This document shows, piece after piece, positions 1 through 64,000 of a stretch of 64,000 nucleotides of DNA (positions within the stretch are counted from its first letter, which is position 1; each line of letters begins with the position of its first letter). The notes beneath the pieces are model-generated. The model saw only the letters and a program-made list of their open reading frames with translations, ran no database searches and was not told where the DNA came from. Where the stretch lies: NCBI GenBank assembly GCA_017304475.1, contig JAFKKV010000030.1:1-64000 (forward strand). The letters are read 5' to 3'. The DNA is from Hyphomicrobiales bacterium (GTDB lineage Bacteria; Pseudomonadota; Alphaproteobacteria; Rhizobiales; Phreatobacteraceae). The position numbers and the translations under genes were made by a program.

Positions 1-2
1 CG

Positions 3-935
3 CAGGCCGCCGATCGCGGCTCGGTCTGGGGCATGGACGTCTATACGGGCGACAGTTCGGTCTGCAAGGCGGCGGTCCATGCCGGCGTGATCAACCGGCG
101 CGGCGGCCAGGTGACGGTGACCCCGGAGGCCGGCCAGGCGACCTATGCCGGTGTGACCCGCAACGGCATCTCATCCTCCAATTATGGCGCCTATGCCGCA
201 AGCTTCCGCTTCGGCCCGGCGCCTGCCGGCCCGACGGTCTGCCCGGATAATTTCGTGGCTTTCCAGGAGATCGCCGAGCCGCTCGCCTGCACCTGCGACG
301 CAGCCGCCGTCGCGCGCGGTTCTGTCTGGGGCATGGACGTCTACACGGCCGATTCCTCGATCTGCAAGGCAGCCGTCCATGCCGGGGCGCTGCCGCGTCA
401 GGGCGGGCTGGTGAGTGTCATTCCCGAGCCTGGCCGCAACGCCTATCCGGGTCTCACCCGCAACGGCATCACGTCCTCGAATTACGGGCCCTATGACGGC
501 AGCTTCCGGTTCCCCCAGCGCCAGGGCGCGGCCGCGCCGGCGCCGGCCAAGCTGGCCGCGGCGCCGGTCCAGCAGAACATCACGCAGAGCCTGCGCGAGC
601 GTGGTCAGGTCGACCTCTATGTCCAGTTCCGCTTCAATTCGGCGGAGCTGGATCTCTCGGCCGCCGACACCTTGCGCGAACTGCGCAATGTCCTGGCCGA
701 GGATGCGAATATCAGGCTCGGGCTGATCGGCCATACGGATTCGGTGGGCACGGCCGATTACAATCGCTCCCTGTCCTACCGTCGTGCCGAGGCTGTCGGG
801 CGCTGGCTGGTCCAGCAGGGCATCGCCGCCAGCCGGCTGACCGTCGACGGCCGCGGCCGCGCCGAACCGATCGCCGACAACGCGACCGAGGCCGGCCGCG
901 CCGCCAATCGCCGCGTCCAGGCACTGAAGCTCTGA
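3..935 (+). CDS. LCCL-domain / OmpA-family envelope protein (5' end outside window)
   Basis: The frame is already open at the first bases and has no convincing start inside the window, so this is the C-terminal 310 residues of a longer protein. Two LCCL-type repeats are visible. Each carries the GSVWGMDVYT, SS(V/I)CKAAVHAG and TRNGI(S/T)SSNYG blocks, and the second also has the preceding Cys pair. After an Ala/Pro linker comes a standard OmpA C-terminal domain with the GHTDSVG block, YNRSLSYRRAEAV and the closing ANRRVQ segment. OmpA domains bind peptidoglycan in the periplasm. LCCL modules are presumed ligand or polysaccharide binders, so the protein probably anchors a binding module to the cell wall. 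The substrate is unknown. Two strong hairpins follow the stop codon. Confidence 0.85.
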   Translation, partial: QAADRGSVWGMDVYTGDSSVCKAAVHAGVINRRGGQVTVTPEAGQATYAGVTRNGISSSNYGAYAASFRFGPAPAGPTVCPDNFVAFQEIAEPLACTCDAAAVARGSVWGMDVYTADSSICKAAVHAGALPRQGGLVSVIPEPGRNAYPGLTRNGITSSNYGPYDGSFRFPQRQGAAAPAPAKLAAAPVQQNITQSLRERGQVDLYVQFRFNSAELDLSAADTLRELRNVLAEDANIRLGLIGHTDSVGTADYNRSLSYRRAEAVGRWLVQQGIAASRLTVDGRGRAEPIADNATEAGRAANRRVQALKL

Positions 936-944
936 CGCCGGGCA

Positions 945-968
945 GGCCGGCGGTTGCCGGCCTTTTTT
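945..968 (+). terminator. Intrinsic terminator of the OmpA-family gene
   Basis: A perfect 7-bp stem GGCCGGC/GCCGGCC with a 4-nt loop is followed directly by six T residues, 10 bases after the stop codon. Confidence 0.85.
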
Positions 969-991
969 CCAGACGCTGCGCAACCAAAGCA

Positions 992-1020
992 CCCCGTCGC
1001 GGTTATCCGCGGCGGGGTTT
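992..1020 (+). terminator. Second hairpin, likely tandem terminator
   Basis: An 11-bp stem with one G-U pair closes a TTAT loop and is followed by TTT. It lies 24 bases after the first terminator and 40 bases before the esterase start, so it probably backs up termination. An attenuator role is possible. Confidence 0.55.
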
Positions 1021-1059
1021 GGCATTCCAGGCCCGATCGTCAAACAGGACGCGGCCGCC

Positions 1060-1926
1060 ATGACCTCAGCCACCCGTCGCACTATGCTGTCGCTCGTCGG
1101 ATCGTCGGTCGGGCTTGCCGGCTGTTCCGGCGCCGGCCTGCTCAACGCCGTGTCGCCGGCCGAGCCGGGTGCAAGCCAGGTGGCACGCGATGTCGCCTTC
1201 GGCCCGCATCCGCGCCAGCGCCTGGACATCTATGCCCCGGCATCATCGGGCTCGCGGCGGCCGGTCATCCTGTTCATCTATGGCGGCGCCTGGAACACCG
1301 GCGGCAAGGCTGACTACGCCTTTGTCGGCAGGGCCTTTGCCGCGCGCGGTTTCGTCACCGTCATCGCCGACTACCGGCTGGTGCCGGAGGTCCGCTTTCC
1401 CGATTTCATCGACGATGGCGCGCGTGCCCTGGCGCTGATCCGCGACCAGATCGGCCGCTATGGCGGCGACCGCAACCGCATCCATCTCGTTGGTCATTCC
1501 GCCGGCGCCTATAACGCGGCCATGCTGGCGCTCGACCCGCGCTTCCTGGCGCGAGCCGGGCTTGGATCCGGCACGATCAAGGCGGTTGCCGGCCTCTCCG
1601 GACCCTATGATTTCCTGCCGCTCGACCAGCTGGCCTCGGTGGCGGCCTTCGGCATGGCGCGCGATCTCGCGGCGACGCAGCCGGTCAACTTTGCCCGGCG
1701 CGGCGCGCCGCCCATGCTGCTCGTCACCGGGTCGGCCGATACCACCGTCTATCCGCGCAATACCGAAGCCCTGGCCGCGCGGCTCAGGCGGGCAGGGGCC
1801 GTGGTCTCGGTCAGGATCTATCCCGGGGTCGATCATGCGGGCACCGTGGTGGCGCTGGCCTCGCCTTTTCGCGGACAGGCGCCGGTTCTCGCGGATGTGA
1901 CCGGCTTCTTCGGACGTTTCGGCTGA
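1060..1926 (+). CDS. Alpha/beta hydrolase, carboxylesterase-like lipoprotein
   Basis: The 288-residue protein has an RR-containing N-terminus, a hydrophobic stretch and a lipobox (LAGC, about residue 22), so it is probably lipidated in the envelope. The hydrolase fold is clear: an oxyanion-type IYGGAWNTG block near residue 75, the nucleophile elbow GHSAG near 147, an acid in GSADTTV near 225, and the histidine in GVDHAG near 255. This arrangement matches the BD-FAE/esterase-lipase group, which cleaves short-chain esters. The natural substrate cannot be read from the sequence. It stands alone between terminators and a convergent gene 12 bases downstream. Confidence 0.85.
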   Translation: MTSATRRTMLSLVGSSVGLAGCSGAGLLNAVSPAEPGASQVARDVAFGPHPRQRLDIYAPASSGSRRPVILFIYGGAWNTGGKADYAFVGRAFAARGFVTVIADYRLVPEVRFPDFIDDGARALALIRDQIGRYGGDRNRIHLVGHSAGAYNAAMLALDPRFLARAGLGSGTIKAVAGLSGPYDFLPLDQLASVAAFGMARDLAATQPVNFARRGAPPMLLVTGSADTTVYPRNTEALAARLRRAGAVVSVRIYPGVDHAGTVVALASPFRGQAPVLADVTGFFGRFG

Positions 1927-1938
1927 GCCGAGCCGGCG

Positions 1939-2343
1939 TCAATCGCCGATCGGCGCGCCGATGCGGGCGGTGCCGCTTTCGCCATTGTCTCGCAGCCATT
2001 TCAGCGAGCTGCCGCCGGTGCGGGTCAGTGCGAAACACATGGGCGTTCCGTCATACCAGGTGTGGAACTGCTGGCAGAGCCGGTTATTGGCGATCCACCA
2101 CCGGCCGCTGTCGCGCGGCTGCATGACACGGCCTAGCCCCAGGGCCTGGCCGTTGCCGTCGACCCGCCCGCTGCGGCGGTAGTTCAGCGGGAATTCCCCG
2201 CCGAGCGGTGCCGCCAGGAAGATGTTGCGCCCGATAATGTCCTGGCGGATCTCGTCCGACGTCATCGGATCGGCCTGCGCCGCCGAGGCAATGCCCGATG
2301 CCGCGACCACGATCCATGCGGCGACCATGCGGAGTTCTCGCAT
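1939..2343 (-). CDS. Small secreted protein, DUF995-like
   Basis: This 134-residue protein has a Sec signal peptide (hydrophobic core WIVVAASGIASAAQA) and a mature part of about 105 residues. The start at 2343 is chosen over an upstream in-frame ATG because it has a GGAG site 9-11 bases away and a proper signal peptide. The mature part has the layout seen in DUF995-like alphaproteobacterial exported proteins: a glycine-rich segment, then RWWIANNRLCQQFHTW, then a second Cys in MCFALTR. The two cysteines may form a disulfide. No function is known for this type. It converges with the esterase gene. Confidence 0.7.
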   Translation of the reverse strand: MRELRMVAAWIVVAASGIASAAQADPMTSDEIRQDIIGRNIFLAAPLGGEFPLNYRRSGRVDGNGQALGLGRVMQPRDSGRWWIANNRLCQQFHTWYDGTPMCFALTRTGGSSLKWLRDNGESGTARIGAPIGD

Positions 2344-2432
2344 CCCGGCTGCTCCATCTCGGTTGTCGGGTTTACTCGCGACGCGCGGTTGCGGTTGCAG
2401 CCTCACGAAAGCGTGAACCGGGAGACGGCCCG

Positions 2433-2840
2433 TCAGCCCGGCGCGAACAGCCGCAGGGCCAGGCATCCCGCCGTGGCCGACAGGGCCGAGACCACCATTC
2501 CCCAGGCCATGTCGGCGACGGCGACCATGACGGTCCAGCCCTTCAGCGTCGCCAGATTGGTGATGTCATAGGTGCCATAGGCGACCAGGCCGAGCAGGGC
2601 ACCGAGCCCGAGCGCCATGGGCAGGGAGCGTGCCTCGGCGCCCGGCAAGACGGCGAAGACCACGATGCCGACGACATAGACGAGGTAGAACAGCGCGGCG
2701 ATCGTCAGCTTGGGATCCTCCAGGAGCAGCGCCCCGAGCTGAGGCCGATAGAGAAGGCGGGTCGCAAAGCCGAGCCAGACGGCGTCGAGTGCCAGCAGCA
2801 CCACGGCCGAGGCGCCATAGGCGATCGCGAAACGATGCAT
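2433..2840 (-). CDS. DUF2177 family membrane protein
   Basis: The 135-residue protein has four predicted membrane segments. It carries the marks of the DUF2177 family: LDAVWLGF near residue 20, YGTYDITNLATLKGW in the third segment and DMAWG in the fourth. The biochemical role is unknown. DUF2177 genes are repeatedly found beside flavin amine-oxidase-like/DUF1365 genes, and here it diverges from that pair across 220 bases. That suggests a shared membrane-lipid or oxidative-stress role (inference). Confidence 0.8.
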   Translation of the reverse strand: MHRFAIAYGASAVVLLALDAVWLGFATRLLYRPQLGALLLEDPKLTIAALFYLVYVVGIVVFAVLPGAEARSLPMALGLGALLGLVAYGTYDITNLATLKGWTVMVAVADMAWGMVVSALSATAGCLALRLFAPG

Positions 2841-3060
2841 GTCATTCCCCTGTTTCCGGGCGCGGAACAGGCTGAATACACCGGCGCCGGGCCGATGGAT
2901 GCAAGGCGGCGGCGCTCGTGGAGGCGCCAGCCGGCCGATCGCCGGGCGCGATCACGCATCCGTGCGCGGCCGGCGAAAAAGAATCCGCCGCGGGACTCAT
3001 CCAAAGCCCGGGGCTCGGGTGTTGCCGCTGGTGATGCGAAAACCAGGGCACGGCTTGTTC

Positions 3061-4449
3061 ATGAACAGAAATGCGTTTGATGCCCGTACCGGCGGCCCGA
3101 CGGCGCCCGTGCGGCGGATTGCCGTTGTCGGCAGTGGTATCGCCGGTTTGTCGGCCGCCTGGCTGTTGAGCAGGTCCCACCAGGTGACGCTCTACGAGAA
3201 GGCCGACTGGCTCGGCGGCCATGCCAATACGGTCGATGTCGAGGGGCCGGCCGGCCCGGTGGCGGTCGATACCGGCTTCATCTGCTACAACCCGCGCAAT
3301 TATCCGAACCTGGTGGCCCTGTTCGATCATCTCGGCGTCGCCCACAAGCCGACCGTCATGTCGTTCGCGGCCTCCGCCGATCGCGGCCGGTTCGAATATT
3401 CATCCGCCGATCTCAACAGCCTTCTCGGCCAGCGCGGCAATATCATCCGGCCGCGCTTCTGGTTCATGCTGCGCGACATCGTGCGCTTCTATGCCAAGGC
3501 CAGGACGCTGGTCGACTGCCCCTCGGCCGACGGCGTCAGCCTCGGCGAGTTCCTGGCGCGCGAAGGCTATTCGGCGGGCCTGGTCGAAGATCACGTCCTG
3601 CCCATGTGCGCGGCCATCTGGTCGACCACCGCCACCCGCATCCGCGACTATCCGCTGCGTTCGTTCCTGCGGTTCTTCTCGAGCCACGGCCTGCTCGACC
3701 TCGCCCAGGCGCCGGACTGGCGCACGGTGGCCGGCGGCAGCCGCGAATATGTCCGGCGGCTTCGGGCTTCATTCGAAAACCCGGTCCGTATCGCGACCGG
3801 GGTCAGACGGATCATCCGGACCGACGGACAGGTCACGGTGGAGGATTATACCGGCCGGCGCGAGAGCTTCGACGATGTGGTGATCGGTGCCCATGCCGAC
3901 GAGGCCCTGGCGCTCCTGGCCGACCCGGACCGCGAGGAGCGGCGCCTGCTGGGCGCCTTCCGCTACACCGACAATCTCGCGGTGCTGCACGACGATCCGG
4001 GCCTCATGCCGAAGCGCCGGCGCGTCTGGGCCAGCTGGAACTATATCGGTGGCGACCCGCAGGACGAAGACCAGCCGCTCTGCGTGAGCTACTGGATGAA
4101 CCGGCTGCAAGGGCTGCCGGCCGAGCAGCAACTCTTCGTCACGCTCAATCCGATCCGCGAGCCGAGGGTCGGCTCGATCCGGCGCATGTTCAACTACAGC
4201 CATCCGCTGTTCGACCAGGCGGCCCTCAGGGCCCAGCGCGATCTCTGGTCGCTGCAGGGGCGCCGCAACACCTGGTTCTGCGGCAGCTATTTCGGCTACG
4301 GCTTTCACGAGGATGCGCTGCAGGCCGGGCTCGCCGCGGCCGAGGCGCTGGGCGGGGTCCGCCGGCCCTGGCAGGTGGAGGCCGAATCCGCCCGGGTGTT
4401 GTCGATGCCGCCGCTTCATGGCCCGGCCAACCTGGTGGCGGCCGAATGA
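3061..4449 (+). CDS. FAD-dependent oxidoreductase, amine-oxidase-like
   Basis: 462 residues from ATG 3061. The upstream in-frame ATG at 3034 is possible; neither has a strong ribosome site. An N-terminal FAD-binding motif (VVGSGIAGLSAAW) is followed by the second nucleotide-binding block YEKADWLGGHANTV and a C-terminal GSYFGYGFHEDALQAG segment, as in the NAD(P)/FAD amine-oxidase superfamily branch that travels with DUF1365. Such proteins are proposed to act on fatty-acyl or phospholipid groups. The exact reaction is not established here. The stop overlaps the DUF1365 start (ATGA), so the two are translationally coupled. Confidence 0.85.
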   Translation: MNRNAFDARTGGPTAPVRRIAVVGSGIAGLSAAWLLSRSHQVTLYEKADWLGGHANTVDVEGPAGPVAVDTGFICYNPRNYPNLVALFDHLGVAHKPTVMSFAASADRGRFEYSSADLNSLLGQRGNIIRPRFWFMLRDIVRFYAKARTLVDCPSADGVSLGEFLAREGYSAGLVEDHVLPMCAAIWSTTATRIRDYPLRSFLRFFSSHGLLDLAQAPDWRTVAGGSREYVRRLRASFENPVRIATGVRRIIRTDGQVTVEDYTGRRESFDDVVIGAHADEALALLADPDREERRLLGAFRYTDNLAVLHDDPGLMPKRRRVWASWNYIGGDPQDEDQPLCVSYWMNRLQGLPAEQQLFVTLNPIREPRVGSIRRMFNYSHPLFDQAALRAQRDLWSLQGRRNTWFCGSYFGYGFHEDALQAGLAAAEALGGVRRPWQVEAESARVLSMPPLHGPANLVAAE

Positions 4450-5231
4450 GCACGATATCGGGTCTCTATGCCGGCGAGGTGATGCACGAGCGGTTCAGGC
4501 CACGGCGGCACCGTCTGCGCTATCGCGTCTTCTCGCTGCTGATCGATCTCGACGAATTGCCGGCACTCGACCGGCGGCTGCGCCTGTTCGGGCATAATCG
4601 CCGGGCGCTGTTCAGTTTCCAGGACCGTGACCATGGTAGCGGCGAGCCCGGCGCCTTGCGCGCCTGGATCGACCAGCGCCTGTGGCGCGCGGGCCTCGCG
4701 CCGGACGGCGGCCAGGTGCTGGTGCTGTGCTATCCGCGCATTCTCGGCCATGTCTTCAACCCGCTCACCATCTACTATTGCCACGGCAAGGACGGCCTGC
4801 TGCGGGCGGTGCTCTACGAGGTGCACAACACCTTCGGCGAGCGCCATACCTATGTGATCCCGGCCGAACCCGGTGACGACGGTCGGATCCGGCAGCATTG
4901 CGACAAGGCATTCTTCGTCTCGCCCTTCGTGGCGATGAACTGCCGCTACCATTTCCGCACGGCCGTGCCGGACCGGCGGGCGGTGATCTCGATCGTCGAG
5001 AACGATGGCGAAGGGCCGCTGCTGACCGCCGTCTTTTCCGGCCTGCGGCGCGAGCTGACCGACGCCATGCTGGCGCGCATGTTCCTCACCTATCCGCTGA
5101 TGACGCTGAAAGTGGTCGCCGGCATCCATTGGGAGGCGTTGAAACTCTGGTGGAAAGGCGTGCCGCTGATCGCCCATGCCAAGGCGGCGAAAGCGGTCGG
5201 CGAGACCATCGTCCGTCCCGGCCGGCGCTGA
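4446..5231 (+). CDS. DUF1365 family protein
   Basis: 261 residues, starting inside the stop of the flavoprotein. DUF1365 hallmarks are present: an N-terminal LYAGEVMHERFRPRRHRLRY stretch, RILGHVFNPLTIYYCH near residue 100, and EVHNTFGERHTYV. Biochemistry is not established for this family. Its near-constant partnership with the upstream flavoprotein, and often with a cyclopropane-fatty-acid-synthase-like methyltransferase, suggests lipid modification. No such methyltransferase is in this window. Confidence 0.85.
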   Translation: MSTISGLYAGEVMHERFRPRRHRLRYRVFSLLIDLDELPALDRRLRLFGHNRRALFSFQDRDHGSGEPGALRAWIDQRLWRAGLAPDGGQVLVLCYPRILGHVFNPLTIYYCHGKDGLLRAVLYEVHNTFGERHTYVIPAEPGDDGRIRQHCDKAFFVSPFVAMNCRYHFRTAVPDRRAVISIVENDGEGPLLTAVFSGLRRELTDAMLARMFLTYPLMTLKVVAGIHWEALKLWWKGVPLIAHAKAAKAVGETIVRPGRR

Positions 5232-5240
5232 GCAACGACA

Positions 5241-6599
5241 TTGGCGACCTCCCGGGACGACATCCCTCGGCTTGCCCCCGGCAGGCTCGCCGCCTATGCC
5301 GCCCCGGCCTTCGCCTTCGCCATCCCGACCATTCCGGTCTATGTCCTGTTGCCCTCGGTCTATGCCGATACGCTTGGCCTCGGGCTTGCCGCCACCGGCA
5401 CCGCCCTGCTGATCAGCCGTTGTCTCGACACGCTGAGCGATCCGCTGATAGGCCTGCTCAGCGACCGCACCCGATCGCGGTTCGGCCGGCGCAAGCCCTG
5501 GATCATGGCGGGGGCACTGGCGGCCGCCCTCGGCTTTGCCCGCATCGCGTTTCCGCCCGACGGCGTGGGAGCCGGCTATCTCACCCTCTGGCTGGTCGTG
5601 CTCTATATCGGCTGGACCGCGGTCGTGGTGCCCTACACGGCCTGGGGCGCCGAACTGACGCCCGGCTATGCCGAACGCGTGCGGGTGACCGCGGCACGTG
5701 AGGGCGCGGGTCTCGCCGGAATCGTTTTCGCGAGCCTGGTGCCGGCGCTCGCCGGCGGTGGCGCCGTCGCGCAATTGGGCATGCTGGCGCTGGCGGCCAT
5801 CGGGCTCGGCGCGGCCGGCCTGGCAAGCCTGGGACTGCTGGTGCCGGACAGGCCGGCCGATGCGAGCCGGCCCGGCCGAGCGCCGGTTTCGAGCGGTCTC
5901 AGGGCCGCTCTCGGCGATGCCGCCCGCAATGGTCCCTTCGTCAGGCTGATCACCGCCTGGTTCGTCAACGGCCTTGCCAATGGCCTGCCGGCGGCGCTGT
6001 TCCTGCTCTACCTGACCCACGGCCTCGGGGCCGCGCCGGAGCGGCAGCCGCTGTTCATCCTGGCCTATTTCGTCAGCGCCATGATCGGCTTGCCGCTCTG
6101 GTATCGCCTCAGCCTGAAGCTCGGCAAGCATCGCGCCTGGTGCTGCGCCATGGGTGCGGCCTGCCTCGCTTTCGGCCTGGTGCCATTTCTGGCGCCTGGC
6201 CAGTTCGCCTGGTTTTTCGCCGTCTGCATCGTCACCGGCCTGGCGCTCGGCGCCGATCTCGTCCTGCCGCCGGCCTTGCAAGCCGATGTCGTCGACTTCG
6301 ACCGGCTTCGCCACGGCGAGGAGCGCACCGGGCTCTATTTCGCCTTGTGGCATGCAGCCACCAAGCTCGCCATGGCGCTGTCGGCGGGCCTCGGCCTGAT
6401 CGGAGCGAGCCTTGCGGGATTTGATCCGGCGCGGCCGAGCCCACAGGGGGTGATGGCGCTGACGGTTTTCTACGCGGTTCTGCCTGTCAGCCTGAAGCTC
6501 GCCACGGTCGCGCTGCTCTGGGGCTTTCCGATCACCGCGCGCCGGCACGAGGCCATCCGCCGGCGGCTCGCTCGCCGGATCGTTCAATCCTCGGATTGA
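5241..6599 (+). CDS. MFS_2 (GPH-type) transporter
   Basis: The 452-residue carrier has about 12 membrane segments. The GPH/MFS_2 signature is seen as SRCLDTLSDPLIGLLSDRT followed by RFGRRKPW between segments 2 and 3. The start is a TTG 9 bases after the DUF1365 stop; no better start is visible. GPH carriers move sugars or, in the MFS_2 branch, lipids. In this operon a lipid-related substrate is plausible but unproven. Its last 16 bases overlap the convergent SDR gene. Confidence 0.8.
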   Translation: MATSRDDIPRLAPGRLAAYAAPAFAFAIPTIPVYVLLPSVYADTLGLGLAATGTALLISRCLDTLSDPLIGLLSDRTRSRFGRRKPWIMAGALAAALGFARIAFPPDGVGAGYLTLWLVVLYIGWTAVVVPYTAWGAELTPGYAERVRVTAAREGAGLAGIVFASLVPALAGGGAVAQLGMLALAAIGLGAAGLASLGLLVPDRPADASRPGRAPVSSGLRAALGDAARNGPFVRLITAWFVNGLANGLPAALFLLYLTHGLGAAPERQPLFILAYFVSAMIGLPLWYRLSLKLGKHRAWCCAMGAACLAFGLVPFLAPGQFAWFFAVCIVTGLALGADLVLPPALQADVVDFDRLRHGEERTGLYFALWHAATKLAMALSAGLGLIGASLAGFDPARPSPQGVMALTVFYAVLPVSLKLATVALLWGFPITARRHEAIRRRLARRIVQSSD

Positions 6600-7375
6600 T
6601 CGGGCGGGGCGGGTGAAACCATGCGCCTGCTGATCGCGAAGAACAGGCGGTCCGGCAGCAGGCGCAGCAGCCGCATCGCCAGCGCCATGCGCCAGGGAAA
6701 GGCGATTTCGAAGCGGCCGGCCCCCAGGCCGGCGAGGATATGATCGGCCGACTGTTCGGCGGTGATCAGGAACGGCATGGGAAAACGGTTGCGAGCGGTG
6801 AGGGGCGTCGCGACGAAGCCCGGAGAGATGAGCTTCAGATCGACGCCCGCCGCCTCCAGCTCGGGCTTCAGCGCCTCGCACATATTGATCAAGGCCGCCT
6901 TGGTCGCGCCATAGCCGGCGGCGGTCGGCAGGCCGCGATAGCCGGCCACCGAGGCGACCACGGCGATCTGGCCGGCCCGGCGCGTCATAAAGCGTGGCAT
7001 CAGGGCGGCGAGGCCATGGGCCGTTCCCATCAGGTTGACCTCGACCAGTTCGCGCAAGGCCGCGAGATCGAAACCGCCGGCGCTGATCGGCCGGTGGGTT
7101 CCGGCATTGAGCAGAGCCAGTTCGATCGGGCCGAGTTCGGCCTCGATCCTGGCGACCGTGCCGGCGACCGCAGCCGCGTCCGTCATGTCGAGCGGATAGC
7201 AGGCCACCTGGCCGGCATTGGCCGGCACCGCGGCGGCGAGCGCAGTGAGATCGGCCTCGGTCCGTGCGCTGGCCGCGACGATCCAGCCTTGGCCCGCAAG
7301 CCTGAGCGCGACCGCGCGGCCAATGCCCTTGCCCGCGCCGGTCACCCAGGCGAGGCGCCGTTTCTGCTGCGACAT
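6584..7375 (-). CDS. Short-chain dehydrogenase/reductase (SDR)
   Basis: 263 residues. ATG 7375 is preferred to the upstream in-frame ATG 7399 because it has a GGAAAG site. It has the classical SDR layout: the cofactor motif TGAGKGIG near residue 16, NAG near 90, a catalytic Ser in the VASVAG block and YGATK (Y-x3-K) near 155. The substrate is unknown. It converges with the MFS_2 gene with a 16-bp overlap. An SDR beside DUF1365/MFS_2 genes matches the set I recall from photo-oxidative stress regulons of Rhodobacter. Confidence 0.85.
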   Translation of the reverse strand: MSQQKRRLAWVTGAGKGIGRAVALRLAGQGWIVAASARTEADLTALAAAVPANAGQVACYPLDMTDAAAVAGTVARIEAELGPIELALLNAGTHRPISAGGFDLAALRELVEVNLMGTAHGLAALMPRFMTRRAGQIAVVASVAGYRGLPTAAGYGATKAALINMCEALKPELEAAGVDLKLISPGFVATPLTARNRFPMPFLITAEQSADHILAGLGAGRFEIAFPWRMALAMRLLRLLPDRLFFAISRRMVSPAPPDQSED

Positions 7376-7714
7376 CGCCAGCTTTCCGTTGATTTCCATC
7401 AGGCTGGCTACACCCGGCGCGCGGCTTTGGATGCGGATGATCGGGTGGCGTTCGCCGGATGGACTGGGGTCGGGCGTGGACGATCGGCGTGCCCGTGCCG
7501 CACCGCGGGCCGCCGGCGAGGGCGTTCCGGCGGCCCGCGACACGGCTCGTCCATCCACAGGCCTCACTCCCATCTGGACAGATCCGATTTAATATTAGAT
7601 TGTATGCAACATGCGAAAAAATAATTCGCAACAAAGCATGCCGGAGCGCGCGCTCGTCGCGTCGCCGCCGGCCAGGACGAAACGCACAGACGGAAACGAT
7701 ACGGGGAGGACCGG
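7376..7714. other. Divergent intergenic region between SDR and MFS genes
   Basis: 339 bases without a credible gene. The SDR-proximal half is GC-rich and featureless. The half near the MFS gene, about 7585-7640, is markedly A/T-rich and holds the 11-bp motif described at 7599, so it most likely contains the promoter of the catabolic operon. Confidence 0.6.
7599..7609 (+). promoter_or_regulatory. Candidate GntR operator, copy 1
   Basis: ATTGTATGCAA, a near-palindrome of the type bound by FCD-class GntR proteins. An exact reverse-complement copy lies at 11290-11300, upstream of the GntR gene. It sits in the A/T-rich promoter region about 105 bases before the MFS start. Confidence 0.6.
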
Positions 7715-9052
7715 ATGAGTTCGGTAGACACCATCGACACGGCGGCGCGCGCCGGCGCCCTATCCGCGGCGAACGACAGCGCAAAGCTCGACGCCATCTA
7801 CAGGAAGGTCACGCTCAGGCTCATCCCCTTCCTGTTCATCGTCTGGCTGATGGCCTGGCTCGACCGGGTCAATGTCGGCTTCACCAAGCTGCAGATGAAT
7901 GCCCATCTCGGCTTCAGCGAGACGGTCTATGGCCTTGGCGCCGGCCTGTTCTTCATCGGCTATTTCTTCTTCGAGGTGCCGAGCAACCTGGCTTTGCAGC
8001 GCTTCGGCGCACGCAAGACCATTTCGCGCATCGCGATCGGCTGGGGGCTCGCCTGCATCGCCATGATGTTCGTCACGACGCCTGCGGGTTTCTACATCAT
8101 CCGCTTCGTGCTGGGCGCCTGCGAGGCCGGCTTCTGGCCCGGCGTCATCCTTTATCTGACCTATTGGTTCCCGACGACCCGCTGCTCGAAAGTCTTCGCG
8201 CTGCTCGGCTGCGCGACCTCGACTTCGGGCGTGGTCAGCGGCCCGATCGCCGGCTTCATTATGGAGAATATGCACGGCCTGAATGCCTGGGCCGGCTGGC
8301 AATGGGTGTTCCTGGTCGAGGGCATTCCGTCGGTGCTGCTCGGCATCGCCGCCTTCTGGGTCCTGAGCGACAAGCCGAATGAGGCGCGCTGGCTGACCGA
8401 GGAAGAGCGCCGCCTGCTGACCGAGGATCTCGCACGTGATCGCGCCATGATCGGCGCACGCGAGCACTCGCTCGGCCGCGCCTTGAAGGACAGCCGCGTC
8501 TGGACCTTCATCTTCATCTATTTCTGCATCATCATGGGCCAGTCGGCACTGATCTTCTGGGCCCCGACCATCGTCAAGGATCTCGGCTTCACCAACACCT
8601 CGACCATCGGCGCCATCGTCTCGGTCGCCTTCTTCATCGGGGTGGTCGCCACCGTGCTCAACGGCATCCATTCCGACCGGATGAAGGAGGTGCGCTTCCA
8701 CTGCGGCCTGGGCATCCTGACCGGCGGCATCGGTTGCGCGCTGCTCGGCCTCTTCGTGCTGCAGGGCTCGCAATGGGCGATCCTGGCGCTGTGGATAGCC
8801 CTTCCCGGCATCCTCTGCTCGATCCCGGTCTTCTGGCAATTGCCCAACAAGATCCTAGTCGGCACGGCAGCGGCGGCCGGCATCGCGCTGATCAATTCGA
8901 TCGGCAATCTCGGCGGCTTCGGCGCGCCCTTCCTGATGGGCGTGGTCAAGGACGCCACCGGCCAGGTGACGATCGCGCTCTGGCTGGTCGCGGCGCTGCT
9001 GATCGTCGGCGCCATCGTCACCATGCGCCAGCCGAAGGCCGACGCCGCGTGA
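7715..9052 (+). CDS. MFS transporter, anion:cation symporter (ACS) family
   Basis: 445 residues with about 12 membrane segments. ACS-family features are seen: the N-terminal DRVNVGFTKLQM segment after helix 1, the FFFEVPSNLALQRFGAR loop between helices 2 and 3, and GACEAGFWPGVILYLTYWFP in helices 4-5. The ATG follows a GGGGAGG site. The family imports organic anions (tartrate, phthalate, glucarate and similar). Here it is first in a catabolic unit with a deaminase, an amidohydrolase and a racemase, so it most likely imports their nitrogenous substrate. Confidence 0.85.
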   Translation: MSSVDTIDTAARAGALSAANDSAKLDAIYRKVTLRLIPFLFIVWLMAWLDRVNVGFTKLQMNAHLGFSETVYGLGAGLFFIGYFFFEVPSNLALQRFGARKTISRIAIGWGLACIAMMFVTTPAGFYIIRFVLGACEAGFWPGVILYLTYWFPTTRCSKVFALLGCATSTSGVVSGPIAGFIMENMHGLNAWAGWQWVFLVEGIPSVLLGIAAFWVLSDKPNEARWLTEEERRLLTEDLARDRAMIGAREHSLGRALKDSRVWTFIFIYFCIIMGQSALIFWAPTIVKDLGFTNTSTIGAIVSVAFFIGVVATVLNGIHSDRMKEVRFHCGLGILTGGIGCALLGLFVLQGSQWAILALWIALPGILCSIPVFWQLPNKILVGTAAAAGIALINSIGNLGGFGAPFLMGVVKDATGQVTIALWLVAALLIVGAIVTMRQPKADAA

Positions 9053-9073
9053 GCCGATGCCGGACGCAAGCAG

Positions 9074-9107
9074 GATCCCGGACCCATGCGGCCCGGGATC
9101 TCGTTTC
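9074..9107 (+). terminator. Stem-loop between MFS and deaminase genes
   Basis: GATCCCGG and CCGGGATC pair across an 11-nt loop and are followed by TCGTTTCC. The T tract is weak, so partial termination or mRNA processing inside the operon is more likely than full termination. Confidence 0.4.
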
Positions 9108-9132
9108 CGACCATTGCCAGGGATGAACCGAT

Positions 9133-9624
9133 ATGAGCGATAACGAGAGTGCCGAACGCGACCTGTTCATGGGGCAGGTGCTCGAACTCTGTGGCGAGGC
9201 CGATGCCCGTGGCGACTGCCCGGTCGCCTCGATCATTGTCCGCGACGGCCAGGTGATCGGCCGTGGATCAAACCGGGTGGCGACCGGCGGCGACCCGACC
9301 GCCCATGCCGAGGTCGAGGCGATCCGCGACGCCGCGCGCAATATGGGCACCGGCGATCTCTCCGGCGCCACGCTCTATTCCGCCATGGAGCCCTGTCCGA
9401 TGTGCTGCTGGGCGATCAAGGAGGCGAAGATCGGCCGCATCGTTCTCGGCGCCCGCCATGCCGGCATGCGGCGCATCGACTACGGCAATTATTCGGTCGA
9501 GAAGCTGATCGACATGACCTGCAGCGCGCTCGTGGTGGTCGACGGGGTGCGTGTCGCCGAATGCGAGGCGGTCCGGCGCGGCTGGAAGCATTGGGTAGAG
9601 CCGCCGGCGCGCGTCACCGGTTAA
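9133..9624 (+). CDS. Nucleoside deaminase (cytidine/deoxycytidylate deaminase family)
   Basis: 163 residues. The zinc site is complete: HAEVEAI near residue 57 (metal His and proton-shuttling Glu) and EPCPMC near 92 (two Cys ligands). The protein resembles the guanine deaminase/TadA-like branch, which hydrolyses an amino group from a nucleobase or related ring. It lies between an MFS carrier and a TRZ/ATZ amidohydrolase, so deamination of an imported N-heterocycle is the likely job. The C-terminal part lacks tRNA-specific features that would favour TadA. Confidence 0.85.
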   Translation: MSDNESAERDLFMGQVLELCGEADARGDCPVASIIVRDGQVIGRGSNRVATGGDPTAHAEVEAIRDAARNMGTGDLSGATLYSAMEPCPMCCWAIKEAKIGRIVLGARHAGMRRIDYGNYSVEKLIDMTCSALVVVDGVRVAECEAVRRGWKHWVEPPARVTG

Positions 9625-9667
9625 GCTCGCGCGACAAAAGGTCGGATCAACGTTTCAGGGGACAGTC

Positions 9668-11209
9668 TTGGCCAGATCGATCATTCGCAGCCGGTCCATG
9701 ATCACACGCGCGCTCGACCGCCATTCGGTCGAGGAGATCGCCGACGGTGCGCTGCTGCAGGAAGACGGCGTGATCACCGCCATCGGCGGCTTCGATGCGC
9801 TGAAGCAGCAGCATCCGGACGTCCCGGTCATCGGCAGCGGCAACGAAATCATGCTGCCGGGCTTCGTCAATGCCCACCACCATGTCGGCCTGACCCCGGT
9901 GCAGCTCGGCTCGCCCGACATGCCGCTGGAGCTCTGGTGGATCACCCGCATGGTGATCCGCGACCTCGATCTCTATCTCGACACGCTCTATTCGGCCTTC
10001 GAGATGATCGCCTCGGGCGTCACCACGGTGCAGCACCTGCACGGCTGGGTGCCGGGTACGCTGGAGGAGGTCGAGGCGAAGTCGAACCAGGTGATCCGCG
10101 CCTATCAGGATGTCGGCATGCGGGCGTCCTATTGTTACGCCGTGCGCGACCAGAACCGGCTGATGTATCAGACCGACGACGACCTGATCGCCAGCCTGCC
10201 GGGCGAGCTGCAGGGCCGGATGCGCAACTGGTTCGGCCGCTTCAAGATCGGTCTCGACGAAAGCATGGACCTGTTCGTCAGGCTGCACGAGAGCCACAAT
10301 GCCAAGCGGCGGGTGAAGGTCCAACTAGCGCCGGCCAATCTGCATTGGTGCTCGGACGCGGCACTAACCGCCTTTTCCGACCTGTCGCGCAAATATGACG
10401 CGCCGATCCACATGCATCTGGTCGAAACCGCTTATCAGAAGGCCTATGCGGCCAAGCGCGGCGGCGGCACGGCGCTGGATTATCTCGACCGCTTCGATCT
10501 CCTGAATTCGCGCCTGACGCTCGGCCATGGCGTCTGGCTGTCCGAGCGCGATATCGACAAGGTCGCCGAGACGGGCGTCTGCATCTGCCACAATTGCTCG
10601 TCGAATTTCCGGCTGCGCTCCGGCATCGCGCCGCTCAACCGCTTCGAGGCGCGCGGCATCAATACCGCGATCGGCATGGACGAGGCCGGCATCAACGACG
10701 ACCGCGACATGCTGCAGGAAATGCGCCTGGTGCTGCGTGCCCACCGCGTGCCGGGCATGGTGGAAGCGGATGTGCCGACCATGGCGCAGGTCCTGCGTAT
10801 GGCGACACAGGGGGGCGCACGGACGACGCCCTTCGGCGACACCATCGGGACGTTGGAGGTCGGCAAGGCCGCCGATCTCGTGCTGATCGACTGGCACCAG
10901 ATCGCTTTTCCCTATCTCGACGAGGACACGCCGCTGATCGATGCGGTGATCCAGCGCGCCAAGACCGAAGGTGTCAGGCTGACCATGTGCGACGGCGAGG
11001 TGCTCTATCGCGACGGCGAATTCACCCGCGTCGACCGGAAGGACGCGCTCAGGCGCCTGCATGAGGGGCTGCAGAAGCCGTTGAGCGAGGCTGAGCTGGA
11101 GCGGCGCGGCCTGTCCAAGGCGATCCTGTCGTTCATCCGCGCCTTCTATGCCGATTATGTCGACACATCCAGGCACGAGCCGTTCTACCGCATGAATTCG
11201 CGGGTTTGA
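9668..11209 (+). CDS. TRZ/ATZ-type metal-dependent amidohydrolase
   Basis: 513 residues from TTG 9668, which has AGGGGA five bases upstream; an in-frame ATG at 9698 is the alternative. The amidohydrolase motifs are present in order: FVNAHHHVG near residue 68 (metal H-x-H), a His in HMHLVETA, LGHGVWL with the next His, and the metal Asp in IGMDEAGIND. This matches the subfamily that includes cytosine, 8-oxoguanine and hydroxyatrazine aminohydrolases, which hydrolyse C-N bonds on N-heterocycles. It is somewhat longer than usual because of a C-terminal extension after the TIM barrel. The true substrate is undetermined. Confidence 0.85.
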   Translation: MARSIIRSRSMITRALDRHSVEEIADGALLQEDGVITAIGGFDALKQQHPDVPVIGSGNEIMLPGFVNAHHHVGLTPVQLGSPDMPLELWWITRMVIRDLDLYLDTLYSAFEMIASGVTTVQHLHGWVPGTLEEVEAKSNQVIRAYQDVGMRASYCYAVRDQNRLMYQTDDDLIASLPGELQGRMRNWFGRFKIGLDESMDLFVRLHESHNAKRRVKVQLAPANLHWCSDAALTAFSDLSRKYDAPIHMHLVETAYQKAYAAKRGGGTALDYLDRFDLLNSRLTLGHGVWLSERDIDKVAETGVCICHNCSSNFRLRSGIAPLNRFEARGINTAIGMDEAGINDDRDMLQEMRLVLRAHRVPGMVEADVPTMAQVLRMATQGGARTTPFGDTIGTLEVGKAADLVLIDWHQIAFPYLDEDTPLIDAVIQRAKTEGVRLTMCDGEVLYRDGEFTRVDRKDALRRLHEGLQKPLSEAELERRGLSKAILSFIRAFYADYVDTSRHEPFYRMNSRV

Positions 11210-11289
11210 GCGCGATGCCGGGCCCCTTCGACGAACCGGACGGCGTGCGGCAAGATGCTGCGCAACGGTCGCGGGAAATTTTTGGAATT

Positions 11290-11300
11290 TTGCATACAAT
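11290..11300 (-). promoter_or_regulatory. Candidate GntR operator, copy 2
   Basis: TTGCATACAAT, the exact reverse complement of the motif at 7599-7609, placed 51 bases before the GntR start. The pair suggests autoregulation plus control of the upstream operon. Confidence 0.6.
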
Positions 11301-11350
11301 GATGATGGCCCGTCGACGCCGCGGGCCATCGGCCGATCGAGGACCAGGGC

Positions 11351-12097
11351 ATGACCGTTGAACCTGTGCCGCGCAAGCGCGGCCGACCGCGCAAGGAGGT
11401 CTCGGCAAAGGCCCCCGGGCAATTCCGGCTGAGCCGGGCTGCGCTGCACGAGCGCGCCTTCGACCGGCTGCGCACCATGATCGTGCGCGGCAAGCTCGCT
11501 CCCGAAACGGTGCTGGTCGAGACCGACCTTTGCGACATGCTCGGCGTCTCGCGGACGCCGCTGCGCGAGGCGCTGAAGCTCCTGGCGGCGCAGGGGCTGG
11601 TGGAGCTGCGGCAGAACCGCAGCGCCCGCATCGCCCCGATGCGCATCGACACCATCGAGGACCTGTTCGAGGCGATGGGTGGGCTCGAGCGGCTGACCGC
11701 CGAACTGGCCGCGGGGCGCATGACCGAAGCCGATCTCGCCGAATTGCGCCGCCTGCAGGACGACATGGAACGTCATGGGGCAGCCGGCGACATGGACGGC
11801 TATTTCACCATCAATCAGCAGATCCATTCGGCGATCGTCGCCGGCGCGGGCAATGTCACGCTGCGCGAGACCCATGAATGGCTGCTGGCGCGCGCCGAAC
11901 GTGCCCGCTTCTTCGCGCTGAGCTCGCTCAGGCGCTGGGAAGAGTCGATTGGCGAGCACCGCGCCATTCTCACCGCGCTGGAAGCCAGGCAGGCCGAAAC
12001 CGCCGGCCGGCTGATCGCCGAACATGTCCAGCATACCGGCCGCGAGGTCGTGCAGATCCTGGCCGATCATCCGACGCTTGCCGGCGTCGCGGCCTGA
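11351..12097 (+). CDS. GntR family regulator, FCD subfamily, with AT-hook-like N-terminus
   Basis: 248 residues. A basic leader KRGRPRK at residues 9-15 resembles an AT-hook. It is followed by the GntR winged helix (LRTMIVRGKLAP, then SRTPLREALKLL) and an all-helical FCD domain with a metal/ligand site built from Asp and His residues (for example NQQIHSAI and GEHRAIL). FCD-GntR proteins usually repress catabolic operons until the substrate or an intermediate binds. The paired operators at 7599 and 11290 fit that role for the MFS-deaminase-amidohydrolase-racemase genes. Confidence 0.9.
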   Translation: MTVEPVPRKRGRPRKEVSAKAPGQFRLSRAALHERAFDRLRTMIVRGKLAPETVLVETDLCDMLGVSRTPLREALKLLAAQGLVELRQNRSARIAPMRIDTIEDLFEAMGGLERLTAELAAGRMTEADLAELRRLQDDMERHGAAGDMDGYFTINQQIHSAIVAGAGNVTLRETHEWLLARAERARFFALSSLRRWEESIGEHRAILTALEARQAETAGRLIAEHVQHTGREVVQILADHPTLAGVAA

Positions 12098-12110
12098 CCT
12101 GGAGGCTATC

Positions 12111-12875
12111 TTGCGTATTCTGATCCTCAATCCCAATACCACGGCCGGCGTCACCGACCTCCTGGTCGCCGCGGCCCGCCCGGTGGCCGGCCCCCAGACC
12201 CGGATCGTCGCGACCACGGCGCCGCGCGGCGTGCCCTATATCTCGACCCGCGGCGAAGCGCTGATCGGTGGCGCCATTGCCCTGGAGACCCTGGCCGAGC
12301 AGCATTCCGAGGTCGACGCCGCCATCATCGCCGCCTTTGGCGACCCGGGCCTGTTCGCCGCGCGCGAATTGTTCGACATCCCGGTCATCGGCATGTCGGA
12401 AGCCGCCATGCTCACCGCCTGCATGCTCGGCCAGCGCTTCAGCATCGTCACCTTCGCCACGGCGCTGGGCAGCTGGTACCGCGACTGCGTCGACATGCAC
12501 GGGCTGTGGGGCCGCTGCGCCGGTATCCGTTCCCTCGGAGAAAGCTTCGGTTCGGTGTCCGACGTCCAGGTCGAGAAGGAGGCGATGCTGGTGGCGCTCG
12601 CCAATCAGGCCGTGAAGGAGGATGACGCCGATGTCGTCATCCTGGCGGGCGCGCCGCTCGCCGGCCTTGCCGCCAAGGTGCGCGACCAGGTTCCGGTGCC
12701 GCTGGTCGATCCGATCGCAGCCGCCGTGAAACAGGCCGAGGCGCTGGTGGCGCTCAATCCCCGCAAGGCGACGGTCGGCACCTTCCGCCGTCCCGCGGCC
12801 AAGCCGACGACCGGGCTCGGCGACGCGCTCGCCGCCCGCATCGAGGTGCGCGACCTGCCGGAGGCGGCGGAGTAG
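12111..12875 (+). CDS. Aspartate/glutamate/hydantoin racemase family protein
   Basis: 254 residues from TTG 12111, which has GGAGG six bases upstream and sits 13 bases after the GntR stop. The N-terminus RILILNPNTT is typical of the hydantoin/allantoin racemase branch. The two catalytic cysteines of this superfamily are not both in the classic context: the first-half site reads AAFGDPGLFA, where active relatives also carry Asp, and the second-half site is LAGAPLAG, where a Cys is usual. Racemisation of a hydantoin-like ring is therefore probable but not certain. The context points to degradation of an N-heterocycle. Confidence 0.75.
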   Translation: MRILILNPNTTAGVTDLLVAAARPVAGPQTRIVATTAPRGVPYISTRGEALIGGAIALETLAEQHSEVDAAIIAAFGDPGLFAARELFDIPVIGMSEAAMLTACMLGQRFSIVTFATALGSWYRDCVDMHGLWGRCAGIRSLGESFGSVSDVQVEKEAMLVALANQAVKEDDADVVILAGAPLAGLAAKVRDQVPVPLVDPIAAAVKQAEALVALNPRKATVGTFRRPAAKPTTGLGDALAARIEVRDLPEAAE

Positions 12876-13057
12876 CCGGTCGCCTGCCGCGGGCAAGTGG
12901 TCTTGCGCCCGCGCGAGGATCGGTCGTGGCGTTCGGCCGGATCCCTGATTAACCTTCGCCTCCGGCGATCCGGGCCGCTCCGAGGGGCGGTGCCGTTCGC
13001 CCGTACGGCCGAAGCCCGCCAAAGCTGCGGGACGGCGACGACAGGGGAGGCGAGGCG

Positions 13058-13447
13058 ATGCAGGCCGTGGCGACGACGAGCGATGGCGCTTGGAACTCCG
13101 ATCTGGAGGCTCTGACCCGGCTCAATCTCGATTACATCAATTCGGTGCAGAACGGCGACGTCGCGCGCTTCGACGAAATCCTCGCCGACGACTTCCTGTG
13201 CAGCAATCCGGACGGAAGCCTGATCGACCGCGCGCAGTTCCTTGTGCAGACGGCGCAGCGGGTGACGATCACCGGCCTCACCGCCCATGACGTCAAGATC
13301 CGGATCATCGGCGACGTCGCCATCATCCACGCCGAGACGCGTTACACGACGGCCGATGGCCGGCTGGCGCGCGGCCGCTATACCGATGTCTGGGCGCGCC
13401 GGCAGGGCCGTTGGCTCGCCGTCTCGGCCCATGTCACGCGTGGCTGA
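13058..13447 (+). CDS. DUF4440 / NTF2-like protein
   Basis: 129 residues with a GGGGAGG site before the ATG. The SnoaL/NTF2 fold is suggested by an N-terminal helix with YINSVQNGDVARFDEILADDF, the NPDG turn, and the C-terminal RYTDVWARRQGRWLAV strand pair typical of DUF4440. Members act as small-molecule-binding or isomerase-like proteins; no specific function can be assigned. It is isolated, with a hairpin 35 bases downstream. Confidence 0.75.
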   Translation: MQAVATTSDGAWNSDLEALTRLNLDYINSVQNGDVARFDEILADDFLCSNPDGSLIDRAQFLVQTAQRVTITGLTAHDVKIRIIGDVAIIHAETRYTTADGRLARGRYTDVWARRQGRWLAVSAHVTRG

Positions 13448-13481
13448 TGACGCGCGGCTGAGCCGAGGCTGGACAAACGAC

Positions 13482-13508
13482 CGCCCGCCTTGGCGGCCAA
13501 GGCGGGCG
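13482..13508. terminator. Bidirectional hairpin between convergent genes
   Basis: A perfect 12-bp stem CGCCCGCCTTGG/CCAAGGCGGGCG with a 3-nt loop lies between the convergent DUF4440 gene and the small secreted-protein gene. There is no immediate T tract; TTTTT occurs 16 bases further on the plus strand. Confidence 0.5.
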
Positions 13509-13572
13509 TGGCTTCACGGCTGATTTTTAGCGGCCCGGCGCCGATCCATGGGTCGGTGGCGGGGGCCTCAGC

Positions 13573-13872
13573 TCAACGGCACTGGCGCGAACGGCGGATG
13601 ACCACGTCGCCATTTGGCCGCACGCTGCGCACGGACACGACGCGGCAGCGCTCGCCCTGCATGACGGTGACCCGCCGGTCGCGCCGGATCACGCGCTCTT
13701 CGACGTGACGGCGCCCATCGCGACGATCCCAGCCGCCGTGACGATGGTCGCGGTCGGTCCGGATGGTGACGCCGCCTTCGCCGGAGCGAATGCGCATATC
13801 CTGGGCGGAGGCGGCAACGGTCGCGCCGCAAAGGGCCGCAGCGGCGAGCGTCGCGAGAATGAGTTTTTTCAT
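13573..13872 (-). CDS. Small exported basic protein
   Basis: 99 residues. The start at 13872 has an AGGAG site and a clear Sec signal peptide (LILATLAAAALCGATVAASAQ); a longer upstream frame is discarded. The mature part is Arg/Asp/His-rich, with RTDRDHRHGGWDRRDGRR near the middle and two cysteines near the C-terminus. No family is recognised. It is probably a periplasmic protein of unknown role. Confidence 0.65.
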   Translation of the reverse strand: MKKLILATLAAAALCGATVAASAQDMRIRSGEGGVTIRTDRDHRHGGWDRRDGRRHVEERVIRRDRRVTVMQGERCRVVSVRSVRPNGDVVIRRSRQCR

Positions 13873-13960
13873 GCCGAATCTCCTCGGGGCAATCCCGAGA
13901 TTTGTCTCGGGGTTATCCCGGTAACGGCGGGCGCGGCGCATTGTTCCTTGGGACGGAGAA

Positions 13961-13996
13961 CAAACAAAACGGCCCGCTCCATTGCCGGAGCGGGCC
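13961..13996 (-). terminator. Intrinsic terminator after the LysR gene
   Basis: On the minus strand a perfect 10-bp stem GGCCCGCTCC/GGAGCGGGCC with a 6-nt loop is followed by GTTTTGTTTG. It lies 93 bases after the LysR stop and closes the eight-gene run. Confidence 0.75.
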
Positions 13997-14088
13997 AGTT
14001 GAGGTCACGGGAGATCCACGGCAGTGGATGTCCAGATCTCCAGTCTACGCATGTCGCGGCGTGATGGATCTGTCGAACCGCCCGGACA

Positions 14089-14991
14089 TCAGGCAATCCG
14101 CAGCCGCTCGATGTCATCGGCGAGCCAGCGCATCAACTGCCTGGCGGGCGGGCTGACCGAGCGGCCGGTGGCGGCCAGGAGCCCGATGCGCAGCGTATTG
14201 ATCGGCGGCGAGGCGAATGGCCGCCAGACGAGTTCGCCCTGCTCGATCTCCTCGAGAAAGCCGAGCCTGGTGAAATAGGCGAGGCCCATGCCGAGCCGGA
14301 TGGCGCGCTTGACCATCTGGATCGAATTGGACACCAGCCGGGGCTTCAGCGCCTCGCGGAACCGGGCGAAATCCGGGTCGATATCGGCCGAGCGCGGCAA
14401 GGGGCCGGCCTGGGCGAGAAAGGGATAGGTGGCGACCTCGTCGAAGGTCACGGCGCGGCGGTGGGCGAGCGGATGGTCGGCGGGCATGACCACGCCGATC
14501 GGCGCGGATATCTCGGCCAGGAAGCTCACGGTCTTGGGCATCTGGCTGACGAAGGTGAACCCGATATCGGCATCGCCGTCGGCAACCAGTTGCTGCACGT
14601 CGGCCGGCGCCACCGCCATCACCGAAAAGGTCACGGCCGGAAAGCTCGCGCGGAAGCGTTCCAGCGAGCGCGGCAGGAAATCGACCAGCAGGGAATCGAC
14701 CGCGACCAGCGAGACATGGCCGGAACGGGCCGCCTTGAGATCGTCGACCTCGGCGCGCAGCCGGTCGTAGTCGTGCAGCGTCGTGGTGATATGGGCGAGC
14801 AGGAGGTCCCCGGCCGCGGTCAGGCGCATGCCGTTCGACAGGCGGTCGAACAGCGGTGTGCCGAATTCGTCCTCGAGCTTCAGGATATGCCGGTTGATCG
14901 CGCTGGCCGCGACATTCAGCCTCTGGGCCGCCTTGCGGATCGAGCCGAGCCGGGCGGTCTCGCGGAAATAGGCGAGCGCTGCGGCATGCAT
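14089..14991 (-). CDS. LysR family transcriptional regulator
   Basis: 300 residues. The N-terminal winged helix (residues 5-62) contains GSIRKAAQRLNVAASAINRHILKLE, followed by the linker helix and a substrate-binding-like effector domain. It starts five bases after the ferredoxin stop and is last in the eight-gene run, so it is co-transcribed with the genes it probably regulates. The effector is presumably an intermediate of the CoA-thioester pathway encoded upstream (inference). Confidence 0.88.
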   Translation of the reverse strand: MHAAALAYFRETARLGSIRKAAQRLNVAASAINRHILKLEDEFGTPLFDRLSNGMRLTAAGDLLLAHITTTLHDYDRLRAEVDDLKAARSGHVSLVAVDSLLVDFLPRSLERFRASFPAVTFSVMAVAPADVQQLVADGDADIGFTFVSQMPKTVSFLAEISAPIGVVMPADHPLAHRRAVTFDEVATYPFLAQAGPLPRSADIDPDFARFREALKPRLVSNSIQMVKRAIRLGMGLAYFTRLGFLEEIEQGELVWRPFASPPINTLRIGLLAATGRSVSPPARQLMRWLADDIERLRIA

Positions 14992-14996
14992 GGCGG

Positions 14997-15329
14997 TCAG
15001 TGCTCCCGGGGCGTCCAGGCGGCGACGGTCGGATGGTCTTTGGCCGTGGTGGTCTTGGCGTCGGCGCCGCCAGGTGAGCCGAGGCCGCTCACCTCAGGCC
15101 CGAAATAGTCCCGGTTCACCGCCACCCAGCTCATCATGTCCTCCGGCAAACGGTCGTCGGCGAAGATCGCGGCGACTGGGCAGATGGTCTCGCACAGGCC
15201 GCAATCGATGCACTCGTCCGGATGGATATAGAGGGTTCGGCCACCTTCATAGATGCAATCGACCGGGCAGGCGTCGAGGCAGGCCCGGTCCTTCACATCG
15301 ATACAGGCGTCGGTGATGACATAGGGCAT
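14997..15329 (-). CDS. 7Fe ferredoxin, FdxA-like
   Basis: 110 residues. Cysteines at 9, 17, 21 and 25 and at 40, 43, 46 and 50 give the spacing of Azotobacter-type ferredoxin I, which holds one [3Fe-4S] and one [4Fe-4S] cluster. The C-terminal tail of about 50 residues is family-typical in part. It probably carries electrons to or from the FAD oxidoreductase of the same operon. It starts six bases after the enoyl-CoA hydratase stop. Confidence 0.9.
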   Translation of the reverse strand: MPYVITDACIDVKDRACLDACPVDCIYEGGRTLYIHPDECIDCGLCETICPVAAIFADDRLPEDMMSWVAVNRDYFGPEVSGLGSPGGADAKTTTAKDHPTVAAWTPREH

Positions 15330-15335
15330 GGCGGG

Positions 15336-16112
15336 CTACCGTCCTTGCCAGACCGGCTTGCGCTTCTCGATGAAGGCGCGCACGCCTTCGTTCGAATCCT
15401 CCGCGTTCAGCGCCTCGACCAGGGCCGGCAGGCGCAGCGCCTGGGCTTCGATCGCGGTGAGATGGGCGGTGCGGCGCACCACCTGCTTGGTCGCCCGGAT
15501 CGACAGGGGCGCGCAGGCCAGCACCTCGCCGACCCAGCGGTCGACCGCCTGGTCGAGGTCGGCCAATGGCACCACCTCGTTGATCAGCCCGAAGCCGAGC
15601 GCTTCCGCCGCCTTGATCCGTCGCCCGGTCAGCAGCATGCCCATGGCGGCGCGGTGCGGGATCTGCCGCTGCAGCAAGGTCATGCCGCCGTCGAGCGGCA
15701 TGCGGCCGACGCGTGCCTCGGGCAGTCCGAAGGTCGCGTGATCGGCGGCCACCACCAGGTCGCAGCCGAGCATCATCTCGAAGCCGCCGCCGACCGCGTG
15801 GCCGTTGACCCGGGCAATGACCGGCACATCCAATGTCTGGCGCAGCGCGATGCCGCCGAAACCGCCCGGGCGCGGCATGGCCCAATAGTCGAGCCCGGAG
15901 CCGCCGCTGCCGCCTTTCATGTCGGCGCCGGTCGAAAAAGCCCGTTCGCCTGCACCGGTCAGCACCACCACGCGCACCGAGCGATCGGCCTCGATACGCG
16001 CCCAGATCGCCTGCAATTCCTGCTCGGTCGCCTGGTCGACGGCGTTCATCACCTCCGGGCGGTCGATGGTGACGCGGGCGACGTGATCGGCGAGGGTGAA
16101 ACGGACCGCCAT
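15336..16112 (-). CDS. Enoyl-CoA hydratase/isomerase family protein
   Basis: 258 residues. Crotonase features are in order: RPEVMNAV near residue 20, the first oxyanion-hole block FSTGADMKGG near 62, NGHAVGGGFEMMLGCDL near 107, and FGLPEARVG near 135 with the catalytic Glu. Crotonases hydrate or rearrange acyl-CoA thioesters in the cytoplasm. The start codon overlaps the stop of the CoA-transferase gene, so both proteins are made together. The acyl-CoA substrate is unknown. Confidence 0.88.
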   Translation of the reverse strand: MAVRFTLADHVARVTIDRPEVMNAVDQATEQELQAIWARIEADRSVRVVVLTGAGERAFSTGADMKGGSGGSGLDYWAMPRPGGFGGIALRQTLDVPVIARVNGHAVGGGFEMMLGCDLVVAADHATFGLPEARVGRMPLDGGMTLLQRQIPHRAAMGMLLTGRRIKAAEALGFGLINEVVPLADLDQAVDRWVGEVLACAPLSIRATKQVVRRTAHLTAIEAQALRLPALVEALNAEDSNEGVRAFIEKRKPVWQGR

Positions 16113-17302
16113 CACTCGGCCGCCCGGATCGTCAGGCCGGCGAGCTCGGCCCTGACCTGTTCGGTGTCGCGGCCGAGTGACGGCGGCGCCGAGCGAATGG
16201 TCACCGGCGCGTCGGTCATGGCGATCGGCGAGCCGACCACCCTGATCCGCTCGACCTCGCCATCGGCCTCGATGATCATGGCATTGACCAGGGTCTGCTC
16301 GTCGGCCAGCGCTTCGGCCAGCGACTTGACCGGCGCGCAGAGCAGGTCCTGTGCTTCCAGGCGCGCCAGCCAATGGGCCGTGCTGCCGGATTTGAAATGC
16401 GCGCGGAAGATGCCCTGCAGGGCCTGCTTGTTGGCGACCTGGTCGGCGAAGGTGGCGAAGCGCGGGTCCTTGCCGAGGTGATCGATGCCGAGCGCGGTGG
16501 AGATGTCGCCGAGCGGATCGGCCTTGAAGGCGCCGACCATGACGAGCGCGCCATCTGATGTCTCGAACACGCCGGAGAGCGGCATGGCGCCCCAGTTCAC
16601 CTCGCGCCCGCGCATCAACTGGGCCGCGGCCTCCTGGGTCTGGGCGGCCAGCATGGAATTGTAGAGCGACACGGCGATGCGCTGGCCGCGCCCGGTCTTC
16701 TGACGCTGCAACAAGGCCAGCAGCACGCCCTGGACCATGTGCATGCCCGCCGAATAATCGGCGAAGGTCGTGGCATGCACCGCCAGCGGCTGGTCCTCGT
16801 TGGAGCGGCGATACATCACGCCGCTGAGCGCCTGCGCCAGCACGTCCTGGCCGCCCTTGTGGGCATAGGGGCCTTCGAGGCCGAAGCCTGTGCCGACCGC
16901 ATAGATCAGGCGCGGATTGACCTTGGCCAGGTCCTCGTAGCCGAAGCCCAGCCGCTCCATCACGCCGGCGCGGAAATTGTTGACCACCACGTCGGCGGTG
17001 CGGGCGAGCGCGATGACGAAATCGCGGTCCTCCTGCTTGCGCAGATCGAGCACGACCGAGCGCTTGTTGCGGTTGAGCGAGCAGAATACCGGTCCGGTGA
17101 GGCCTGCCGGGTCGTTCGGAAAGGCGGTGCGCGAGAGGTCGCCGGTGCCCGGCTTTTCGATCTTGATGACGTCGGCGCCATAGTCGGCCAGCATCTGGGT
17201 GGCGACGGGCCCCATCATCACCTGGGTGAAATCGATCACCTTGACGCCGGACAGCGGCAGGTCTTGCGAAATGCCTTGCGGCTGGGTGCTGAGAGCGGTC
17301 AC
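16112..17302 (-). CDS. Class III CoA-transferase (CaiB/BaiF family)
   Basis: 396 residues from GTG 17302, overlapping the FAD gene stop (GTGA). The family start GVKVIDFTQVMMGPVATQ, then ADVIKIEKPGTGD, and the VVNNFRAGVMERLGFGY block are present. In characterised members the nucleophile is an Asp in a VS(L/M)xD context. Here residue 215 in VSLYNSM is Asn, so catalysis may be altered or the active-site alignment may differ. The likely role is transfer of CoA to an organic acid, feeding the crotonase encoded next. Confidence 0.85.
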   Translation of the reverse strand: MTALSTQPQGISQDLPLSGVKVIDFTQVMMGPVATQMLADYGADVIKIEKPGTGDLSRTAFPNDPAGLTGPVFCSLNRNKRSVVLDLRKQEDRDFVIALARTADVVVNNFRAGVMERLGFGYEDLAKVNPRLIYAVGTGFGLEGPYAHKGGQDVLAQALSGVMYRRSNEDQPLAVHATTFADYSAGMHMVQGVLLALLQRQKTGRGQRIAVSLYNSMLAAQTQEAAAQLMRGREVNWGAMPLSGVFETSDGALVMVGAFKADPLGDISTALGIDHLGKDPRFATFADQVANKQALQGIFRAHFKSGSTAHWLARLEAQDLLCAPVKSLAEALADEQTLVNAMIIEADGEVERIRVVGSPIAMTDAPVTIRSAPPSLGRDTEQVRAELAGLTIRAAE

Positions 17303-18678
17303 GCGGCCTTCTCCAGAAGTTTTGCGTTGGCGGAGGGGCGATCGCCGGGATCGCCGCCCTGGGCGCGCACACGGGCGCAGATGGCTTGCGGCGTCACCGC
17401 CCGCGGCTGGATGCCGGCGGAGACGGCGAGGGCCGCCGCGACGCCGGCGGACTGGCCCATGGACATGCAGGGCGGGATCTCGCGCGACATTTTCTGGGCC
17501 GATTCCGTCGCGGAATAATGCCGGCCGGCAACGATCATGCCGTCGACGCCTCCAGGCAGCATGGCGCTGTAGGGGGTGTAGTAGTCGCGGCCGCGCGCCA
17601 CCGTGTCGGGGAAATGGACGCGGTCCATCACATCCTCCTTGGTGACGACATAGTCGCCCTCGAGCAGGCGGGTCTGGCGCACGCCGAGCTGCGGCGCGAC
17701 GTCGACCACGAAGCAGTTCTCGAAGCCGGGCATGCTGGCGCGAACGAAATCGACCAGCGCATAGATCCGCTTGCGGCCCTCGAAATCGGCCTTGGTGATG
17801 TCCTCGACCGTCAGGCCGTCGAGACCGGTCATGTGCGGGCAATTGCACCAGACGACGCCGGGCAGCGGCGTCTTCAGCCACCACAGGTCCCAGGAGCCGC
17901 CCATGGTGCGCTTGGCCTGGCGATCGACCAGGGCATATTTCTCCGGCTCCTCGAAACGAAAGCGCTCGGCCGCTTCGGTGTCGACGCCGCCGAGGCGGAA
18001 CACGGTGGTGAGGATGTAGGAGCCATGGACGAAATTCGCGCCCGCGGCGGCGGCCACGTCGAGATCGCCCGTCGCGTCGATCACCACGTCGCCCATGATC
18101 GCCTGACGGCCGGCCTTGGTCTCGCAGACGACGCCCTTGATCCGGTTGCCGTCCATGACGGCGCGCGAGAACCAGGAATGCAGCCGGACGTCGACGCCGG
18201 CCTCGGCGATCATCTCGTTTGCGACGCGCTTCCAGCCGTCCGGATCGAACGAGGCGGCCATGACGATCGGTGCGGGCTTGGTCTGGGCGCGGAAGTCGAA
18301 AGCGCCCCAGCGCGCCCATTTGCGGTAGAGCTCGTGGCTCTGGCCACGCTCCTCGGGCGGCGGAAACACGCAGGCGCCGACCTTGGCCATCCGGTCGATC
18401 ATCTCGGTGCAGATGCCTGTGGTCGTCACCTCGTCGCCGTTATGCATGTCGTCGAGCACCAGCACCATGCCGCCGGCGGCGAGCCCGCCGAGATAGGGAT
18501 AGCGCTCGATCATGGTCACCGAGGCGCCCTCGCGCCTTGCGGCGACCGCCGCCGAAAAACCGGCCGGGCCACCGCCGACCACCACCACGTCGGAACGCGC
18601 GACCACGGTCGCCTCGCCAGCCGCTTCGACAATACGATCCCGGGGATCGTGATCCTGGCCCACATGCTTCTTGGTCAC
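17299..18678 (-). CDS. FAD-dependent oxidoreductase (FAD_oxidored type)
   Basis: 459 residues. GTG 18678 has GGGAGG six bases upstream and is preferred over longer frames. A GG-motif VVVVGGGPAGFSAAVAARRE begins near residue 27. An internal DVVIDATGDLDVAA block and a C-terminal GGVDGMIVAGRHYSATE segment complete the FAD_oxidored fold, which is shared with fumarate-reductase-like flavoproteins and some heterodisulfide-reductase-like enzymes. With the ferredoxin in the same operon, it probably reduces or oxidises the imported substrate or its CoA ester. Confidence 0.8.
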   Translation of the reverse strand: MTKKHVGQDHDPRDRIVEAAGEATVVARSDVVVVGGGPAGFSAAVAARREGASVTMIERYPYLGGLAAGGMVLVLDDMHNGDEVTTTGICTEMIDRMAKVGACVFPPPEERGQSHELYRKWARWGAFDFRAQTKPAPIVMAASFDPDGWKRVANEMIAEAGVDVRLHSWFSRAVMDGNRIKGVVCETKAGRQAIMGDVVIDATGDLDVAAAAGANFVHGSYILTTVFRLGGVDTEAAERFRFEEPEKYALVDRQAKRTMGGSWDLWWLKTPLPGVVWCNCPHMTGLDGLTVEDITKADFEGRKRIYALVDFVRASMPGFENCFVVDVAPQLGVRQTRLLEGDYVVTKEDVMDRVHFPDTVARGRDYYTPYSAMLPGGVDGMIVAGRHYSATESAQKMSREIPPCMSMGQSAGVAAALAVSAGIQPRAVTPQAICARVRAQGGDPGDRPSANAKLLEKAA

Positions 18679-18695
18679 GACGACCTCCCGATGGT

Positions 18696-19526
18696 TCAGT
18701 GAGTGTTTGCCGGCTGCCAGCGCACCACCAGTTGCTCGACGGCGACGATGGTGACGAAGAACAGCACGGAGAAAGCGGAGCCGACGAGGACGGTTGCGTA
18801 GAGCATCGCCGAGTCGAAATTGTAGGTGGACTGGATGATCAGGGCGCCGATGCCGGTGGTCGACCCGATCCACTCGCCGACGATGGCGCCGATCACCGAG
18901 GTGGAGGCGGCGATCTTCAGGGCCGAGAACAGGAAGGGCAGCGAGTTGCGCAGACGCAGCTTGAAGAAGACCTCGCGGTTGGAGGCCGACAGAACGCGCA
19001 TCAGCTCCATGGCCTGCGGGTTCACCGATTCAAGCCCGCGCACCATGTTGACCAGCGTCGGGAAGAAGCAGATCAGCGCCGCGATGGCGATTTTCGGCTC
19101 CATGCCATTGCCGAGCAGCAGCACCAGGATCGGCGCCTTGGCGACGACGGGAATGGTGTTGACCACCACCACCACGGGGAAAAAGGCCTCTTCCAGCGCC
19201 TTCTTGTGAACGAAGACCGTGGCGATCAGGATCGCCGCCAGATTGCCGAGCGTGAAGCCGGCCAGCGCCTCGATCGCGGTCGGCAGGAGGTTGGCCAGCA
19301 GCACGTCGATCTTGGTCCATAGCGTATAGGCGACGAGCTGCGGCGAGGGCGCCACGAAGACCGGCACGTTGAACAGCCAGACGATGCCGGCCCAGAGCAG
19401 CAGGGCCGAGAGAATGCCGGCGGTCGGCAGCAGCCGCCGGCGCCATTGCAGCCTGCGGCGGGCGATGCGGTGGGCCTCCTCGGCGGCGGCGAGGCCCGGA
19501 TCGACGGCGAGATCGACTGAGGTCAT
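18696..19526 (-). CDS. ABC transporter permease (SsuC/TauC type)
   Basis: 276 residues with about six membrane segments and the ABC permease coupling loop [13 protein letters not shown] near residue 218. The family serves the NMT1/SsuA substrate-binding proteins (sulfonates, nitrate, pyrimidine precursors, aromatic acids). The start overlaps the stop of the ATPase gene by four bases. Confidence 0.87.
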
Positions 19527-20302
19527 ATGCCCCTCCCCAAGGCGTCGCGGAGCGTGCCGGCCATGGTCACGAAAGCCTGCGTTTCACGAATGCCGAGGTC
19601 ACGGTCGACGGGCAGGTCGACCGGCACCGTGGCGGCGACCCGGCCGGGATTGGCCGCGAGCACCAGCACCTGCTCGCCGAGGAACATGGCCTCGTAGACC
19701 GAGTGGGTGACGAACAGGATGGTCGTCTTGGTCTCGCGCCAGATACGCCTGAGCTCCTCGTTGAGCCGGTCGCGGGTGATCTCGTCGAGCGCTCCGAAAG
19801 GCTCGTCCATCAGGAGCAGCCGCGGACCGCCGAGCAAAGCGCGGGCGATCGACACGCGCTGGCGCATGCCGCCGGACAGTTCATGGGGGAAGCTGCCTTC
19901 CCACCCCTCCAGCCCGACCAGTTTCAACAGCTCGCGCGGCGTCGGCGCATTGGCCGGCAGCGCCCGCCGGCCGCCGACTTCCAGCGGCAGCTCGACATTC
20001 TGCAGGGCGGTGCGCCAGGGCAGCAGGGCCGCGTCCTGGAACACGAAACCGAAGGAGCGCGCCTGGCGCGCCTCCTCCGGCGACATGCCGAACACCGAGA
20101 CGTCGCCCGAGGACGGCGAGACCAGGTCGGCGACCACCCTGAGAAGCGTCGACTTGCCGCAACCGGACGGCCCGAGCAGGCTGAGGAAGCCGCCCGGATT
20201 CAGCGAGAAGGAGACGTCGTGCAGCGCGGTGACGGTGCGCCGGTCCGTGACGAAACGGACCGAGATGTTCCTGCAATCGACGGCATTCGAAGGCGCGCGC
20301 AT
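19523..20302 (-). CDS. ABC transporter ATP-binding protein (SsuB/TauB type)
   Basis: 259 residues. Walker [10 protein letters not shown] near residue 44, Q-loop [13 protein letters not shown] near 90, signature LSGGMRQR near 143, Walker [14 protein letters not shown] near 163 and the H-loop His in FVTHSVYEA are intact. It energises the adjacent permease. Its start is 92 bases from the end of the binding-protein gene, a larger gap than elsewhere in the run. Confidence 0.9.
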
Positions 20303-20394
20303 GGTGGGCCTGTCCCGGCTCGTTCGAATAAGGAGGCCGCCTCCGGCTCGATGCCGTGCATCGCCGGAGGCATGTCATTCAAAGGCCGCGGCGG

Positions 20395-21408
20395 TCAGCC
20401 GATCCTGGCCCGCGTCTCGGCGGTCGCCTTGAGGATATCGAGGGTCATGACCTCTTCGAGCTTCGGCGTCTTGCGGCTGAACTGGCCGAGCTGGGCATAG
20501 AGGTCGATCTGCTCTTGCCAGACCGCCGGATCCATGGTGCCCCAACCCTCGGCCGCGGTGCGCGCCGAGAAGGCATATTCGAGCATGACGTCGAGCGCGA
20601 CACGCTCGTCGGCGCGGTTGAGATTGGGGAACTCCTTGACCAGCATGTCGGTTGCCGCGTCCCGGTTGGCATGGGCATAGGCCCAGCCCTTGGCGCTGGC
20701 GCGCAGGAATTTCGCCAGGACGTCGCCCTTTTTCTGGATGGTGTCGACGGTGGCGTAATAGGGCAGGGCATAGAGCCGGACGCCGGCATCCCACAGTCTC
20801 AGATCGACACGATCGGGGCCGAGAACCTTGAGCGCCGTGGTATTGGTCAGCCATCCCGTGACCACGTCCACCTGGCCGGTCAGGAGCGGCACCATGTCCG
20901 AGCCGATGGTGATGATCTGCACGTCGCGCTCGGCGATCTTGTTTTTAGCCAAGAGAGCGCGCAGCAGGATCACGCCGGTCGCCTGAACGCCGACCTTCTT
21001 GCCGATCATGTCCTTGGCCTCGCGGACCGGGTTCTTCTTCAGCGAGAAATAGGTGTAGGGATGCACCTGCGCGCCGGTGGCGAAGCAGCGGATCGGCAGG
21101 TCCTGGGATGCCGCCAGCATCAGGGACGGGCTGGACGAGACCTGGCCGATTTCGTGCCGCCCGGACGCGACCACCGCGACGCCGTCGACATTGGGGCCGC
21201 CGGCCTGGAAGCGCAGCTCGACCCCTTCCTGGGTGTAGTAGCCGAGCTGCTTGGCGCAGACCTCGCCGATCTGATTGCCGGAGAGAAGCCAGCCGAGCTG
21301 GAGGTTGATCACCGGGTGTGCCTGCGCCTGGGCGCCCCAGCCTGCGTCGATGCTGACGAGGGCACCGGTCGCGGCCGTCGTCTTCAAGAAATTCCTGCGA
21401 TCCATCAT
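20395..21408 (-). CDS. ABC transporter substrate-binding protein, NMT1 family
   Basis: 337 residues with a Tat-type signal (DRRNFLKTTAATGAL) ending near AQAQA. The mature part has NMT1/SsuA features, including LQLGWLLSGNQIG at the start and the KVGVQATG hinge region. It binds the transported compound in the periplasm; the ligand class cannot be told from sequence. First gene of the minus-strand run, divergent from the amidohydrolase gene at 21597 across 188 bases. Confidence 0.88.
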   Translation of the reverse strand: MMDRRNFLKTTAATGALVSIDAGWGAQAQAHPVINLQLGWLLSGNQIGEVCAKQLGYYTQEGVELRFQAGGPNVDGVAVVASGRHEIGQVSSSPSLMLAASQDLPIRCFATGAQVHPYTYFSLKKNPVREAKDMIGKKVGVQATGVILLRALLAKNKIAERDVQIITIGSDMVPLLTGQVDVVTGWLTNTTALKVLGPDRVDLRLWDAGVRLYALPYYATVDTIQKKGDVLAKFLRASAKGWAYAHANRDAATDMLVKEFPNLNRADERVALDVMLEYAFSARTAAEGWGTMDPAVWQEQIDLYAQLGQFSRKTPKLEEVMTLDILKATAETRARIG

Positions 21409-21596
21409 CTCTCGCGCTCCCCTGGTTGCGCTGGATTTCCGCCGGTTCCGGCTGTTGATGGACAGTCATGAGACCATAACAAAAGCGTTCTCAGAAGATC
21501 AATTATTCGGCAGTTCTGTCCTAAAAATTAGCACGCCTGGAGAACGATTGACCCTTTCTCCGGCCGGTGCTTGCCTCGCCATTCGAGGAGATCGCC

Positions 21597-22859
21597 ATGG
21601 CCTTGGTCCTGACCCACGCGACCGTTCTGACCGTCGACGGCGCCGATCGCGTGCTCGATGATCGCGACATCCAGATCGAGGGAGCGAGGATCGCGGCGAT
21701 CGGGCCGGGCGGTTCGCTGGCGGGGCCGGGCGATACCAGGCTCGACTGCGCCCGCGGCGTCGTCATGCCCGGCTTCGTCAACACCCATACCCATGCCGCC
21801 ACCGCGCTGTTTCGCGGCCTCGCCGACGACAAGCCGCGCGAGTTCTGGCCGGAGGGCAGCTACAGCGTGCCCGGCCAGGAGCGCTTCACGGCGGCCGACT
21901 ACCGGGCCTCGCTGGCGGCGGCCTGTGCCGAGTTCCTCGGCAATGGCGTCACTACCATTGCCGACCGCGTCGCCAAGATGGATCTGCTGGCGCCGGTCAT
22001 TGCCGCAAGCGGCATGCGCGCCGTGGTCGGCAGCACCATTGCCGATGTTGCCGGGCCAGCCGATTGGGGCTCGACCGAGCGGACCCTCGAGCGCTATGGC
22101 GTCGATCCCGCGGCGTCGCGGGTTTTCGCCGGCATCGCGCCACATGCGCTGGACACCTGCTCGGATGCGCTGCTCGCCGAATGCGCCCGCCGCGCGGTCC
22201 AGACCGGTGCGAAAGTGTTCCTGCATGTCGCGCAGAGCGAGGCGGAGGTCGCCAGCATCCGCCGGCGCGGCCATGCGGGCGCGCTTGCCTGCCTGCGCTG
22301 CGCGGGGCTCACCGGACCGGATGTGGTCGCCGCCCATTGCATCTATCTCGACGAGAGCGAGATCGACGGCTTCTGTGCCGACGGCACGGCGATCTGCCAT
22401 TGCCCGGCGAGCAATCTCAAGATCGAGGCGCGCACCCTGCCGCTCGCCCGCTATCTCGGCCGCACTCCTGTTGGTCTCGGCACCGACTGGACCGCCTCCA
22501 ACAACAGCATGGACATGTTCTGGGAAATGCGGCTGGCGGCTCTGGTCGGCAAGATGAAGGCCGACGACCCGGAAGTTCTCGATACCAGGCAGATGTTGCG
22601 GCTGGCGACCATCGACGGGGCGAGGGTGCTCGGCATCGACCATCTCGTCGGCAGTGTCGAAACCGGCAAGCGTGCCGACCTCGTCGTTCTCGACCGCGAC
22701 GCACTCGAGATGATGCCGCTTCACGACGCCATTTCCAACGTCGTCTATTCGGCCTCGCCGCGCAGTGTCCGCGACGTGCTGGTCGACGGCGAGGTCCGGG
22801 TCAGGGCTCATCGCCTCGTGCAGGATCCGCGCAACTGGGTTGAGGCGGGCAGCGCGTAG
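21597..22859 (+). CDS. TRZ/ATZ-type amidohydrolase
   Basis: 420 residues from ATG 21597, chosen for its GAGGAG site over an in-frame start 30 bases earlier. Metal motifs are GFVNTHTHAAT near residue 60, the His in FLHVAQSE, AAHC and the Asp in LGTDWTASNN. This is the chlorohydrolase/aminohydrolase branch (TrzA, AtzA, SAH/MTA deaminase). Divergence from an NMT1 ABC importer suggests that the importer substrate is a nitrogen-containing ring or amidine opened or deaminated by this enzyme. It is the second such enzyme in the window and is clearly distinct from the one at 9668. Confidence 0.87.
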   Translation: MALVLTHATVLTVDGADRVLDDRDIQIEGARIAAIGPGGSLAGPGDTRLDCARGVVMPGFVNTHTHAATALFRGLADDKPREFWPEGSYSVPGQERFTAADYRASLAAACAEFLGNGVTTIADRVAKMDLLAPVIAASGMRAVVGSTIADVAGPADWGSTERTLERYGVDPAASRVFAGIAPHALDTCSDALLAECARRAVQTGAKVFLHVAQSEAEVASIRRRGHAGALACLRCAGLTGPDVVAAHCIYLDESEIDGFCADGTAICHCPASNLKIEARTLPLARYLGRTPVGLGTDWTASNNSMDMFWEMRLAALVGKMKADDPEVLDTRQMLRLATIDGARVLGIDHLVGSVETGKRADLVVLDRDALEMMPLHDAISNVVYSASPRSVRDVLVDGEVRVRAHRLVQDPRNWVEAGSA

Positions 22860-23199
22860 ACGCGGGGAGATGTGTTGACTTGTCGTTTTCGAGGCGGATA
22901 GCTTGCCCGCCTGTTCGATTGGGCATGGCAGGGATCTGGCCCGACCGTCATCTCGGCGCACGCATCGCAAAACATGTCGGGCTCCTGTGCCGGACCATGA
23001 TTTCGAAACGCGTCGCGTCGCTCAGCCAGTGTGTGCCGGCCTGCATGACCGCTGTCGTGACGGCCGGGAAGGATGATCCGCATGGGGCGGACGGCCGCGG
23101 TCGGAGCTTCGAAGGAGGCGTGCGGCCGATGCTTCCTGGAACCTGTTCGATGCATTACTTCGCGCGTGGTTGGCAGCGGCACGTCGGGTGGAAACAGCC
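22860..23199. other. Intergenic region, nothing recognised
   Basis: 340 bases between the amidohydrolase and the AraC gene. Open frames here have no ribosome site or recognisable protein. It presumably holds the AraC promoter, but no clear -35/-10 pair was found. Confidence 0.5.
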
Positions 23200-24198
23200 A
23201 TGATCGCATCCTCGTCACCGATTGCGGACCATTTGTTCGGTGCCGAACATTTGCTGCTTGCCAGCGGCGATGTCGACGAGGTCGTCCACGGTTGCAGCAG
23301 GGCCCTCAGGCCGCACGATCTCTTCATGCGGGGGCGGAGCTCCGAGCTTGCCGCACGCCTGCACCATCTCCCGATCGGTCCACTGTCGCTCAGCCGGCTC
23401 TGTTACGGGGGCGATGTCACCATCGTGCCGGCCAAGCCCGAGGGCGACAATTTCCTCATTACCTTGCCCTTGGGAGGCAATGCGCGATTTTGCTACGGCT
23501 CCTCGGCGACCGACGTCGCGTCGGGCCATGGAACGATCGTGGGGCCTTACCAAGACTTTCGTCTGGACATCGACGGTGCCTTCGATCAGATCCTGCTGCG
23601 GCTCGACCGCCAGCGCGTCGAGGCGATTTGCGCCAACCTGCTGGAGTTGGAGAAGCCCGCGGCGGTTCACTTCGAGCTTGCGCTGAGCGTCATGCCGGCC
23701 TTCTGGCACAAGCTTCTCGACGCCGCGGCAAGTCTCTCGACATTCAGCGCCGTGTCGGTGCACGCGAAAATGTGTGCTCAGCTTGAAGAGCTGATCATCC
23801 AGTCTCTGCTGGTGGCGCAGCCGAACAATTTCAGCGCCGCGATTTCCGCACCCCCTCGGCTTGCGCCGTCCGCGCAAGTGCGGAAGGCCATGGACTATAT
23901 GCGTCACCACATTGCCGAGCCGATCCGCCCGAGCCAGGTGGCGCGCCATTGCGGCGTCGGCCTGCGCAGCCTGCAGGCCGGATTTCAGCGCGACCTGGGC
24001 ACCTCGCCCAGCCAATGGCTGCGTGCGGAACGGCTGGAGCGTGTCCACGCCGTTCTTTCGTCGGCCGCACCCGGCAGTCTCGCGATAACGGACGTGGCCC
24101 TGCAATGGGGCTTCTTCCACCTGGGCGAATTCGCTGCCCAATTCAAGGCGCGGTTCGGCGAAAAACCTTCCGCAGTTCTGGCCAAACGGCGCCCCTGA
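23200..24198 (+). CDS. AraC family transcriptional regulator
   Basis: 332 residues from ATG 23200; a TTG 30 bases upstream is the alternative. An N-terminal AraC-binding-like sensor domain (residues 1-200) is followed by the double helix-turn-helix: VARHCGVGLRSLQAGFQRDLG near 245-265, then ITDVALQWGFFHLGEFAAQFKARFG near 295-320. The start is isolated and the gene points toward the outer-membrane transporter 150 bases downstream. A 14-base direct repeat at 24224 and 24245 lies between them and is the likely operator, so activation of the downstream operon is expected. Confidence 0.88.
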   Translation: MIASSSPIADHLFGAEHLLLASGDVDEVVHGCSRALRPHDLFMRGRSSELAARLHHLPIGPLSLSRLCYGGDVTIVPAKPEGDNFLITLPLGGNARFCYGSSATDVASGHGTIVGPYQDFRLDIDGAFDQILLRLDRQRVEAICANLLELEKPAAVHFELALSVMPAFWHKLLDAAASLSTFSAVSVHAKMCAQLEELIIQSLLVAQPNNFSAAISAPPRLAPSAQVRKAMDYMRHHIAEPIRPSQVARHCGVGLRSLQAGFQRDLGTSPSQWLRAERLERVHAVLSSAAPGSLAITDVALQWGFFHLGEFAAQFKARFGEKPSAVLAKRRP

Positions 24199-24223
24199 AC
24201 CCGGCGCGCATCGAGGAAAAATG

Positions 24224-24258
24224 CGCGATCCCGATAGTGCTTCTCGCGATCCCGATAG
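24224..24258 (+). repeat. Tandem 14-bp direct repeat, candidate AraC operator
   Basis: CGCGATCCCGATAG occurs at 24224-24237 and again at 24245-24258. The 21-base period equals two DNA turns, the spacing expected for two AraC subunits on one face. It ends 90 bases before the start of the outer-membrane protein gene. Confidence 0.7.
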
Positions 24259-24348
24259 CGCCTGCTCCCACCCTGTTCATGATCCGGCCATTGAACTCTG
24301 CCGTCGCCGTTGCGCGAACAGAGCAGAGACCTTGGACCGGGGGGAGAG

Positions 24349-25344
24349 ATGCTTTCCAAAGGGATTTTTGCGACCGCGTTGACAGTCTGTCTGGCGGCCA
24401 CCACGAAACCTCTTGCCGCCTACGAGGCCGGCTATATCGGCTCGGCGCAGAAGCCGGGTCTCGTGCTGGGGCTTTCTGCGGCGACGCCGCCGCCCGGCCT
24501 CTACGCGTTCAACCAGGTGCTGACCTATTCGGGACAGCTCCTCGGTCCGGGGGCGCCAGGTGCAGGCGGCGACAGAACGGCCGTTCATGTGGCCGGCGCC
24601 GCTGTCGGGCTCCTGTGGGTTCCCGGATGGACCCTGTTCGGTGCGACCTACAGCGCGGTTGCCGTCCAGCCGTTCATGATGGTCGATGTCGGCGCGCCGG
24701 TGAACGTCAATCCGGCGGGCATGCACAACACCTTTCTGGCTCCGGTCGAACTGAGCTGGAAGCTGGGCGACAGCGGCCTTTACGCCAAGGCCGGTCTCGG
24801 CATGTGGCTGCCGACCGGCACGGTCAATGGTGCCAACGGTCTGGGAAATGTCGGCGCTCCCTGGTGGACGTTTCAGCCAAACCTCGTGGTTTCCTACGTC
24901 AAGGATGGTTGGAATCTCACAGCCAACGTCTTTCACGAGATCAACACTGCCAATAGCGTGACCGGGTATCGAAGCGGCGACGTCCTCCACGCCGAATTCA
25001 CCGCGACCAGGACGATCGGCAATTGGACCATCGGCCCGGTGGCCTATTACGCCGGGCAGGTGACGAACGACCGGTCCAGCGCATTCTATGGCGGGGCGAT
25101 CAACGCCAATCGCTATGATATCTGGGCCGCCGGCGCGATGGTCGGATACAATTTCGGCCCTGCCGCGTTGAACCTCTGGGCGACGCAGGAGATTTCGGCC
25201 AATGCCCGCGGCGGCACGCCGCGCTCTGGTGCCGACAGCGCGACAATTTCCCGGGGCTTCAGCGTTTTCGCCAGCCTGAGCTATCGGCTGTGGGCTCCGG
25301 ATGCCCCCGGCGCGGCGCCATCGCGGCCGATGTTTCACAAATAG
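24349..25344 (+). CDS. Outer-membrane transporter, MetA-pathway phenol degradation family
   Basis: 331 residues from ATG 24349 behind a GGGGAGAG site. A signal peptide ends near TTKPLAAYEAG. The mature part alternates short beta-strands with Gly/Asn turns, and a C-terminal strand ends in SLSYRLW, as in the phenol_MetA_deg family of outer-membrane channels. Members admit hydrophobic aromatics or related compounds. It is followed by a hydrolase and an NTF2-like protein, suggesting uptake and processing of a hydrophobic substrate under AraC control. Confidence 0.75.
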   Translation: MLSKGIFATALTVCLAATTKPLAAYEAGYIGSAQKPGLVLGLSAATPPPGLYAFNQVLTYSGQLLGPGAPGAGGDRTAVHVAGAAVGLLWVPGWTLFGATYSAVAVQPFMMVDVGAPVNVNPAGMHNTFLAPVELSWKLGDSGLYAKAGLGMWLPTGTVNGANGLGNVGAPWWTFQPNLVVSYVKDGWNLTANVFHEINTANSVTGYRSGDVLHAEFTATRTIGNWTIGPVAYYAGQVTNDRSSAFYGGAINANRYDIWAAGAMVGYNFGPAALNLWATQEISANARGGTPRSGADSATISRGFSVFASLSYRLWAPDAPGAAPSRPMFHK

Positions 25345-25458
25345 CACGACCGCCTTTCGCTCAGCGCGCGGCGATCGCGCGCGTCAATCGCATCGTTCAC
25401 GCGTCCGATCCGGCCGTGCGTGAACGCGTCGTAAAGCGCTGCTTTCGCGCGCCATCGG

Positions 25459-26229
25459 ATGCCTACTCACAGATATCGAATGGAGATTGCCGTGTCCTAT
25501 GCGGTGGAAGACTGGGGTGATGGAGACGACCGGATCGTTCTGGTCCACGGCAGCCTTGGGGTTGGTGCGACGGCCTTTTCCGAGCAGAGGGCGCTCGGCG
25601 ATTCGTTCACGCTCTCGGTGATGACGCGTCGGGGTTATGGCGACTCCGGGCGGATCGGCTCGGTGGATGTGCTCAGGGATGCAGCCGACGTCACCGCGTT
25701 GCTGGGGCAGGGCGCCCATCTCGTCGGAACATCCATGGGCGGCATCGTCGCGATGAACGCGGCGGGCCTTCGTCCCGATCTCGTGCGATCGCTCACGGTG
25801 ATCGAGCCGCCGGCCTTCGCGCTCGCGTGTGATCTGCCGGCAGTGCGCCGTGTCTCGGATGGGTTGAAGACCCATTGGGCAAGTGCCGATCCGGCCGAAC
25901 TCCATGTCTTCGTGACCGGATTCGTTGCAGCGCTCGAAATGGAAATGCCGCTTCCCGATCCGCTCCCGGCGCCGGTCGCCGCCGCTGCGGTCAATCTCGT
26001 CACCGAACGGCCATGGCGCGTCGACGTGCCGATTGGCGCCGTAGCCGATGCGTCCTTCCCGAAGCTCGTCGTCACCGGCGGCTGGAGCGAGGCTTTCGAT
26101 GGCATCTGCGAGCGGCTCGCCGGCCTGCTCGACGTCGCATGTCATCGCCTGCCGGGAGCCGGGCACGCCGTGCAGAAGGTCGGCGCGCCCTTCAACGACC
26201 TCTTGCGCAGGCATATCGCCTCCGCCTGA
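25459..26229 (+). CDS. Alpha/beta fold hydrolase
   Basis: 256 residues. An ATG at 25480 inside the frame could be the true start. VHGSLGVG near residue 30 is the HG oxyanion block, GTSMGG near 91 carries the nucleophile Ser, and the C-terminal GAGHAVQ supplies the His. The acid residue is less obvious; the usual position lies in VVTGGWSEAFD. This layout fits esterases, C-C hydrolases and haloperoxidase-like enzymes, and the substrate is undetermined. Confidence 0.8.
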   Translation: MPTHRYRMEIAVSYAVEDWGDGDDRIVLVHGSLGVGATAFSEQRALGDSFTLSVMTRRGYGDSGRIGSVDVLRDAADVTALLGQGAHLVGTSMGGIVAMNAAGLRPDLVRSLTVIEPPAFALACDLPAVRRVSDGLKTHWASADPAELHVFVTGFVAALEMEMPLPDPLPAPVAAAAVNLVTERPWRVDVPIGAVADASFPKLVVTGGWSEAFDGICERLAGLLDVACHRLPGAGHAVQKVGAPFNDLLRRHIASA

Positions 26230-26255
26230 ACCTCATCATTGCCAGGAGACCATCG

Positions 26256-26702
26256 ATGACCATTACGACGGCCGACAAGATCGAAATCCAGGACCTCGCC
26301 GCACGGACCTATATCGGGCTGGACAGCGAGGACGCTGCCGGGTTCGCCGCCGGCTTCGCCACTGACGGGGTTTTCGTCGCCCCCTATGGCGAATTCGTCG
26401 GCCCCGCCGCGGTCCAGGATTTCATCACGGGCCACATCGCAGCCGGCAAGGAAGATGGCGTGCGCCATTTCCTGACCAATCATGTCGTCGATGCGCACGA
26501 CGATGGCGCACGATACCGCTTCTACATCATCAAGATGAACATCGCGATCGGCCCGGTCGCGATCGCGACCGCGGGCGGCGATTGCATCGTCACGCGGGAG
26601 GCGGAAGGCTGGCGCTTCAAGCGCTTCCAGTTGATCATCGATCCGGCGATGTTCGGCGATGCCAAGCCGGTGGTGGCGCCTGCGCGCCCCGCCGCGGCGT
26701 GA
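26256..26702 (+). CDS. SnoaL/NTF2-like protein
   Basis: 148 residues; CAGGAG lies seven bases before the ATG and 26 bases separate it from the hydrolase stop. The NTF2 fold is indicated by YIGLDSEDAAGFAAGFATDG followed by the FVGPAAVQDFITGH helix and a C-terminal strand pair around WRFKRFQLIID. Members include hydroxylating, isomerising and non-catalytic binders of small hydrophobic molecules. Probably acts with the preceding hydrolase. Confidence 0.75.
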   Translation: MTITTADKIEIQDLAARTYIGLDSEDAAGFAAGFATDGVFVAPYGEFVGPAAVQDFITGHIAAGKEDGVRHFLTNHVVDAHDDGARYRFYIIKMNIAIGPVAIATAGGDCIVTREAEGWRFKRFQLIIDPAMFGDAKPVVAPARPAAA

Positions 26703-26734
26703 CATATCGCGCGTGACATCGCGTCAATCCCGGC

Positions 26735-26752
26735 GGCGGGCTCGCGCCCGCC
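26735..26752 (+). terminator. Weak terminator-like hairpin
   Basis: GGCGGGC and GCCCGCC pair around a TCGC loop, 33 bases after the NTF2-like stop. Only TTT follows, five bases later, so efficiency is doubtful. Confidence 0.35.
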
Positions 26753-26907
26753 TGCCGTTTCGCGCCCGATCTTCCTTGCGCGCCGGACGAGATGGCGAAG
26801 CGGGATCCGATCTTTCGGCGCGGACTGCGATCAGGCTCCCTGGCCTTCCCCCCTTAGGGAATAACAGGCTTGGCGGGGCGCCGGGAACGGCAATGGCGGT
26901 CGGATGA

Positions 26908-27480
26908 TCAACCCGCCGGCGTTTTCGACGCGTCCGGTGGCCGGTTCTCTTCCTGCGCGGCGAAGACATTATGCGCATAGGCGTCGAGCACGGCTTCCGA
27001 CCGGGCCAGGCGCTGCACGGCCTCCTCGGCGCGCGGTGCCTTGTAGAAGTCGAGCTTCTGGATCTTCTCGATCCAGCTCTTGAATTTCTTGTATTCCTGC
27101 TCGTTCTCCTCGAGCTCGGCATAGGTAAAGTGCGAGACCCGGGTCTCCTCCGCCACTTCGTCCTCGAAGGCGACGCATTTCTCGATGAACTCCTTGTATT
27201 CATCGTCCCGGTCGGCATTGAAGCGAGCGATGATCTTCGCCTCCTGCTTCTGATCGAGACCGACCGTGGTGAGCAGCAAGGCCTCGCCATCGGCCTCGGC
27301 GATCTCGTTTTCCAGCACTTTCAGACGGCGCAGATGGTCGTCGGTCTTGGGCAGCAGGCAGACGCCGCCCTGCAGGTAGACCGCGCCCATGCCCTTCAGC
27401 TTGCGCCAGACCGATACCCGCTTGCGGGCCGGTTCGGGCGGGATCTTGTAGGTCAGCAGGAGCCATTCATGGATGTTCAT
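26908..27480 (-). CDS. chrB: ChrB-like chromate resistance regulator (N-terminal domain protein)
   Basis: 190 residues resembling the N-terminal domain of ChrB: start WLLLTYKIPPEPARKRVSVWRKL, then GAVYLQGGVCLLP, then a helical region rich in Glu and Lys. In ChrB the domain is linked to chromate-responsive control of chrA. The full-length ChrB C-terminal domain and a chrA transporter gene are both absent from the window, so this is a stand-alone version. It diverges from the COG4280-like gene, and the 156-base gap has an inverted repeat near its own start. Confidence 0.8.
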   Translation of the reverse strand: MNIHEWLLLTYKIPPEPARKRVSVWRKLKGMGAVYLQGGVCLLPKTDDHLRRLKVLENEIAEADGEALLLTTVGLDQKQEAKIIARFNADRDDEYKEFIEKCVAFEDEVAEETRVSHFTYAELEENEQEYKKFKSWIEKIQKLDFYKAPRAEEAVQRLARSEAVLDAYAHNVFAAQEENRPPDASKTPAG

Positions 27481-27513
27481 CGTACATCTCGACAGTTACG
27501 GCCGTTACATATA

Positions 27514-27535
27514 GGATGCGCGGATCGTCGCATCC
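27514..27535. promoter_or_regulatory. Inverted repeat upstream of chrB-like gene
   Basis: GGATGCG and CGCATCC are separated by eight bases, 34 bases upstream of the ChrB start and 102 before the divergent gene. Candidate operator; no binding protein is assigned. Confidence 0.4.
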
Positions 27536-27636
27536 AATCTGCGGCCAGCGTGACAGCTCTCGCTCCAGATTGCCAGCATGGCAACGCCGCGGGGCATGCC
27601 TGATGATCGCAAGCATCGCGTGAGTGGAGATTTCTC

Positions 27637-28386
27637 ATGATTGCCTGGGCCACCGCCGCACCCGCTGTTTCCGCGGCCTTTCTCGGTTCCATGGTGGAGG
27701 TCGTCGAGGCCTTCACCATCGTGCTCGCCGTCGGCACCGTCAGCGGCTGGCGGCCGGCGCTGATCGGCACCGGCGTGGGGCTCGCCTTTCTGGCCGTGCT
27801 GGTGGTGGTGCTCGGACCGCTGCTCGATCAGGTTCCCCTGCATGCATTGCAGCTGGTCATCGGCATCCTGCTTCTGCTGTTCGGCCTGCGCTGGCTGCGC
27901 AAGGCGATCCTGCGTTCGGCCGGCATCATCGCGCTGCACGACGAAACGGCGGCCTTCGCCAAGGAGACGGCTACGCTCCGCGGCTCGGCCGGAAGCGGTC
28001 GCGAGCACCTCGATTGGATCGCCGGCATCACGGCCTTCAAGGCGGTGGTGCTGGAGGGGATCGAAGTGGTGTTCATCGTCGTGGCGGTCGGTGCCGGCCG
28101 CGGCTTGCTCTGGCCGGCGAGCCTGGGGGCGCTGGCCGCCTGCGCCCTGGTGCTGGCGATCGGCGTCATCGTGCACAAGCCGCTTGCCCGCGTGCCGGAA
28201 AACACCCTCAAATTCGGCGTTGGCGTCATGCTCGCCGCCTTCGGCGTCTATTGGACCGGCGAAGGGCTGGGGGTCTCCTGGCCCGGGCACGATCTCGCCA
28301 TTCTCGGCTTCGCCCTCGTGTTCCTTGCCGTCGGCCTCGGCACCGTGCGGCTCGCCCGCCGGCCCGACCTGGAGCTTGCCCGATGA
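27637..28386 (+). CDS. COG4280-like polytopic membrane protein
   Basis: 249 residues with about six or seven membrane segments in two similar halves. Each half contains an acidic membrane motif: SMVEVVEAFTIVLAVG near residue 20 and VLEGIEVVFIVVAVG near 145. Paired glutamate motifs recall metal-ion carriers such as FTR1 and UPF0016, so a cation or proton-coupled role is possible, but the substrate is unknown. The ATG has a GTGGAGA site. The stop overlaps the next start. Confidence 0.65.
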   Translation: MIAWATAAPAVSAAFLGSMVEVVEAFTIVLAVGTVSGWRPALIGTGVGLAFLAVLVVVLGPLLDQVPLHALQLVIGILLLLFGLRWLRKAILRSAGIIALHDETAAFAKETATLRGSAGSGREHLDWIAGITAFKAVVLEGIEVVFIVVAVGAGRGLLWPASLGALAACALVLAIGVIVHKPLARVPENTLKFGVGVMLAAFGVYWTGEGLGVSWPGHDLAILGFALVFLAVGLGTVRLARRPDLELAR

Positions 28387-28592
28387 ACCTGCTGTCCCTC
28401 ATCGTCAGAGAATTCGTCGGCATGTTCATCGACGACGAATTCCTGGCCATCGCCGTCCTGATGGTCGTGGCGGTCGCCGCGGCGCTCGCCTTCTGGCTGG
28501 CGGCCCTGCCGCTCGTCGTCGGTGGCGTGCTGCTCGCCGGCTCGGTCGCCGTGCTGATGTCGAGCGCGCTCAAGGCGAGCGGCAAGTCTTGA
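28383..28592 (+). CDS. Small two-helix membrane protein
   Basis: 69 residues, starting inside the stop of the preceding gene (ATGA). A short amphipathic N-terminus with acidic residues (FIDDEFL) is followed by two hydrophobic segments. No family is recognised. Translational coupling suggests it is a subunit or accessory of the COG4280-like protein. Confidence 0.65.
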   Translation: MNLLSLIVREFVGMFIDDEFLAIAVLMVVAVAAALAFWLAALPLVVGGVLLAGSVAVLMSSALKASGKS

Positions 28593-28665
28593 AAATGGCG
28601 CGGGGGTCCAAAGCTCGCAGCGGAGTCTCGGCGGCTGGGCCTTCCAGCGCACCGAGGATCGCATC

Positions 28666-29283
28666 ATGAGAGGCTTTCGAACCTGGCCGCTCTGGCGATC
28701 TGTTCTGGTGCTTGCTGTTTCGGTCCTCGGGCTTGCGGCCGCGGGCGCCGGTGGCTGGGCCGGCTATCTCCGCCTCACCGGCAATATCCACGAGGTCGAG
28801 GCTGGCCGTGCCTACCGCTCCGGCCAGTTGTCGCCGTTGCAACTGGCAGCGCTCCTGCACGACAAGCAGATCCGGACCGTCATCAATCTGCGCGGCGAGA
28901 ATGCCGGGCGTCCGTGGTACGATGGCGAAGTGGCCGTGACCCAGGCGGCCGGCGCCCGGCATGTCAGCCTGCCCATGTCGGCCAATGTCGAGCCGAACGA
29001 GACGCTGCTCGCCGCGCTGATCGAGGTCCTGGGCTCGGCGGAACGACCCTTGCTCATCCATTGCGAGGCTGGCGCTGACCGGTCGGGTCTGGCTTCGGCG
29101 CTCTACAGCTTGCTGAACATGCGCCGGCCTGCGGCGGAGGCGGATGAGCAGCTGTCGTTCCGCTATGGCCATTTCCCGTGGCTCACCAGCCGCACGGGCG
29201 CCATGGACCGGACCTTCTGGCGGGTGGCAAGCCAAGTTGCGCAACGGCCGGCCTCATCAGGCACGGCGCGTGAGCCGAAATGA
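28666..29283 (+). CDS. Membrane-anchored dual-specificity/tyrosine phosphatase
   Basis: 205 residues. One N-terminal membrane segment (residues 12-33) is followed by a cysteine phosphatase domain with the P-loop HCEAGADRSG (Cys 133) and an upstream general-acid loop around LPMSANVEP. The domain resembles the small DSP/Siw14-like phosphatases. The location is probably periplasmic or membrane-surface. It lies between the membrane-protein pair and the fluoride genes; a link to ion stress is only positional. Confidence 0.8.
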   Translation: MRGFRTWPLWRSVLVLAVSVLGLAAAGAGGWAGYLRLTGNIHEVEAGRAYRSGQLSPLQLAALLHDKQIRTVINLRGENAGRPWYDGEVAVTQAAGARHVSLPMSANVEPNETLLAALIEVLGSAERPLLIHCEAGADRSGLASALYSLLNMRRPAAEADEQLSFRYGHFPWLTSRTGAMDRTFWRVASQVAQRPASSGTAREPK

Positions 29284-29415
29284 AGCCATTGCCGCGACGG
29301 CCTTGCGGAACCGGCCGAACGCGGCAGACTGGCATGCCGAGAAGCGTGCTTCGGCCGGGCGCCCCTTCGCCCGCCAAGCGGCGCTTGCGTATCGTGTTTG
29401 CGCGCGGAGGTTCTC

Positions 29416-29796
29416 ATGCAGATCCCTGAAATGGCCGCGCTGCTGCGGATCTTCATCGGCGAAGACGACCGGGACGATGGCCGGCCGCTCTATGAATCGA
29501 TCGTGCTGCGGGCTCGCGAAGCGCATCTGGCCGGTGCCACCGTGCTGCGTGGCCCCCTCGGCTTCGGTCGCTCCAGCGTGCTCCACACCGCCAAGATCCT
29601 GCGCCTGTCGCAGGACCTGCCGATCGTGGTCGAGATCGTCGATACCGAAGCGAAGATCCAGGCCTTCCTGCCGATTCTGCGAAAGCTCACACAGAGCTGC
29701 CTGATCACGCTCGAAAAGGTCACTGTGATCCGTTATGGCGAAGATGATTCAGGCCTTTCTCCCGCTTCGCCCGACGAGGGCGAGGCGGGGCGCTGA
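29416..29796 (+). CDS. DUF190 family protein
   Basis: 126 residues from ATG 29416 with GGAGG upstream. DUF190 features: LRIFIGEDDRDDGRPLYESIV, AGATVLRGPLGFG and LPIVVEIVDTEAKI. Its fold resembles PII-like regulators. DUF190 genes commonly neighbour crcB, and here they are 36 bases apart. It probably modulates or senses something connected with fluoride export, but no mechanism is known. Confidence 0.85.
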   Translation: MQIPEMAALLRIFIGEDDRDDGRPLYESIVLRAREAHLAGATVLRGPLGFGRSSVLHTAKILRLSQDLPIVVEIVDTEAKIQAFLPILRKLTQSCLITLEKVTVIRYGEDDSGLSPASPDEGEAGR

Positions 29797-29832
29797 CGGC
29801 CCCTTCGCAAGCTTTCCGGGATCCCTGCCACC

Positions 29833-30225
29833 ATGAGCGTCGCCGCCTGTTTCCTGGTTCTGGTCGGCGGCTTCCTCGGCGGCGTATCGCGTTTTGCTTT
29901 GTCCGGCATTGTCGGACGGCGTGTCGGCGAGACCTTTCCCTGGGGCACGCTGGCCGTCAACGTTTCCGGCGCCTTCCTGATCGGCGTGACGGCAGGTCTC
30001 GCGCGCTTCCATGGTGGGGTCTTTGCCGGCGACCTGTTCCGCGATTTCGTGGTTGTCGGTGTGCTCGGCGGCTATACCACCGTCTCGTCCTTCTGCCTGC
30101 AGACGCTCAACCTGGCGCTTGCCGGCGAGCGCCGGCATGCGGTCTTCAACATCGCCCTCTCGGCGGGCCTCTGCGTGGCGGCGGTCGCCGTCGGATTCTG
30201 GACGGTCAGGCAATGGCTTTTTTGA
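29833..30225 (+). CDS. crcB: CrcB/Fluc fluoride channel subunit 1
   Basis: 130 residues with four membrane segments. Fluc motifs: GGVSRFALS near residue 17, [14 protein letters not shown] near 40 with the pore Asn, and GGYTTVSSF near 78, a slight variant of the usual GGxTTFSTF. Fluc proteins form dual-topology dimers that let fluoride leave the cell. A second crcB follows 31 bases later, so a heterodimer is likely. Confidence 0.9.
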
Positions 30226-30256
30226 TCCCGCCGCGGGCCAAGAGGAGATGCCGGCC

Positions 30257-30643
30257 GTGACGGTCTATTGGGCAGTTGGCCTTGGTGCGGCCATCGGATC
30301 GCTGCTGCGGTTCCTGTCGGGCGTGCTGATCGTCTCGATGCTGGGTCTCAGCGCGCTGCTGACGACGGCCTTCGTCAATGTCGTCGGCTCCTTCGTGATC
30401 ATGTTCTTCGCCACCCTGACCGGGCCGGACGGCCGGTTGCTTGTCAGCGCGGCCGGACGCCAATTCGTCATGGCGGGCCTCTGCGGCGGCTTCACCACCT
30501 TCTCGGCGATGAGCCTCGATGCCTTCATCCTGCTGCTCGAAGGCGACCTGGCGCTCGCCGCGATCTATCTGGTGACCGTGGTCGGCCTGTCGCTCGCCGC
30601 CGCCTGGGTCGGCTACGCATTGGCGGCACGGATCAACCGGTAG
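30257..30643 (+). CDS. crcB: CrcB/Fluc fluoride channel subunit 2
   Basis: 128 residues from GTG 30257. An in-frame ATG at 30248 overlaps the AGGAG site, so GTG at proper spacing is more likely. Four membrane segments and Fluc motifs: GSLLRFLSG near residue 14, [14 protein letters not shown] near 37 and [13 protein letters not shown] near 76. It differs clearly from the first subunit. Opposite-topology heterodimers are known for tandem crcB pairs. Confidence 0.88.
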
Positions 30644-30750
30644 CGCCGGCGAATGGGCAGCCTGGAGCCCGCCCAATATGCCGGGGCGTGAAGCCGGACA
30701 CCCATGGTCGCGTGTGGCCGAAGCCGCCTCGAAGGACGGCCGACCTGGGT

Positions 30751-31188
30751 TCACGGTGCAGGAGTTCGGGTCATCTGGTCTCGCGGGTCGAGCATGTCGA
30801 GCACGGGGCAAGGTGGCGAGGGCTCGCCGCTGCACTGCGCGATCGTCCCGGCCAGGATGCCTTCCAGTCTCGCCAGGTCGGCAAGTTTGGCGCGAACCTT
30901 GGCGAGATGGGCGCCGGCGATCGTCCTGACCTCGGCGCATGACCGGTGGCTGGGGTCGCGCAGCGCCAGCAGCGCGCGCACGTCGTCGATGCCGAAGCCG
31001 AGGTCCCGAGCGTGCCGGATGAAGGCGAGCAGCCGGACATGCTCGCCATCATAGGCGCGGTGCCCGCCCCCGGTGCGCGCGGGCGGGGGCATCAGGCCGA
31101 TGCGCTCGTAATAGCGCACGGTTTCAAGATTGACCCCGGCCGCCTTGGCGATCTGCCCAATGGTAATGCCGCGCATCCCTGTGATCAT
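30751..31188 (-). CDS. MerR family regulator, mercury-type
   Basis: 145 residues. The winged helix (ITIGQIAKAAGVNLETVRYYERIGL, GGHRAYDGEHVRLL) is followed by a dimerisation helix and three cysteines at 84, 119 and 127. In MerR of Tn501 the mercury ligands are Cys 82, 117 and 126, so two of the spacings are nearly conserved (35, then 8 instead of 9). Mercury or a similar thiophilic metal is the expected inducer. No merT, merP or merA is present. A MerR-type operator sits just upstream on the other strand. Confidence 0.87.
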   Translation of the reverse strand: MITGMRGITIGQIAKAAGVNLETVRYYERIGLMPPPARTGGGHRAYDGEHVRLLAFIRHARDLGFGIDDVRALLALRDPSHRSCAEVRTIAGAHLAKVRAKLADLARLEGILAGTIAQCSGEPSPPCPVLDMLDPRDQMTRTPAP

Positions 31189-31195
31189 TGTCCTC

Positions 31196-31226
31196 TTGAA
31201 CCCGTAGTGGCTATGGGATGCAGGAT
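31196..31226 (+). promoter_or_regulatory. MerR-type promoter/operator
   Basis: TTGAAC (31196-31201), a 19-base spacer, then CAGGAT (31221-31226). The spacer contains the dyad CCCGTAG-TGG-CTATGGG (31201-31217), one mismatch from perfect. Long 19-base spacing with a central dyad is the hallmark of MerR-controlled promoters; it fires toward the GDCCVFCS gene. Confidence 0.7.
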
Positions 31227-31253
31227 GCCATGGAAGGACAGGGAGAACCAGGC

Positions 31254-31379
31254 ATGAGCCTTGGCGACATCACCGAGACGGCCGGGCAGGGGAGCCTCGC
31301 ATTCGCAACGGCATGCGCCACGCTAGCACTGCGCTGGGGGCCATGTTCCGAGACAATCGTCCTCCGGACAGTCAGGTGA
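31254..31379 (+). CDS. Short ORF, 41 residues, coupled to GDCCVFCS gene
   Basis: A 41-residue frame with GGGAGA seven to eight bases before the ATG, starting 28 bases after the MerR-type promoter. It has two cysteines and a mildly hydrophobic middle; no family is recognised. Its stop codon shares a base with the ATG at 31379 (TGATG), so it probably serves as a coupled leader or small metal-binding peptide. Confidence 0.45.
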   Translation: MSLGDITETAGQGSLAFATACATLALRWGPCSETIVLRTVR

Positions 31380-31615
31380 TGCCGATGCAGCTGGAATCCA
31401 CCATCACCTGCCCGCACTGCGGCCATCAGGCGACGGAAACGATGCCGACCGATGCTTGCCAGTTCTTCTACAGGTGCGAGGGCTGCGGCGTTCTGATCAA
31501 ACCGAGGCCGGGTGACTGTTGTGTGTTCTGTTCCTATGGCGATCATCCATGCCCACCGGTTCAGGACGCTCGGTCGGCGGATGCGGACAGCTCTGTTTGC
31601 TGCTCCCGTCTCTAG
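31379..31615 (+). CDS. GDCCVFCS-type cysteine-rich metal-associated protein
   Basis: 78 residues. An N-terminal zinc-ribbon-like CPHCGHQ, then FYRCEGCGVLIKP, then the GDCCVFCSYGDHPCPP block found in small proteins near mer and other heavy-metal genes; two further Cys close the chain. It probably binds or senses a thiophilic metal in the cytoplasm. It lies downstream of the MerR-type promoter and is coupled to the short ORF. Start 31379 versus 31385 is not resolved. Confidence 0.75.
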   Translation: MPMQLESTITCPHCGHQATETMPTDACQFFYRCEGCGVLIKPRPGDCCVFCSYGDHPCPPVQDARSADADSSVCCSRL

Positions 31616-31916
31616 GGTGGTCGCCGGCCAGATCATCGCGGCGCATTGGCGTCCGCCGCCTGGTGGCCGTGGACGACCAGGAAAGGTCCGGCTTGGCCGA
31701 GCCTGGGTTTCGCCGCCGATGGTTCCCCAAATCGTCCTTTCATCGCTTGCCTGAGCTCGCCTGCCGCTGAGGCGGAGCACAATCGCCCGGGGCTGACACG
31801 CGGGGTGCGCCAACAGGGATGAACCGCCGGACTGCCGAGAGCGTATGCTTTGGCCTGGCTCGTCCCCGAGCGGGCCGAGTTGAGAAGCTCGCTTTCTCAC
31901 ACCCGGGAGACAACCG
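31616..31916. other. Intergenic region, no gene recognised
   Basis: 301 bases between the GDCCVFCS gene and the next small gene. Several frames are open, but none has a good ribosome site or recognisable protein, and no mer transporter remnant was found. Confidence 0.45.
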
Positions 31917-32228
31917 ATGCTGATTGCAAGGTGGCAGATCGACGCCAGATTTGGACACAAGCAGACCGTTATCGACCTGCTTCATCGCTGGGTCCGCGAA
32001 ATCGGCGCGACGGCCGGCACCGATAAGATGGATATCAAAATCCTGACCGGTTCGATCGGTGCACGCGAGGCAACGGTCGAGGTCAACCACAGCGTGGAGA
32101 GCCTCGCTCAGCTCGAGGCCTTCTTTGGCGAGATCGGCAAGAACGACGCCCACAAGCAATGGGGCAAGGACCTCGAACCCTACGTGGTCTCCGGGTCTTC
32201 GCACTGGACGATCTACCGGGTCGTCTGA
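31917..32228 (+). CDS. Small conserved hypothetical protein (dimeric ferredoxin-like fold suspected)
   Basis: 103 residues with a GGGAG site nine bases from the ATG. It begins with a strand (MLIARWQIDARFGHK), a helix with TVIDLLHRWVREIG, and ends in SSHWTIYRVV. The pattern resembles Dabb/antibiotic-monooxygenase-like alpha-beta barrels, but I do not recognise a named family. It sits alone among metal-resistance genes. Confidence 0.55.
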   Translation: MLIARWQIDARFGHKQTVIDLLHRWVREIGATAGTDKMDIKILTGSIGAREATVEVNHSVESLAQLEAFFGEIGKNDAHKQWGKDLEPYVVSGSSHWTIYRVV

Positions 32229-32419
32229 TCGAAGAGCGGCGGCCACGGGTGACGCGGCACATCGCGAAGCGTCTCTGCGGCGGCCCGTCGGGATGCGGCG
32301 AATGTCGAGAGCGGTGATGAGGCCGGGCTCTCCTACGCCGGCCTGCGAGGTTGCCATATCCACGCAGTCGTGATGACGCCCGCCTTCCATCCAAGGCGGC
32401 GGCGTGAGAGATTTCGCGC

Positions 32420-32776
32420 GTGGTTAGCCTTCGCATCTTTCGCCAATTGCTGGCTGTTCTTGTCGCCGCAGGACTTGCTCTCGCGCCGATGGGCACGCCT
32501 GTGGCTGTGGCCGCGATGCAGGCTGATCCCATGGCCGGCATGGCGGCCGACATGCCGTGCTGTCCGCCGTCGCCTCTTTCCAACGACTGCCAGAAGTGCC
32601 CGCTGATCGGCCTCTGTCTCGCCAAGACCTTTCAGGGCATGCCGACCGAGGCGGCCATCTCGCATCCGGGATGGAGCCTTTCGCGGAACGGGGCGCCGAT
32701 CAATGACGGCCGCCCGGACGACCGCGGCTATCCACCGCCGCCACGACCGCCCCGAAGCCTGAGCCTGCCGGCGTAA
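32420..32776 (+). CDS. Small exported Cys-rich protein of the copper operon
   Basis: 118 residues from GTG 32420. A signal peptide (LLAVLVAAGLALAPMG) is followed by MPCCPPSPLSNDCQKCP and a further Cys in LIGLCLAK, then a Pro-rich tail. Cysteine- and methionine-containing exported proteins of this type commonly precede CusBA operons in Rhizobiales. A periplasmic copper-binding role is inferred. It is 90 bases before the FixH gene. Confidence 0.65.
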   Translation: MVSLRIFRQLLAVLVAAGLALAPMGTPVAVAAMQADPMAGMAADMPCCPPSPLSNDCQKCPLIGLCLAKTFQGMPTEAAISHPGWSLSRNGAPINDGRPDDRGYPPPPRPPRSLSLPA

Positions 32777-32866
32777 CGCGCCGGTCCCTGCCGTGCGGCT
32801 CGCGTCGCGCGGCGATGGTTCGTGCCGTCTCCGACGGCCGCTCAGGCTTTTTCAGGATATGTCACC

Positions 32867-33274
32867 GTGAACACGTTCAAACCCACGCGCGCCCTTGCGG
32901 CGGCGCTCATCGGCCTTGCCATGATCGGCTCGGCCAGACCGGCCCTCGCCGATGTCAAGGACTACGAATTCCAGCTCGTCGAAACGACAATGCGAACCGG
33001 GCCGAATACGGTCATCGCGGTCCGATTGATCAACAAGGCGACCGGCCGTCCCGTCCCGGATGCGGTAATCTTCGCGACCCGCCTCGATATGACGCCCGAT
33101 GGCATGCAGGAGATGGCGACCCCGGTGACGCCGGTGCCCGGTGGGGAGCCGGGAACCTATCGATTCAGGGCCAATGTCGGCATGGCTGGCGAGTGGCTGC
33201 TGTCGCTCGGCGCCAAGGTCCAGGGCGAGACCGGCACCGTCGAGAGCCGGCTGATCATTCGAGCCCGGCGATGA
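32867..33274 (+). CDS. FixH-family (YtkA-like) protein
   Basis: 135 residues from GTG 32867. A signal peptide ends near ARPALADVKDY. The mature part is a beta-sandwich domain with IAVRLINKATGRPVPDAVI and a closing GTVESRLII, as in the FixH/YtkA family found beside copper efflux genes. It may act as a periplasmic copper carrier or chaperone. The stop overlaps the CusB start (ATGA). Confidence 0.75.
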   Translation: MNTFKPTRALAAALIGLAMIGSARPALADVKDYEFQLVETTMRTGPNTVIAVRLINKATGRPVPDAVIFATRLDMTPDGMQEMATPVTPVPGGEPGTYRFRANVGMAGEWLLSLGAKVQGETGTVESRLIIRARR

Positions 33275-34698
33275 GCCGCCGCCTCTGGGCCGTTGCCGCC
33301 TTCGCCGCCTTCGGGGTGGCGGGGGCCGGCGGGTTCGTGGCCCGCCTGCCGGAGCCGCGGCTGGCGCGAACCCTCATCAGCGTGATCAGGCCCGCGCTGG
33401 CACAGTCCGACAGGGCCGTGATCTATTATCAGGATCCCGACGGTCGGCCGTTTTATTCGCTGTCACCGAAGAAGACGGCGGACGGTCGAGATTTCAGGGC
33501 CGTGCGCGCGGGGCAGGATCTCAGTTTCGAACCGGTGGGCGGGATACCCGCAGCCGCGCCCATGCCGCCATCCGGGGGGGCGAGCAGACGGGTCCTCTAC
33601 TACCGCAATCCCATGGGTCTGCCCGACACTTCGCCGGCGCCGAAGAAGGATTCGATGGGGATGGACTACGTCCCCGTCTACGAGGGCGATGACGGGGACG
33701 GCGGGGCGATCAGGCTCACGCCGGGACGAATCCAGCGCACCGGCGTCAGGACCGAACCGGTGGGGCTGCGGGTCGTCCGGACGGTCATCCGCGCGCCGGG
33801 AGCAATCCAGCTCGATGAACGCCGGATCGCCGTGATCTCGTTGCGTGCGGAGGGATGGATCCAGAAGGTCGCGGATGTGACGACCGGCACCCGGGTGCGC
33901 AAGGGCCAGCCGCTGATCGAGGTCTACAGCCCGGCGATCTCGGCCGCGGCGGCGGACTATGCCGCCCAGATGCAGAACCCAAGCGAGCTCCTGCCGACGC
34001 CGAATGCCGGACGCGGTTCGCGCCAGCGATTGATGAATCTCGATGTTCCCGAGCCCGTCATCGCGACGATCGAGCGGACGCGCGCCGCGCCCCTCGTCAT
34101 CGATTGGTCGGCGCCACGCGACGGCATCGTGCTCGAACGCAATGCCGTCGAGGGAACGCGGGTCCAGCCTGGCGATGTCCTGTTCCGGCTGGCCGACGTC
34201 TCGGTCGTCTGGACGCTGATCGATGTCGCCGAGCGCGATTTCGCCAGCCTTGTCGTCGGCCAGCCGGTCGCGGTCCGGACCCGGGCTCATCCTGGACGGG
34301 TTTTCGGGGGTCGGATCGGCGTCATCTATCCGCAGATCAACCGGGAGACCCGCACTGTCCGCGTGCGGATCGAGCTGCCGAACACCGATACCGCCTTGCT
34401 GCCGGAGATGTATGTCGACGCCGAGGTCGATATCGGCAGCCAGCAACCGGTTCCGGCCGTGCCGGAAAGCGCGGTGATCGACAGCGGCAGCCGCCAGGTC
34501 GTCTTCGTCGACAAGGGGGAGGGGAGGTTCGAACCACGTGACGTGAAGCTCGGCGCGCGTGGCGGCGGCTATGTCGAGATCCGCGAGGGCGTCAGGCTCG
34601 ACGAGCCCGTGGTCGTCGCGGCCAATTTTCTCATCGATGCGGAGAGCAATCTCCGGGCAGCCCTCCGAAGCTTCACTGAGGCGGGAGCCCGGCCATGA
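33271..34698 (+). CDS. cusB: CusB-like RND efflux adaptor with two heavy-metal-binding motifs
   Basis: 475 residues, anchored by one N-terminal segment. Two HMBD-type modules are visible: IYYQDPDGRPFYSLSPKK near residue 50, a degenerate copy, and LYYRNPMGLPDTSPAPKKD near 108 with MGMDYVPVY after it. Then comes a standard adaptor fold (barrel-sandwich GWIQKVADVTTGTRVRKGQPL, alpha-hairpin, beta-barrel). The periplasmic adaptor links CusA to an outer-membrane TolC channel and hands over Cu(I)/Ag(I). The stop overlaps the cusA start. Confidence 0.88.
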   Translation: MSRRLWAVAAFAAFGVAGAGGFVARLPEPRLARTLISVIRPALAQSDRAVIYYQDPDGRPFYSLSPKKTADGRDFRAVRAGQDLSFEPVGGIPAAAPMPPSGGASRRVLYYRNPMGLPDTSPAPKKDSMGMDYVPVYEGDDGDGGAIRLTPGRIQRTGVRTEPVGLRVVRTVIRAPGAIQLDERRIAVISLRAEGWIQKVADVTTGTRVRKGQPLIEVYSPAISAAAADYAAQMQNPSELLPTPNAGRGSRQRLMNLDVPEPVIATIERTRAAPLVIDWSAPRDGIVLERNAVEGTRVQPGDVLFRLADVSVVWTLIDVAERDFASLVVGQPVAVRTRAHPGRVFGGRIGVIYPQINRETRTVRVRIELPNTDTALLPEMYVDAEVDIGSQQPVPAVPESAVIDSGSRQVVFVDKGEGRFEPRDVKLGARGGGYVEIREGVRLDEPVVVAANFLIDAESNLRAALRSFTEAGARP

Positions 34699-37600
34699 TC
34701 GCCCGCATCATCGCCTGGTCGGCGCGCAATCTGATGCTGGTCATGATCGGCACCGCCTTCGCCGTCGCCGGCGGCCTCTACGCCCTGCGTCACCTGCCGC
34801 TCGACGCCATTCCCGATCTCTCCGACACCCAGGTGATCGTCTACACCGAATATCCGGGCCAGGCTCCGCAAGTGGTCGAGGATCAGGTGACCTATCCCCT
34901 GACCACGGCCATGCTCACCGTGCCGCGCTCCAAGGTGGTGCGCGGCTTCTCGTTCTTCGGCGTCTCCTTCGTCTATGTCATCTTCGAGGACGGCACCGAC
35001 ATCTATTGGGCGCGTGCGCGTGTGCTCGAGTTTCTCAATGGGGCGGCGGCGCGGCTGCCCGCCGGTGTCGCGCCGACGCTCGGGCCGGACGCGACCGGCG
35101 TCGGCTGGGTCTATCAATATGCGCTGACCTCTGGAGAGTTGAACCTCGCCGAAACGCGAAGCATCCAGGACTGGTCCCTGCGGTTCGGGCTCGCCAGGGC
35201 CGAAGGGGTCGCCGAGGTCGCCAGCGTCGGCGGTTTCGTCCGGCAATACAATGTGGTGCTCGATCCGCAGCGCCTGCGCGACCTGGGCATCCCCATGCAA
35301 AGGGTGCGCGAGGCCATTCGCGCCAGCAATGCGGATGTCGGCGGGCGGACCGTCGAACTCTCCGAGTTCGAATATGTGGTAAGGGGCCGAGGCTACCTGA
35401 AGGGCGTCGACGATCTCGGCGAGATCGTGCTCAAGACGGCCAACGGCACGCCGGTGCGCTTGCACGACGTGGCACGGGTGGAGCTCGGCCCGGACGAGCG
35501 CCGGGGCCTCACCGAACTGAACGGCGAGGGCGAGGTCGCGGGCGGCATCGTGCTGCAGCGCTTCGGCGCCAACGCGCTCGACGTCATCAACAATGTGAAG
35601 CGGCGCCTCGGCGAGCTTGCGGGCAGCCTGCCGGCATCGCTTGCGATCGTGCCGGTCTATGACCGCTCGACACTGATCGATGCCGCCATCCAGACGCTCA
35701 AGACCACGCTGTTCGAGGAAAGCGTGGTGGTCGCGCTGGTCTGCATCCTCTTCCTCATGCATGTCCGCAGCGCGCTGGTGGCCATCCTCATGCTGCCGGT
35801 CGGTGTTCTCATGGCCTTCGGCGCGATGAAGCTGCTCGGTCTCGGCTCCAACATCATGAGCCTCGGCGGCATCGCCATCGCCATCGGCGCCATGGTCGAT
35901 GCGGCGATCGTCATGATCGAGAACGCCCACAAGCATCTGGAGCGCGCCGATCCAGCAAACGCGCGCGTTGATGTTCTGATCAAGGCGGCGTCCGAGGTCG
36001 GCCCGGCATTGTTCTTCTCGCTCCTGGTGATCACGGTGTCCTTCGTGCCGATCTTCACGCTGGAGGCACAGGAGGGGCGGCTGTTCAGCCCGCTCGCCTT
36101 CACCAAGACCTTCGCCATGGCGGCCGCGGCGATTCTCTCGATCACCTTGGTGCCGGCGCTGATGATCATTTTCGTGCGCGGCAAGGTCATGCCGGAACGC
36201 CGCAACCCGATTAATCGCGTGCTGATCTGGCTGTACCGCCCGCTGATCAAGGGCGTGCTCAGGGCCAAGACGCTGGTGATCGTGCTGTCGCTCGCCGTGC
36301 TGGCGGTGACCGCCTGGCCGGCCCGCCAGCTCGGCTCGGAGTTCATGCCCAATCTCAACGAGGGGACATTGCTCTACATGCCGACGACGCTGCCCGGCCT
36401 GTCGATCACCAAGGCCGCGGAACTGCTGCAGACCCAGGACAGGATCATCCGGTCGTTTCCTGAAGTGGCATCGGTCTATGGCAAGGTGGGGCGGGCGTCG
36501 ACCGCCACCGATCCCGCGCCCACCGAGATGTTCGAGACCATCATCAACCTCAAGCCGAAGCCGGAATGGCGGCCGGGCATGACCCTGGACGGCCTGATCG
36601 CGGAGATGGACCGGTCGTTGCAATTCCCCGGTGTCTCCAATGTCTGGACGATGCCGATCAAGGCGCGCATCGACATGCTCTCAACCGGCATCCGCACGCC
36701 GGTCGGCGTCAAGGTCATCGGCAATGATCTCCATGAGATCGAAGGAGTGGCGCGCCAGATCGAGCGGGTCCTGAAGAGCGTGCCCGGCACGTCCTCGGCC
36801 TATGCCGAGCGTGTCATCGGTGGCTACTACCTGGACATCGTCCCCGACCGTGCCTCGCTTGCCCGCTACGGCATGATGGTCCAGGACGTCCAGGACGTGG
36901 TCGCGACCGCGCTCGGCGGACAGACCGTGACCACCACCGTCGAGGGCCGTCAACGCTACGGGGTGAATGTCCGCTACCCCCGGGATCTGCGGAGTGATCC
37001 CCAGGCGATCGCACGCGACGTGCTGGTGCCCATGCCGGCAGGTGGGGCGGTGCCGCTCGGCGAGGTCGCCGGCATATCCCTGTCGCGCGGCCCGACCACG
37101 ATCCGCACCGAGAACGGCCAATTGGCTGTTTATGTCTATGTCGATATCCGCGACCGTGATCTCGGCGGCTATGTCGCCGACGCGCAGGCGGCGGTGAAAG
37201 AGGGCGTCCGGTTTCCGCCTGGCGCCTATGTCATCTGGAGCGGCCAATACGAATATCTGGCGCGTGCGACGGCCCGTCTTCAGGTGGTCGTGCCGGTCAC
37301 GCTGATGATCATCTTCCTGCTGCTCTACCTGAACTTCCGCTCGCTCACCGAAACGCTGATCGTCATGCTGTCCTTGCCCTTCGCGGTGGTCGGCGGCGTC
37401 TGGCTGATGTGGGCGCTGGGATTCAATCTGTCAGTCGCGGTCATCGTCGGCTTCATCGCGCTCGCCGGCGTCGCGGCCGAGACCGGCGTCGTCATGCTGA
37501 TCTATCTCGATCACGCACTGGCGGAGGTAAGGGCGAAGCGCCTGGCCGAAGGGCGCAGCTTCACAAAGGCTGACCTGCACGAGGCCATCATGCTGGGGGC

Positions 37601-37811
37601 CGTGGAGCGGCTGCGTCCCAAGATGATGACGGTCGTCGCCATCATCGCCGGCCTGCTGCCGATCATGTGGAGCACCGGCGCCGGTTCGGAGGTCATGCAA
37701 CGGATCGCCGTGCCGATGATCGGCGGCATGATCTCGTCGACCGTCCTGACGCTCATGGTCATTCCGGCCATCTACGGCCTGATCAAGGGATGGCGGTTGC
37801 GCGAGGCTTGA
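34695..37811 (+). CDS. cusA: CusA/CzcA-family heavy-metal RND efflux pump
   Basis: 1038 residues, full length for an HME-RND transporter. Twelve membrane segments in two repeats; the proton-relay motif is in GAMVDAAIVMIENAHKHLE near residue 400. The N-terminal Asp-Pro-rich loops, periplasmic Met residues (for example VWTMPIKARIDML) and the C-terminal GGMISSTVLTLMVIPAIYGL block fit the CusA/CzcA group. The neighbouring FixH, HMBD-bearing CusB and copper genes favour Cu(I)/Ag(I) over Zn/Co/Cd. The inner-membrane pump exports ions to the outside through TolC. Confidence 0.92.
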   Translation: MIARIIAWSARNLMLVMIGTAFAVAGGLYALRHLPLDAIPDLSDTQVIVYTEYPGQAPQVVEDQVTYPLTTAMLTVPRSKVVRGFSFFGVSFVYVIFEDGTDIYWARARVLEFLNGAAARLPAGVAPTLGPDATGVGWVYQYALTSGELNLAETRSIQDWSLRFGLARAEGVAEVASVGGFVRQYNVVLDPQRLRDLGIPMQRVREAIRASNADVGGRTVELSEFEYVVRGRGYLKGVDDLGEIVLKTANGTPVRLHDVARVELGPDERRGLTELNGEGEVAGGIVLQRFGANALDVINNVKRRLGELAGSLPASLAIVPVYDRSTLIDAAIQTLKTTLFEESVVVALVCILFLMHVRSALVAILMLPVGVLMAFGAMKLLGLGSNIMSLGGIAIAIGAMVDAAIVMIENAHKHLERADPANARVDVLIKAASEVGPALFFSLLVITVSFVPIFTLEAQEGRLFSPLAFTKTFAMAAAAILSITLVPALMIIFVRGKVMPERRNPINRVLIWLYRPLIKGVLRAKTLVIVLSLAVLAVTAWPARQLGSEFMPNLNEGTLLYMPTTLPGLSITKAAELLQTQDRIIRSFPEVASVYGKVGRASTATDPAPTEMFETIINLKPKPEWRPGMTLDGLIAEMDRSLQFPGVSNVWTMPIKARIDMLSTGIRTPVGVKVIGNDLHEIEGVARQIERVLKSVPGTSSAYAERVIGGYYLDIVPDRASLARYGMMVQDVQDVVATALGGQTVTTTVEGRQRYGVNVRYPRDLRSDPQAIARDVLVPMPAGGAVPLGEVAGISLSRGPTTIRTENGQLAVYVYVDIRDRDLGGYVADAQAAVKEGVRFPPGAYVIWSGQYEYLARATARLQVVVPVTLMIIFLLLYLNFRSLTETLIVMLSLPFAVVGGVWLMWALGFNLSVAVIVGFIALAGVAAETGVVMLIYLDHALAEVRAKRLAEGRSFTKADLHEAIMLGAVERLRPKMMTVVAIIAGLLPIMWSTGAGSEVMQRIAVPMIGGMISSTVLTLMVIPAIYGLIKGWRLREA

Positions 37812-38041
37812 AAGCCGAAGTTCTCGGACATGGATAGTCCGGTGGGGGGACAGCGACCGGATCGCGATAAGCGGTCGAATGTCGATCGCTTTCGTTGATT
37901 TTTCAGCGCTCTTGTTTGACTTTGGTCGCTTTCGTTCCGTTTTTGGCAGGTTTTTTTCTGGCGCTAAACGGATGGAACACTTGCCCTGCCTCTCATGCGA
38001 AAGGCTTATCGGGCAAGATCGAGCCGCGAGGACCCTGGGGC

Positions 38042-38617
38042 CTACAGATCAGAGGTGCGCGCCTCGACTCGTTTCGCAAGTTCAACGAGGTTTTGACCCT
38101 TGAGGATTGCGATGAAGTCGGGCGCTGAAACTCGGGTCTTGCTCAGATTTCGCCGAGAATGCGCGAGGGAGCCGATCATCAAGTCAGGGGTCTCATCGAA
38201 AAGGCCGCAGAGGAAATCGTCCGGGGTCATTCTTCGGAGGCCAAATTTTTTCAGCTCACTTTCTGGAAAGTGCCGCGAATTCCACGTCAGAATGAGCGAT
38301 GCCCTGGCGGCAATTGCCGCCGCGACAACATGACGATCGCTCCGATCGGGCAGAATTACCTCGGGAATGTGCTCCTCGTATCCGACAATCATTGCCGTTG
38401 GGAGCGCATCATTCATCAATCGCCGGGTGATCTGCAAACGCTCTATCGGAACGGCAGGCGCATTGGCCGCCAGGTTTCGGATCCATTCTTCTTGGATGGC
38501 GTCTGTCCAACGCGCCTCAACAAGGCGGTCTACCGCAGCCTGGACAACGACATTTCTGAGATGAAAAGGATAGAGAATGCAGGCGTCGAAGACGGCGATC
38601 GACGCCTCAAACGCCAT
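38042..38617 (-). CDS. PIN-domain toxin of a type II toxin-antitoxin pair
   Basis: 191 residues. A PIN fold is indicated by VFDACILYPF near residue 9 (first acidic), the central LPDRSDRHVVAAAIAARASLI block with two more acidic residues, and LTWNSRHFP. PIN toxins are Mg-dependent ribonucleases. The start overlaps the antitoxin stop by 11 bases, the usual coupling in such pairs. It is longer than the roughly 130-residue VapC type, matching the PIN proteins paired with excisionase-like antitoxins. Confidence 0.8.
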   Translation of the reverse strand: MAFEASIAVFDACILYPFHLRNVVVQAAVDRLVEARWTDAIQEEWIRNLAANAPAVPIERLQITRRLMNDALPTAMIVGYEEHIPEVILPDRSDRHVVAAAIAARASLILTWNSRHFPESELKKFGLRRMTPDDFLCGLFDETPDLMIGSLAHSRRNLSKTRVSAPDFIAILKGQNLVELAKRVEARTSDL

Positions 38618-39053
38618 GGTGCCGCCTGAGGTCCTCGGCGTCGTCGGCGAGTGCCTCCATTGCCGCCCGCTGGGCGTCAATCCGAGACTTCAGCGCCAAA
38701 ACCTCCTTTAGCTTCGTGCGGCGGTGCTTGCCGACATATCGGAATGGCAGGTCCCCGACGTCCATCCGATGTACGATCAACGGTCGGGAGATTCCCAAGA
38801 TCTCTGCCGCGTCGTTCGGACTGAGTTCCTGATCCTCGGCAAGGACCGCGACACGTTCTCCTTGAAGGAGATGGCCGAGTGCAATCTCGAGCAGCGCCGC
38901 GGCCTTCGGCGGCAGCCTGACGACTTGATCCTCGCCCGACTTGCGGCGCACCCGGACCTCGACCTGGTCGCCCTTGCGCAGCTTGTCGAAGGCTTTGGCC
39001 GCCTTGCGGTCCTGGTCCGAGAGTTCGACATATTGCAGCACATGGGTGGTCAT
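38607..39053 (-). CDS. Excisionase-type HTH antitoxin
   Basis: 148 residues; ATG 39053 has AAGGAG. The C-terminal half has a HTH_17/excisionase motif (LSPNDAAEILGISRPLIVHRM) and the N-terminal half a short beta-rich dimer region. It probably neutralises the adjacent PIN toxin and represses their shared promoter at 39076-39104. Confidence 0.78.
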   Translation of the reverse strand: MTTHVLQYVELSDQDRKAAKAFDKLRKGDQVEVRVRRKSGEDQVVRLPPKAAALLEIALGHLLQGERVAVLAEDQELSPNDAAEILGISRPLIVHRMDVGDLPFRYVGKHRRTKLKEVLALKSRIDAQRAAMEALADDAEDLRRHHGV

Positions 39054-39075
39054 GGTCGGCTCCTTTCCAAGCAGG

Positions 39076-39104
39076 AGTATAGGGCGCGTTGTATCTAACT
39101 GCAA
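39076..39104 (-). promoter_or_regulatory. Sigma70-type promoter of the toxin-antitoxin operon
   Basis: On the minus strand TTGCAG and TATACT are separated by exactly 17 bases, and the -10 ends 22 bases before the antitoxin ATG. Confidence 0.65.
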
Positions 39105-39162
39105 TATCTGAAACGCCGTGGGTCCGCCGTCGCTGCCGAAGCGTCGGATTGCGGCCAGGCGG

Positions 39163-42039
39163 TTACTCGCTTTCCTCGGCTATCGCATCCCTCGCGTGAG
39201 TAGTTTGAGCCCGACGAAGCGAGCGGATTGAGGATGGCAGATAGCCTTTTGGGTAAATATCAACGCGCGATGCGCGCCGGCGACGATGTTTTCCAGCCGT
39301 ATAAGAATCCATATCACGTTCTCGCGAGAGCAGGAATTTCAGAAAACTTACGTCCCTCACGTGGCATGTTTGATAAAGGCTCAGCAACACTAAGTGCTCA
39401 GCAAGGCCGGCCTCTTTGACGCTCCGTCCGACATCTTCTCTATAGTTGCTGATGCGCTTTATGGCGTGCTCGGCCAGATTGTTGTTCCACGATACGCCGT
39501 CATGCTGCAGGAACGTGAATAGGCGCTCGCGATTCCGGAGTAGGCGCTCTTGCAAGGCTTTTGATGCTTCAGATTCGCAAGTGAGCTCCGCGAGCGCGTT
39601 GAAAAAGGCGCTCACGGCTTTGGTATGAGTCTGTAGATAGCGCCGCTTGAGGCTGTGCTCATCTATAGTGACTACGATTGCTCGCAGAAGAGCTCCGAAT
39701 GGCGTGGTGATAGATTGAAGCTCCCGATCAAATGGATTGTCGAGAATCGCTCGGTTCATGTCGCGTATGAGATGGATAAGGCATCTCTGATGCAAGCAAG
39801 GAAGTCCATCGTACGCTGAATAGAAATCAGAAACCAGAACGCCTTTGAAATATTTGAGAAGTTTCCGCAGAAAATGCCCCTCACGCGAGCGGCGGAAGAT
39901 GTAAACTGCGGCTGAGGTGTTGGCGAAAACCCAGACATAGCCCTTTCCATCTTTCAATTTCACTTCAGTTTCATCAACATGCAAGACTGGCCCCGCGATT
40001 AGTCTCGCGAGGATCCTACGATAAGTTCTATGGTATTTGTGGACGAGGATATGCCGAAAATCGAAGAATTCCCACCAATTCACCCGAATCCCGAAGGTTT
40101 CATAGAACAGTTCCGCAAGAGATTTCACTCCGAGCCTATGAGTGATGTGCTGGTAAGCAAACCAGCTCATGAAGCCATGAAAGTACCTTGTTAGGCGCTC
40201 ATAGCGCTCAGGCGTGAAACATCGTTCGCAGCATTCGCACCGATAGGCGACGGCCCTGAACTCTATTACCTTCCGGCGGATCGCGCCGGGAGTAATGATG
40301 AGATCAAAAGCGCGCTTGCGCCTCGTCTGCACACTCTTTGGCCGCCGCTTCGGGTCGATGGGCACGATACGCTTGCTCTTGCAGGCAGGGCAGTGCGTAG
40401 CCGTGATTACCACTCGATGTGTAACCCGCAAGTCGCGGTTTTGCCATCGACGGAGTTTCGTATTGCTGCCTCGCTCGTGCCGGCCGGCTTTCGATCGCAC
40501 AAACACGTGGCGTCGTTGGTAGTCGAAATAGGCCCGCTTGTTCACGAATTCGAAGTCGGCATCCTGGAACTTCGACCACGTGGCTGAACGCGCCAACCTG
40601 TCGAGTTGCGCCACAGACGCCACGTTTGCCGGAGCTCCGGGTTTGCCGTCGGCGTTGTAATTCGATGCGTCGGTCAGGAAATCACAGAGTCTGTGCAGCG
40701 CTTCACAGTCCTCCAGATTGTATTGGATCAGCCGTGTTTTCCATGACGCGTCGCCAGTATTTTCCCAGTTCTTGCGCCAGACGACGCTCTCGACACCGGA
40801 GGCGTCCGGCTCCGTCCAGTGGACGCCGATGTAACCCGCTATCTCCTTGAGCCCGTTCGAGTATGTAGGAAAGTAGAAATGCGGGTAGATGATCGTGAGG
40901 ACGTTGGTGAGTGCGGATAGAATTGCGTCGATGCGCTTCTTGAGCCGGGCTTGGCGCCGCATGCGCGCGATGAATGTTCGTTCATAATTGCCGTAACAGT
41001 AAAGACGTGGTGCCTCATACTGCGCCACGATTTCGAGAAAACGAGCGAAAATTTCGCTTTCTCCTTTTTCATCATCCGCCCAGAACGAGTAACGTGCGAC
41101 GTTCTCATCTTCGCAAACAACGAGTCCGATTAGATATATGAAGCCATTTTCGGGGTCACCCTCCATATCAACATAGATGCGCACTGTTGCCGCAGGAACT
41201 GTGGGTGAGCCCAGCACATAGATTGTCTTGTCGCGAATGGCCAGCGCGTGCAACGCATGGTCTCGCCGGGTGGGCGGAGCGTCAGCGCGCTTGCCGTGTC
41301 GTCGAGGCCGAAAAGTGTGCGCGAGCTGGGTCAATGAAAGAATGCCCTTGCGGGCGTATCGTTTGATCGTCCTTTCGCCGATGCCACGCAGGAGGCTCAG
41401 ATTGTCCTCGCGGATGGCTTGGTCACGGCAACGTTCGCGGAACGCGCAAATGCGGCAATGGTCATTAAGTACTAGCTTCGGCGGGGCGTCGGCGCGCTGC
41501 AAGCGCTCGGCATCTCGGAGGAAAGCTTGCGCCGCCGTCAGGGCCGATCCGAACCGAATGCTCGCCCTCGCGCTGTCGCGCCCGAGATAAACGGTTGCGC
41601 CACTAGGAAGTGTGTCCTGAATCCTCGCCAAAAGAACCGCGTATGTGGCAAGTCGTCGGCGATCGAGAGCGCGAACCCGGGACGCAGTGCAAATTAGCAC
41701 CGGTTCATACTGGAAGTGTCCGAGTGCCGAAGGACCATCGATCTTGCGAAGGGCATCGAAGTGGACGGCATAGCGATCGTCTTCCAAAGTAGCGCCGAGG
41801 ATCAATGCAGCTCCTTTGCGGAGGACGGCGACGGACAAGTTAAGATCAGTCGCTACGTCGGTTTCGCCGTGGGCGCGCCGAATCTTTTCGGTGGCCTTAA
41901 GCTGCAGGCTGGCCCGCTGCTCGTCCAACAGCTTCTCGTACCCCGATTGGGCTCCTTGCTCATCATGCAGATGAAGATACGCCTTTAAGCGGCAGTGCTG
42001 CAGCGCATCTATGATATCGTCAGTGATCCTGGAGGACAT
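39163..42039 (-). CDS. Cas4-like RecB nuclease - DEDD exonuclease - zinc ribbon - IS66-type DDE transposase fusion
   Basis: 958 residues from ATG 42039 (AAGGGG six bases upstream). Four modules. Residues 1-215: TM0106/Cas4-like RecB nuclease with an Fe-S ligand set C16, C195, C198 and C204; acidic D95 and E112 remain but the usual Lys two residues after E112 is absent. Residues 285-455: RNase_H_2/YprB-like exonuclease with DME (D291, E293) and YNLED (Y440, D444). Residues 550-607: zinc ribbon CPAC...CECCERC. Residues 650-915: IS66-type DDE domain with HVDETEVKL (D689), VSDFYSAYD (D738) and NNLAEHAIK (E857). All sit in one open frame without a frameshift. Base composition is visibly A/T-richer than the flanks. 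No TnpA/TnpB partners of IS66 are present. Function unknown. Confidence 0.88.
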   Translation of the reverse strand: MSSRITDDIIDALQHCRLKAYLHLHDEQGAQSGYEKLLDEQRASLQLKATEKIRRAHGETDVATDLNLSVAVLRKGAALILGATLEDDRYAVHFDALRKIDGPSALGHFQYEPVLICTASRVRALDRRRLATYAVLLARIQDTLPSGATVYLGRDSARASIRFGSALTAAQAFLRDAERLQRADAPPKLVLNDHCRICAFRERCRDQAIREDNLSLLRGIGERTIKRYARKGILSLTQLAHTFRPRRHGKRADAPPTRRDHALHALAIRDKTIYVLGSPTVPAATVRIYVDMEGDPENGFIYLIGLVVCEDENVARYSFWADDEKGESEIFARFLEIVAQYEAPRLYCYGNYERTFIARMRRQARLKKRIDAILSALTNVLTIIYPHFYFPTYSNGLKEIAGYIGVHWTEPDASGVESVVWRKNWENTGDASWKTRLIQYNLEDCEALHRLCDFLTDASNYNADGKPGAPANVASVAQLDRLARSATWSKFQDADFEFVNKRAYFDYQRRHVFVRSKAGRHERGSNTKLRRWQNRDLRVTHRVVITATHCPACKSKRIVPIDPKRRPKSVQTRRKRAFDLIITPGAIRRKVIEFRAVAYRCECCERCFTPERYERLTRYFHGFMSWFAYQHITHRLGVKSLAELFYETFGIRVNWWEFFDFRHILVHKYHRTYRRILARLIAGPVLHVDETEVKLKDGKGYVWVFANTSAAVYIFRRSREGHFLRKLLKYFKGVLVSDFYSAYDGLPCLHQRCLIHLIRDMNRAILDNPFDRELQSITTPFGALLRAIVVTIDEHSLKRRYLQTHTKAVSAFFNALAELTCESEASKALQERLLRNRERLFTFLQHDGVSWNNNLAEHAIKRISNYREDVGRSVKEAGLAEHLVLLSLYQTCHVRDVSFLKFLLSRERDMDSYTAGKHRRRRASRVDIYPKGYLPSSIRSLRRAQTTHARDAIAEESE

Positions 42040-42310
42040 CGCTACCCCTTGGTCACCAAAGGGGGGCTTGTCGCACACGACTATCGCTTTATTCAGGCGA
42101 ATGGGCCGCAGAAGTTGCCCAGGCTGGATGGGAGCCGTCGACGAAGCCAGCACAAAGGGCGGTTCGACCGTTCATGCGATAGGTCCACCGAATCTGCGGT
42201 TGAGAAGGAGAAGCCATGGCCTGATGAAGCTCTAGGAATTGATGTGCCAGGTGCTCAGTTCGGCAATACGCGGTGAAGTCAGGGCATTTCTGGCGCAATG
42301 ACCCGAAGCA

Positions 42311-42325
42311 GATCTTGATAAGATC
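42311..42325. repeat. Hyphenated palindrome GATCTT-GAT-AAGATC
   Basis: Perfect 6+3+6 dyad, 22 bases from the tRNA 3' fragment and 272 bases upstream of the fusion-gene start. Could be an operator, an element end or a small terminator. Confidence 0.5.
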
Positions 42326-42346
42326 CTTCCCCATCCCTCGATTTTT

Positions 42347-42406
42347 TGGCGGGCCCTGCAGGGCTCGAACCTGCAGCCGGGCCGTTATGAGCGGCCGGCC
42401 CTAACC
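42347..42406 (-). pseudogene. 3' part of a CAU-anticodon tRNA (Ile2/Met-like), likely attachment-site scar
   Basis: Read on the minus strand: D-loop GGTTA and D-stem 3' side GGGC, anticodon stem GGCCG/CGGCC (5 perfect pairs), loop CTCATAA with anticodon CAT, variable CGGCT, T-stem GCAGG/CCTGC, T-loop TTCGAGC, acceptor 3' strand AGGGCCC, G discriminator, encoded CCA. The 5' acceptor and D-stem 5' side are missing; the histidine-kinase stop codon abuts instead. A 3' half ending exactly at CCA is typical of a duplicated att site for a tyrosine integrase. Confidence 0.75.
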
Positions 42407-42407
42407 T

Positions 42408-43796
42408 TCAGCAGCCGGAGCTCGCCGCGCGCCGCCTTGGCACTTCGAGACTACTGTGAATCTCGCTCGCAGCCGGGGTGACGCTCGGCAGCGTTACCGT
42501 GACCGAGAGCCCTCCCACCGGCCGATCCGACAACAGGACGTCGCCGCCATGGGCGCGAATGATCGATCGGGCGACGGTGAGGCCGAGGCCGACGCCGCCG
42601 GTCTCCTTGTTGCGGGAATATTCGAGGCGGTGGAAGGGCGCGAAGACGATCTCCCTGTCCTTGTCGTCGATCCCCGGGCCTTGGTCGGCCACCACGACTT
42701 TCGCGGTCGCGCCGTCGCTCGACAGGTCGATATCCGCCCGGTCTCCGTATTTGATGGCATTCTCGATGATATTGGTCAGGGCACGCTTGAGAGCGAGTTT
42801 TCGCCCGAGAATGACGACGGCACGCGGCGCCGAAAAGCTGGTGGGCTTGCCCATTTCGTCGAAATCGGTCGCGATCGCCTCGACCAGCGAGACCAGGTCG
42901 ACGGGGCGCATCGGCTCGTCCGACCGGTCGCCCCTGAGGAAGGCCAGGGCGCCTTCAATCATCGTTTCCATCTCGCCGATATCGGCCTCGATATCGGCTC
43001 GGGTTTCCGCGTCAGCGACGTCCTCGGCGCGAAAGCGCAGGCGGGTCAGCGGTGATTTCAGGTCGTGCGAAATCGCCGCCAGCGTCTGGCTCCGGTCGTC
43101 GATGAGCTTCTTGATGCGGACCTGCATGACATTGAACGCCGCGGCCAGCTGCCTGACCTCGGTCGGCCCCGCCTCGGCGACCTTGACCACTTCGGCGCCC
43201 GTCGAAAACTGCAGCGCGGCGTCGGCGAAGCGTTTCAGCGGCCGGGTCAGCCAACCCAGCAGGAGAATGGCGACCAGCACGAGACCGCCGGCCATGAGCG
43301 AGGTCGAATAGACCGTGCCGTGGCTCGATATCGGCAGGTCGCGCACCGAGACGACGCTGACATTGACCCAACTCTGATCCGGGAGTTGCATGGAAATCAT
43401 CGCGATATGCTCGTCATCGCGCAGCTTGGCACTGGTTCCGATCACGAGATTGCCGCCATTGAGTTCAGGCGCGACGGTCATCAGCCGTCCGCGCAGCCCG
43501 TCCAGGCGCGCGACCTCGCTGCCGCCGGGAACGGCATGCTCGGCGAGGCTCCAGTGAACGTCGAACGGGCCGCCGGCCAGCGCATGCGCGGTCTGTTCGC
43601 GTTCGGCGGGGCGGGCCTGCATGACCGTGCGCATGATCGATACCAGGCGCTCGGCCAGGCGCGCGTCGTTGTTGGAGGTCAGTTCCGCCTGAAGCGCCGC
43701 CTGATAGGTCCATAGGCTTGCGACGTGCAGGGCACCGATCGCGACCAGCAAGACGAGGATCGTTCGTCCGGGGATCGAATTGAGCAGATTTTTCAC
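42408..43796 (-). CDS. Two-component sensor histidine kinase
   Basis: 462 residues. Two membrane segments (residues 12-34 and about 164-184) flank a periplasmic sensor, then HAMP, HisKA with the phosphorylated His in AAISHDLKSPLTRLR near 243, and HATPase_c with N, G1, F and G2 boxes (NIIENAIKYG, DQGPGIDD, FHRLEYS, GGVGLGLTV). Its start overlaps the response-regulator stop. By position it most likely senses periplasmic copper and phosphorylates the adjacent regulator. The last codons run directly into the tRNA scar, so its C-terminus may have been modified by integration. Confidence 0.88.
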   Translation of the reverse strand: MKNLLNSIPGRTILVLLVAIGALHVASLWTYQAALQAELTSNNDARLAERLVSIMRTVMQARPAEREQTAHALAGGPFDVHWSLAEHAVPGGSEVARLDGLRGRLMTVAPELNGGNLVIGTSAKLRDDEHIAMISMQLPDQSWVNVSVVSVRDLPISSHGTVYSTSLMAGGLVLVAILLLGWLTRPLKRFADAALQFSTGAEVVKVAEAGPTEVRQLAAAFNVMQVRIKKLIDDRSQTLAAISHDLKSPLTRLRFRAEDVADAETRADIEADIGEMETMIEGALAFLRGDRSDEPMRPVDLVSLVEAIATDFDEMGKPTSFSAPRAVVILGRKLALKRALTNIIENAIKYGDRADIDLSSDGATAKVVVADQGPGIDDKDREIVFAPFHRLEYSRNKETGGVGLGLTVARSIIRAHGGDVLLSDRPVGGLSVTVTLPSVTPAASEIHSSLEVPRRRAASSGC

Positions 43797-44563
43797 TCGC
43801 GTCTCACCGAACGGCTGAACATGTAGCCGACGCCGCGGACGGTCTTGATGATCGAATGGGCGCCGCCCGCCTCGTCGATCTTTTTCCGCAGGCGGCTGAT
43901 CTGAACATCGATGCTGCGGTCGAAGCCGGTCGTCGTTCTGTTGCGCGCAGCGTCCAGCAGATGCTCGCGCGTCAGCACGCGTTGCGGCGCCTCGACCAGG
44001 GTCAGCAGCAGGTCATAGTCGCCGCTGGTCAGTTCGATGATGACGCCCTCGGGATTGATGAGGTCGCGCCGGAGGGTATCCAGCGTCCAGCCTTCGAAGG
44101 CATATTTTCGCGACCGCGCGCCCGGTTCGCTTTCGCGCGGGCCGAAGCTCCGGCGCAGAACCGCATTGATGCGGGCCAGCAATTCCCGCGGATTGAACGG
44201 TTTGGCGAGATAGTCGTCCGCGCCGATTTCCAATCCGACGATCCGGTCGGTCTCGTCGCCCTTGGCGGTCAGCATGACCACCGGGGTCTGCGATTGGGCC
44301 CGGATTTCGCGGCACAGATCAAAGCCGCTGATGCCGGGCAGCATGACATCCAGGATGACGAGGTCGACGGTGGTATGCGCGACCACCTCCCGCATCTCGT
44401 AGCCGTCACGCGCGGCGCTGACCTTGAAGCCGTTCGCACGCAGAAATTTCGCGACCAATTGGCGGATCTGGCCGTCGTCGTCGACGAGCAGGATGTGGAC
44501 GCCGCTGCCGGGTTCCGAGGCGGCGCCGGGGGCGATGCCGTTATTCGTTTGCGAGGAGATCAT
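43793..44563 (-). CDS. OmpR-family response regulator
   Basis: 256 residues. The receiver domain has DDD near residue 28, the phospho-acceptor Asp in VILDVMLPG near 72, and the conserved Lys in LAKPFNPRELL near 122. A winged helix follows with ELTSGDYDLLLTLVEAP and RSIDVQISRLRKKI. It belongs to the CusR/CopR-like group by context. A box TTTCC-N5-ATTACAA upstream of its gene is repeated upstream of the copper operon start, suggesting control of both. Confidence 0.88.
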   Translation of the reverse strand: MISSQTNNGIAPGAASEPGSGVHILLVDDDGQIRQLVAKFLRANGFKVSAARDGYEMREVVAHTTVDLVILDVMLPGISGFDLCREIRAQSQTPVVMLTAKGDETDRIVGLEIGADDYLAKPFNPRELLARINAVLRRSFGPRESEPGARSRKYAFEGWTLDTLRRDLINPEGVIIELTSGDYDLLLTLVEAPQRVLTREHLLDAARNRTTTGFDRSIDVQISRLRKKIDEAGGAHSIIKTVRGVGYMFSRSVRRE

Positions 44564-44628
44564 CGGCGACGAACTCAGTGATCCGAGGTTTCATCGCAAA
44601 TTTCTAGGTTGTGTAGATCTCAGCGGCG

Positions 44629-44645
44629 TTTCCGGCTCATTACAA
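44629..44645 (-). promoter_or_regulatory. Candidate copper-response box, copy 1
   Basis: TTTCC-GGCTC-ATTACAA on the plus strand (TTGTAAT-N5-GGAAA when read on the transcribed side), 66-82 bases before the response-regulator start. The same element is at 49433-49449. Confidence 0.55.
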
Positions 44646-44724
44646 ATTGTTTCGGCGGGGCCCTGCGGTTTCGGGCCACGCGATGCCGCATGCGTCGCCC
44701 ATCGATGCCCGGCGGAACGATCAT

Positions 44725-45201
44725 TCAGCCGTTGATGGGAGCCGATCCGTGAAAGCGCATGAAGACGGACGGTCCGCCGGTGCCGAAAGCCAAGACGTCA
44801 TAGGTGTCGGGCTCCACGCCTGGAACCTCCATGCCCGGCGATCCCACGGGCATTCCGGGCACCGCCAGGCCGCGAATGGCCGGCCGTTCGGCGAGGAGGC
44901 GGATGAGCGAGGCGGCCGGGACATGGCCTTCGAGGATGTAGCCCTCCACTTCGGCCGTGTGACAGGACCACAGCGCGGCAGGCACGCCGAGCCGGGCCTT
45001 CACGGCATTGATCCTGATTTCCTCGATAATTCTCGTCGGAAACCCGGCCGCCGCGATGTGATCGGCCCAGGCGCCGCAGCAGCCGCAGGACGGATCCTTG
45101 TGCATGACGACGACGGGCCTTTCGGCCGCCGAGCCCGTTCGGATTCCGGCACCGGCGACCAGCGGAAGGGCCGCGAGAAAAGAGCGGCGGGTGATCGTCA
45201 T
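44725..45201 (-). CDS. DUF411 periplasmic metal-binding protein
   Basis: 158 residues; the start at 45201 gives a Tat-like signal TITRRSFLAALPL and a GGAAA site. The mature part has the DUF411 metal site HKDPSCGCCGAWADH and SCHTAEVEGYILEGHVPA. Members bind copper or related metals in the periplasm in Cu-resistance clusters. The long 3' gap separates it from the response regulator; it follows CusF at 125 bases. Confidence 0.82.
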   Translation of the reverse strand: MTITRRSFLAALPLVAGAGIRTGSAAERPVVVMHKDPSCGCCGAWADHIAAAGFPTRIIEEIRINAVKARLGVPAALWSCHTAEVEGYILEGHVPAASLIRLLAERPAIRGLAVPGMPVGSPGMEVPGVEPDTYDVLAFGTGGPSVFMRFHGSAPING

Positions 45202-45326
45202 CGTGCCGTTTCCGTCTTTCGGCGTCATTTCGCTATTCTCCAATGCCGGCCGGCGGCCGGCAATGCCGAAATGGGGCATTGGGGCCGCCGTGGGATTGTT
45301 GCCGCCTGCGCGGCGAAGGACCAGAT

Positions 45327-45620
45327 TTATCGGGCGCGCTGCATGCGGGTGATCGTGATCGCGCCATTGACGCGTTCGGCATCAAAGCGGACGCGATCAC
45401 CTTCACGCACCTGCTGGAGCATGGCGGGGTCGGCGACCCGGAACACCATGGTCATGCCGTCCATTTCCAGGTTCGCGATGGGGCCATGCTTCAGCGTGAT
45501 CCGGCCGCGCTCGGCCTCGATCTTGACGACCTCGCCGGTCACCGACTGGGCTGTGGCGGTGGCGACATGGCCCATCGTCGCGAGGCCGGCGGCGAGGGCG
45601 AGAGCTTTGATCATGGACAT
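45327..45620 (-). CDS. cusF: CusF-like copper/silver-binding protein
   Basis: 97 residues with a signal peptide (ALALAAGLATMGHVATATAQ). The OB-fold copper site of CusF is seen in GRITLKHGPIANLEMDGMTMVFRV, with His and two Met ligands and a nearby aromatic. It carries Cu(I)/Ag(I) in the periplasm to a CusB adaptor; the cusB gene is on the other side of the insertion at 33271. Confidence 0.82.
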   Translation of the reverse strand: MSMIKALALAAGLATMGHVATATAQSVTGEVVKIEAERGRITLKHGPIANLEMDGMTMVFRVADPAMLQQVREGDRVRFDAERVNGAITITRMQRAR

Positions 45621-45646
45621 GGAGAAACCTCTTCTTGCGGGGTGGT

Positions 45647-46105
45647 TCAGCGAACGGTGATCCGGCCATGCATGCCGGCCTGGTAGTGACCCGGGATCAG
45701 GCAGGCGAATTCGAACGTGCCGCTATTGGTGAAGCGCCAGATGATTTCGCCCGATTTCGTGGGCTCGACCTTCACGGCGTTCGGATCGGCATGTTCCATG
45801 TCCGGATTGCGTTCCATCGCGGCCTTGTGGCGCTGATTGCCCTCGAACGTGTCGATGACCATTTCGTGGTCGAGCGCCCCGCCGTTCTTCACCACGAAGC
45901 GGACCGTATCGCCCCGGTTGATGGTGATGTCGGCCGGCTCGAACAGCATCCGCCCGTCGCCTTCCAGCATGCGCACCTCGACGGTGCGCGTGACGCTGGC
46001 GCGATGACCCTCTTCGCCGGCGGGAGATGACGGGCCGTGGGCCATCGACGCGCCGGTCAGGGCGGCGATTGTCGCAAAGGCCAGCAGAGCTGATGTCTTC
46101 GACAT
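45647..46105 (-). CDS. Periplasmic cupredoxin-domain protein
   Basis: 152 residues; the 46105 start has a GAGGACA site and signal peptide. A type-1 copper centre is complete: His in ALDHEMV and Cys, His and Met in FACLIPGHYQAGMHG. It is an azurin/plastocyanin-like electron carrier or copper store of the resistance operon. It follows the multicopper oxidase by 25 bases. Confidence 0.85.
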   Translation of the reverse strand: MSKTSALLAFATIAALTGASMAHGPSSPAGEEGHRASVTRTVEVRMLEGDGRMLFEPADITINRGDTVRFVVKNGGALDHEMVIDTFEGNQRHKAAMERNPDMEHADPNAVKVEPTKSGEIIWRFTNSGTFEFACLIPGHYQAGMHGRITVR

Positions 46106-46130
46106 GATCTGTCCTCGTCTTGGTCTGATG

Positions 46131-47537
46131 TCAGTGGTTGGAATGGCTGCCGCGGGCACGGCGGGCCGCGCGGTCGAGCACGCGTGCCGCCGGCGCGGGG
46201 CCGGGCGGGGTTGCGGCGCGGGTGGGTTGGGCGAGCGGCGGCCCTTTCCACTCATAGGCCACGGTGCCGGGCGGATGCTGGTACCAGCCGGGATCCCGGT
46301 AGTCGCCGGCGGCCAGGCCCTCGCGCACCTTCACGACCGTGAACATGCCGCCCATCTCGACCGGCCCGAACGGCCCGTCGCCGGTCATCATCGGCAAGGT
46401 ATTGGCCGGAAGGGGCATTTCCATCGCGCCCATCTCGCCCATGCCGGCGCCACCCATCGGCATGAAACCCGGCACCAGTCCGCGGATGGCCCGGGACACC
46501 TGCCGCTGATCCACGCCGATCATGGTGCGCGTGTCATGGCCCATGGGGCCCATCGTGTGGTGCGACTTGTGGCAGTGAAACGCCCAGTCGCCCTCGTGCA
46601 CGGCATGGAATTCATAGGCGCGCATGGCGCCGACGGGCACGTCGACGGTCACCTCCGGCCAGCGGGCCTCGGGACGGACCCAGCCGCCATCCGTGCAGGT
46701 CACCTCGAAATCGTAACCGTGCATGTGGATCGGATGATTGGTCATGCTGAGATTGCCGATCCTGATCCGGACGCGGTCGTTCTTGGCCACCACCAGGGGA
46801 TCGAGTCCCGGCCAGGTGCGGCTGTTCATGCACCAGATGTTGAAATCGGTCATGGTCGAGACCTTCGGCACATAGGTCCCCGGGTCGATGTCGAAGGTAT
46901 TGAGCAGGAAGACGAAATCGCGGTCGACGCGGTGCAGGGCGGGGTCGCGCGGATGGACGACGAAGAAGCCCATCATGCCCATGGCCATCTGCACCATCTC
47001 GTCGGAATGCGAGTGGTACATGAAGGTGCCGCTTTTGCGGAGCTGGAACTCGTAGACGAAGGTCTTGCCGGGCGGGATATGCGGCTGGGTCAGTCCGCCG
47101 ACGCCGTCCATGCCCGAGGGCAGGATCTGGCCGTGCCAATGCACCGCCGTGCTCTCCGGCAGGCGATTGGTCACGAAGATGCGAAGCTTGTCGCCCTCCA
47201 CCGCCTCGATCGTCGGGCCGGGGCTCTGGCCGTTATAGCCCCACAGATGGGCGACCATGCCAGGCGATATCTCGCGCACCACCGGCTCGGCGACGAGGTG
47301 GAACTCTTTCCATTCGCCGTTCATGCGCGCGGGCAAGGTCCAGCCGTTCAGCGTGACGACCGGCTGGTAGTCCGGTCCGCTGGAGGGCGGTGCGAGGGGA
47401 GCCTGGGTGTTCGCCTTGGTCATGGTCGGCGCCTCCGGCAGGCTTGCCGTCTGCGCTCGTCCACTGACCTGGGATGCGCCGACGAGGGCGAGGCCGGCGC
47501 CGGCGGTGGCAAATAGTCCACGTCGCGATACGGACAT
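46131..47537 (-). CDS. Multicopper oxidase, CopA/CueO-like
   Basis: 468 residues with a Tat signal (SVSRRGLFATAGAGLAL). The four copper motifs are in order: HWHG near residue 142, YHSHSDE near 184, HPIHMHG near 280 and HCHKSHH near 336. The Met-rich stretch near 370-400 (FMPMGGAGMGEMGAMEMP) is typical of Cu(I)-oxidising CopA. It oxidises toxic Cu(I) to Cu(II) in the periplasm. The middle gene of the copper operon. The Arg/His-rich C-terminal tail is unusual. Confidence 0.88.
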   Translation of the reverse strand: MSVSRRGLFATAGAGLALVGASQVSGRAQTASLPEAPTMTKANTQAPLAPPSSGPDYQPVVTLNGWTLPARMNGEWKEFHLVAEPVVREISPGMVAHLWGYNGQSPGPTIEAVEGDKLRIFVTNRLPESTAVHWHGQILPSGMDGVGGLTQPHIPPGKTFVYEFQLRKSGTFMYHSHSDEMVQMAMGMMGFFVVHPRDPALHRVDRDFVFLLNTFDIDPGTYVPKVSTMTDFNIWCMNSRTWPGLDPLVVAKNDRVRIRIGNLSMTNHPIHMHGYDFEVTCTDGGWVRPEARWPEVTVDVPVGAMRAYEFHAVHEGDWAFHCHKSHHTMGPMGHDTRTMIGVDQRQVSRAIRGLVPGFMPMGGAGMGEMGAMEMPLPANTLPMMTGDGPFGPVEMGGMFTVVKVREGLAAGDYRDPGWYQHPPGTVAYEWKGPPLAQPTRAATPPGPAPAARVLDRAARRARGSHSNH

Positions 47538-47553
47538 GACGTCTTCCTCGTTG

Positions 47554-49119
47554 CTAATGCGCGGCCGCGCCGGTTTCGGCGCCGGCAACTGCGGTGGTGG
47601 GGGTGTCCGATGAGCCGCCGCTGGGCGCTCCGCCGATGACCACGAATTGCAGGTCGGTCTTGGCGATCCAGAAGTCTCGGCGGGCTTCGATGGCCGCGGC
47701 ATTGGCGGCGATGCGGGCCCGTGCCTCGGTGAGAAGCGAGAACACGTCGACCATCATGCCGTTGTACCGGAGCTGGCTTTCATCCGCGATGATCTGGCGC
47801 AGCGGCAGGATCTGCGACTGGTAATGGCGGGCAAAGTCGAAACCGCCGCGATAACGCTGGTAAGCCTCGCGCGCCTCGGAACGCACATTGACGCCGCGTT
47901 CGACCAAGCGATTGACCGAGCGCAGATAGGTTTCGCGCGCCTCGCGGAGACGGCTTTCGCCCAGGTCCAGGGGCATCTGGACTTCCAGGGACAGGCCGCT
48001 GATGCGGGTCCGTTCGAATTCGGTCTGGTGGTTCTCGACGAGCTGCCCGCCCTGAAGGCTGTAGGAGCGTTCGGTGCGCGTGGACCGTTCGTTGTTCAGC
48101 GCGCCCTGGAGCTCCAGGACATTCAGAAAGCGCGACCATTGGGTCAGGTCGAGCTGGCGGGCGACGCCGTCGACCTCCAGGCGCGCGATCCTGAGATCGA
48201 GCCGCTTCTCCAGCGCCTCCCGTTCGATCGCGTCGCGGGACACGGGGCGAGGCGGCAAGGCCGGCAATTGGGCCGGGATTTTCAGCGCGGTTATATTGTC
48301 CCAGAGACCGAGTGCCCTGATCAGGCGTTCGCGGTCAGCCTGGTTCTGAAGCCGTGCGCGGGCGAGCTGGGCTGCCACATCGGCGTAGAATACGTGCTCG
48401 CGCGCCTGGTCCAGCCGATTGACCGCACCGGTTTCGCCGAGACGCTTGAATAGCTCGGAAGCCGTCCGCGCCGCGGTATTGGCCTGGGTGAGGAAATTGA
48501 CGAGCTGGCTGGAGGCGACGACACGGTAATAGGCCCGGCGCGTATCGCCGGCGAGGCGCAGCGTCTCCTCGGCCGCCCGCAACTGCGCCTGGCTGAACCG
48601 CACCTCGGCGACGGCCCGTCTTTGCGGCAGGGTCGCGAGCCCGAGAACGTTGACGAGCAACTGGCGCTCGATCTCGATCGCGCCGGTGCTGGCGAGCCGC
48701 GTCAGCGAGAGCGTCGGGCTCGGCGGCAAGCTGGCCTGGACGAACAGCGCTTCGGAAATTCCAAGATCGTTATAGGCGGCCTGCAGGCCGCGATTGTTCA
48801 TGAGGGCGATCTGGACCGCCCTGTCGACGCTGAGCGGGGATCGCAGCAAGGCCGTGACGCGCGCCTTGACCCTGTCGCTGTCGGCCGGCTCCCGGATGCG
48901 CCCGACGTCCTGACGCAGTTCGCGGGCCGCGATGTCGCGGGTGACACCGAGGCCTCCGTCGGGGCTATAGCTGGCGCAGCCGCCGAGCGCCGTGGCGGCG
49001 CCGACCAAGATGGCGCCGAGCCGAACCGGGTGGAGCAGTCTTTGGGCGGTGTTCGGCCGGGCGGCGGCGCGGGTCGGATGGTCGCAGGTGGATGATGTCA
49101 TGATCGTCATCGCCCTCAC
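47554..49119 (-). CDS. TolC-family outer-membrane efflux lipoprotein
   Basis: 521 residues. The first start (49119) overlaps the small lipoprotein stop; internal ATG 49110 and 49101 are alternatives. A lipobox LGGC near residue 48 and the TolC repeat region (ALMNNRGLQAAYNDLGISEALFVQASLPPSPTLSL, split between two copies of long helices) identify the OMF family. It probably forms the outer-membrane exit for the CusBA pump encoded at 33-38 kb. Confidence 0.82.
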   Translation of the reverse strand: MRAMTIMTSSTCDHPTRAAARPNTAQRLLHPVRLGAILVGAATALGGCASYSPDGGLGVTRDIAARELRQDVGRIREPADSDRVKARVTALLRSPLSVDRAVQIALMNNRGLQAAYNDLGISEALFVQASLPPSPTLSLTRLASTGAIEIERQLLVNVLGLATLPQRRAVAEVRFSQAQLRAAEETLRLAGDTRRAYYRVVASSQLVNFLTQANTAARTASELFKRLGETGAVNRLDQAREHVFYADVAAQLARARLQNQADRERLIRALGLWDNITALKIPAQLPALPPRPVSRDAIEREALEKRLDLRIARLEVDGVARQLDLTQWSRFLNVLELQGALNNERSTRTERSYSLQGGQLVENHQTEFERTRISGLSLEVQMPLDLGESRLREARETYLRSVNRLVERGVNVRSEAREAYQRYRGGFDFARHYQSQILPLRQIIADESQLRYNGMMVDVFSLLTEARARIAANAAAIEARRDFWIAKTDLQFVVIGGAPSGGSSDTPTTAVAGAETGAAAH

Positions 49120-49373
49120 CGCGCCGGGGCGCCGGGGGCGACGCGTTCGTTCGAGCGCCCCCAGTCGATCGGGCCGACGGGGCGGAACGCGGTGAAGCCG
49201 GCGAGCACCGGCTGATAACGGACCTGACGGCTGGCGATGGCGGGGTCGGCGGCCTCTTCGCCGAGGCGCGCTCGCGTCCCCGTCTCGGTACAGGCACCAA
49301 GCGCCAGTCCGGCCGTGACGGCCATGCCGATCGCTTGAATTCGAGTGGATAGGAAGTGGTTGATCTGCGGCAT
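49116..49373 (-). CDS. Small lipoprotein heading the copper operon
   Basis: 85 residues from ATG 49373; a GTG at 49400 is the alternative. A signal peptide ends in a lipobox LGAC. The mature part is short, with FRPVGPIDWGR near its end; no family is recognised. It overlaps the TolC start and carries the copper-box at 49433 upstream, so it is first in the copper operon. Role unknown. Confidence 0.6.
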   Translation of the reverse strand: MPQINHFLSTRIQAIGMAVTAGLALGACTETGTRARLGEEAADPAIASRQVRYQPVLAGFTAFRPVGPIDWGRSNERVAPGAPAR

Positions 49374-49432
49374 GCGCGCCCCGGTGGAACTGAGTCTCAC
49401 CGGGACGCTAACGGCGCTGTTCGCAGGTCGTA

Positions 49433-49449
49433 TTTCCCGACTATTACAA
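49433..49449 (-). promoter_or_regulatory. Candidate copper-response box, copy 2
   Basis: TTTCC-CGACT-ATTACAA, the same spacing and ends as at 44629, 60 bases before the small lipoprotein ATG. Probable binding site of the OmpR-type regulator. Confidence 0.55.
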
Positions 49450-49491
49450 TTTATTGCCGGGCACCCCCGACGATCGCCGGGCCTGCGCGCC

Positions 49492-50916
49492 TCATGCCGG
49501 GCGCAGCCGATCCTTCAGCCGGAGCAATGCGATCTTCTTGATCTCCGCAATCGCCGTAGCGAATTCGTCATCCGTGGAATTGGCGATGCGCCGTTCGAAG
49601 GCGTCGAGAATGCCGTCTTTCGTCGCTCCCTTCACCGCCATGATGAAGGGGAATTCGAAACGAGCCTTGTAGGCGTCGTTGAGCGCGGTGAAGCGGGCGA
49701 GCTCGTCCGCCGTCAGCCGGTCGAGGCCGGCGCCCGCCTGCTCACGGGTGGAATCGGCGGTCAGCAGCTTGGCCGCGGCAAGCCGGCCGGCAAGATCCGG
49801 GTGCGCCTTGATCAAGGCGAGTTTTTCCTGCCGGTTCATGTCGTCGAGAACAGCCGCAAGTGCGCCGTGCAGGCCTTCGGCCGTATCATGAGCCGATGTC
49901 AGACCCAGGCGATGGGCGCGCTCGGCGATGGCCGGCGTGTGCTCGTAGATGTCGCCGAACTTGGCGACGAAGACCGGCCGGTTCATGCCGCTCGGCAGGC
50001 CATCGGCCGGGTAATGATGGATCGCCCAATGCCGGGCGATGTCGATGCGCCGGCAGATCCAGACCTGATCGTGGCCCTGGATGTAATCGAGGAAACGGGC
50101 AAGCGCGGCGAGCCGGCCCGGCCGTCCGACAAGGCGGCAATGCAGGCCGATCGACAGCATTTTCGGCGCCCCTTCCGCGCCTTCGGCATAAAGCACGTCG
50201 AAGGAGTCCTTCAGATAGGCGAAGAACTGGTCGCCCGAATTGAAGCCTTGGGCCGCCGCGAAGCGCATGTCGTTGCTGTCGAGCGTATAGGGAACGATCA
50301 GGTGCGGGCCGTGCGGTCCATCGACCCAATAGGGCAGGTCGTCGGCATAGGAATCCGCGGAATAGAGAAAGCCGCCCTCTTCCATGACGATGTCGAGCGT
50401 GTTCTCGGACGTCCGCCCGGTATACCAGCCGAGCGGCCGCTCGCCGCACAGCGCGGTATGAATGCGCAGCGCTTCGGCAACCGCTGCGCGCTCCTCGGCG
50501 GCCGGCATATGGCGATGGTCGATCCATTTCAGCCCGTGGCTGGCGATTTCCCAGTCGGCTTCGCGCATGGCGGCAACCGCATCCGGGTTGCGTTCCATGG
50601 CGGTCGCGACGCCATAGACGGTCACCGGCAGCCGGCGTCCGGTGAACAGCCGCCAGAGCCGCCAGAACCCGGCGCGCGAGCCATATTCGTAGATCGATTC
50701 CATGCTCGGGTGGCGCTGGCCGGGCCAGGGCGGGGCGCCGATCATTTCCGACAGGAAGGCTTCCGATGCCGGATCGCCATGCAGGATATTGTTCTCGCCG
50801 CCTTCTTCGTAATTGATCACGAACTGGACGGCGATGCGCGCGCCGCCCGGCCAGCAGGCCGGCGGCGTGGTGCGGCCATAACCGATCAGGTCGCGGGGGT
50901 AGGGGCTGTTCTGCAT
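49492..50916 (-). CDS. puuE: Bifunctional PuuE allantoinase - UraD OHCU decarboxylase
   Basis: 474 residues from ATG 50916. Residues 1 to about 305 are the cofactor-independent polysaccharide-deacetylase-like allantoinase PuuE (FVINYEEGGENN, SHGLKWIDHRHM, TGRTSENTL). From about 310 the sequence becomes OHCU decarboxylase: FGDIYEHTPAIAE, KAHPDLAGRLA, FEFPFIMAVKG. The second half converts OHCU to S-allantoin and the first half opens it to allantoate, so fusion couples consecutive steps. UraH follows the stop side upstream. Confidence 0.9.
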   Translation of the reverse strand: MQNSPYPRDLIGYGRTTPPACWPGGARIAVQFVINYEEGGENNILHGDPASEAFLSEMIGAPPWPGQRHPSMESIYEYGSRAGFWRLWRLFTGRRLPVTVYGVATAMERNPDAVAAMREADWEIASHGLKWIDHRHMPAAEERAAVAEALRIHTALCGERPLGWYTGRTSENTLDIVMEEGGFLYSADSYADDLPYWVDGPHGPHLIVPYTLDSNDMRFAAAQGFNSGDQFFAYLKDSFDVLYAEGAEGAPKMLSIGLHCRLVGRPGRLAALARFLDYIQGHDQVWICRRIDIARHWAIHHYPADGLPSGMNRPVFVAKFGDIYEHTPAIAERAHRLGLTSAHDTAEGLHGALAAVLDDMNRQEKLALIKAHPDLAGRLAAAKLLTADSTREQAGAGLDRLTADELARFTALNDAYKARFEFPFIMAVKGATKDGILDAFERRIANSTDDEFATAIAEIKKIALLRLKDRLRPA

Positions 50917-50966
50917 GGCTGGCCTCGCGGCATGAGATCTGTCGGAAAGAGATGGCGGGCGGCGCG

Positions 50967-51323
50967 TCAACTGCCGCGATAGGTCGCGTAGCTCCAGGGC
51001 GTCACGATCAGCGGCACGTGATAATGCGCATCGGCATCGGCGATCGTGAAGCGAATTGGCACGTCGTCCAGAAATGGCGGATCCGCCTGGGCGACGCCCG
51101 CGGCGCGGAAATAGTCCGCCACACCGAACACCAGTTCATAGGTGCCGGCGGTGAGCGTTGCGCCGGCGAGCAACGGCTCGGCGGTGCGGCCGTCCTCGCC
51201 GGTCCGGACCTGTTTGACCAGGGCGCGCGTGCCGTCCTGGGCCAGGCGATGAAGCGTCACGTCCATGCCGGCGGCCGGTCGGCCGGCGGCGGTGTCGAGC
51301 ACATGTGTCGATAGCCGTCCCAT
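50967..51323 (-). CDS. uraH: 5-hydroxyisourate hydrolase
   Basis: 118 residues, the usual length of the transthyretin-like enzyme. The HIUase signature is intact: [17 protein letters not shown] at the start, an Arg in the DVTLHRLA strand, and the C-terminal [18 protein letters not shown] with YRGS. It hydrolyses 5-hydroxyisourate, the product of PuuD, to OHCU. It shares its promoter region with the divergent nucleobase permease. Confidence 0.95.
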
Positions 51324-51385
51324 CGTATTCTCCGCGTGTTGGCTATCGCCAGTTAACCCAAGCTGGCCGCATTCATTTTCATGCA

Positions 51386-51398
51386 GATTTTGAAAATC
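51386..51398. promoter_or_regulatory. Palindrome GATTTTGAAAATC
   Basis: A 13-base perfect palindrome about a central G, between the divergent uraH and permease genes; candidate regulator site. Confidence 0.45.
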
Positions 51399-51439
51399 TT
51401 ACCGATTTTGAGATCATTGCGTAGGATTTGCCGGCAACC

Positions 51440-51454
51440 TTCAATGCCAGGACG
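51440..51454 (+). promoter_or_regulatory. Purine-cluster 15-mer, copy 1
   Basis: TTCAATGCCAGGACG, 56 bases before the permease ATG. An identical 15-mer lies at 53932-53946 between the LysR and puuD genes. Confidence 0.6.
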
Positions 51455-51510
51455 CGTGCACTTGAAAGACCGGGAAATTCGGCCGGCATGCGCTCAGGGA
51501 GGAGAGGACG

Positions 51511-52914
51511 ATGGCCGATCAGGTTCATCCCGTTGACGAGGTGCTGCCGGCACCGAGATTGTTCGCACTGGGCCTTCAGCATGTGCTGGTGATGTATGCC
51601 GGCGCGATCGCGGTGCCGCTGATCATCGGCCGCGCGCTCAACATGACGCCGGACCAGGTGGCCCTGCTGATCAGCGCCGACCTCTTTGCCTGCGGCGTCG
51701 TCACGCTGATCCAGTCGCTCGGCATTCCCGGCGTCGGCATTCGCCTGCCGGTCATGATGGGGGTCACCTTTGCGTCCGTCGCGCCGATGCTGGCGATCGG
51801 CCGCGATCCGAATCTCGGCATTACGGGCATATTCGGCGCCATCATCGCATCGGGCTTCTTCGCCCTGATGCTGGCGCCCTTCATCAGCCGGATGCTGCGT
51901 TTCTTTCCGCCTGTCGTCACCGGCACGATCATTCTGGTGATCGGCGTCTCGCTCATGCGCGTCGGCATCGGCTGGGCGGCCGGCGGCCCCTCCTTCATCA
52001 CAACAGTCATCGACGGCAAGCTCCGGCTGATCGACAATCCCAATCCCGGCTATGGCGCGCTCGACAGCCTGGGGCTCGCCCTGTTCGTGCTCTGCGTCGT
52101 GCTGGCGCTGACCAAATATGGCAAGGGTTTCGTCCAGAACATCGCGGTTCTGCTCGGCATCGTCATCGGCTGCGCGGCCGCCTTCGCCATCGGCAAGATG
52201 AATTTCGACGTCGTCGGCCGGGCCGGCTGGTTCGGTTTCATCTATCCCTTCCAGTTCGGCCTGCCGAAGTTCGAGCCGATCTCGATCATCACCATGTGTC
52301 TGGTGATGATCGTCGTGATGATCGAATCGACCGGCATGTTCCTGGCGATCGGCGACATGACGAACCGCAAGGTCAGCCAGGAGGACCTGACCAAGGGGCT
52401 CCGCGCCGACGGCCTCGGCACCATGATCGGCGGCCTGTTCAACACCTTCCCCTACACCTCCTTCTCGCAGAATGTCGGCCTGGTCGGCGTCACCGGCGTG
52501 CGCTCGCGCTTCGTCACGGCGGTCGGCGGCATCATCCTGCTGGCCATGGGCCTCGTGCCCAAGCTCGGCGCGCTCGCCGAGGCGATCCCCTCGGCGGTCC
52601 TGGGCGGCGCGGGAATCGTGATGTTCGGCATGGTCGCGGCGACCGGCGTGCGCATCCTGACGACAGTCGATTTTCGCGGTAACCGGAACAATCTCTACAT
52701 CGTCGCCATCGCGGTCGGCCTCGGCATGATCCCGCTGGTCGCGCCGAATTTCTTCCGCAACATGCCGCACAGCCTGCATCCGCTGCTGGAGTCGGGCATT
52801 CTGCTCGCGGCCATCGCCGCGGTCGGGCTGAACATCTACTTCAACGGCTTCAAGTCCGCCGACGAGGCGGCGGCGGAAGTCCGCGAAGCCGGTGCCATGG
52901 CCGACGCGCACTGA
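51511..52914 (+). CDS. NCS2-family xanthine/urate permease
   Basis: 467 residues with about 14 membrane segments. NCS2 features: ALGLQHVLVMYAGAIAVP near residue 20, PVMMGVTFASVAPM and the later MIESTGMFLAIGDM and GTMIGGLFNTFPYTSFSQNVGLV signature (the QNVGL block near 325). By position it imports urate or xanthine for the degradation pathway in this cluster. The exact substrate of NCS2 members varies between uric acid, xanthine and uracil. Confidence 0.88.
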   Translation: MADQVHPVDEVLPAPRLFALGLQHVLVMYAGAIAVPLIIGRALNMTPDQVALLISADLFACGVVTLIQSLGIPGVGIRLPVMMGVTFASVAPMLAIGRDPNLGITGIFGAIIASGFFALMLAPFISRMLRFFPPVVTGTIILVIGVSLMRVGIGWAAGGPSFITTVIDGKLRLIDNPNPGYGALDSLGLALFVLCVVLALTKYGKGFVQNIAVLLGIVIGCAAAFAIGKMNFDVVGRAGWFGFIYPFQFGLPKFEPISIITMCLVMIVVMIESTGMFLAIGDMTNRKVSQEDLTKGLRADGLGTMIGGLFNTFPYTSFSQNVGLVGVTGVRSRFVTAVGGIILLAMGLVPKLGALAEAIPSAVLGGAGIVMFGMVAATGVRILTTVDFRGNRNNLYIVAIAVGLGMIPLVAPNFFRNMPHSLHPLLESGILLAAIAAVGLNIYFNGFKSADEAAAEVREAGAMADAH

Positions 52915-52983
52915 GCCGGCGGCTCATCCGGCCGATACGCCCGGGCCGACCTGTCGCTTTGCGGCGGGCCTGCCCGGGCGCCG

Positions 52984-53916
52984 TCAATTGTCCAGGCGCT
53001 TGCCCAGCTTGCCGAGCTCGGTCGCGACATGCACGCGGCTCGCTTCGAGCAGAAGATCGGAAAAAGCCTTGTGTCCCGGTGGCGGCAATTGCCGCGAGGG
53101 ATAGATGATGGCGAGGGTCGTCGGCTCCGGCACGACGTCGGGCATGACATGCACCAAGGTGCCCCTGGTCAATTGCTCGGCGACCTCGAAGACCGGCTTC
53201 ATGACGATGCCGGAGCCGGCGAGCGCCCATTGGGTGAGCACGTCGCCGTCGTCGCAGTCGATGGCGCCGCCGACCGCGAGCGTCCGCGTCTCCTGGCCCT
53301 GGCGCACCGTCAGGCGGAACTGCCGGGAGCCCGGAAAACGCAGCAGCAGGCATTGATGGGCGAAGAGATCATCCGGCGTCCGCGGCACGCCGTGCTTTTC
53401 GAGATAGGCGGGCGAAGCGCACAAAATGCGCTCGATGGTCGCCACCTTGCGCACGATGAAGCTTGAATCCGAGAGATCGGCCATCCGCAGCGCCAGATCG
53501 ATGCCCTCTCCGATCAGGTCGATCAGATGTTCGGCCAGCCGCAGGCGGATGTCGATATTCGGCTGAGCGATCCTGAAGGTCGTGACGACAGGGGCGACGA
53601 GCCGGCGGCCGAGCCCCAGCGGCGCGGTGATCTTGAGCGAGCCGCGCGGCGCGCCGCCCTCCAGCGCCACGCTCGCCTCGGCGCGCTCGACGGCATCGAG
53701 CACATCGACGATCCGTTCGAAAAAAGAACGTCCGACCGAGGTCAGCTGGATCTTGCGGGTGGTGCGGTTGAACAGCCGGCAGCCGAGCCGCTGTTCCAGC
53801 GCCAGGATGCGGCTGCTGACCACCGCGGCCGACATGCGCAGGTCGCGTCCGGCAGCGGAAAAACTGCCCTTTTCGACGGCGCGGGCAAAGATCCTGACGT
53901 CTTCGACGAAGCCCAT
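52984..53916 (-). CDS. LysR family regulator of the purine cluster
   Basis: 310 residues. The N-terminal winged helix has KGSFSAAGRDLRMSAAVVSSRILALEQRLG (split HTH core), then a substrate-binding effector domain. It diverges from puuD across a gap with the 15-mer, and the same 15-mer precedes the permease; together this suggests it controls urate use. Confidence 0.85.
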   Translation of the reverse strand: MGFVEDVRIFARAVEKGSFSAAGRDLRMSAAVVSSRILALEQRLGCRLFNRTTRKIQLTSVGRSFFERIVDVLDAVERAEASVALEGGAPRGSLKITAPLGLGRRLVAPVVTTFRIAQPNIDIRLRLAEHLIDLIGEGIDLALRMADLSDSSFIVRKVATIERILCASPAYLEKHGVPRTPDDLFAHQCLLLRFPGSRQFRLTVRQGQETRTLAVGGAIDCDDGDVLTQWALAGSGIVMKPVFEVAEQLTRGTLVHVMPDVVPEPTTLAIIYPSRQLPPPGHKAFSDLLLEASRVHVATELGKLGKRLDN

Positions 53917-53931
53917 GGCGCTCTCTGGATT

Positions 53932-53946
53932 TTCAATGCCAGGACG
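53932..53946 (+). promoter_or_regulatory. Purine-cluster 15-mer, copy 2
   Basis: TTCAATGCCAGGACG exactly as at 51440, between the divergent LysR (start 53916) and puuD (start 54027). Confidence 0.6.
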
Positions 53947-54026
53947 AAAATATCACTACTTTTTGCGTGTTCAAGGGGAATGCCTCGCGCACTAGGCTGA
54001 CGGCCAAAATCGGGAGGACAATCAAC

Positions 54027-55244
54027 ATGGATCCGATCATCGCGGAATGGGGCAGCCTGCTGCTGCGCTGGGTGCATGTGATCACGGCCATCGCCTGGAT
54101 CGGATCATCCTTCTATTTCATGCACCTCGACGCCTCGCTGAAGGCCATCCCGGAGATCCGCCCGGGCAAGGGCGGCGCCGCCTGGGAAGTGCATGGCGGC
54201 GGCTTCTACGAGGTCCGGAAATATCTGGAGGCGCCGGCCCATCTGCCGCCCGACATGATCTGGCACAAGTGGCAGTCCTATTCGACCTGGATCTCCGGCT
54301 TCTTCCTGCTGGTCTGGATCTATTACGCCGGATCGGATCTCTATCTGATCGATCCGCAGGTCATGGCGCTGTCACGGCTGTCGGCCGCCGCCATCGGGCT
54401 CGGCGGGCTCGCCATCGGCTGGCTGGTCTATGACGGCCTGTGCCGCTCGCCGCTGATCAAGCACGAGGTGCTGCTGGCCTCCGTCGGCTTCGCCTTCATC
54501 ATCCTCATGGCCTTCCTGTTCCAGCAGGTGTTTTCCGGACGCGGCGCGCTTCTGCATACCGGGGCCATGATGGCGACCATGATGTCGGGCAATGTCTTCT
54601 TCAACATCATCCCCAACCAGCGCAAGACCATCAAGGAACTGCTCGCCGGCCGGGCCCCCAACCCCGATTTCGGCAAGCAGGCCAAGGCCCGGTCGACCCA
54701 CAACAACTACCTGACCTTGCCGGTCGTGTTCCTGATGCTGTCGAACCATTACCCGCTGACCTATTCTTCGCCTTATGCCTGGGTGATCGTCGGGCTCATT
54801 CTCGTCGCGGGCGCGATGATCCGGCATTTCTACAATGTCAGCCACGCCGGCAGGGGCCAGCCGTGGTGGACCTGGGCGGTGGCGGCGATCTGCATCATGT
54901 GGGCCGGCTGGATCAGCATGGCGGCCTCGCCGATCGGTCGCGAAAGGCTCGGTCTTGCCCCGCTGGGCGAGGTGCGCCACGCCGCCGGTACGCCGCAGGC
55001 GCCAACCGCCGTCGCCGACATCGTCATCGGCCGCTGCAGTATGTGCCATGCGGTGCAGCCGGTCTGGGACGGCATCGGCGTCGCGCCGAAAGGTGTCCTG
55101 CTCGACAGCCACGAGGCCATTGCGCGCCAGCGCGACGCCATCCGGCTGCAGTCGGTGATCACCCACGCCATGCCGCCGCAGAACATTACGGGCATGACGG
55201 CGGAGGAGCGCCGCGTGGTCGCCGAATGGGCCGGTCCGCGCTGA
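54027..55244 (+). CDS. puuD: PuuD-type urate oxidase with cytochrome c domain
   Basis: 405 residues from ATG 54027 behind GGGAGGA. The N-terminal part has several membrane segments and the conserved start WVHVITAIAWIGSSFYFMHLD; the C-terminal domain carries the heme c site CSMCH near residue 342 and a distal Met in AMPPQN. PuuD oxidises urate to 5-hydroxyisourate at the inner membrane, passing electrons to the respiratory chain instead of using free oxygen directly. It is followed 32 bases later by an amidase gene. Confidence 0.92.
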   Translation: MDPIIAEWGSLLLRWVHVITAIAWIGSSFYFMHLDASLKAIPEIRPGKGGAAWEVHGGGFYEVRKYLEAPAHLPPDMIWHKWQSYSTWISGFFLLVWIYYAGSDLYLIDPQVMALSRLSAAAIGLGGLAIGWLVYDGLCRSPLIKHEVLLASVGFAFIILMAFLFQQVFSGRGALLHTGAMMATMMSGNVFFNIIPNQRKTIKELLAGRAPNPDFGKQAKARSTHNNYLTLPVVFLMLSNHYPLTYSSPYAWVIVGLILVAGAMIRHFYNVSHAGRGQPWWTWAVAAICIMWAGWISMAASPIGRERLGLAPLGEVRHAAGTPQAPTAVADIVIGRCSMCHAVQPVWDGIGVAPKGVLLDSHEAIARQRDAIRLQSVITHAMPPQNITGMTAEERRVVAEWAGPR

Positions 55245-55276
55245 CCATCATGGGCATAGCTTTGCAGGAGGGCAGG

Positions 55277-56557
55277 ATGACTCTGTCACACCACCCGGCG
55301 TCGGCCTCGGGAACAGCTGCAGGCGACACGACGCTCGATAGTTTGGGCGCTGGCATCGCCACGCGCCTCGACGAACTCGCCGCCATCACCGACGAGCCCG
55401 GCATGCTCACCCGGCTCTATCTGAGCCCGGCCCATCGCCGCGCCGTCGATCGCGTCGCACTCTGGATGCGCGAGGCCGGCATGGCGGTCACGCTGGATGG
55501 TACGGCCAGCCTGATCGGCCGCTACGAGGGCACGACATCAGGCGCCCCCGCCCTGGTGATCGGGTCGCATATCGACACCGTGCGCAATGCCGGCCGCTTC
55601 GACGGCAATCTGGGGGTGGTCACCGGGCTGCAGGTGGTGCATGCGCTTCACCGGCTGGGCAAGCGCTATCCCTTCGCCATCGAAGTCGCCGCCTTCGGCG
55701 ACGAGGAGGGCGTGCGGTTTGCCAGCACGCTCGGCGGCTCGCGCGCCATGGCAGGCAGCTTCGATGCGGCGATCCTGGATGAGCGCGATGCCGACGGCGT
55801 GTCGCGGCGCGAGGCGCTGCAGGGTTTCGGTTGCGATATCGCCGCGATCCCCCGGTCGGCGCGTTCGGCCACCGACACCATCGGCTATGTCGAGGTCCAT
55901 ATCGAACAGGGCCCGGTGCTGGAGGCGAGGGGCCTTGCGATCGGGGTCGTCACCGCGATCAACGGCGCCTCGCGCGGCATGGTCGAATTGACCGGCAAGG
56001 CGGGCCATGCCGGCACCACGCCGATGGACCTGCGCCGCGACGCGCTGGCGGCGGCGGCCGAGATCATCCTGGCGGTCGAGCGGCGTGCACGCGCCGAGCC
56101 GGAGCTGGTCGCCACCGTCGGGCATATCGAGACCCCCGGCGGAGCGGTCAATACCGTGCCCGGCAAGGTCCGGTTGACGCTCGACCTGCGCAGCCCTTCC
56201 GACGCGCATCGGAGTGCAGCGCTTGCGGCGATCGAAGCAGAGACGCGGGCGATTGCCGGGGCACGCGGCGTCGGTTGCGAGATCACCATGTCCTATCACG
56301 CTCCGGCGGCGCCTTGCGACGCGGATCTGTCGGCGCGCCTTGCCGCCTCGGTGCAACGCTGCGGTCATCCGGCCGTGTCGTTGCCGAGCGGGGCCGGCCA
56401 TGACGCCATGGCCTTCCGCGGCATCCTGCCCTTCGCCATGCTGTTCGTGCGCTGCCGCGACGGCCTGAGCCACCACCCGCAAGAATATGCCGCGCCCGAC
56501 GACATCGACGTCGCCGCGCGCGTCCTCGCCGATTTCATCGATCACCTCGCCACGTGA
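55277..56557 (+). CDS. Zn-dependent amidase, hydantoinase/carbamoylase family (allantoate amidohydrolase-like)
   Basis: 426 residues from ATG 55277 with AGGAGGG upstream. M20-like metal motifs: GSHIDTVRNAGRFDGNLGV near residue 97, FGDEEGVRF near 138, GYVEVHIEQGPVLE near 205, and the C-terminal GAGHDAM and SHHPQEY. It best fits allantoate amidohydrolase (AllC), releasing ammonia and CO2 from allantoate, but N-carbamoyl-amino-acid hydrolases share these motifs. Its place after puuD supports allantoate. Confidence 0.85.
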   Translation: MTLSHHPASASGTAAGDTTLDSLGAGIATRLDELAAITDEPGMLTRLYLSPAHRRAVDRVALWMREAGMAVTLDGTASLIGRYEGTTSGAPALVIGSHIDTVRNAGRFDGNLGVVTGLQVVHALHRLGKRYPFAIEVAAFGDEEGVRFASTLGGSRAMAGSFDAAILDERDADGVSRREALQGFGCDIAAIPRSARSATDTIGYVEVHIEQGPVLEARGLAIGVVTAINGASRGMVELTGKAGHAGTTPMDLRRDALAAAAEIILAVERRARAEPELVATVGHIETPGGAVNTVPGKVRLTLDLRSPSDAHRSAALAAIEAETRAIAGARGVGCEITMSYHAPAAPCDADLSARLAASVQRCGHPAVSLPSGAGHDAMAFRGILPFAMLFVRCRDGLSHHPQEYAAPDDIDVAARVLADFIDHLAT

Positions 56558-56568
56558 AGGACCATTCC

Positions 56569-57798
56569 ATGTCGATTGCTCAGTCCGCCCGACTGCATGA
56601 CCTCGTGCATCAGCGCTTCGACGAAGAGGTCGCCTTTCTGGCGGCGCTGGTCAAAGTTCCCTCGGACAATCCTGCCGGCGATTGCGCTGCTCATGCCGAG
56701 CAGGCCGCCACCTGGCTTGAACGGCTCGGCTTCACGGTCGAGCGGCACCCGGTGCCGGCCGACCTGGTGAAGCGGCACGGCATGATTTCGGTGACCAATC
56801 TGGTCGTCCGCCACCGTTTCGGCGATGGTCCGGTCATCGCGCTCAACGCCCATGGCGACGTGGTGCCGCCGGGGGACGGCTGGACCCAGGATCCCTATGG
56901 CGCCGCGGTCGTCGACGGCTGGATGGTTGGCCGCGGCGTGGCGGTGTCGAAATCCGACTTCGCCACCTATGCCTTCGCGCTCGATGCGCTGAAGCGTTCC
57001 GGCCTGCCGCTGAAGGGCACGGTCGAACTGCATCTGACCTATGACGAGGAGGCCGGTGGCGAGATCGGTCCGGCCTGGCTGCTGTCGCAGGGCATTTCCC
57101 GGCCGGACATGGCGATTGCCGCGGGCTTCAGCTACGCGGTCGTCGAAGCCCATAACGGCTGCCTGCATCTGGAGGTCGTCGTCGAGGGCAAGTCCGCCCA
57201 TGCGGCCCTGCCTGCCACGGGGATCGACGCTCTCGAAGCCGCGACCCCGATCCTCGCCGCGATCTACGCCAATCGCGAAACGCTGCGGGCGGCCACATCG
57301 TCGGTGCCGGGCATCGGCAGCCCGCAGGTCACGGTCGGCCTGATCAGCGGCGGCATCAACACCAATGTCGTGCCGGACCGGATCGCCTTCCGGCTCGATC
57401 GCCGGATGATCCCGGAGGAAAACCCGGCCGAGGTCGAGCAGGCGCTGCGCGACCTGATCGCCGGTGCTGCTGCGGCCCATCCGGCGGCCCGTGTCACGGT
57501 GCGGCGCATCCTGCTCGCCGAACCGCTGAAGGCGACGCCCGAGGCCAAGCGGATGTCCGAGCTGGTCTGCCGCCACGCGTCTGACGTGTTCGGCGAGCCG
57601 GTGCGGTCGACCGGCGTGCCGCTCTATACCGATGCGCGCCTCTACGCCGCCAAGGGCATTCCCGTCGTGCTCTACGGTGCCGGCCCGAAATCGATCGAGG
57701 AAGCCAATGCCCATCGTGCCGACGAGAGGCTGCGCCTGAGCGATCTGGAAAAGGCGACCGAAGTGATCGCCCGCACCCTCGCCGAACTTCTGGGCTGA
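56569..57798 (+). CDS. M20-family metallopeptidase (ArgE/DapE-like)
   Basis: 409 residues from ATG 56569; a GTG at 56554 is the alternative. The M20 active site is visible: ALNAHGDVVPPGDGWT near residue 95 and YDEEAGGEIGP near 158, with the dimerisation domain from about 200. It removes acyl or carbamoyl groups from an amino acid or ureido compound. It could act on a later ureidoglycine/ureidoglycolate-type intermediate, but that is inference; it starts 11 bases after the amidase stop. Confidence 0.82.
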   Translation: MSIAQSARLHDLVHQRFDEEVAFLAALVKVPSDNPAGDCAAHAEQAATWLERLGFTVERHPVPADLVKRHGMISVTNLVVRHRFGDGPVIALNAHGDVVPPGDGWTQDPYGAAVVDGWMVGRGVAVSKSDFATYAFALDALKRSGLPLKGTVELHLTYDEEAGGEIGPAWLLSQGISRPDMAIAAGFSYAVVEAHNGCLHLEVVVEGKSAHAALPATGIDALEAATPILAAIYANRETLRAATSSVPGIGSPQVTVGLISGGINTNVVPDRIAFRLDRRMIPEENPAEVEQALRDLIAGAAAAHPAARVTVRRILLAEPLKATPEAKRMSELVCRHASDVFGEPVRSTGVPLYTDARLYAAKGIPVVLYGAGPKSIEEANAHRADERLRLSDLEKATEVIARTLAELLG

Positions 57799-57970
57799 CA
57801 CGCGCCTTCATTCGGCTGTCGGCCCGCGTCATGCGAGGCGCCCACGTCATCGTGGCGCGAGCGCCGCGCTTTTCCGTGCATGCGAAGGCGGATGACGGCC
57901 GGGCTGTGGTCCCGGCGAAAGGCGGGCAGGACATGCGAGGGCTCGCAAGTCCTGTCTTGTCTTCGTCATT

Positions 57971-57992
57971 TATATCCATTATTCCGGATATA
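57971..57992 (+). promoter_or_regulatory. Candidate ArsR operator, first ars operon
   Basis: TATATCC and GGATATA form a perfect 7-bp inverted repeat with an 8-base spacer that runs into the first base of the ArsR start codon. Confidence 0.6.
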
Positions 57993-58354
57993 TGGATGAC
58001 ATCGAAACCGTAGAAGCACTGGCTGCTCTTGCCCAGCCGACACGCCTCGCCACCTTCCGGCTGCTGGTCGCGCGCGAACCCGAAGGCGTGCCGGCCGGCG
58101 AACTCGCCCGCCTGATCGCCGTGCCGCAGAACACCATGTCGGCGCATCTCGCCGTTCTCGCGCGCGCCGGCCTCATCATCGGCGAGCGTCACAGCCGCCA
58201 GATCATCTACCGGGCGGATCTCGCGCGCTTCCGCGCCATGACGCTCTACCTCGTCAAGGATTGCTGCGGCGGCCGGCCGGACATCTGCGCGCCGCTGATC
58301 GCCGACCTCGCGCCATGCTGCCCGCCAGAGACCAACAAGGCCTCCTGCCCATGA
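57992..58354 (+). CDS. arsR: ArsR family repressor, first operon
   Basis: 120 residues. Winged helix with LAQPTRLATFRLLV and VPQNTMSAHLAVLARAGLI. C-terminal cysteines (DCCGGRPDIC then CC) form the likely arsenite site, the location seen in C-terminal-sensing ArsR variants. An operator overlaps its own start. The stop overlaps arsC (ATGA). It represses the arsenate/arsenite genes that follow until arsenite or antimonite binds. Confidence 0.9.
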   Translation: MDDIETVEALAALAQPTRLATFRLLVAREPEGVPAGELARLIAVPQNTMSAHLAVLARAGLIIGERHSRQIIYRADLARFRAMTLYLVKDCCGGRPDICAPLIADLAPCCPPETNKASCP

Positions 58355-58878
58355 CCGATCGCGTCTTCAACGTGCTGTTCCTCTGCACCGGCAATACCGC
58401 CCGCTCGATCCTGGCGGAGGCCATCCTCAACAAGGATGGGGCAGGGCGCTTCCGTGCCTTTTCCGGCGGCAGCCAGCCGAAGGGGGAGGTCAACCCCCTG
58501 GCGCTGCAGGTGCTGGGCTCGTTCGGTTATCCGACCGACGGCCTGCGCTCCAAGTCCTGGACCGAATTCGCCGCACCTGGTGCGCCGGAGATGGATTTCA
58601 TCTTCACCGTCTGCGACAGCGCCGCGGGCGAGGTCTGTCCGATCTGGCCGGGGCATCCGGCAACCGCCCATTGGGGGATCGAGGATCCGGCAGCGGTCGA
58701 GGGCACGACGGTGGAGCGGACCGCCGCCTTCGTCGCGGCGGCGCGCTATCTGAAGGCGCGCCTGTCCGTCTTCGTGGCGCTTCCCTTTGCCACGCTCGGC
58801 CGCATGGCGCTCGCGAATGAATTGCGCGCCATCGGCCGGCTGGACGGCGCCTCGTCGAACCATCCGGAAGGCGTCTGA
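58351..58878 (+). CDS. arsC: Arsenate reductase, low-molecular-weight phosphatase type
   Basis: 175 residues. The active-site loop FLCTGNTARS near residue 10 is the PTP-like C-x-GN-x2-RS; later Cys residues (TVCDSAAGEVCPIW) supply the disulfide relay. It reduces arsenate to arsenite with thioredoxin. It precedes the exporter by three bases. Confidence 0.9.
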   Translation: MTDRVFNVLFLCTGNTARSILAEAILNKDGAGRFRAFSGGSQPKGEVNPLALQVLGSFGYPTDGLRSKSWTEFAAPGAPEMDFIFTVCDSAAGEVCPIWPGHPATAHWGIEDPAAVEGTTVERTAAFVAAARYLKARLSVFVALPFATLGRMALANELRAIGRLDGASSNHPEGV

Positions 58879-58881
58879 GCC

Positions 58882-59946
58882 ATGTCGCTGTTCGAACGCT
58901 ATCTGAGCCTCTGGGTCGCACTCTGCATCGTCGTCGGTATCGGGCTCGGCCATGCCATGCCTGGCCTGTTCCAGATCATCGGCGCCGCCGAAATCGCCAA
59001 GGTCAATATCCCCGTGGCGGCGCTGATCTGGCTGATGATCATTCCCATGCTGATCCGCATCGATTTTGCCTCTCTCGGCAAGGTCGGCGCCTATTGGCGG
59101 GGCATCGGCGTCACGCTGTTCATCAACTGGGCGGTCAAGCCCTTCTCGATGGCTTTGCTCGGCTGGCTGTTCATCGGCATGCTCTTCCGCCCCTATTTGC
59201 CGGCCGGCCAGATCGACAGCTATATCGCCGGCCTGATCATCCTGGCGGCGGCGCCCTGCACGGCGATGGTCTTCGTCTGGTCCAACCTGACGCGGGGCGA
59301 GCCGCATTTCACCTTGAGCCAGGTGGCGCTCAACGACGCCATCATGATCGTGGCCTTCGCGCCCATTGTCGGGCTGTTGCTCGGCCTTTCCGCGATCACG
59401 GTGCCCTGGGCCACGCTGACGCTGTCGGTCGGGCTCTATATCGTCATCCCGGTCATCGCGGCCCAGGGCCTGCGCCGACGCCTCCTGGCCAAGGGCGGCG
59501 AGGCGGCCTTGGCCAGGCTCCTGAAGAGCCTGCAGCCGCTGTCTCTGGCGGCCCTCCTGGTCACGCTTGTCTTGCTGTTCGGCTTTCAGGGCGAACAGAT
59601 CATCGCCCAACCCACGGTCATCGCTTTGCTCGCCGTGCCGATCCTGATCCAGGTCTATTTCAACGCAGGCCTCGCCTATCTCATGAACCGCATGACCGGC
59701 GAACAGCATTGCGTCGCCGGCCCATCGGCCTTGATCGGCGCGAGCAATTTCTTCGAATTGGCGGTGGCCGCGGCGATCAGCCTGTTCGGCTTCAACTCGG
59801 GCGCGGCGCTGGCCACCGTCGTCGGGGTGCTGATCGAGGTGCCGGTCATGCTGTCGGTGGTCTGGATCGTCAATGGCAGCAGGGCCTGGTACGAGCGCGG
59901 CAGCGCCGTCCGGCAGGCCGCGACTTCGAAAGGCGCCGTGCAATGA
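58882..59946 (+). CDS. acr3: ACR3 arsenite efflux transporter
   Basis: 354 residues with ten membrane segments. ACR3 marks: LIWLMIIPMLIRIDF near residue 50, the conserved Cys in AAAPCTAMVFVWSNL near 130, and the Glu-bearing later segment (GASNFFELAVAAAI near 290). It exports As(OH)3 across the inner membrane. The stop overlaps the second arsC start. Confidence 0.93.
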   Translation: MSLFERYLSLWVALCIVVGIGLGHAMPGLFQIIGAAEIAKVNIPVAALIWLMIIPMLIRIDFASLGKVGAYWRGIGVTLFINWAVKPFSMALLGWLFIGMLFRPYLPAGQIDSYIAGLIILAAAPCTAMVFVWSNLTRGEPHFTLSQVALNDAIMIVAFAPIVGLLLGLSAITVPWATLTLSVGLYIVIPVIAAQGLRRRLLAKGGEAALARLLKSLQPLSLAALLVTLVLLFGFQGEQIIAQPTVIALLAVPILIQVYFNAGLAYLMNRMTGEQHCVAGPSALIGASNFFELAVAAAISLFGFNSGAALATVVGVLIEVPVMLSVVWIVNGSRAWYERGSAVRQAATSKGAVQ

Positions 59947-60344
59947 CCGTCACGATCTATCACAACCCCACCTGCGGCACCTCGCGCAACACCCTGGCGA
60001 TGATCCGCGCGAGCGGCGAGGATCCGGTCGTCATCGAATATCTCGAGGATCCGCCGAGCCGCGCCCGGCTGGTCCAGTTGATAGCCGCCATGGGCATCAC
60101 GCCCCGCGCCCTGCTGCGCCAGAAGGACACGCCTTTTGCGGCGCTCGGCCTCGATGACCCCGACCTGAGCGACGAGGCCCTGATCGATGCCATGATGGCG
60201 CATCCGATCCTGATCAACCGGCCGATCGTCGAGACCCCGAAGGGCACGCGGCTCTGCCGGCCGTCCGAGGTCGTTCTCGCGATCCTGCCGAACCCCGATA
60301 TCGGCGCCTTCACCAAGGAGGACGGCGAGGTCGTCAGGACCTGA
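59943..60344 (+). CDS. arsC: Arsenate reductase, glutaredoxin type
   Basis: 133 residues. Active-site Cys in HNPTCGTSRN near residue 11 and the RP-IVETPKGTRLCRP block near 90 match plasmid R773-type ArsC, which uses glutathione/glutaredoxin. Two unrelated ArsC types in one operon give the host two electron routes. ATGA overlap with acr3. Confidence 0.92.
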   Translation: MTVTIYHNPTCGTSRNTLAMIRASGEDPVVIEYLEDPPSRARLVQLIAAMGITPRALLRQKDTPFAALGLDDPDLSDEALIDAMMAHPILINRPIVETPKGTRLCRPSEVVLAILPNPDIGAFTKEDGEVVRT

Positions 60345-60367
60345 GCGCGAGGTGGACTATTATATTT

Positions 60368-60387
60368 CCGTAATTCTAGAAATACGG
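60368..60387 (+). promoter_or_regulatory. Candidate ArsR operator, second regulator
   Basis: A 20-base near-perfect palindrome CCGTAATTCTAGAAATACGG (nine of ten pairs), 36 bases before the ArsR start. Confidence 0.65.
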
Positions 60388-60422
60388 TTGACTCGCCACC
60401 CGTCATCGGTGATGCTCATCAC

Positions 60423-60746
60423 ATGAACATCGAAGATGCTGCTGCCCGCCTCGAAGCCCTCGGCAATCCGACCCGCCTTCGGATCTATCGCATGCTCGTG
60501 CGTGCCGGCGATGCCGGCTCCAGCGTCGGCAAATTGCAGGCGAGCCTGGATATCGCTGCCTCGACCCTGTCGCACCACCTGAAGAGCATGGTCATGGTCG
60601 GCCTGATCGCCCAGGAACGCCAGGCCACCACGCTGATCTGCCGCGCCAATTACGACGTGATGCGCGGACTGGTCGATTTCCTCGTCGAGGAATGCTGCGC
60701 CGACCAGGCCTATGGCGCGGCTCCTCCCGCCGAGCAGGTAGCCTGA
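60423..60746 (+). CDS. arsR: ArsR family repressor, second operon
   Basis: 107 residues. Winged helix with LGNPTRLRIYRMLV and IAASTLSHHLKSMVMVGLI; a CC pair in VEECCADQA near residue 91 is the probable metalloid site. It differs clearly from the repressor at 57992. A palindrome lies before it and a related half-site before the next gene. Confidence 0.88.
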   Translation: MNIEDAAARLEALGNPTRLRIYRMLVRAGDAGSSVGKLQASLDIAASTLSHHLKSMVMVGLIAQERQATTLICRANYDVMRGLVDFLVEECCADQAYGAAPPAEQVA

Positions 60747-60767
60747 TTTTCGGATTCAATAATTCTA

Positions 60768-60778
60768 TATTTCTGGAA
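60768..60778 (+). promoter_or_regulatory. Second site related to the ArsR palindrome
   Basis: TATTTCTGGAA, an 11-base match (one transition) to one arm of the operator at 60368, 10 bases before the flavoprotein start. Confidence 0.45.
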
Positions 60779-60788
60779 GGATAGAGAT

Positions 60789-62177
60789 ATGGGTGCTAAC
60801 AAGAAAAAGACAGTCGCGATCATTGGAGCAGGGCCGGTCGGCCTGGCGGCGGCCGCACATGTGCTGGAGTGCGGGTTTGAGCCGGTCGTGCTCGAGGCGG
60901 GAGGCGACATTGCCGACGCCGTCAGGCAATGGAGCCATGTCCGGCTGTTCTCGCCCTGGGAGTTCAATCTCGACAAGGCGGCAACCAGACTGCTGAAGGC
61001 GGCCGGCTGGAATGCGCCCGACCCGGCGCTCTATCCGACCGGCGGCGAGCTGATCGAGGCCTATTTGCGGCCGCTTGCGACCCGGACAGCGCTGAGGGAC
61101 CACATCCGCCTATCGAGCCGCGTCACCGGCATCAGCCGGGTCGGTTTCGACAAGGTGAAGACCAGGGGCCGGGCCGAAGCGGCCTTCGAGATCCGTTATC
61201 GGAATGGCGCCGATGCCGGGACCGTTTTCGCGGACGCCGTCATCGACGCGTCAGGCACCTGGTCGTCGCCCAATCCGGCGGGCGCCAATGGCCTGCCGGC
61301 GATCGGCGAGGCGGCGGCCGCGGCGAATGTCGCCTATGGCATGCCCGATGTCACGCAGGCCGATCGCCGGCGTTATGCCGGGCGGCGCGTCGCCGTGCTG
61401 GGCGCGGGCCATTCGGCGGCCGGAACGCTGATCGACCTCATCGGCCTGGCGGCCGAGGAGCCGGGCACGCGGGTCATCTGGCTGCTGCGCGGCAATGATC
61501 CGACGAAATCCTTCGGAGGCGGAGCCAATGACGCGCTCGCCGCCCGGGGCGCCCTTGGTTCCATGCTGTCGGGCCTGGTCGCGGAGAAGCGCGTGCAGGT
61601 CGAGACGCACTTCCGCGTCTCGCATGTCACGGCGACCGGCAGCGGCTTGCGCATCGGCGCCGGCTCGGCCTGCTGCGGTCGCCATGTCGAGGTCGACGAA
61701 CTGATCGTGGCCACCGGTTTCAGGCCGGATCTCGGCTTTCTCGGCGAATTGCGGCTCGGCCTCGATCCGGCGCTCGACTGTCCGCCGCTCCTGGCGCCGC
61801 TCATCGACCCGAACGAGCATAGCTGCGGCACGGTGCGGCCTCATGGTGCGCGCGAACTGGCGCAGCCGGAGCCCGGGCTCTATTTCGCCGGCATGAAGTC
61901 CTACGGCCGGGCACCGACCTTCCTGATGCTGACCGGTTATGAACAGGTCCGCTCTATCGTCGCCGAAATCGCTGGCGATCACGAGGCCGCCCGGCGCGTC
62001 GAACTGGTCCTGCCGGAGACCGGTGTCTGCAGCATTTCCCGCACGGCCGGCAGTGTTGTCGGCCGCGGCGGCGAGGCGGCTGTGGATACAGGCGGGGATG
62101 GCTGTGGCTGCAGTTCCGCCAAAACCTCACCAGAGCCGCAAACGGTGCCCAGACAGTCAGTCAGCTGCTGCGGCTGA
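60789..62177 (+). CDS. FAD/NAD(P)-binding monooxygenase-like protein with Cys-rich tail
   Basis: 462 residues. Rossmann FAD motif IIGAGPVGLAAAAHV near residue 12, a second nucleotide motif VAVLGAGHSAAGTLID near 202, and the ATG-like IVATGFRPDLGFL near 313. The last 45 residues contain several Cys (VCSIS, GCGCSS, SCCG), possibly for metalloid binding. Such flavoproteins (ArsO/ArsH-like) occur in ars operons. The reaction is not defined by sequence. It follows an ArsR and precedes an MFS gene by three bases. Confidence 0.78.
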   Translation: MGANKKKTVAIIGAGPVGLAAAAHVLECGFEPVVLEAGGDIADAVRQWSHVRLFSPWEFNLDKAATRLLKAAGWNAPDPALYPTGGELIEAYLRPLATRTALRDHIRLSSRVTGISRVGFDKVKTRGRAEAAFEIRYRNGADAGTVFADAVIDASGTWSSPNPAGANGLPAIGEAAAAANVAYGMPDVTQADRRRYAGRRVAVLGAGHSAAGTLIDLIGLAAEEPGTRVIWLLRGNDPTKSFGGGANDALAARGALGSMLSGLVAEKRVQVETHFRVSHVTATGSGLRIGAGSACCGRHVEVDELIVATGFRPDLGFLGELRLGLDPALDCPPLLAPLIDPNEHSCGTVRPHGARELAQPEPGLYFAGMKSYGRAPTFLMLTGYEQVRSIVAEIAGDHEAARRVELVLPETGVCSISRTAGSVVGRGGEAAVDTGGDGCGCSSAKTSPEPQTVPRQSVSCCG

Positions 62178-62180
62178 CCG

Positions 62181-63353
62181 ATGTCGCAGAGCCGGTTGAG
62201 CGTCACCGTCGTCCTGGGCACCACCCAGACCCTGGCCTGGGCGTCCAGCTATTACCTGCCGGCGATCCTGGCGGATGCGATGGCGCGGGATCTGGGCGTG
62301 TCGAGCACCTGGATCTTCGCGGCCTTCTCGGCCTCGCTGCTCGCTTCCGCCTTGCTCGGCCCACGCATCGGGCGCACCATCGATGCGTTCGGCGGTCGCG
62401 GCGTGCTGGCGCTGTCCAACCTGGCCTTGGCCGCGGGGCTCGTCCTGCTCGGCCTGGCCCAATCGCCGCTGGTCATGTGGCTTGCCTGGCTGGTCCTCGG
62501 GGTGGGGATGGCGCTCGGGCTCTATGACACGGCCTTTGCCACGCTCGGCCGGATCTATGGTGCCACGGCCCGCTCGACGATCACGGGCATTACGCTCATC
62601 GCCGGCTTTGCCAGCACCGTCGGCTGGCCGCTGACGGCCTGGGGGCTTGCCGAATATGGCTGGCGTCCGACGTGCCTTGCCTGGGCCGCCGGCCATCTCC
62701 TCGTCGGCCTGCCGATGAACTGGTGGCTGTTGCCGAGGGTCGAGACGCCCGCTATTCCCGATGCCCGGGCGGCGAAGCCGCATGTCCCGCTCGACCGCAA
62801 CATGGTCCTGCTGTCGGCCGCCTTCGCGCTCGGCTGGATCGTCGCGGGCGCCATGGCCGCGCATCTGCCGCGGCTGCTCCAGGCGGCGGGCGCGTCGACC
62901 ACCGAGGCGATCGCGGCGGGTGCCCTGATCGGGCCGGCCCAGGTCGCGGCACGGCTGATGGAGGCCGGAGTGCTCGGCCGGTTTCATCCGCTGCTTTCGG
63001 CGCGCCTGGCGACCATCACCCATCCGATCGGCGCGGCGGTCCTGGCGCTGTGGGGCGGCGGCGCGGCGGCCGGGGCTTTCGCGATCCTGCACGGTGCCGG
63101 CAACGGCATCTTGACCATCGCCCGCGGCACCGTGCCGCTCGCCATCTTCGGCCCGGAAAACTACGGCTATCGCCTCGGCATCATCGGCGCGCCCGCGCGC
63201 GTCGCGCAGGCGGCGGCGCCTTTTCTGTTCGGCATTCTGATCGAGCATTGGGGAGCCGGCGCGCTGGCCGTATCCAGCATGTTGGCCATTGCCGCCTTGC
63301 TGGCGCTGGCGCTGGTCAAGCCGGATCAAGCCCCGCCGGTCAGGCTCCCCTGA
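62181..63353 (+). CDS. MFS exporter of the ars cluster
   Basis: 390 residues with about 12 membrane segments and MFS motif A-like PRIGRTIDAFGGRGVL after helix 2. No signature fixes the substrate. Position behind ArsR and a Cys-tailed flavoprotein suggests export of an organoarsenical or oxidised arsenic product; MFS arsenic carriers such as ArsK are known but I cannot verify homology here. Confidence 0.75.
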   Translation: MSQSRLSVTVVLGTTQTLAWASSYYLPAILADAMARDLGVSSTWIFAAFSASLLASALLGPRIGRTIDAFGGRGVLALSNLALAAGLVLLGLAQSPLVMWLAWLVLGVGMALGLYDTAFATLGRIYGATARSTITGITLIAGFASTVGWPLTAWGLAEYGWRPTCLAWAAGHLLVGLPMNWWLLPRVETPAIPDARAAKPHVPLDRNMVLLSAAFALGWIVAGAMAAHLPRLLQAAGASTTEAIAAGALIGPAQVAARLMEAGVLGRFHPLLSARLATITHPIGAAVLALWGGGAAAGAFAILHGAGNGILTIARGTVPLAIFGPENYGYRLGIIGAPARVAQAAAPFLFGILIEHWGAGALAVSSMLAIAALLALALVKPDQAPPVRLP

Positions 63354-63448
63354 CCGGCTCTCTCGCTTCTTATCTCCGTTCAGGCTTTTGATCGGATGTG
63401 GGCAATCACCTGCTTCCGACCTTGGTTCAAAGCCTCATGAGCATTGCC

Positions 63449-63976
63449 TCAAGCCGGCCGTGCATCCTTGGCCGCTTGCGCCTTCTTGCCGGCCTGGGAT
63501 ACCCGGCCGGTCTTGGCCGGCTCGACGATTGTCTTCGTCTTGGCGTTTTCCTTCACCGTCATGGCCTTGGCGGCGGTCGGCCCGGGCTTCGCGCGCGCCT
63601 TGGTCGCCTCCGCCTTGCGCTCGACCGCGGCGCGCAAATTGCCGATGGCCTTGCTGCGCCGCTCCTCGGTGCCGAGCCTTTCGATACGGGCATTGACCCG
63701 GCGGAGCGCGTGGGCAAAGACCTGCTTCTTGGCGGCGACGCCGCGCTCGCTGGAGATCTCGGCGGCGGTGTTGCGTGGCTCGGCCTTGCCGCGGCGAACC
63801 CGGCGGCGATGGCGTACGATGTCGCTGGCTTTGGCGCGGCGCGCGCGCAGCCAGCCGGCGAGCTCGATCAGCTCGGCGCGCGTGGCGGTTTCGAGGGCGG
63901 GATAGTGGCTGGCGGCAACCGGATCATACTCGTCTTCGGCCAGAAGACGGCGTTCGGCGGCAATGGCAATACCCAT
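63449..63976 (-). CDS. Basic Lys/Ala/Arg-rich hypothetical protein
   Basis: 175 residues. An N-terminal acidic/ordered segment (RLLAEDEYDPVAASHYPAL) is followed by a helical Arg-rich core (LAGWLRARRAKASDIVRHRRR) and a low-complexity Lys/Ala/Thr tail resembling histone-H1-like or nucleoid proteins. No family is recognised. AAAGGC lies eight bases from the ATG near the window edge. Nucleic-acid binding is inferred only from composition. Confidence 0.6.
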   Translation of the reverse strand: MGIAIAAERRLLAEDEYDPVAASHYPALETATRAELIELAGWLRARRAKASDIVRHRRRVRRGKAEPRNTAAEISSERGVAAKKQVFAHALRRVNARIERLGTEERRSKAIGNLRAAVERKAEATKARAKPGPTAAKAMTVKENAKTKTIVEPAKTGRVSQAGKKAQAAKDARPA

Positions 63977-64000
63977 GGTCTCAGCCTTTCATGTTGGCCC

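Follow-up and report, generated by a model that had tools for sequence, protein, structure and literature searches.

The 64,000-nucleotide stretch analysed here (hereafter 'the window'), from a contig of a Hyphomicrobiales bacterium, contains a gene that encodes, as one chain, the N-half of a TM0106-type nuclease and an IS66 TnpC-type transposase. Both halves of this fusion are monophyletic, one active site is lost and two are kept, and no partner gene is conserved beside it. The domains are already known; what is new is the way they are combined, together with the selective loss of one active site, and no published description of the fusion was found in the open-access literature searched. 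The gene and its parts are as follows:

39163 to 42039, minus strand: fusion gene, TM0106-type N-half plus IS66 TnpC-type C-half, 958 aa (frame call, Pfam, NCBIfam; same architecture at six other loci)
42045 to 42050, minus strand: Shine-Dalgarno-like AAGGGG, 5' of the fusion-gene ATG (read from the sequence)
41407 to 42039, minus strand: Cas4-fold Fe-S domain, residues 1-211, predicted catalytic site lost, cysteines C16, C195, C198 and C204 (structural match to 7mi4, motif loss; 25% mean pairwise identity)
41674 to 41709, minus strand: residues 111-122, YEPVLICTASRV, opposite the YEVxDTKL of canonical TM0106, with other residues in place of D-x-K (alignment with canonical TM0106)
41191 to 41406, minus strand: middle region between the Cas4-like and exonuclease domains, residues 212-283 (conserved GI...QL...R.R motif; 44% mean pairwise identity)
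40636 to 41190, minus strand: predicted DEDDy 3'-5' exonuclease domain, residues 284-468, with D291, E293, E353, Y440 and D444 (Pfam RNase_H_2, structural match, motifs)
40447 to 40635, minus strand: variable linker, residues 469-531 (22% mean pairwise identity over 457-545; low pLDDT)
40204 to 40446, minus strand: IS66-type zinc ribbon, residues 532-612, with C550, C553, C601 and C604 (NF033517 match, alignment)
39325 to 40203, minus strand: IS66-type DDE domain, residues 613-905, with D689, D738 and E857 (Pfam PF03050; triad)

The frame runs for 958 codons without interruption from an ATG at 42039, as the initial annotation had described. The NCBIfam model TIGR03491 (TM0106 RecB-like nuclease) matches residues 6-455 (E 8.5e-71, 239.3 bits against a cut-off of 97.45), while the IS66 model NF033517 matches residues 532-903 (E 1.3e-50) with 172.6 bits, just under its cut-off of 180, which three homologues of the window fusion exceed. 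Pfam matches are to RNase_H_2 at residues 288-455 (E 6.8e-27) and to DDE_Tnp_IS66 (PF03050) at residues 621-869 (E 1.3e-29, 104 bits against a cut-off of 23.1); a PDB sequence search with the protein returned no relevant match. The initial annotation had divided the chain into four segments, for which it had suggested the HMM search reported here. Since TIGR03491 covers both the Cas4-like and the exonuclease segments, and since the zinc ribbon is part of IS66 TnpC, they amount to two known modules, joined once, and not to four separate pieces. Structure prediction of the whole chain, also suggested at that stage, succeeded in part: the AlphaFold model is confident over residues 1-460, but the DDE half was of low confidence in two attempts (shallow alignments), and is assigned here from its Pfam and NCBIfam matches.

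The predicted structure of residues 1-211 in the AlphaFold model superimposes on the Cas4 of 7mi4 (Z 15.6, rmsd 3.6, 187 residues aligned), and the four predicted Fe-S cysteines are invariant in seven divergent homologues. At the level of sequence models, cas4 TIGR00372 reaches 16.3 bits, under its cut-off of 65. In an alignment of eight fusion N-halves with 16 canonical TM0106 proteins, the D-x-K motif is present in the canonical proteins and missing from all eight fusions (its positions in the window copy being L115 and C117), as are the glutamine beside it and an HE motif near the N-terminus; the intact D-x-K is a TM0106 feature as set by this comparison, the TIGR03491 model itself not requiring it. 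A live Cas4-type nuclease was rejected on the loss of D-x-K in every fusion, and the domain is predicted from these motifs to be catalytically dead, with a putative DNA-binding Fe-S domain remaining. The fold and cysteines of the Fe-S nuclease region first proposed thus hold, but its activity does not: with D-x-K lost and the DEDD and DDE sites kept, a reading as three live nucleases is wrong, and 'cleavage, end-trimming and strand transfer' in one chain was an over-reading. Residues 212-283, which follow this domain, look helix-hairpin-helix-like by eye and may form such a motif.

The two remaining active sites present a different picture. Family-B DNA polymerases provide structural matches to residues 284-468 of the AlphaFold model through their 3'-5' exonuclease domains (Z ~14), and none of the YprB-like exonuclease residues originally singled out (D291, E293, Y440, D444) varies among seven divergent homologues, position 353 being E or D (D in the proteobacterial genome G606). 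The IS66-type DDE triad is likewise complete, and invariant in all seven fusions having a C-half. The ribbon requires correction, as a 'Cys4-Cys4' arrangement had been proposed and just one Cys/His4 ribbon (C550, C/H553, C601, C604), of the type usual in IS66 TnpC, is conserved. Each chain is therefore predicted, from its sequence, to carry one 3'-5' exonuclease and one strand transferase. The DEDD and DDE domains are the best conserved of the fusion (mean pairwise identity 42% for each segment), while the Cas4-like part, at 25%, is the fastest-evolving folded segment. This last property, together with an IS66 half whose NCBIfam score approaches or exceeds the cut-off in most members, would suit an ordinary IS66-type element that has captured a nuclease gene, its N-half being inert baggage. 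Such an explanation is improbable, as the DEDD domain equals the DDE domain in conservation, its motifs are kept across phyla and the Fe-S cysteines are invariant, all of which indicates that the N-half is under selection; the terminal repeats and accessory genes of IS66 are, furthermore, lacking.

The two-module chain was found at seven loci in at least three phyla (Alphaproteobacteria, another proteobacterial class, Cyanobacteriota plasmids and Bacteroidia). Relative to the window copy, identity is 41% for the fusion of Acaryochloris plasmid pREC4, 32% for that of Calothrix plasmid p4, 30% for each of two further alphaproteobacterial genomes (G084 and G270), 32% by search alignment for G606, from the other proteobacterial class, where the frame runs off the contig, and 31% for a Bacteroidia MS495-74 contig (L002 3032-5674); in addition, Bradyrhizobium CB82 has a truncated N-half. 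Homologues consistently split into separate reading frames would have spoken for an artefact. Instead, the architecture recurs in one chain across phyla, and recurrence of the intact fusion at 30-41% identity rules out a sequencing error or joined genes, although the Bacteroidia copy does have a single in-frame stop (4613-4615), between the halves. In trees of the N-half and of the C-half the fusions form one clade each, with support of 100/100, the IS66-half clade sitting on a long stem. The deepest split is the same in both trees and separates the window, Acaryochloris and Bacteroidia copies from those of Calothrix, G084, G270 and G606, which points to one old fusion event followed by joint descent.

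This distribution is extremely sparse. Carriers number four among ~1,240 Pseudomonadota genomes searched, and no fusion was detected in 11 sampled genomes of the host genus, in the phage collection or in IMG/VR. TIGR03491 occurs in 16 of 249 genomes of the host order, two of these occurrences being the fusion; nearly all other frames measure 1,000-1,225 aa, and one plasmid-borne representative has a C-terminal helicase. A domesticated host factor for repair or replication, one of the three readings offered initially, would account for the lack of repeats and for the single copy, yet it fits poorly with so sporadic and context-free a pattern and with copies that are plasmid-borne, low in GC and decaying, and it too is considered very unlikely.

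In the host, the fusion gene is present as a single copy in a genome of 8.38 Mb. It lies in a low-GC island (GC 52-59%), and its GC3 of 0.615, compared to 0.82-0.87 for genes of the surrounding copper-resistance cluster, indicates a recent arrival. The cluster (window 32815-47702), which the island interrupts at 38.0-42.4 kb, contains CusB/CusA-like efflux, sensor kinase/response regulator and multicopper oxidase genes, as named by eye and from plasmid matches to cusA. The neighbours of the fusion gene within the island are:

38607 to 39104, minus strand: HTH protein, likely antitoxin of the PIN protein, outside the fusion family (Pfam HTH_17, E 4.5e-5)
38042 to 38680, minus strand: PIN_3-domain protein, likely toxin (Pfam PIN_3, E 3.3e-7)
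42347 to 42423, minus strand: tRNA-Met(CAT), bordering the low-GC island

The tRNA-Met(CAT) is possibly island-borne; its 3' end differs from the genome's other similar genes by at least 3 of 26 nt. It was rejected as an attachment site, its 3' end having no duplicate in the 64-kb window and the nearest genomic copies showing three mismatches. Six integrase queries revealed no integrase on ~124 kb of the 129-kb contig, and the frames neighbouring the fusion include neither TnpA nor TnpB, as had been observed from the outset.

The neighbourhood comparison of homologues that had been advised revealed no conserved partner gene at any locus. The neighbours differ everywhere, comprising plasmid genes, integrases, VapC, PIN or AbiE in no common orientation, so that no partner gene appears to be required. 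Toxin-antitoxin genes do adjoin the fusion at four loci (PIN/HTH in the window, VapC in Acaryochloris, PIN in G084 and AbiE in Bacteroidia), but a conserved toxin-antitoxin operon was ruled out, the adjoining modules varying in type and orientation. Tyrosine recombinases are located within ~5 kb of the fusion in Acaryochloris, Calothrix, G084, G270, CB82 and Aulosira.

Among the readings offered initially, a self-contained mobile element has the most direct support, although this is limited to cyanobacterial plasmids and does not derive from the window copy. Calothrix and Aulosira represent the sole closely related pair. The copy on Aulosira laxa plasmid5 (L032 4977-5236) is a MITE-like internal-deletion derivative that keeps both frame ends: its opening 25 nt, which begin 3 nt ahead of the ATG, are identical to the Calothrix copy and are joined to the last 236 nt (94%), which end 2 nt past the stop, the middle being deleted, and its flanks are unrelated to the Calothrix flanks on both sides. 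Furthermore, Calothrix NIES-4101 possesses the left flank (83%) without the fusion gene, with similarity ending 5 nt before the ATG, while on a Tolypothrix PCC 7910 plasmid (L089 171-197) the fusion is reduced to ~25 nt of its right end; this plasmid shares the Aulosira right flank, which lies ~1.3 kb away. With shared breakpoints located 3-5 nt ahead of the ATG and ~2 nt beyond the stop, the unit in cyanobacterial plasmids approximates the reading frame itself, its boundaries being near-exact from frame end to frame end in this one pair.

The absence of terminal inverted repeats, initially judged by eye, was confirmed: none exceeded shuffled controls at the fusion loci, whether searched without gaps to 3 kb or with gaps at the ends of the frame. 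Nor did direct repeats in the flanks exceed shuffles at any locus, although an IS66-type target duplication of 8 bp would be too short for detection without known ends; no solo ends occur in the host genome. Precise empty sites in close relatives, also sought, did not emerge with both flanks complete; within the host genus, the flanks are not collinear. The lack of repeats, the single copy per genome and the want of a complete empty site all count against self-movement.

Passive movement has to be weighed as well. The Aulosira site comes after an integrase. Related Nostocales plasmids (L091, L092, L093 and L094) carry varying cargo downstream of a conserved tyrosine recombinase, with NACHT NTPase, TPR or pentapeptide genes at the corresponding spot. 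Such plasmids swap gene modules beside an integrase, and the fusion may be moved as cargo, a real alternative to self-transposition. The main rival explanation is that the fusion might be a single-gene defence or plasmid-competition effector, borne by plasmids and islands and moved by plasmid recombination or nearby integrases and not by itself. Its Fe-S/Cas4-like and zinc domains would sense DNA ends that are foreign or damaged, for degradation by the DEDD and DDE sites. The gene context favours such an effector, with toxin-antitoxin genes at four loci, recombinases at six and the NACHT NTPase or other cargo behind the same integrase; sister TM0106-helicase proteins also partly match the defence helicase models MkoA and DpdJ. 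In S. elongatus, a loosely defined Cas4-like gene, not a demonstrated TIGR03491 member, lowers RSF1010 maintenance or transfer (PMC10653904), which is in keeping with a role of this kind. Yet the toxin-antitoxin genes differ in type and orientation, PADLOC returns weak Cas4 matches to the fusion and no fixed defence neighbour exists, while a full IS66 strand-transfer triad would be unusual in a defence nuclease. The defence reading, whose support comes from context only, is regarded as possible, though on the unlikely side.

The best explanation, held tentatively and at slightly short of an even chance, is a self-contained, low-copy mobile 'trimmer-transposase'. After a single, old fusion of a TM0106-type N-half to an IS66 TnpC transposase, this proposal holds, the dead Cas4-fold Fe-S domain and the zinc ribbon would hold DNA ends, the DEDDy domain would trim the 3' end of bound or excised DNA, and the DDE domain would join the 3'-OH to target DNA. 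The gene would then travel among plasmids and islands as a low-copy, single-gene unit roughly coextensive with its frame. Enzymatic activity, the order of these steps and movement by the protein of its own gene are inferred. The stricter version, a self-mobilising element that consists essentially of its own reading frame without inverted repeats and in which a single chain couples DEDDy trimming to IS66-type strand transfer with the dead Cas4-fold as end holder, is considered unlikely.

The fusion departs from each of the known systems nearest to it. TM0106 proteins (TIGR03491/COG2251), usually helicase-linked, likewise have a Cas4-fold Fe-S domain followed by a DEDD exonuclease, whereas the fusion has lost D-x-K, carries the IS66 transposase in place of the helicase and forms a separate clade (100/100). 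IS66 TnpC (NF033517/PF03050) resembles the C-half in zinc ribbon, DDE triad and overall length, but its N-terminal leader is replaced in the fusion by a 450-residue nuclease-like half, and the fusions form a separate clade on their long stem. TnpA/TnpB and terminal inverted repeats are also missing from the fusion, although TnpA/TnpB are not universal in the IS66 family. In Tn7-like TnsA-TnsB fusions a nuclease domain likewise precedes a DDE transposase, but TnsA cleaves DNA through a restriction-type site that is live, while its Cas4-like counterpart in the fusion is predicted to be dead; at the loci read, no TnsC-like gene came to notice.

A functional comparison can be drawn with the CRISPR trimmer-integrase Cas1-Cas2/DEDDh, whose integrase is fused to a DEDD exonuclease that shortens 3' ends ahead of their joining (PMC10284694). 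The likeness is one of working principle and not of kinship, as the integrase Cas1 is unrelated and its exonuclease is DEDDh as opposed to DEDDy; no CRISPR genes were seen next to the fusion gene. Exonuclease-integrase coupling in CRISPR adaptation decides which DNA gets inserted. If the proposed mechanism is true, this coupling would have been invented independently outside CRISPR, through the permanent union of a DDE transposase with a 3'-5' exonuclease and a Cas4-like domain that has lost its activity. It would then also call for explanation how an IS66-type enzyme can work with neither TnpA/TnpB nor inverted repeats.

Follow-up and report, generated by a model that had tools for sequence, protein, structure and literature searches.

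The tRNA fragment at positions 42347-42406 of the window (the whole 64,000-nucleotide stretch analysed, i.e., the first 64 kb of contig C5, 129,122 bp) appears from sequence comparison to be one end of a small, old mobile unit, which spans 37840-42406 and carries a nuclease–transposase fusion gene together with a toxin-antitoxin-like pair. The unit is probably of the integrase-less, cis-mobilizable type and moved in trans by a tyrosine recombinase, the half tRNA being its left attachment site. Integrase-less tRNA scars are usually dismissed as relics of large islands, whereas the scar in the window leads to a small recurrent unit, composed of one fusion gene and one toxin-antitoxin pair between copies of the target 3' end and encountered in at least four phyla. 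Fixed ends also delimit integrase-less cassettes in roughly one third of the Bradyrhizobium-like genomes searched. Either an integrase acting in trans serves many cassettes, or the DDE/Cas4 fusion integrates site-specifically; either, if true, would account for the movement of operon-sized cargo in the absence of visible mobility genes.

The half tRNA and its genomic surroundings

Aligned with Bradyrhizobium campsiandrae locus L095, where the tRNA is intact, the fragment on the minus strand corresponds to the 3' 60 nt of tRNA-Ile2(CAU), from the D-loop to CCA (reverse complement GGTTAG-GGC-C-GGCCG-CTCATAA-CGGCC-CGGCT-GCAGG-TTCGAGC-CCTGC-AGGGCCC-G-CCA). The original prediction of a half tRNA with CAU anticodon and paired arms was borne out: the anticodon and T stems are both fully paired (5/5 each), the loop reads CTCATAA, and CCA closes the fragment. 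Loop and relatives' sequences indicate derivation from tRNA-Ile2 and not from tRNA-Met, the label that ARAGORN gives to every CAU anticodon. In the own genome (8.38 Mb, 79 contigs), BLAST returned a sole other long match, C14:3611-3671 (87% over 61 nt, E 2.1e-14), at the genome's only intact tRNA-Ile2 copy (C14:3615-3687). Seven differences separate the half tRNA from the nearest intact tRNA, six of them AT to GC.

The 5' half is missing, as had been proposed. The Rfam tRNA model aligns only over model positions 10-63, and its 24.9 bits fall short of the gathering score of 29; within the window, no Rfam family reached its gathering score. A whole tRNA called by ARAGORN at 42347-42423 was rejected as an artefact of the 5' side, its first 17 nt matching a real tRNA-Ile2 at chance level. 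None of the tests applied showed selection on the structure of the half tRNA, which was found in no other congener genome (1/12). The intact plasmid tRNA-Ile2 of Aminobacter pSR3 (L013:3985-4060) has a G discriminator, as does the half tRNA.

The histidine kinase ORF (42408-43796) ends, in accordance with the earlier description, against the half tRNA, its TGA stop at 42410-42408 standing just before GGTTAG. It encodes 462 aa vs 439 aa in congener G011, a 7.35-Mb single-contig genome. Since homology to the kinases of G011 and of own contig C59 ends near 42486, the last ~22 residues are considered foreign: the 79 nt at 42407-42485 (minus strand), which separate the half tRNA from the homologous part of the kinase gene, are translated as an extra C-terminus.

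Contig C5 is collinear with G011:4.80-4.87 Mb, where a 32.9-kb segment (30656-63562), comprising efflux genes, the tRNA-bounded unit, the kinase/regulator genes, and copper and purine genes, is missing. As the flanks C5:30655 and C5:63563 correspond to G011 positions 4822410 and 4822709, only 299 bp apart, the 32.9 kb were inserted, including the half tRNA, the copper and purine genes, and the efflux operon. C5 genes of the inserted segment occur in G011 0.87 Mb away in swapped order, 42486-57796 being directly followed by 32359-37796. The uninterrupted G011 site (4822410-4822709) contains no tRNA, hence is not the empty tRNA site that had been anticipated in relatives. No PF00589 match was detected on the 129 kb of C5 (E limit 1e-3), the six matches in the genome being all on other contigs, and no tRNA on C5 reached the Rfam threshold, the genome's 44 tRNAs likewise lying elsewhere; the claim of an integrase near an intact tRNA bounding the island is thus not supported on this contig. 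The reading as an integrase-type scar holds insofar as the fragment is an attachment-site remnant and tRNA-Ile2 is a target of mobile DNA in relatives. Towards the end of the contig (C5:124001-129122), the translations of several genes resemble type I-E cas genes.

The expectation of an intact tRNA with identical 3' 60 bases was contradicted as well, the resident tRNA-Ile2 being 87% identical, situated on another contig, and part of a different island with its own scar. This resident island is delimited by the intact tRNA (C14:3611-3687) and a 34-nt exact 3' copy at about C26:148-181. Sequence from C14:3611 onward is collinear with G011:743603, C26 onward corresponds to G011:742099-741684, and C26:3197-3607 matches sequence just downstream of the G011 tRNA-Ile2; the collinearity of C14 and C26 with G011 therefore places the island between these two contigs and not on C5. 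A further tRNA 3' copy, with a CTT anticodon arm, lies near position 6382 of locus L051 (own-genome contig C36), about 1 kb from a PF00589 integrase, and probably marks another island end.

The best match to the half tRNA among 397 genomes of the order was 89%, and 385 genomes of the class gave none at E<=1e-17 beyond the own genome. Phages yielded no match, and the exact half-tRNA pattern was absent from viral contigs. Plasmid tRNAs of Bradyrhizobium, Sinorhizobium, and Methylobacterium (38 records), considered as possible scars, were discarded, as all five records inspected contained complete tRNAs.

The 4.6-kb unit and its ends

The unit (37840-42406) measures 4567 bp with a GC content of 0.564, vs 0.660 for the window, and the low-GC stretch at 37.5-42.5 kb encodes the fusion protein and an HTH/PIN pair. 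The fusion gene (39163-42153, minus strand) joins a TM0106/Cas4-RecB-like part, a DEDD exonuclease, and an IS66-type DDE transposase, the product being 996 aa long if translation starts at GTG 42153 and 958 aa if it starts at ATG 42039. On the same strand, a small HTH_17/excisionase-like protein (38607-39104; 24.1 bits, below the Pfam cut-off of 27) is the putative antitoxin and a PIN-domain protein (PIN_3, 38042-38680; 31.5 bits) the putative toxin. The two ORFs are adjacent and overlap, the gene arrangement of a type II toxin-antitoxin pair, and they would act as such. Leaving aside the role of the DDE domain, the ORFs and domains of the unit include no integration or transfer genes.

Three Bradyrhizobium loci (L090, L092, and L095) were the closest among the best 80 of 148 relatives, with DNA identity of 76.5-77.5% reaching beyond the gene. 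The alignments cover window positions 38072-42395 in L090, 38040-42406 in L095, and 37853-41052 in L092, whose contig stops within the gene. Homology passes through the half tRNA in L090 and L095, and all three loci have a further Ile2 3' copy past the far end. Locus L095 has an intact tRNA-Ile2 (376-451) immediately 5' of the fusion gene, in the same place as the half tRNA of the window, followed by the frameshifted fusion gene, the HTH gene, the PIN gene, and a repeat at 4890-4936. This layout argues that the half tRNA is the left end and that the unit spans 37840-42406. The aligned element therefore runs to lower coordinates, opposite to the island through the copper, purine, and ars clusters originally envisaged. 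In L089 (Bradyrhizobium) and L091 (Mesorhizobium), homology is limited to the fusion gene.

Both ends carry the arm word CGCACCAGAA, whose window form GCGCCAGAAA is found at 42287-42296 and 37955-37964. On the left it is the core of the arm motif CATTGCGCCAGAAATGCC (42284-42301, minus strand), which is CACCGCACCAGAAAYGCC-like in the Bradyrhizobium units; the right arm (37955-37976, minus strand) reads CATCCGTTTAGCGCCAGAAA, with the Bradyrhizobium form GCACCAGTTTCGCACCAGAA. The right attachment core ACCGCTTATC (37866-37876, minus strand) is where the recognisable element ends. Within the window, GCGCCAGAAA occurs at both unit ends and once more, against an expectation of 0.14, the third copy being outside the unit at 6186-6195 (minus strand). 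Alignment shows both ends to be conserved: on the left (A2), the window unit was aligned with L095, two units of L090, and two cassettes that lack the fusion, L202 and L201, and on the right (A3) with L095, L092, L208, and two copies from L090.

The right end of the window unit retains arm and core, and its match to the tRNA breaks off in the anticodon loop; the tRNA likeness of its outer part does not exceed chance (1410 of 2000 shuffles were as good). At the left end, 20 nt on the 5' side of the crossover persist. With the right tRNA part beyond recognition and the left so extended, decay has been asymmetric. No terminal inverted pair bounding the unit was present among the 14 inverted pairs listed.

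Bounded units and cassettes in other bacteria

Relatives were collected by scanning genome contigs with a three-sequence alignment (A1), and 82 fusion loci, i.e., the best 80 of the 148 matches plus two from plasmids, were examined by direct-repeat and motif scans and by inspection. Six are units of 3.7-4.7 kb bounded by repeats of a gene 3' end, which corresponds to 6/82 loci or to 4/44 of those with a long enough contig on both sides. The repeats derive from tRNA-Ile2 in Bradyrhizobium (L090, 49/49 nt) and B. campsiandrae (L095, 46/47 nt), both 4485 bp start to start, from tRNA-Gly(CCC) in Verrucomicrobia (L137, 30/30 nt), from a tRNA in Acidobacteria (L135, 28/28 nt), and, in two Nitrospirae loci (L130, 42/43 nt; L107, 117/143 nt), from the 3' end of a gene that we take from its translation to be comM/yifB-like. 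The arm repeats of L137 were not above chance (170/500 shuffles).

Each bounded unit contains the fusion gene and one toxin-antitoxin pair, and nothing else; the pairs are of the HTH/PIN, UPF0175/DUF3368, AbiEi/AbiEii, and Gp49-like/HTH_3 types. ORF inspection and phmmer found no integrase inside the six units. Integrase matches were obtained in 10 of the 82 loci, one directly upstream of the L135 unit, and tyrosine integrases adjoin tRNA 3' copies in L219, L221, and L135. The other 76 loci, many on short contigs, gave no recognised pair of gene-3'-end repeats: in L092, whose contig is truncated on the left, only the right copy is present; a lone tRNA 3' half, in the orientation of the fusion gene, occurs in L114, L121, L122, and L148; and L093, L094, L117, L139, L141, and L162 contain other direct repeats. 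Across the 82 loci, 15 tRNA 3'-half motifs, a count that includes intact tRNAs, lie within 2 kb of the fusion gene (12 on the same strand, three on the opposite one), compared with 0.025 per shuffled replicate (40 replicates) and with one in 467,426 bases of control genomic DNA. The fusion loci of Acaryochloris and Calothrix have no tRNAs nearby.

The right-end pattern was detected in 84 of 265 genomes of the genus of genome G045, taken to be Bradyrhizobium, and its reversed control in none. Among twenty stretches with the pattern, both boundaries could be set for ten cassettes, L090 (= G925) and nine that lack the fusion gene; none of the ten Ile2 cassettes overlaps a PF00589 match among those listed (down to E 1.8e-8). 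Left arms are conserved only in some cassettes and units (L090, L095, L201, L202, and L216). The cargo of L201 and L216 is catabolic, including aldehyde and alcohol dehydrogenases and enoyl-CoA hydratase. In L219 (5290-6592) and L221, the gene of a 405-aa tyrosine integrase ends 40 bp before an Ile2 3' copy of a different end type, and is a candidate for either a helper or a rival island family. L090 is a tandem array at tRNA-Ile2, whose upstream cassette (L090:2067-5191) encodes an ORC-CDC6-like ATPase (below cut-off) together with a PRTase-CE protein; the two may form a defence pair.

The fusion protein and the mode of movement

Residues 44-493 of the fusion protein match TIGR03491 (TM0106 RecB-like) with 239 bits, above cut-off, and residues 570-941 form the IS66 transposase domain (PF03050, 103.9 bits; NF033517, 172.5 bits vs a cut-off of 180). 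Of 74 single-ORF homologues, 71-72 have residues 727, 776, and 895, presumably the DDE catalytic triad, and every one has the exonuclease residues 329/331/482. Four cysteines are shared by 68-72; variation is seen at positions 133, 137, and 150, taken here as the Cas4/RecB active site. A structure model based on a 40-sequence alignment (A4; pLDDT 83.7, pTM 0.56) was compared by VIA-align, in which residues 1-220 matched Cas4 (7mi4_A; Z 15.2, rmsd 3.4, 192 aligned) and residues 284-456 the exonuclease domain of E. coli Pol II (3k5o_B; Z 14.4, rmsd 2.7, 152 aligned). The 50 VIA-align matches listed included no DDE transposase; Foldseek found one, that of ISCth4 (E 2e-7, TMt 0.46). The sequence profile also retrieved Cas4 (8d3l, E 6.4e-6). 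Compared with the TM0106 RecB-like nucleases of TIGR03491, which residues 44-493 resemble, the fusion has the IS66 domain in addition.

Tyrosine integrases leave repeats of the target 3' end, cross over in the anticodon loop, use arm words in the same orientation, and allow tandem accretion. Given the observed ends, relatives, repeats, and gene content, site-specific recombination, crossing over in the anticodon loop, would place the unit in the tRNA-Ile2 gene; the unit would bring its own copy of the tRNA 3' half, so that the host tRNA is restored and a second 3' copy is left at the far end. A tyrosine recombinase acting in trans would recognise the arm words near both ends, the unit being a 'hitcher'; as the unit has no integrase, mobilisation in trans is the simplest reading. 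The window unit would then be a relic away from its tRNA, the tRNA 5' half having been lost at the junction with the kinase gene and the right copy having decayed. Against a trans-acting integrase stand the different end type adjoining the L219/L221 integrase, the lack of recognisable target repeats in most fusion loci, the restriction of L089 and L091 homology to the fusion gene, and the unequal decay of the two ends in the window.

Random capture of cargo would not be expected to yield just the fusion and a toxin-antitoxin pair in each of four lineages, and this constancy keeps the fusion protein a candidate for the unit's own mobility enzyme, in our judgement an unlikely but not negligible alternative. 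The Cas4-like and DnaQ-like parts would trim the ends and the DDE domain would join them at tRNA or comM 3' ends, the pair serving as an addiction module and the same-ended cassettes with other cargo being non-autonomous dependants. In favour are the whole content of all six bounded units, with four pair types, several targets, and four phyla, the conservation of the DDE residues and the exonuclease triad, the structural matches described above, and the lack of a recombinase in the end-sharing cassettes examined, L208 showing by eye a fragment of an IS5-like transposase. The fusion might, tentatively, represent the recombinase of a new class of mobile unit, site-specific at tRNA/comM 3' ends, restoring its target, accompanied by an addiction module, and moving the catabolic cassettes of Bradyrhizobium: a DDE system behaving like a tyrosine-integrase island, with prespacer-trimming-like nucleases built in. 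However, long repeats identical to the target and arm words in the same orientation resemble tyrosine-integrase att sites and not the terminal inverted repeats of DDE elements, the ends occur in 84/265 genomes against four Bradyrhizobium loci among the 80 best of 148 fusion matches, and viral contigs contain no relative. IS66 insertion sequences have terminal inverted repeats and produce a short target duplication. The fusion shares with that family the C-terminal DDE domain and its presumed catalytic triad, but the domain is here joined to Cas4/exonuclease parts and the unit is bounded by tRNA copies, with no terminal inverted repeats found.

Somewhat less probable still is that fusion and pair are defence or stabilisation cargo hitchhiking in unrelated tRNA and comM islands, mobility being incidental. 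The integrase genes near 10 of the 82 loci, the AbiE-type pair in L137, and a weak Cas4 match by PADLOC would fit, but the six bounded units hold no other cargo and the PADLOC models include no system built on the fusion. A large tyrosine-integrase island that extends rightward through the copper, purine, and ars genes, with the half tRNA as its attR, is very improbable: the CCA-ended half tRNA and the insertion of the right-hand block relative to G011 agree with it, yet neither integrase nor tRNA was detected on C5, the elements homologous to the unit are located to the left of the half tRNA, and the 33-kb insertion includes sequence to its left and right and ends elsewhere. That a tRNA-like RNA with a function or regulatory role follows the kinase gene, as the ARAGORN call and the intact stems might suggest, is hardly credible in view of the sub-threshold Rfam score, a fold z-score of -0.65, the broken D arm and acceptor, and the restriction to one of 12 congener genomes.

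Returning to a unit mobilised in trans, a full-text search of open-licence PMC papers retrieved none on such a fusion or unit, and three known systems offer comparison. Tycheposons, in the portions of PMC10872708 that describe them, are likewise tRNA-targeted, flanked by tRNA copies, and variable in cargo, but possess a tyrosine recombinase, which the present units do not. CALIN integron cassettes, in the relevant parts of PMC11389934, are similar in forming integrase-less arrays with shared ends moved in trans; the units described here differ in att type (tRNA 3' ends vs attC) and in their larger, operon-sized cargo. The cis-mobilizable elements called CIME, as outlined in sections of PMC5704250, resemble them in having att sites at both ends, no integration or transfer genes, and tandem accretion at one target gene (as in the L090 array). 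The present units differ from that outline in their conserved, non-random fusion and toxin-antitoxin content across phyla and in not looking like decayed ICEs or IMEs. In the window the left att site is present and the right one decayed, with arm and core kept and the tRNA part unrecognisable, whereas the right site is intact in L090, L095, and L092.
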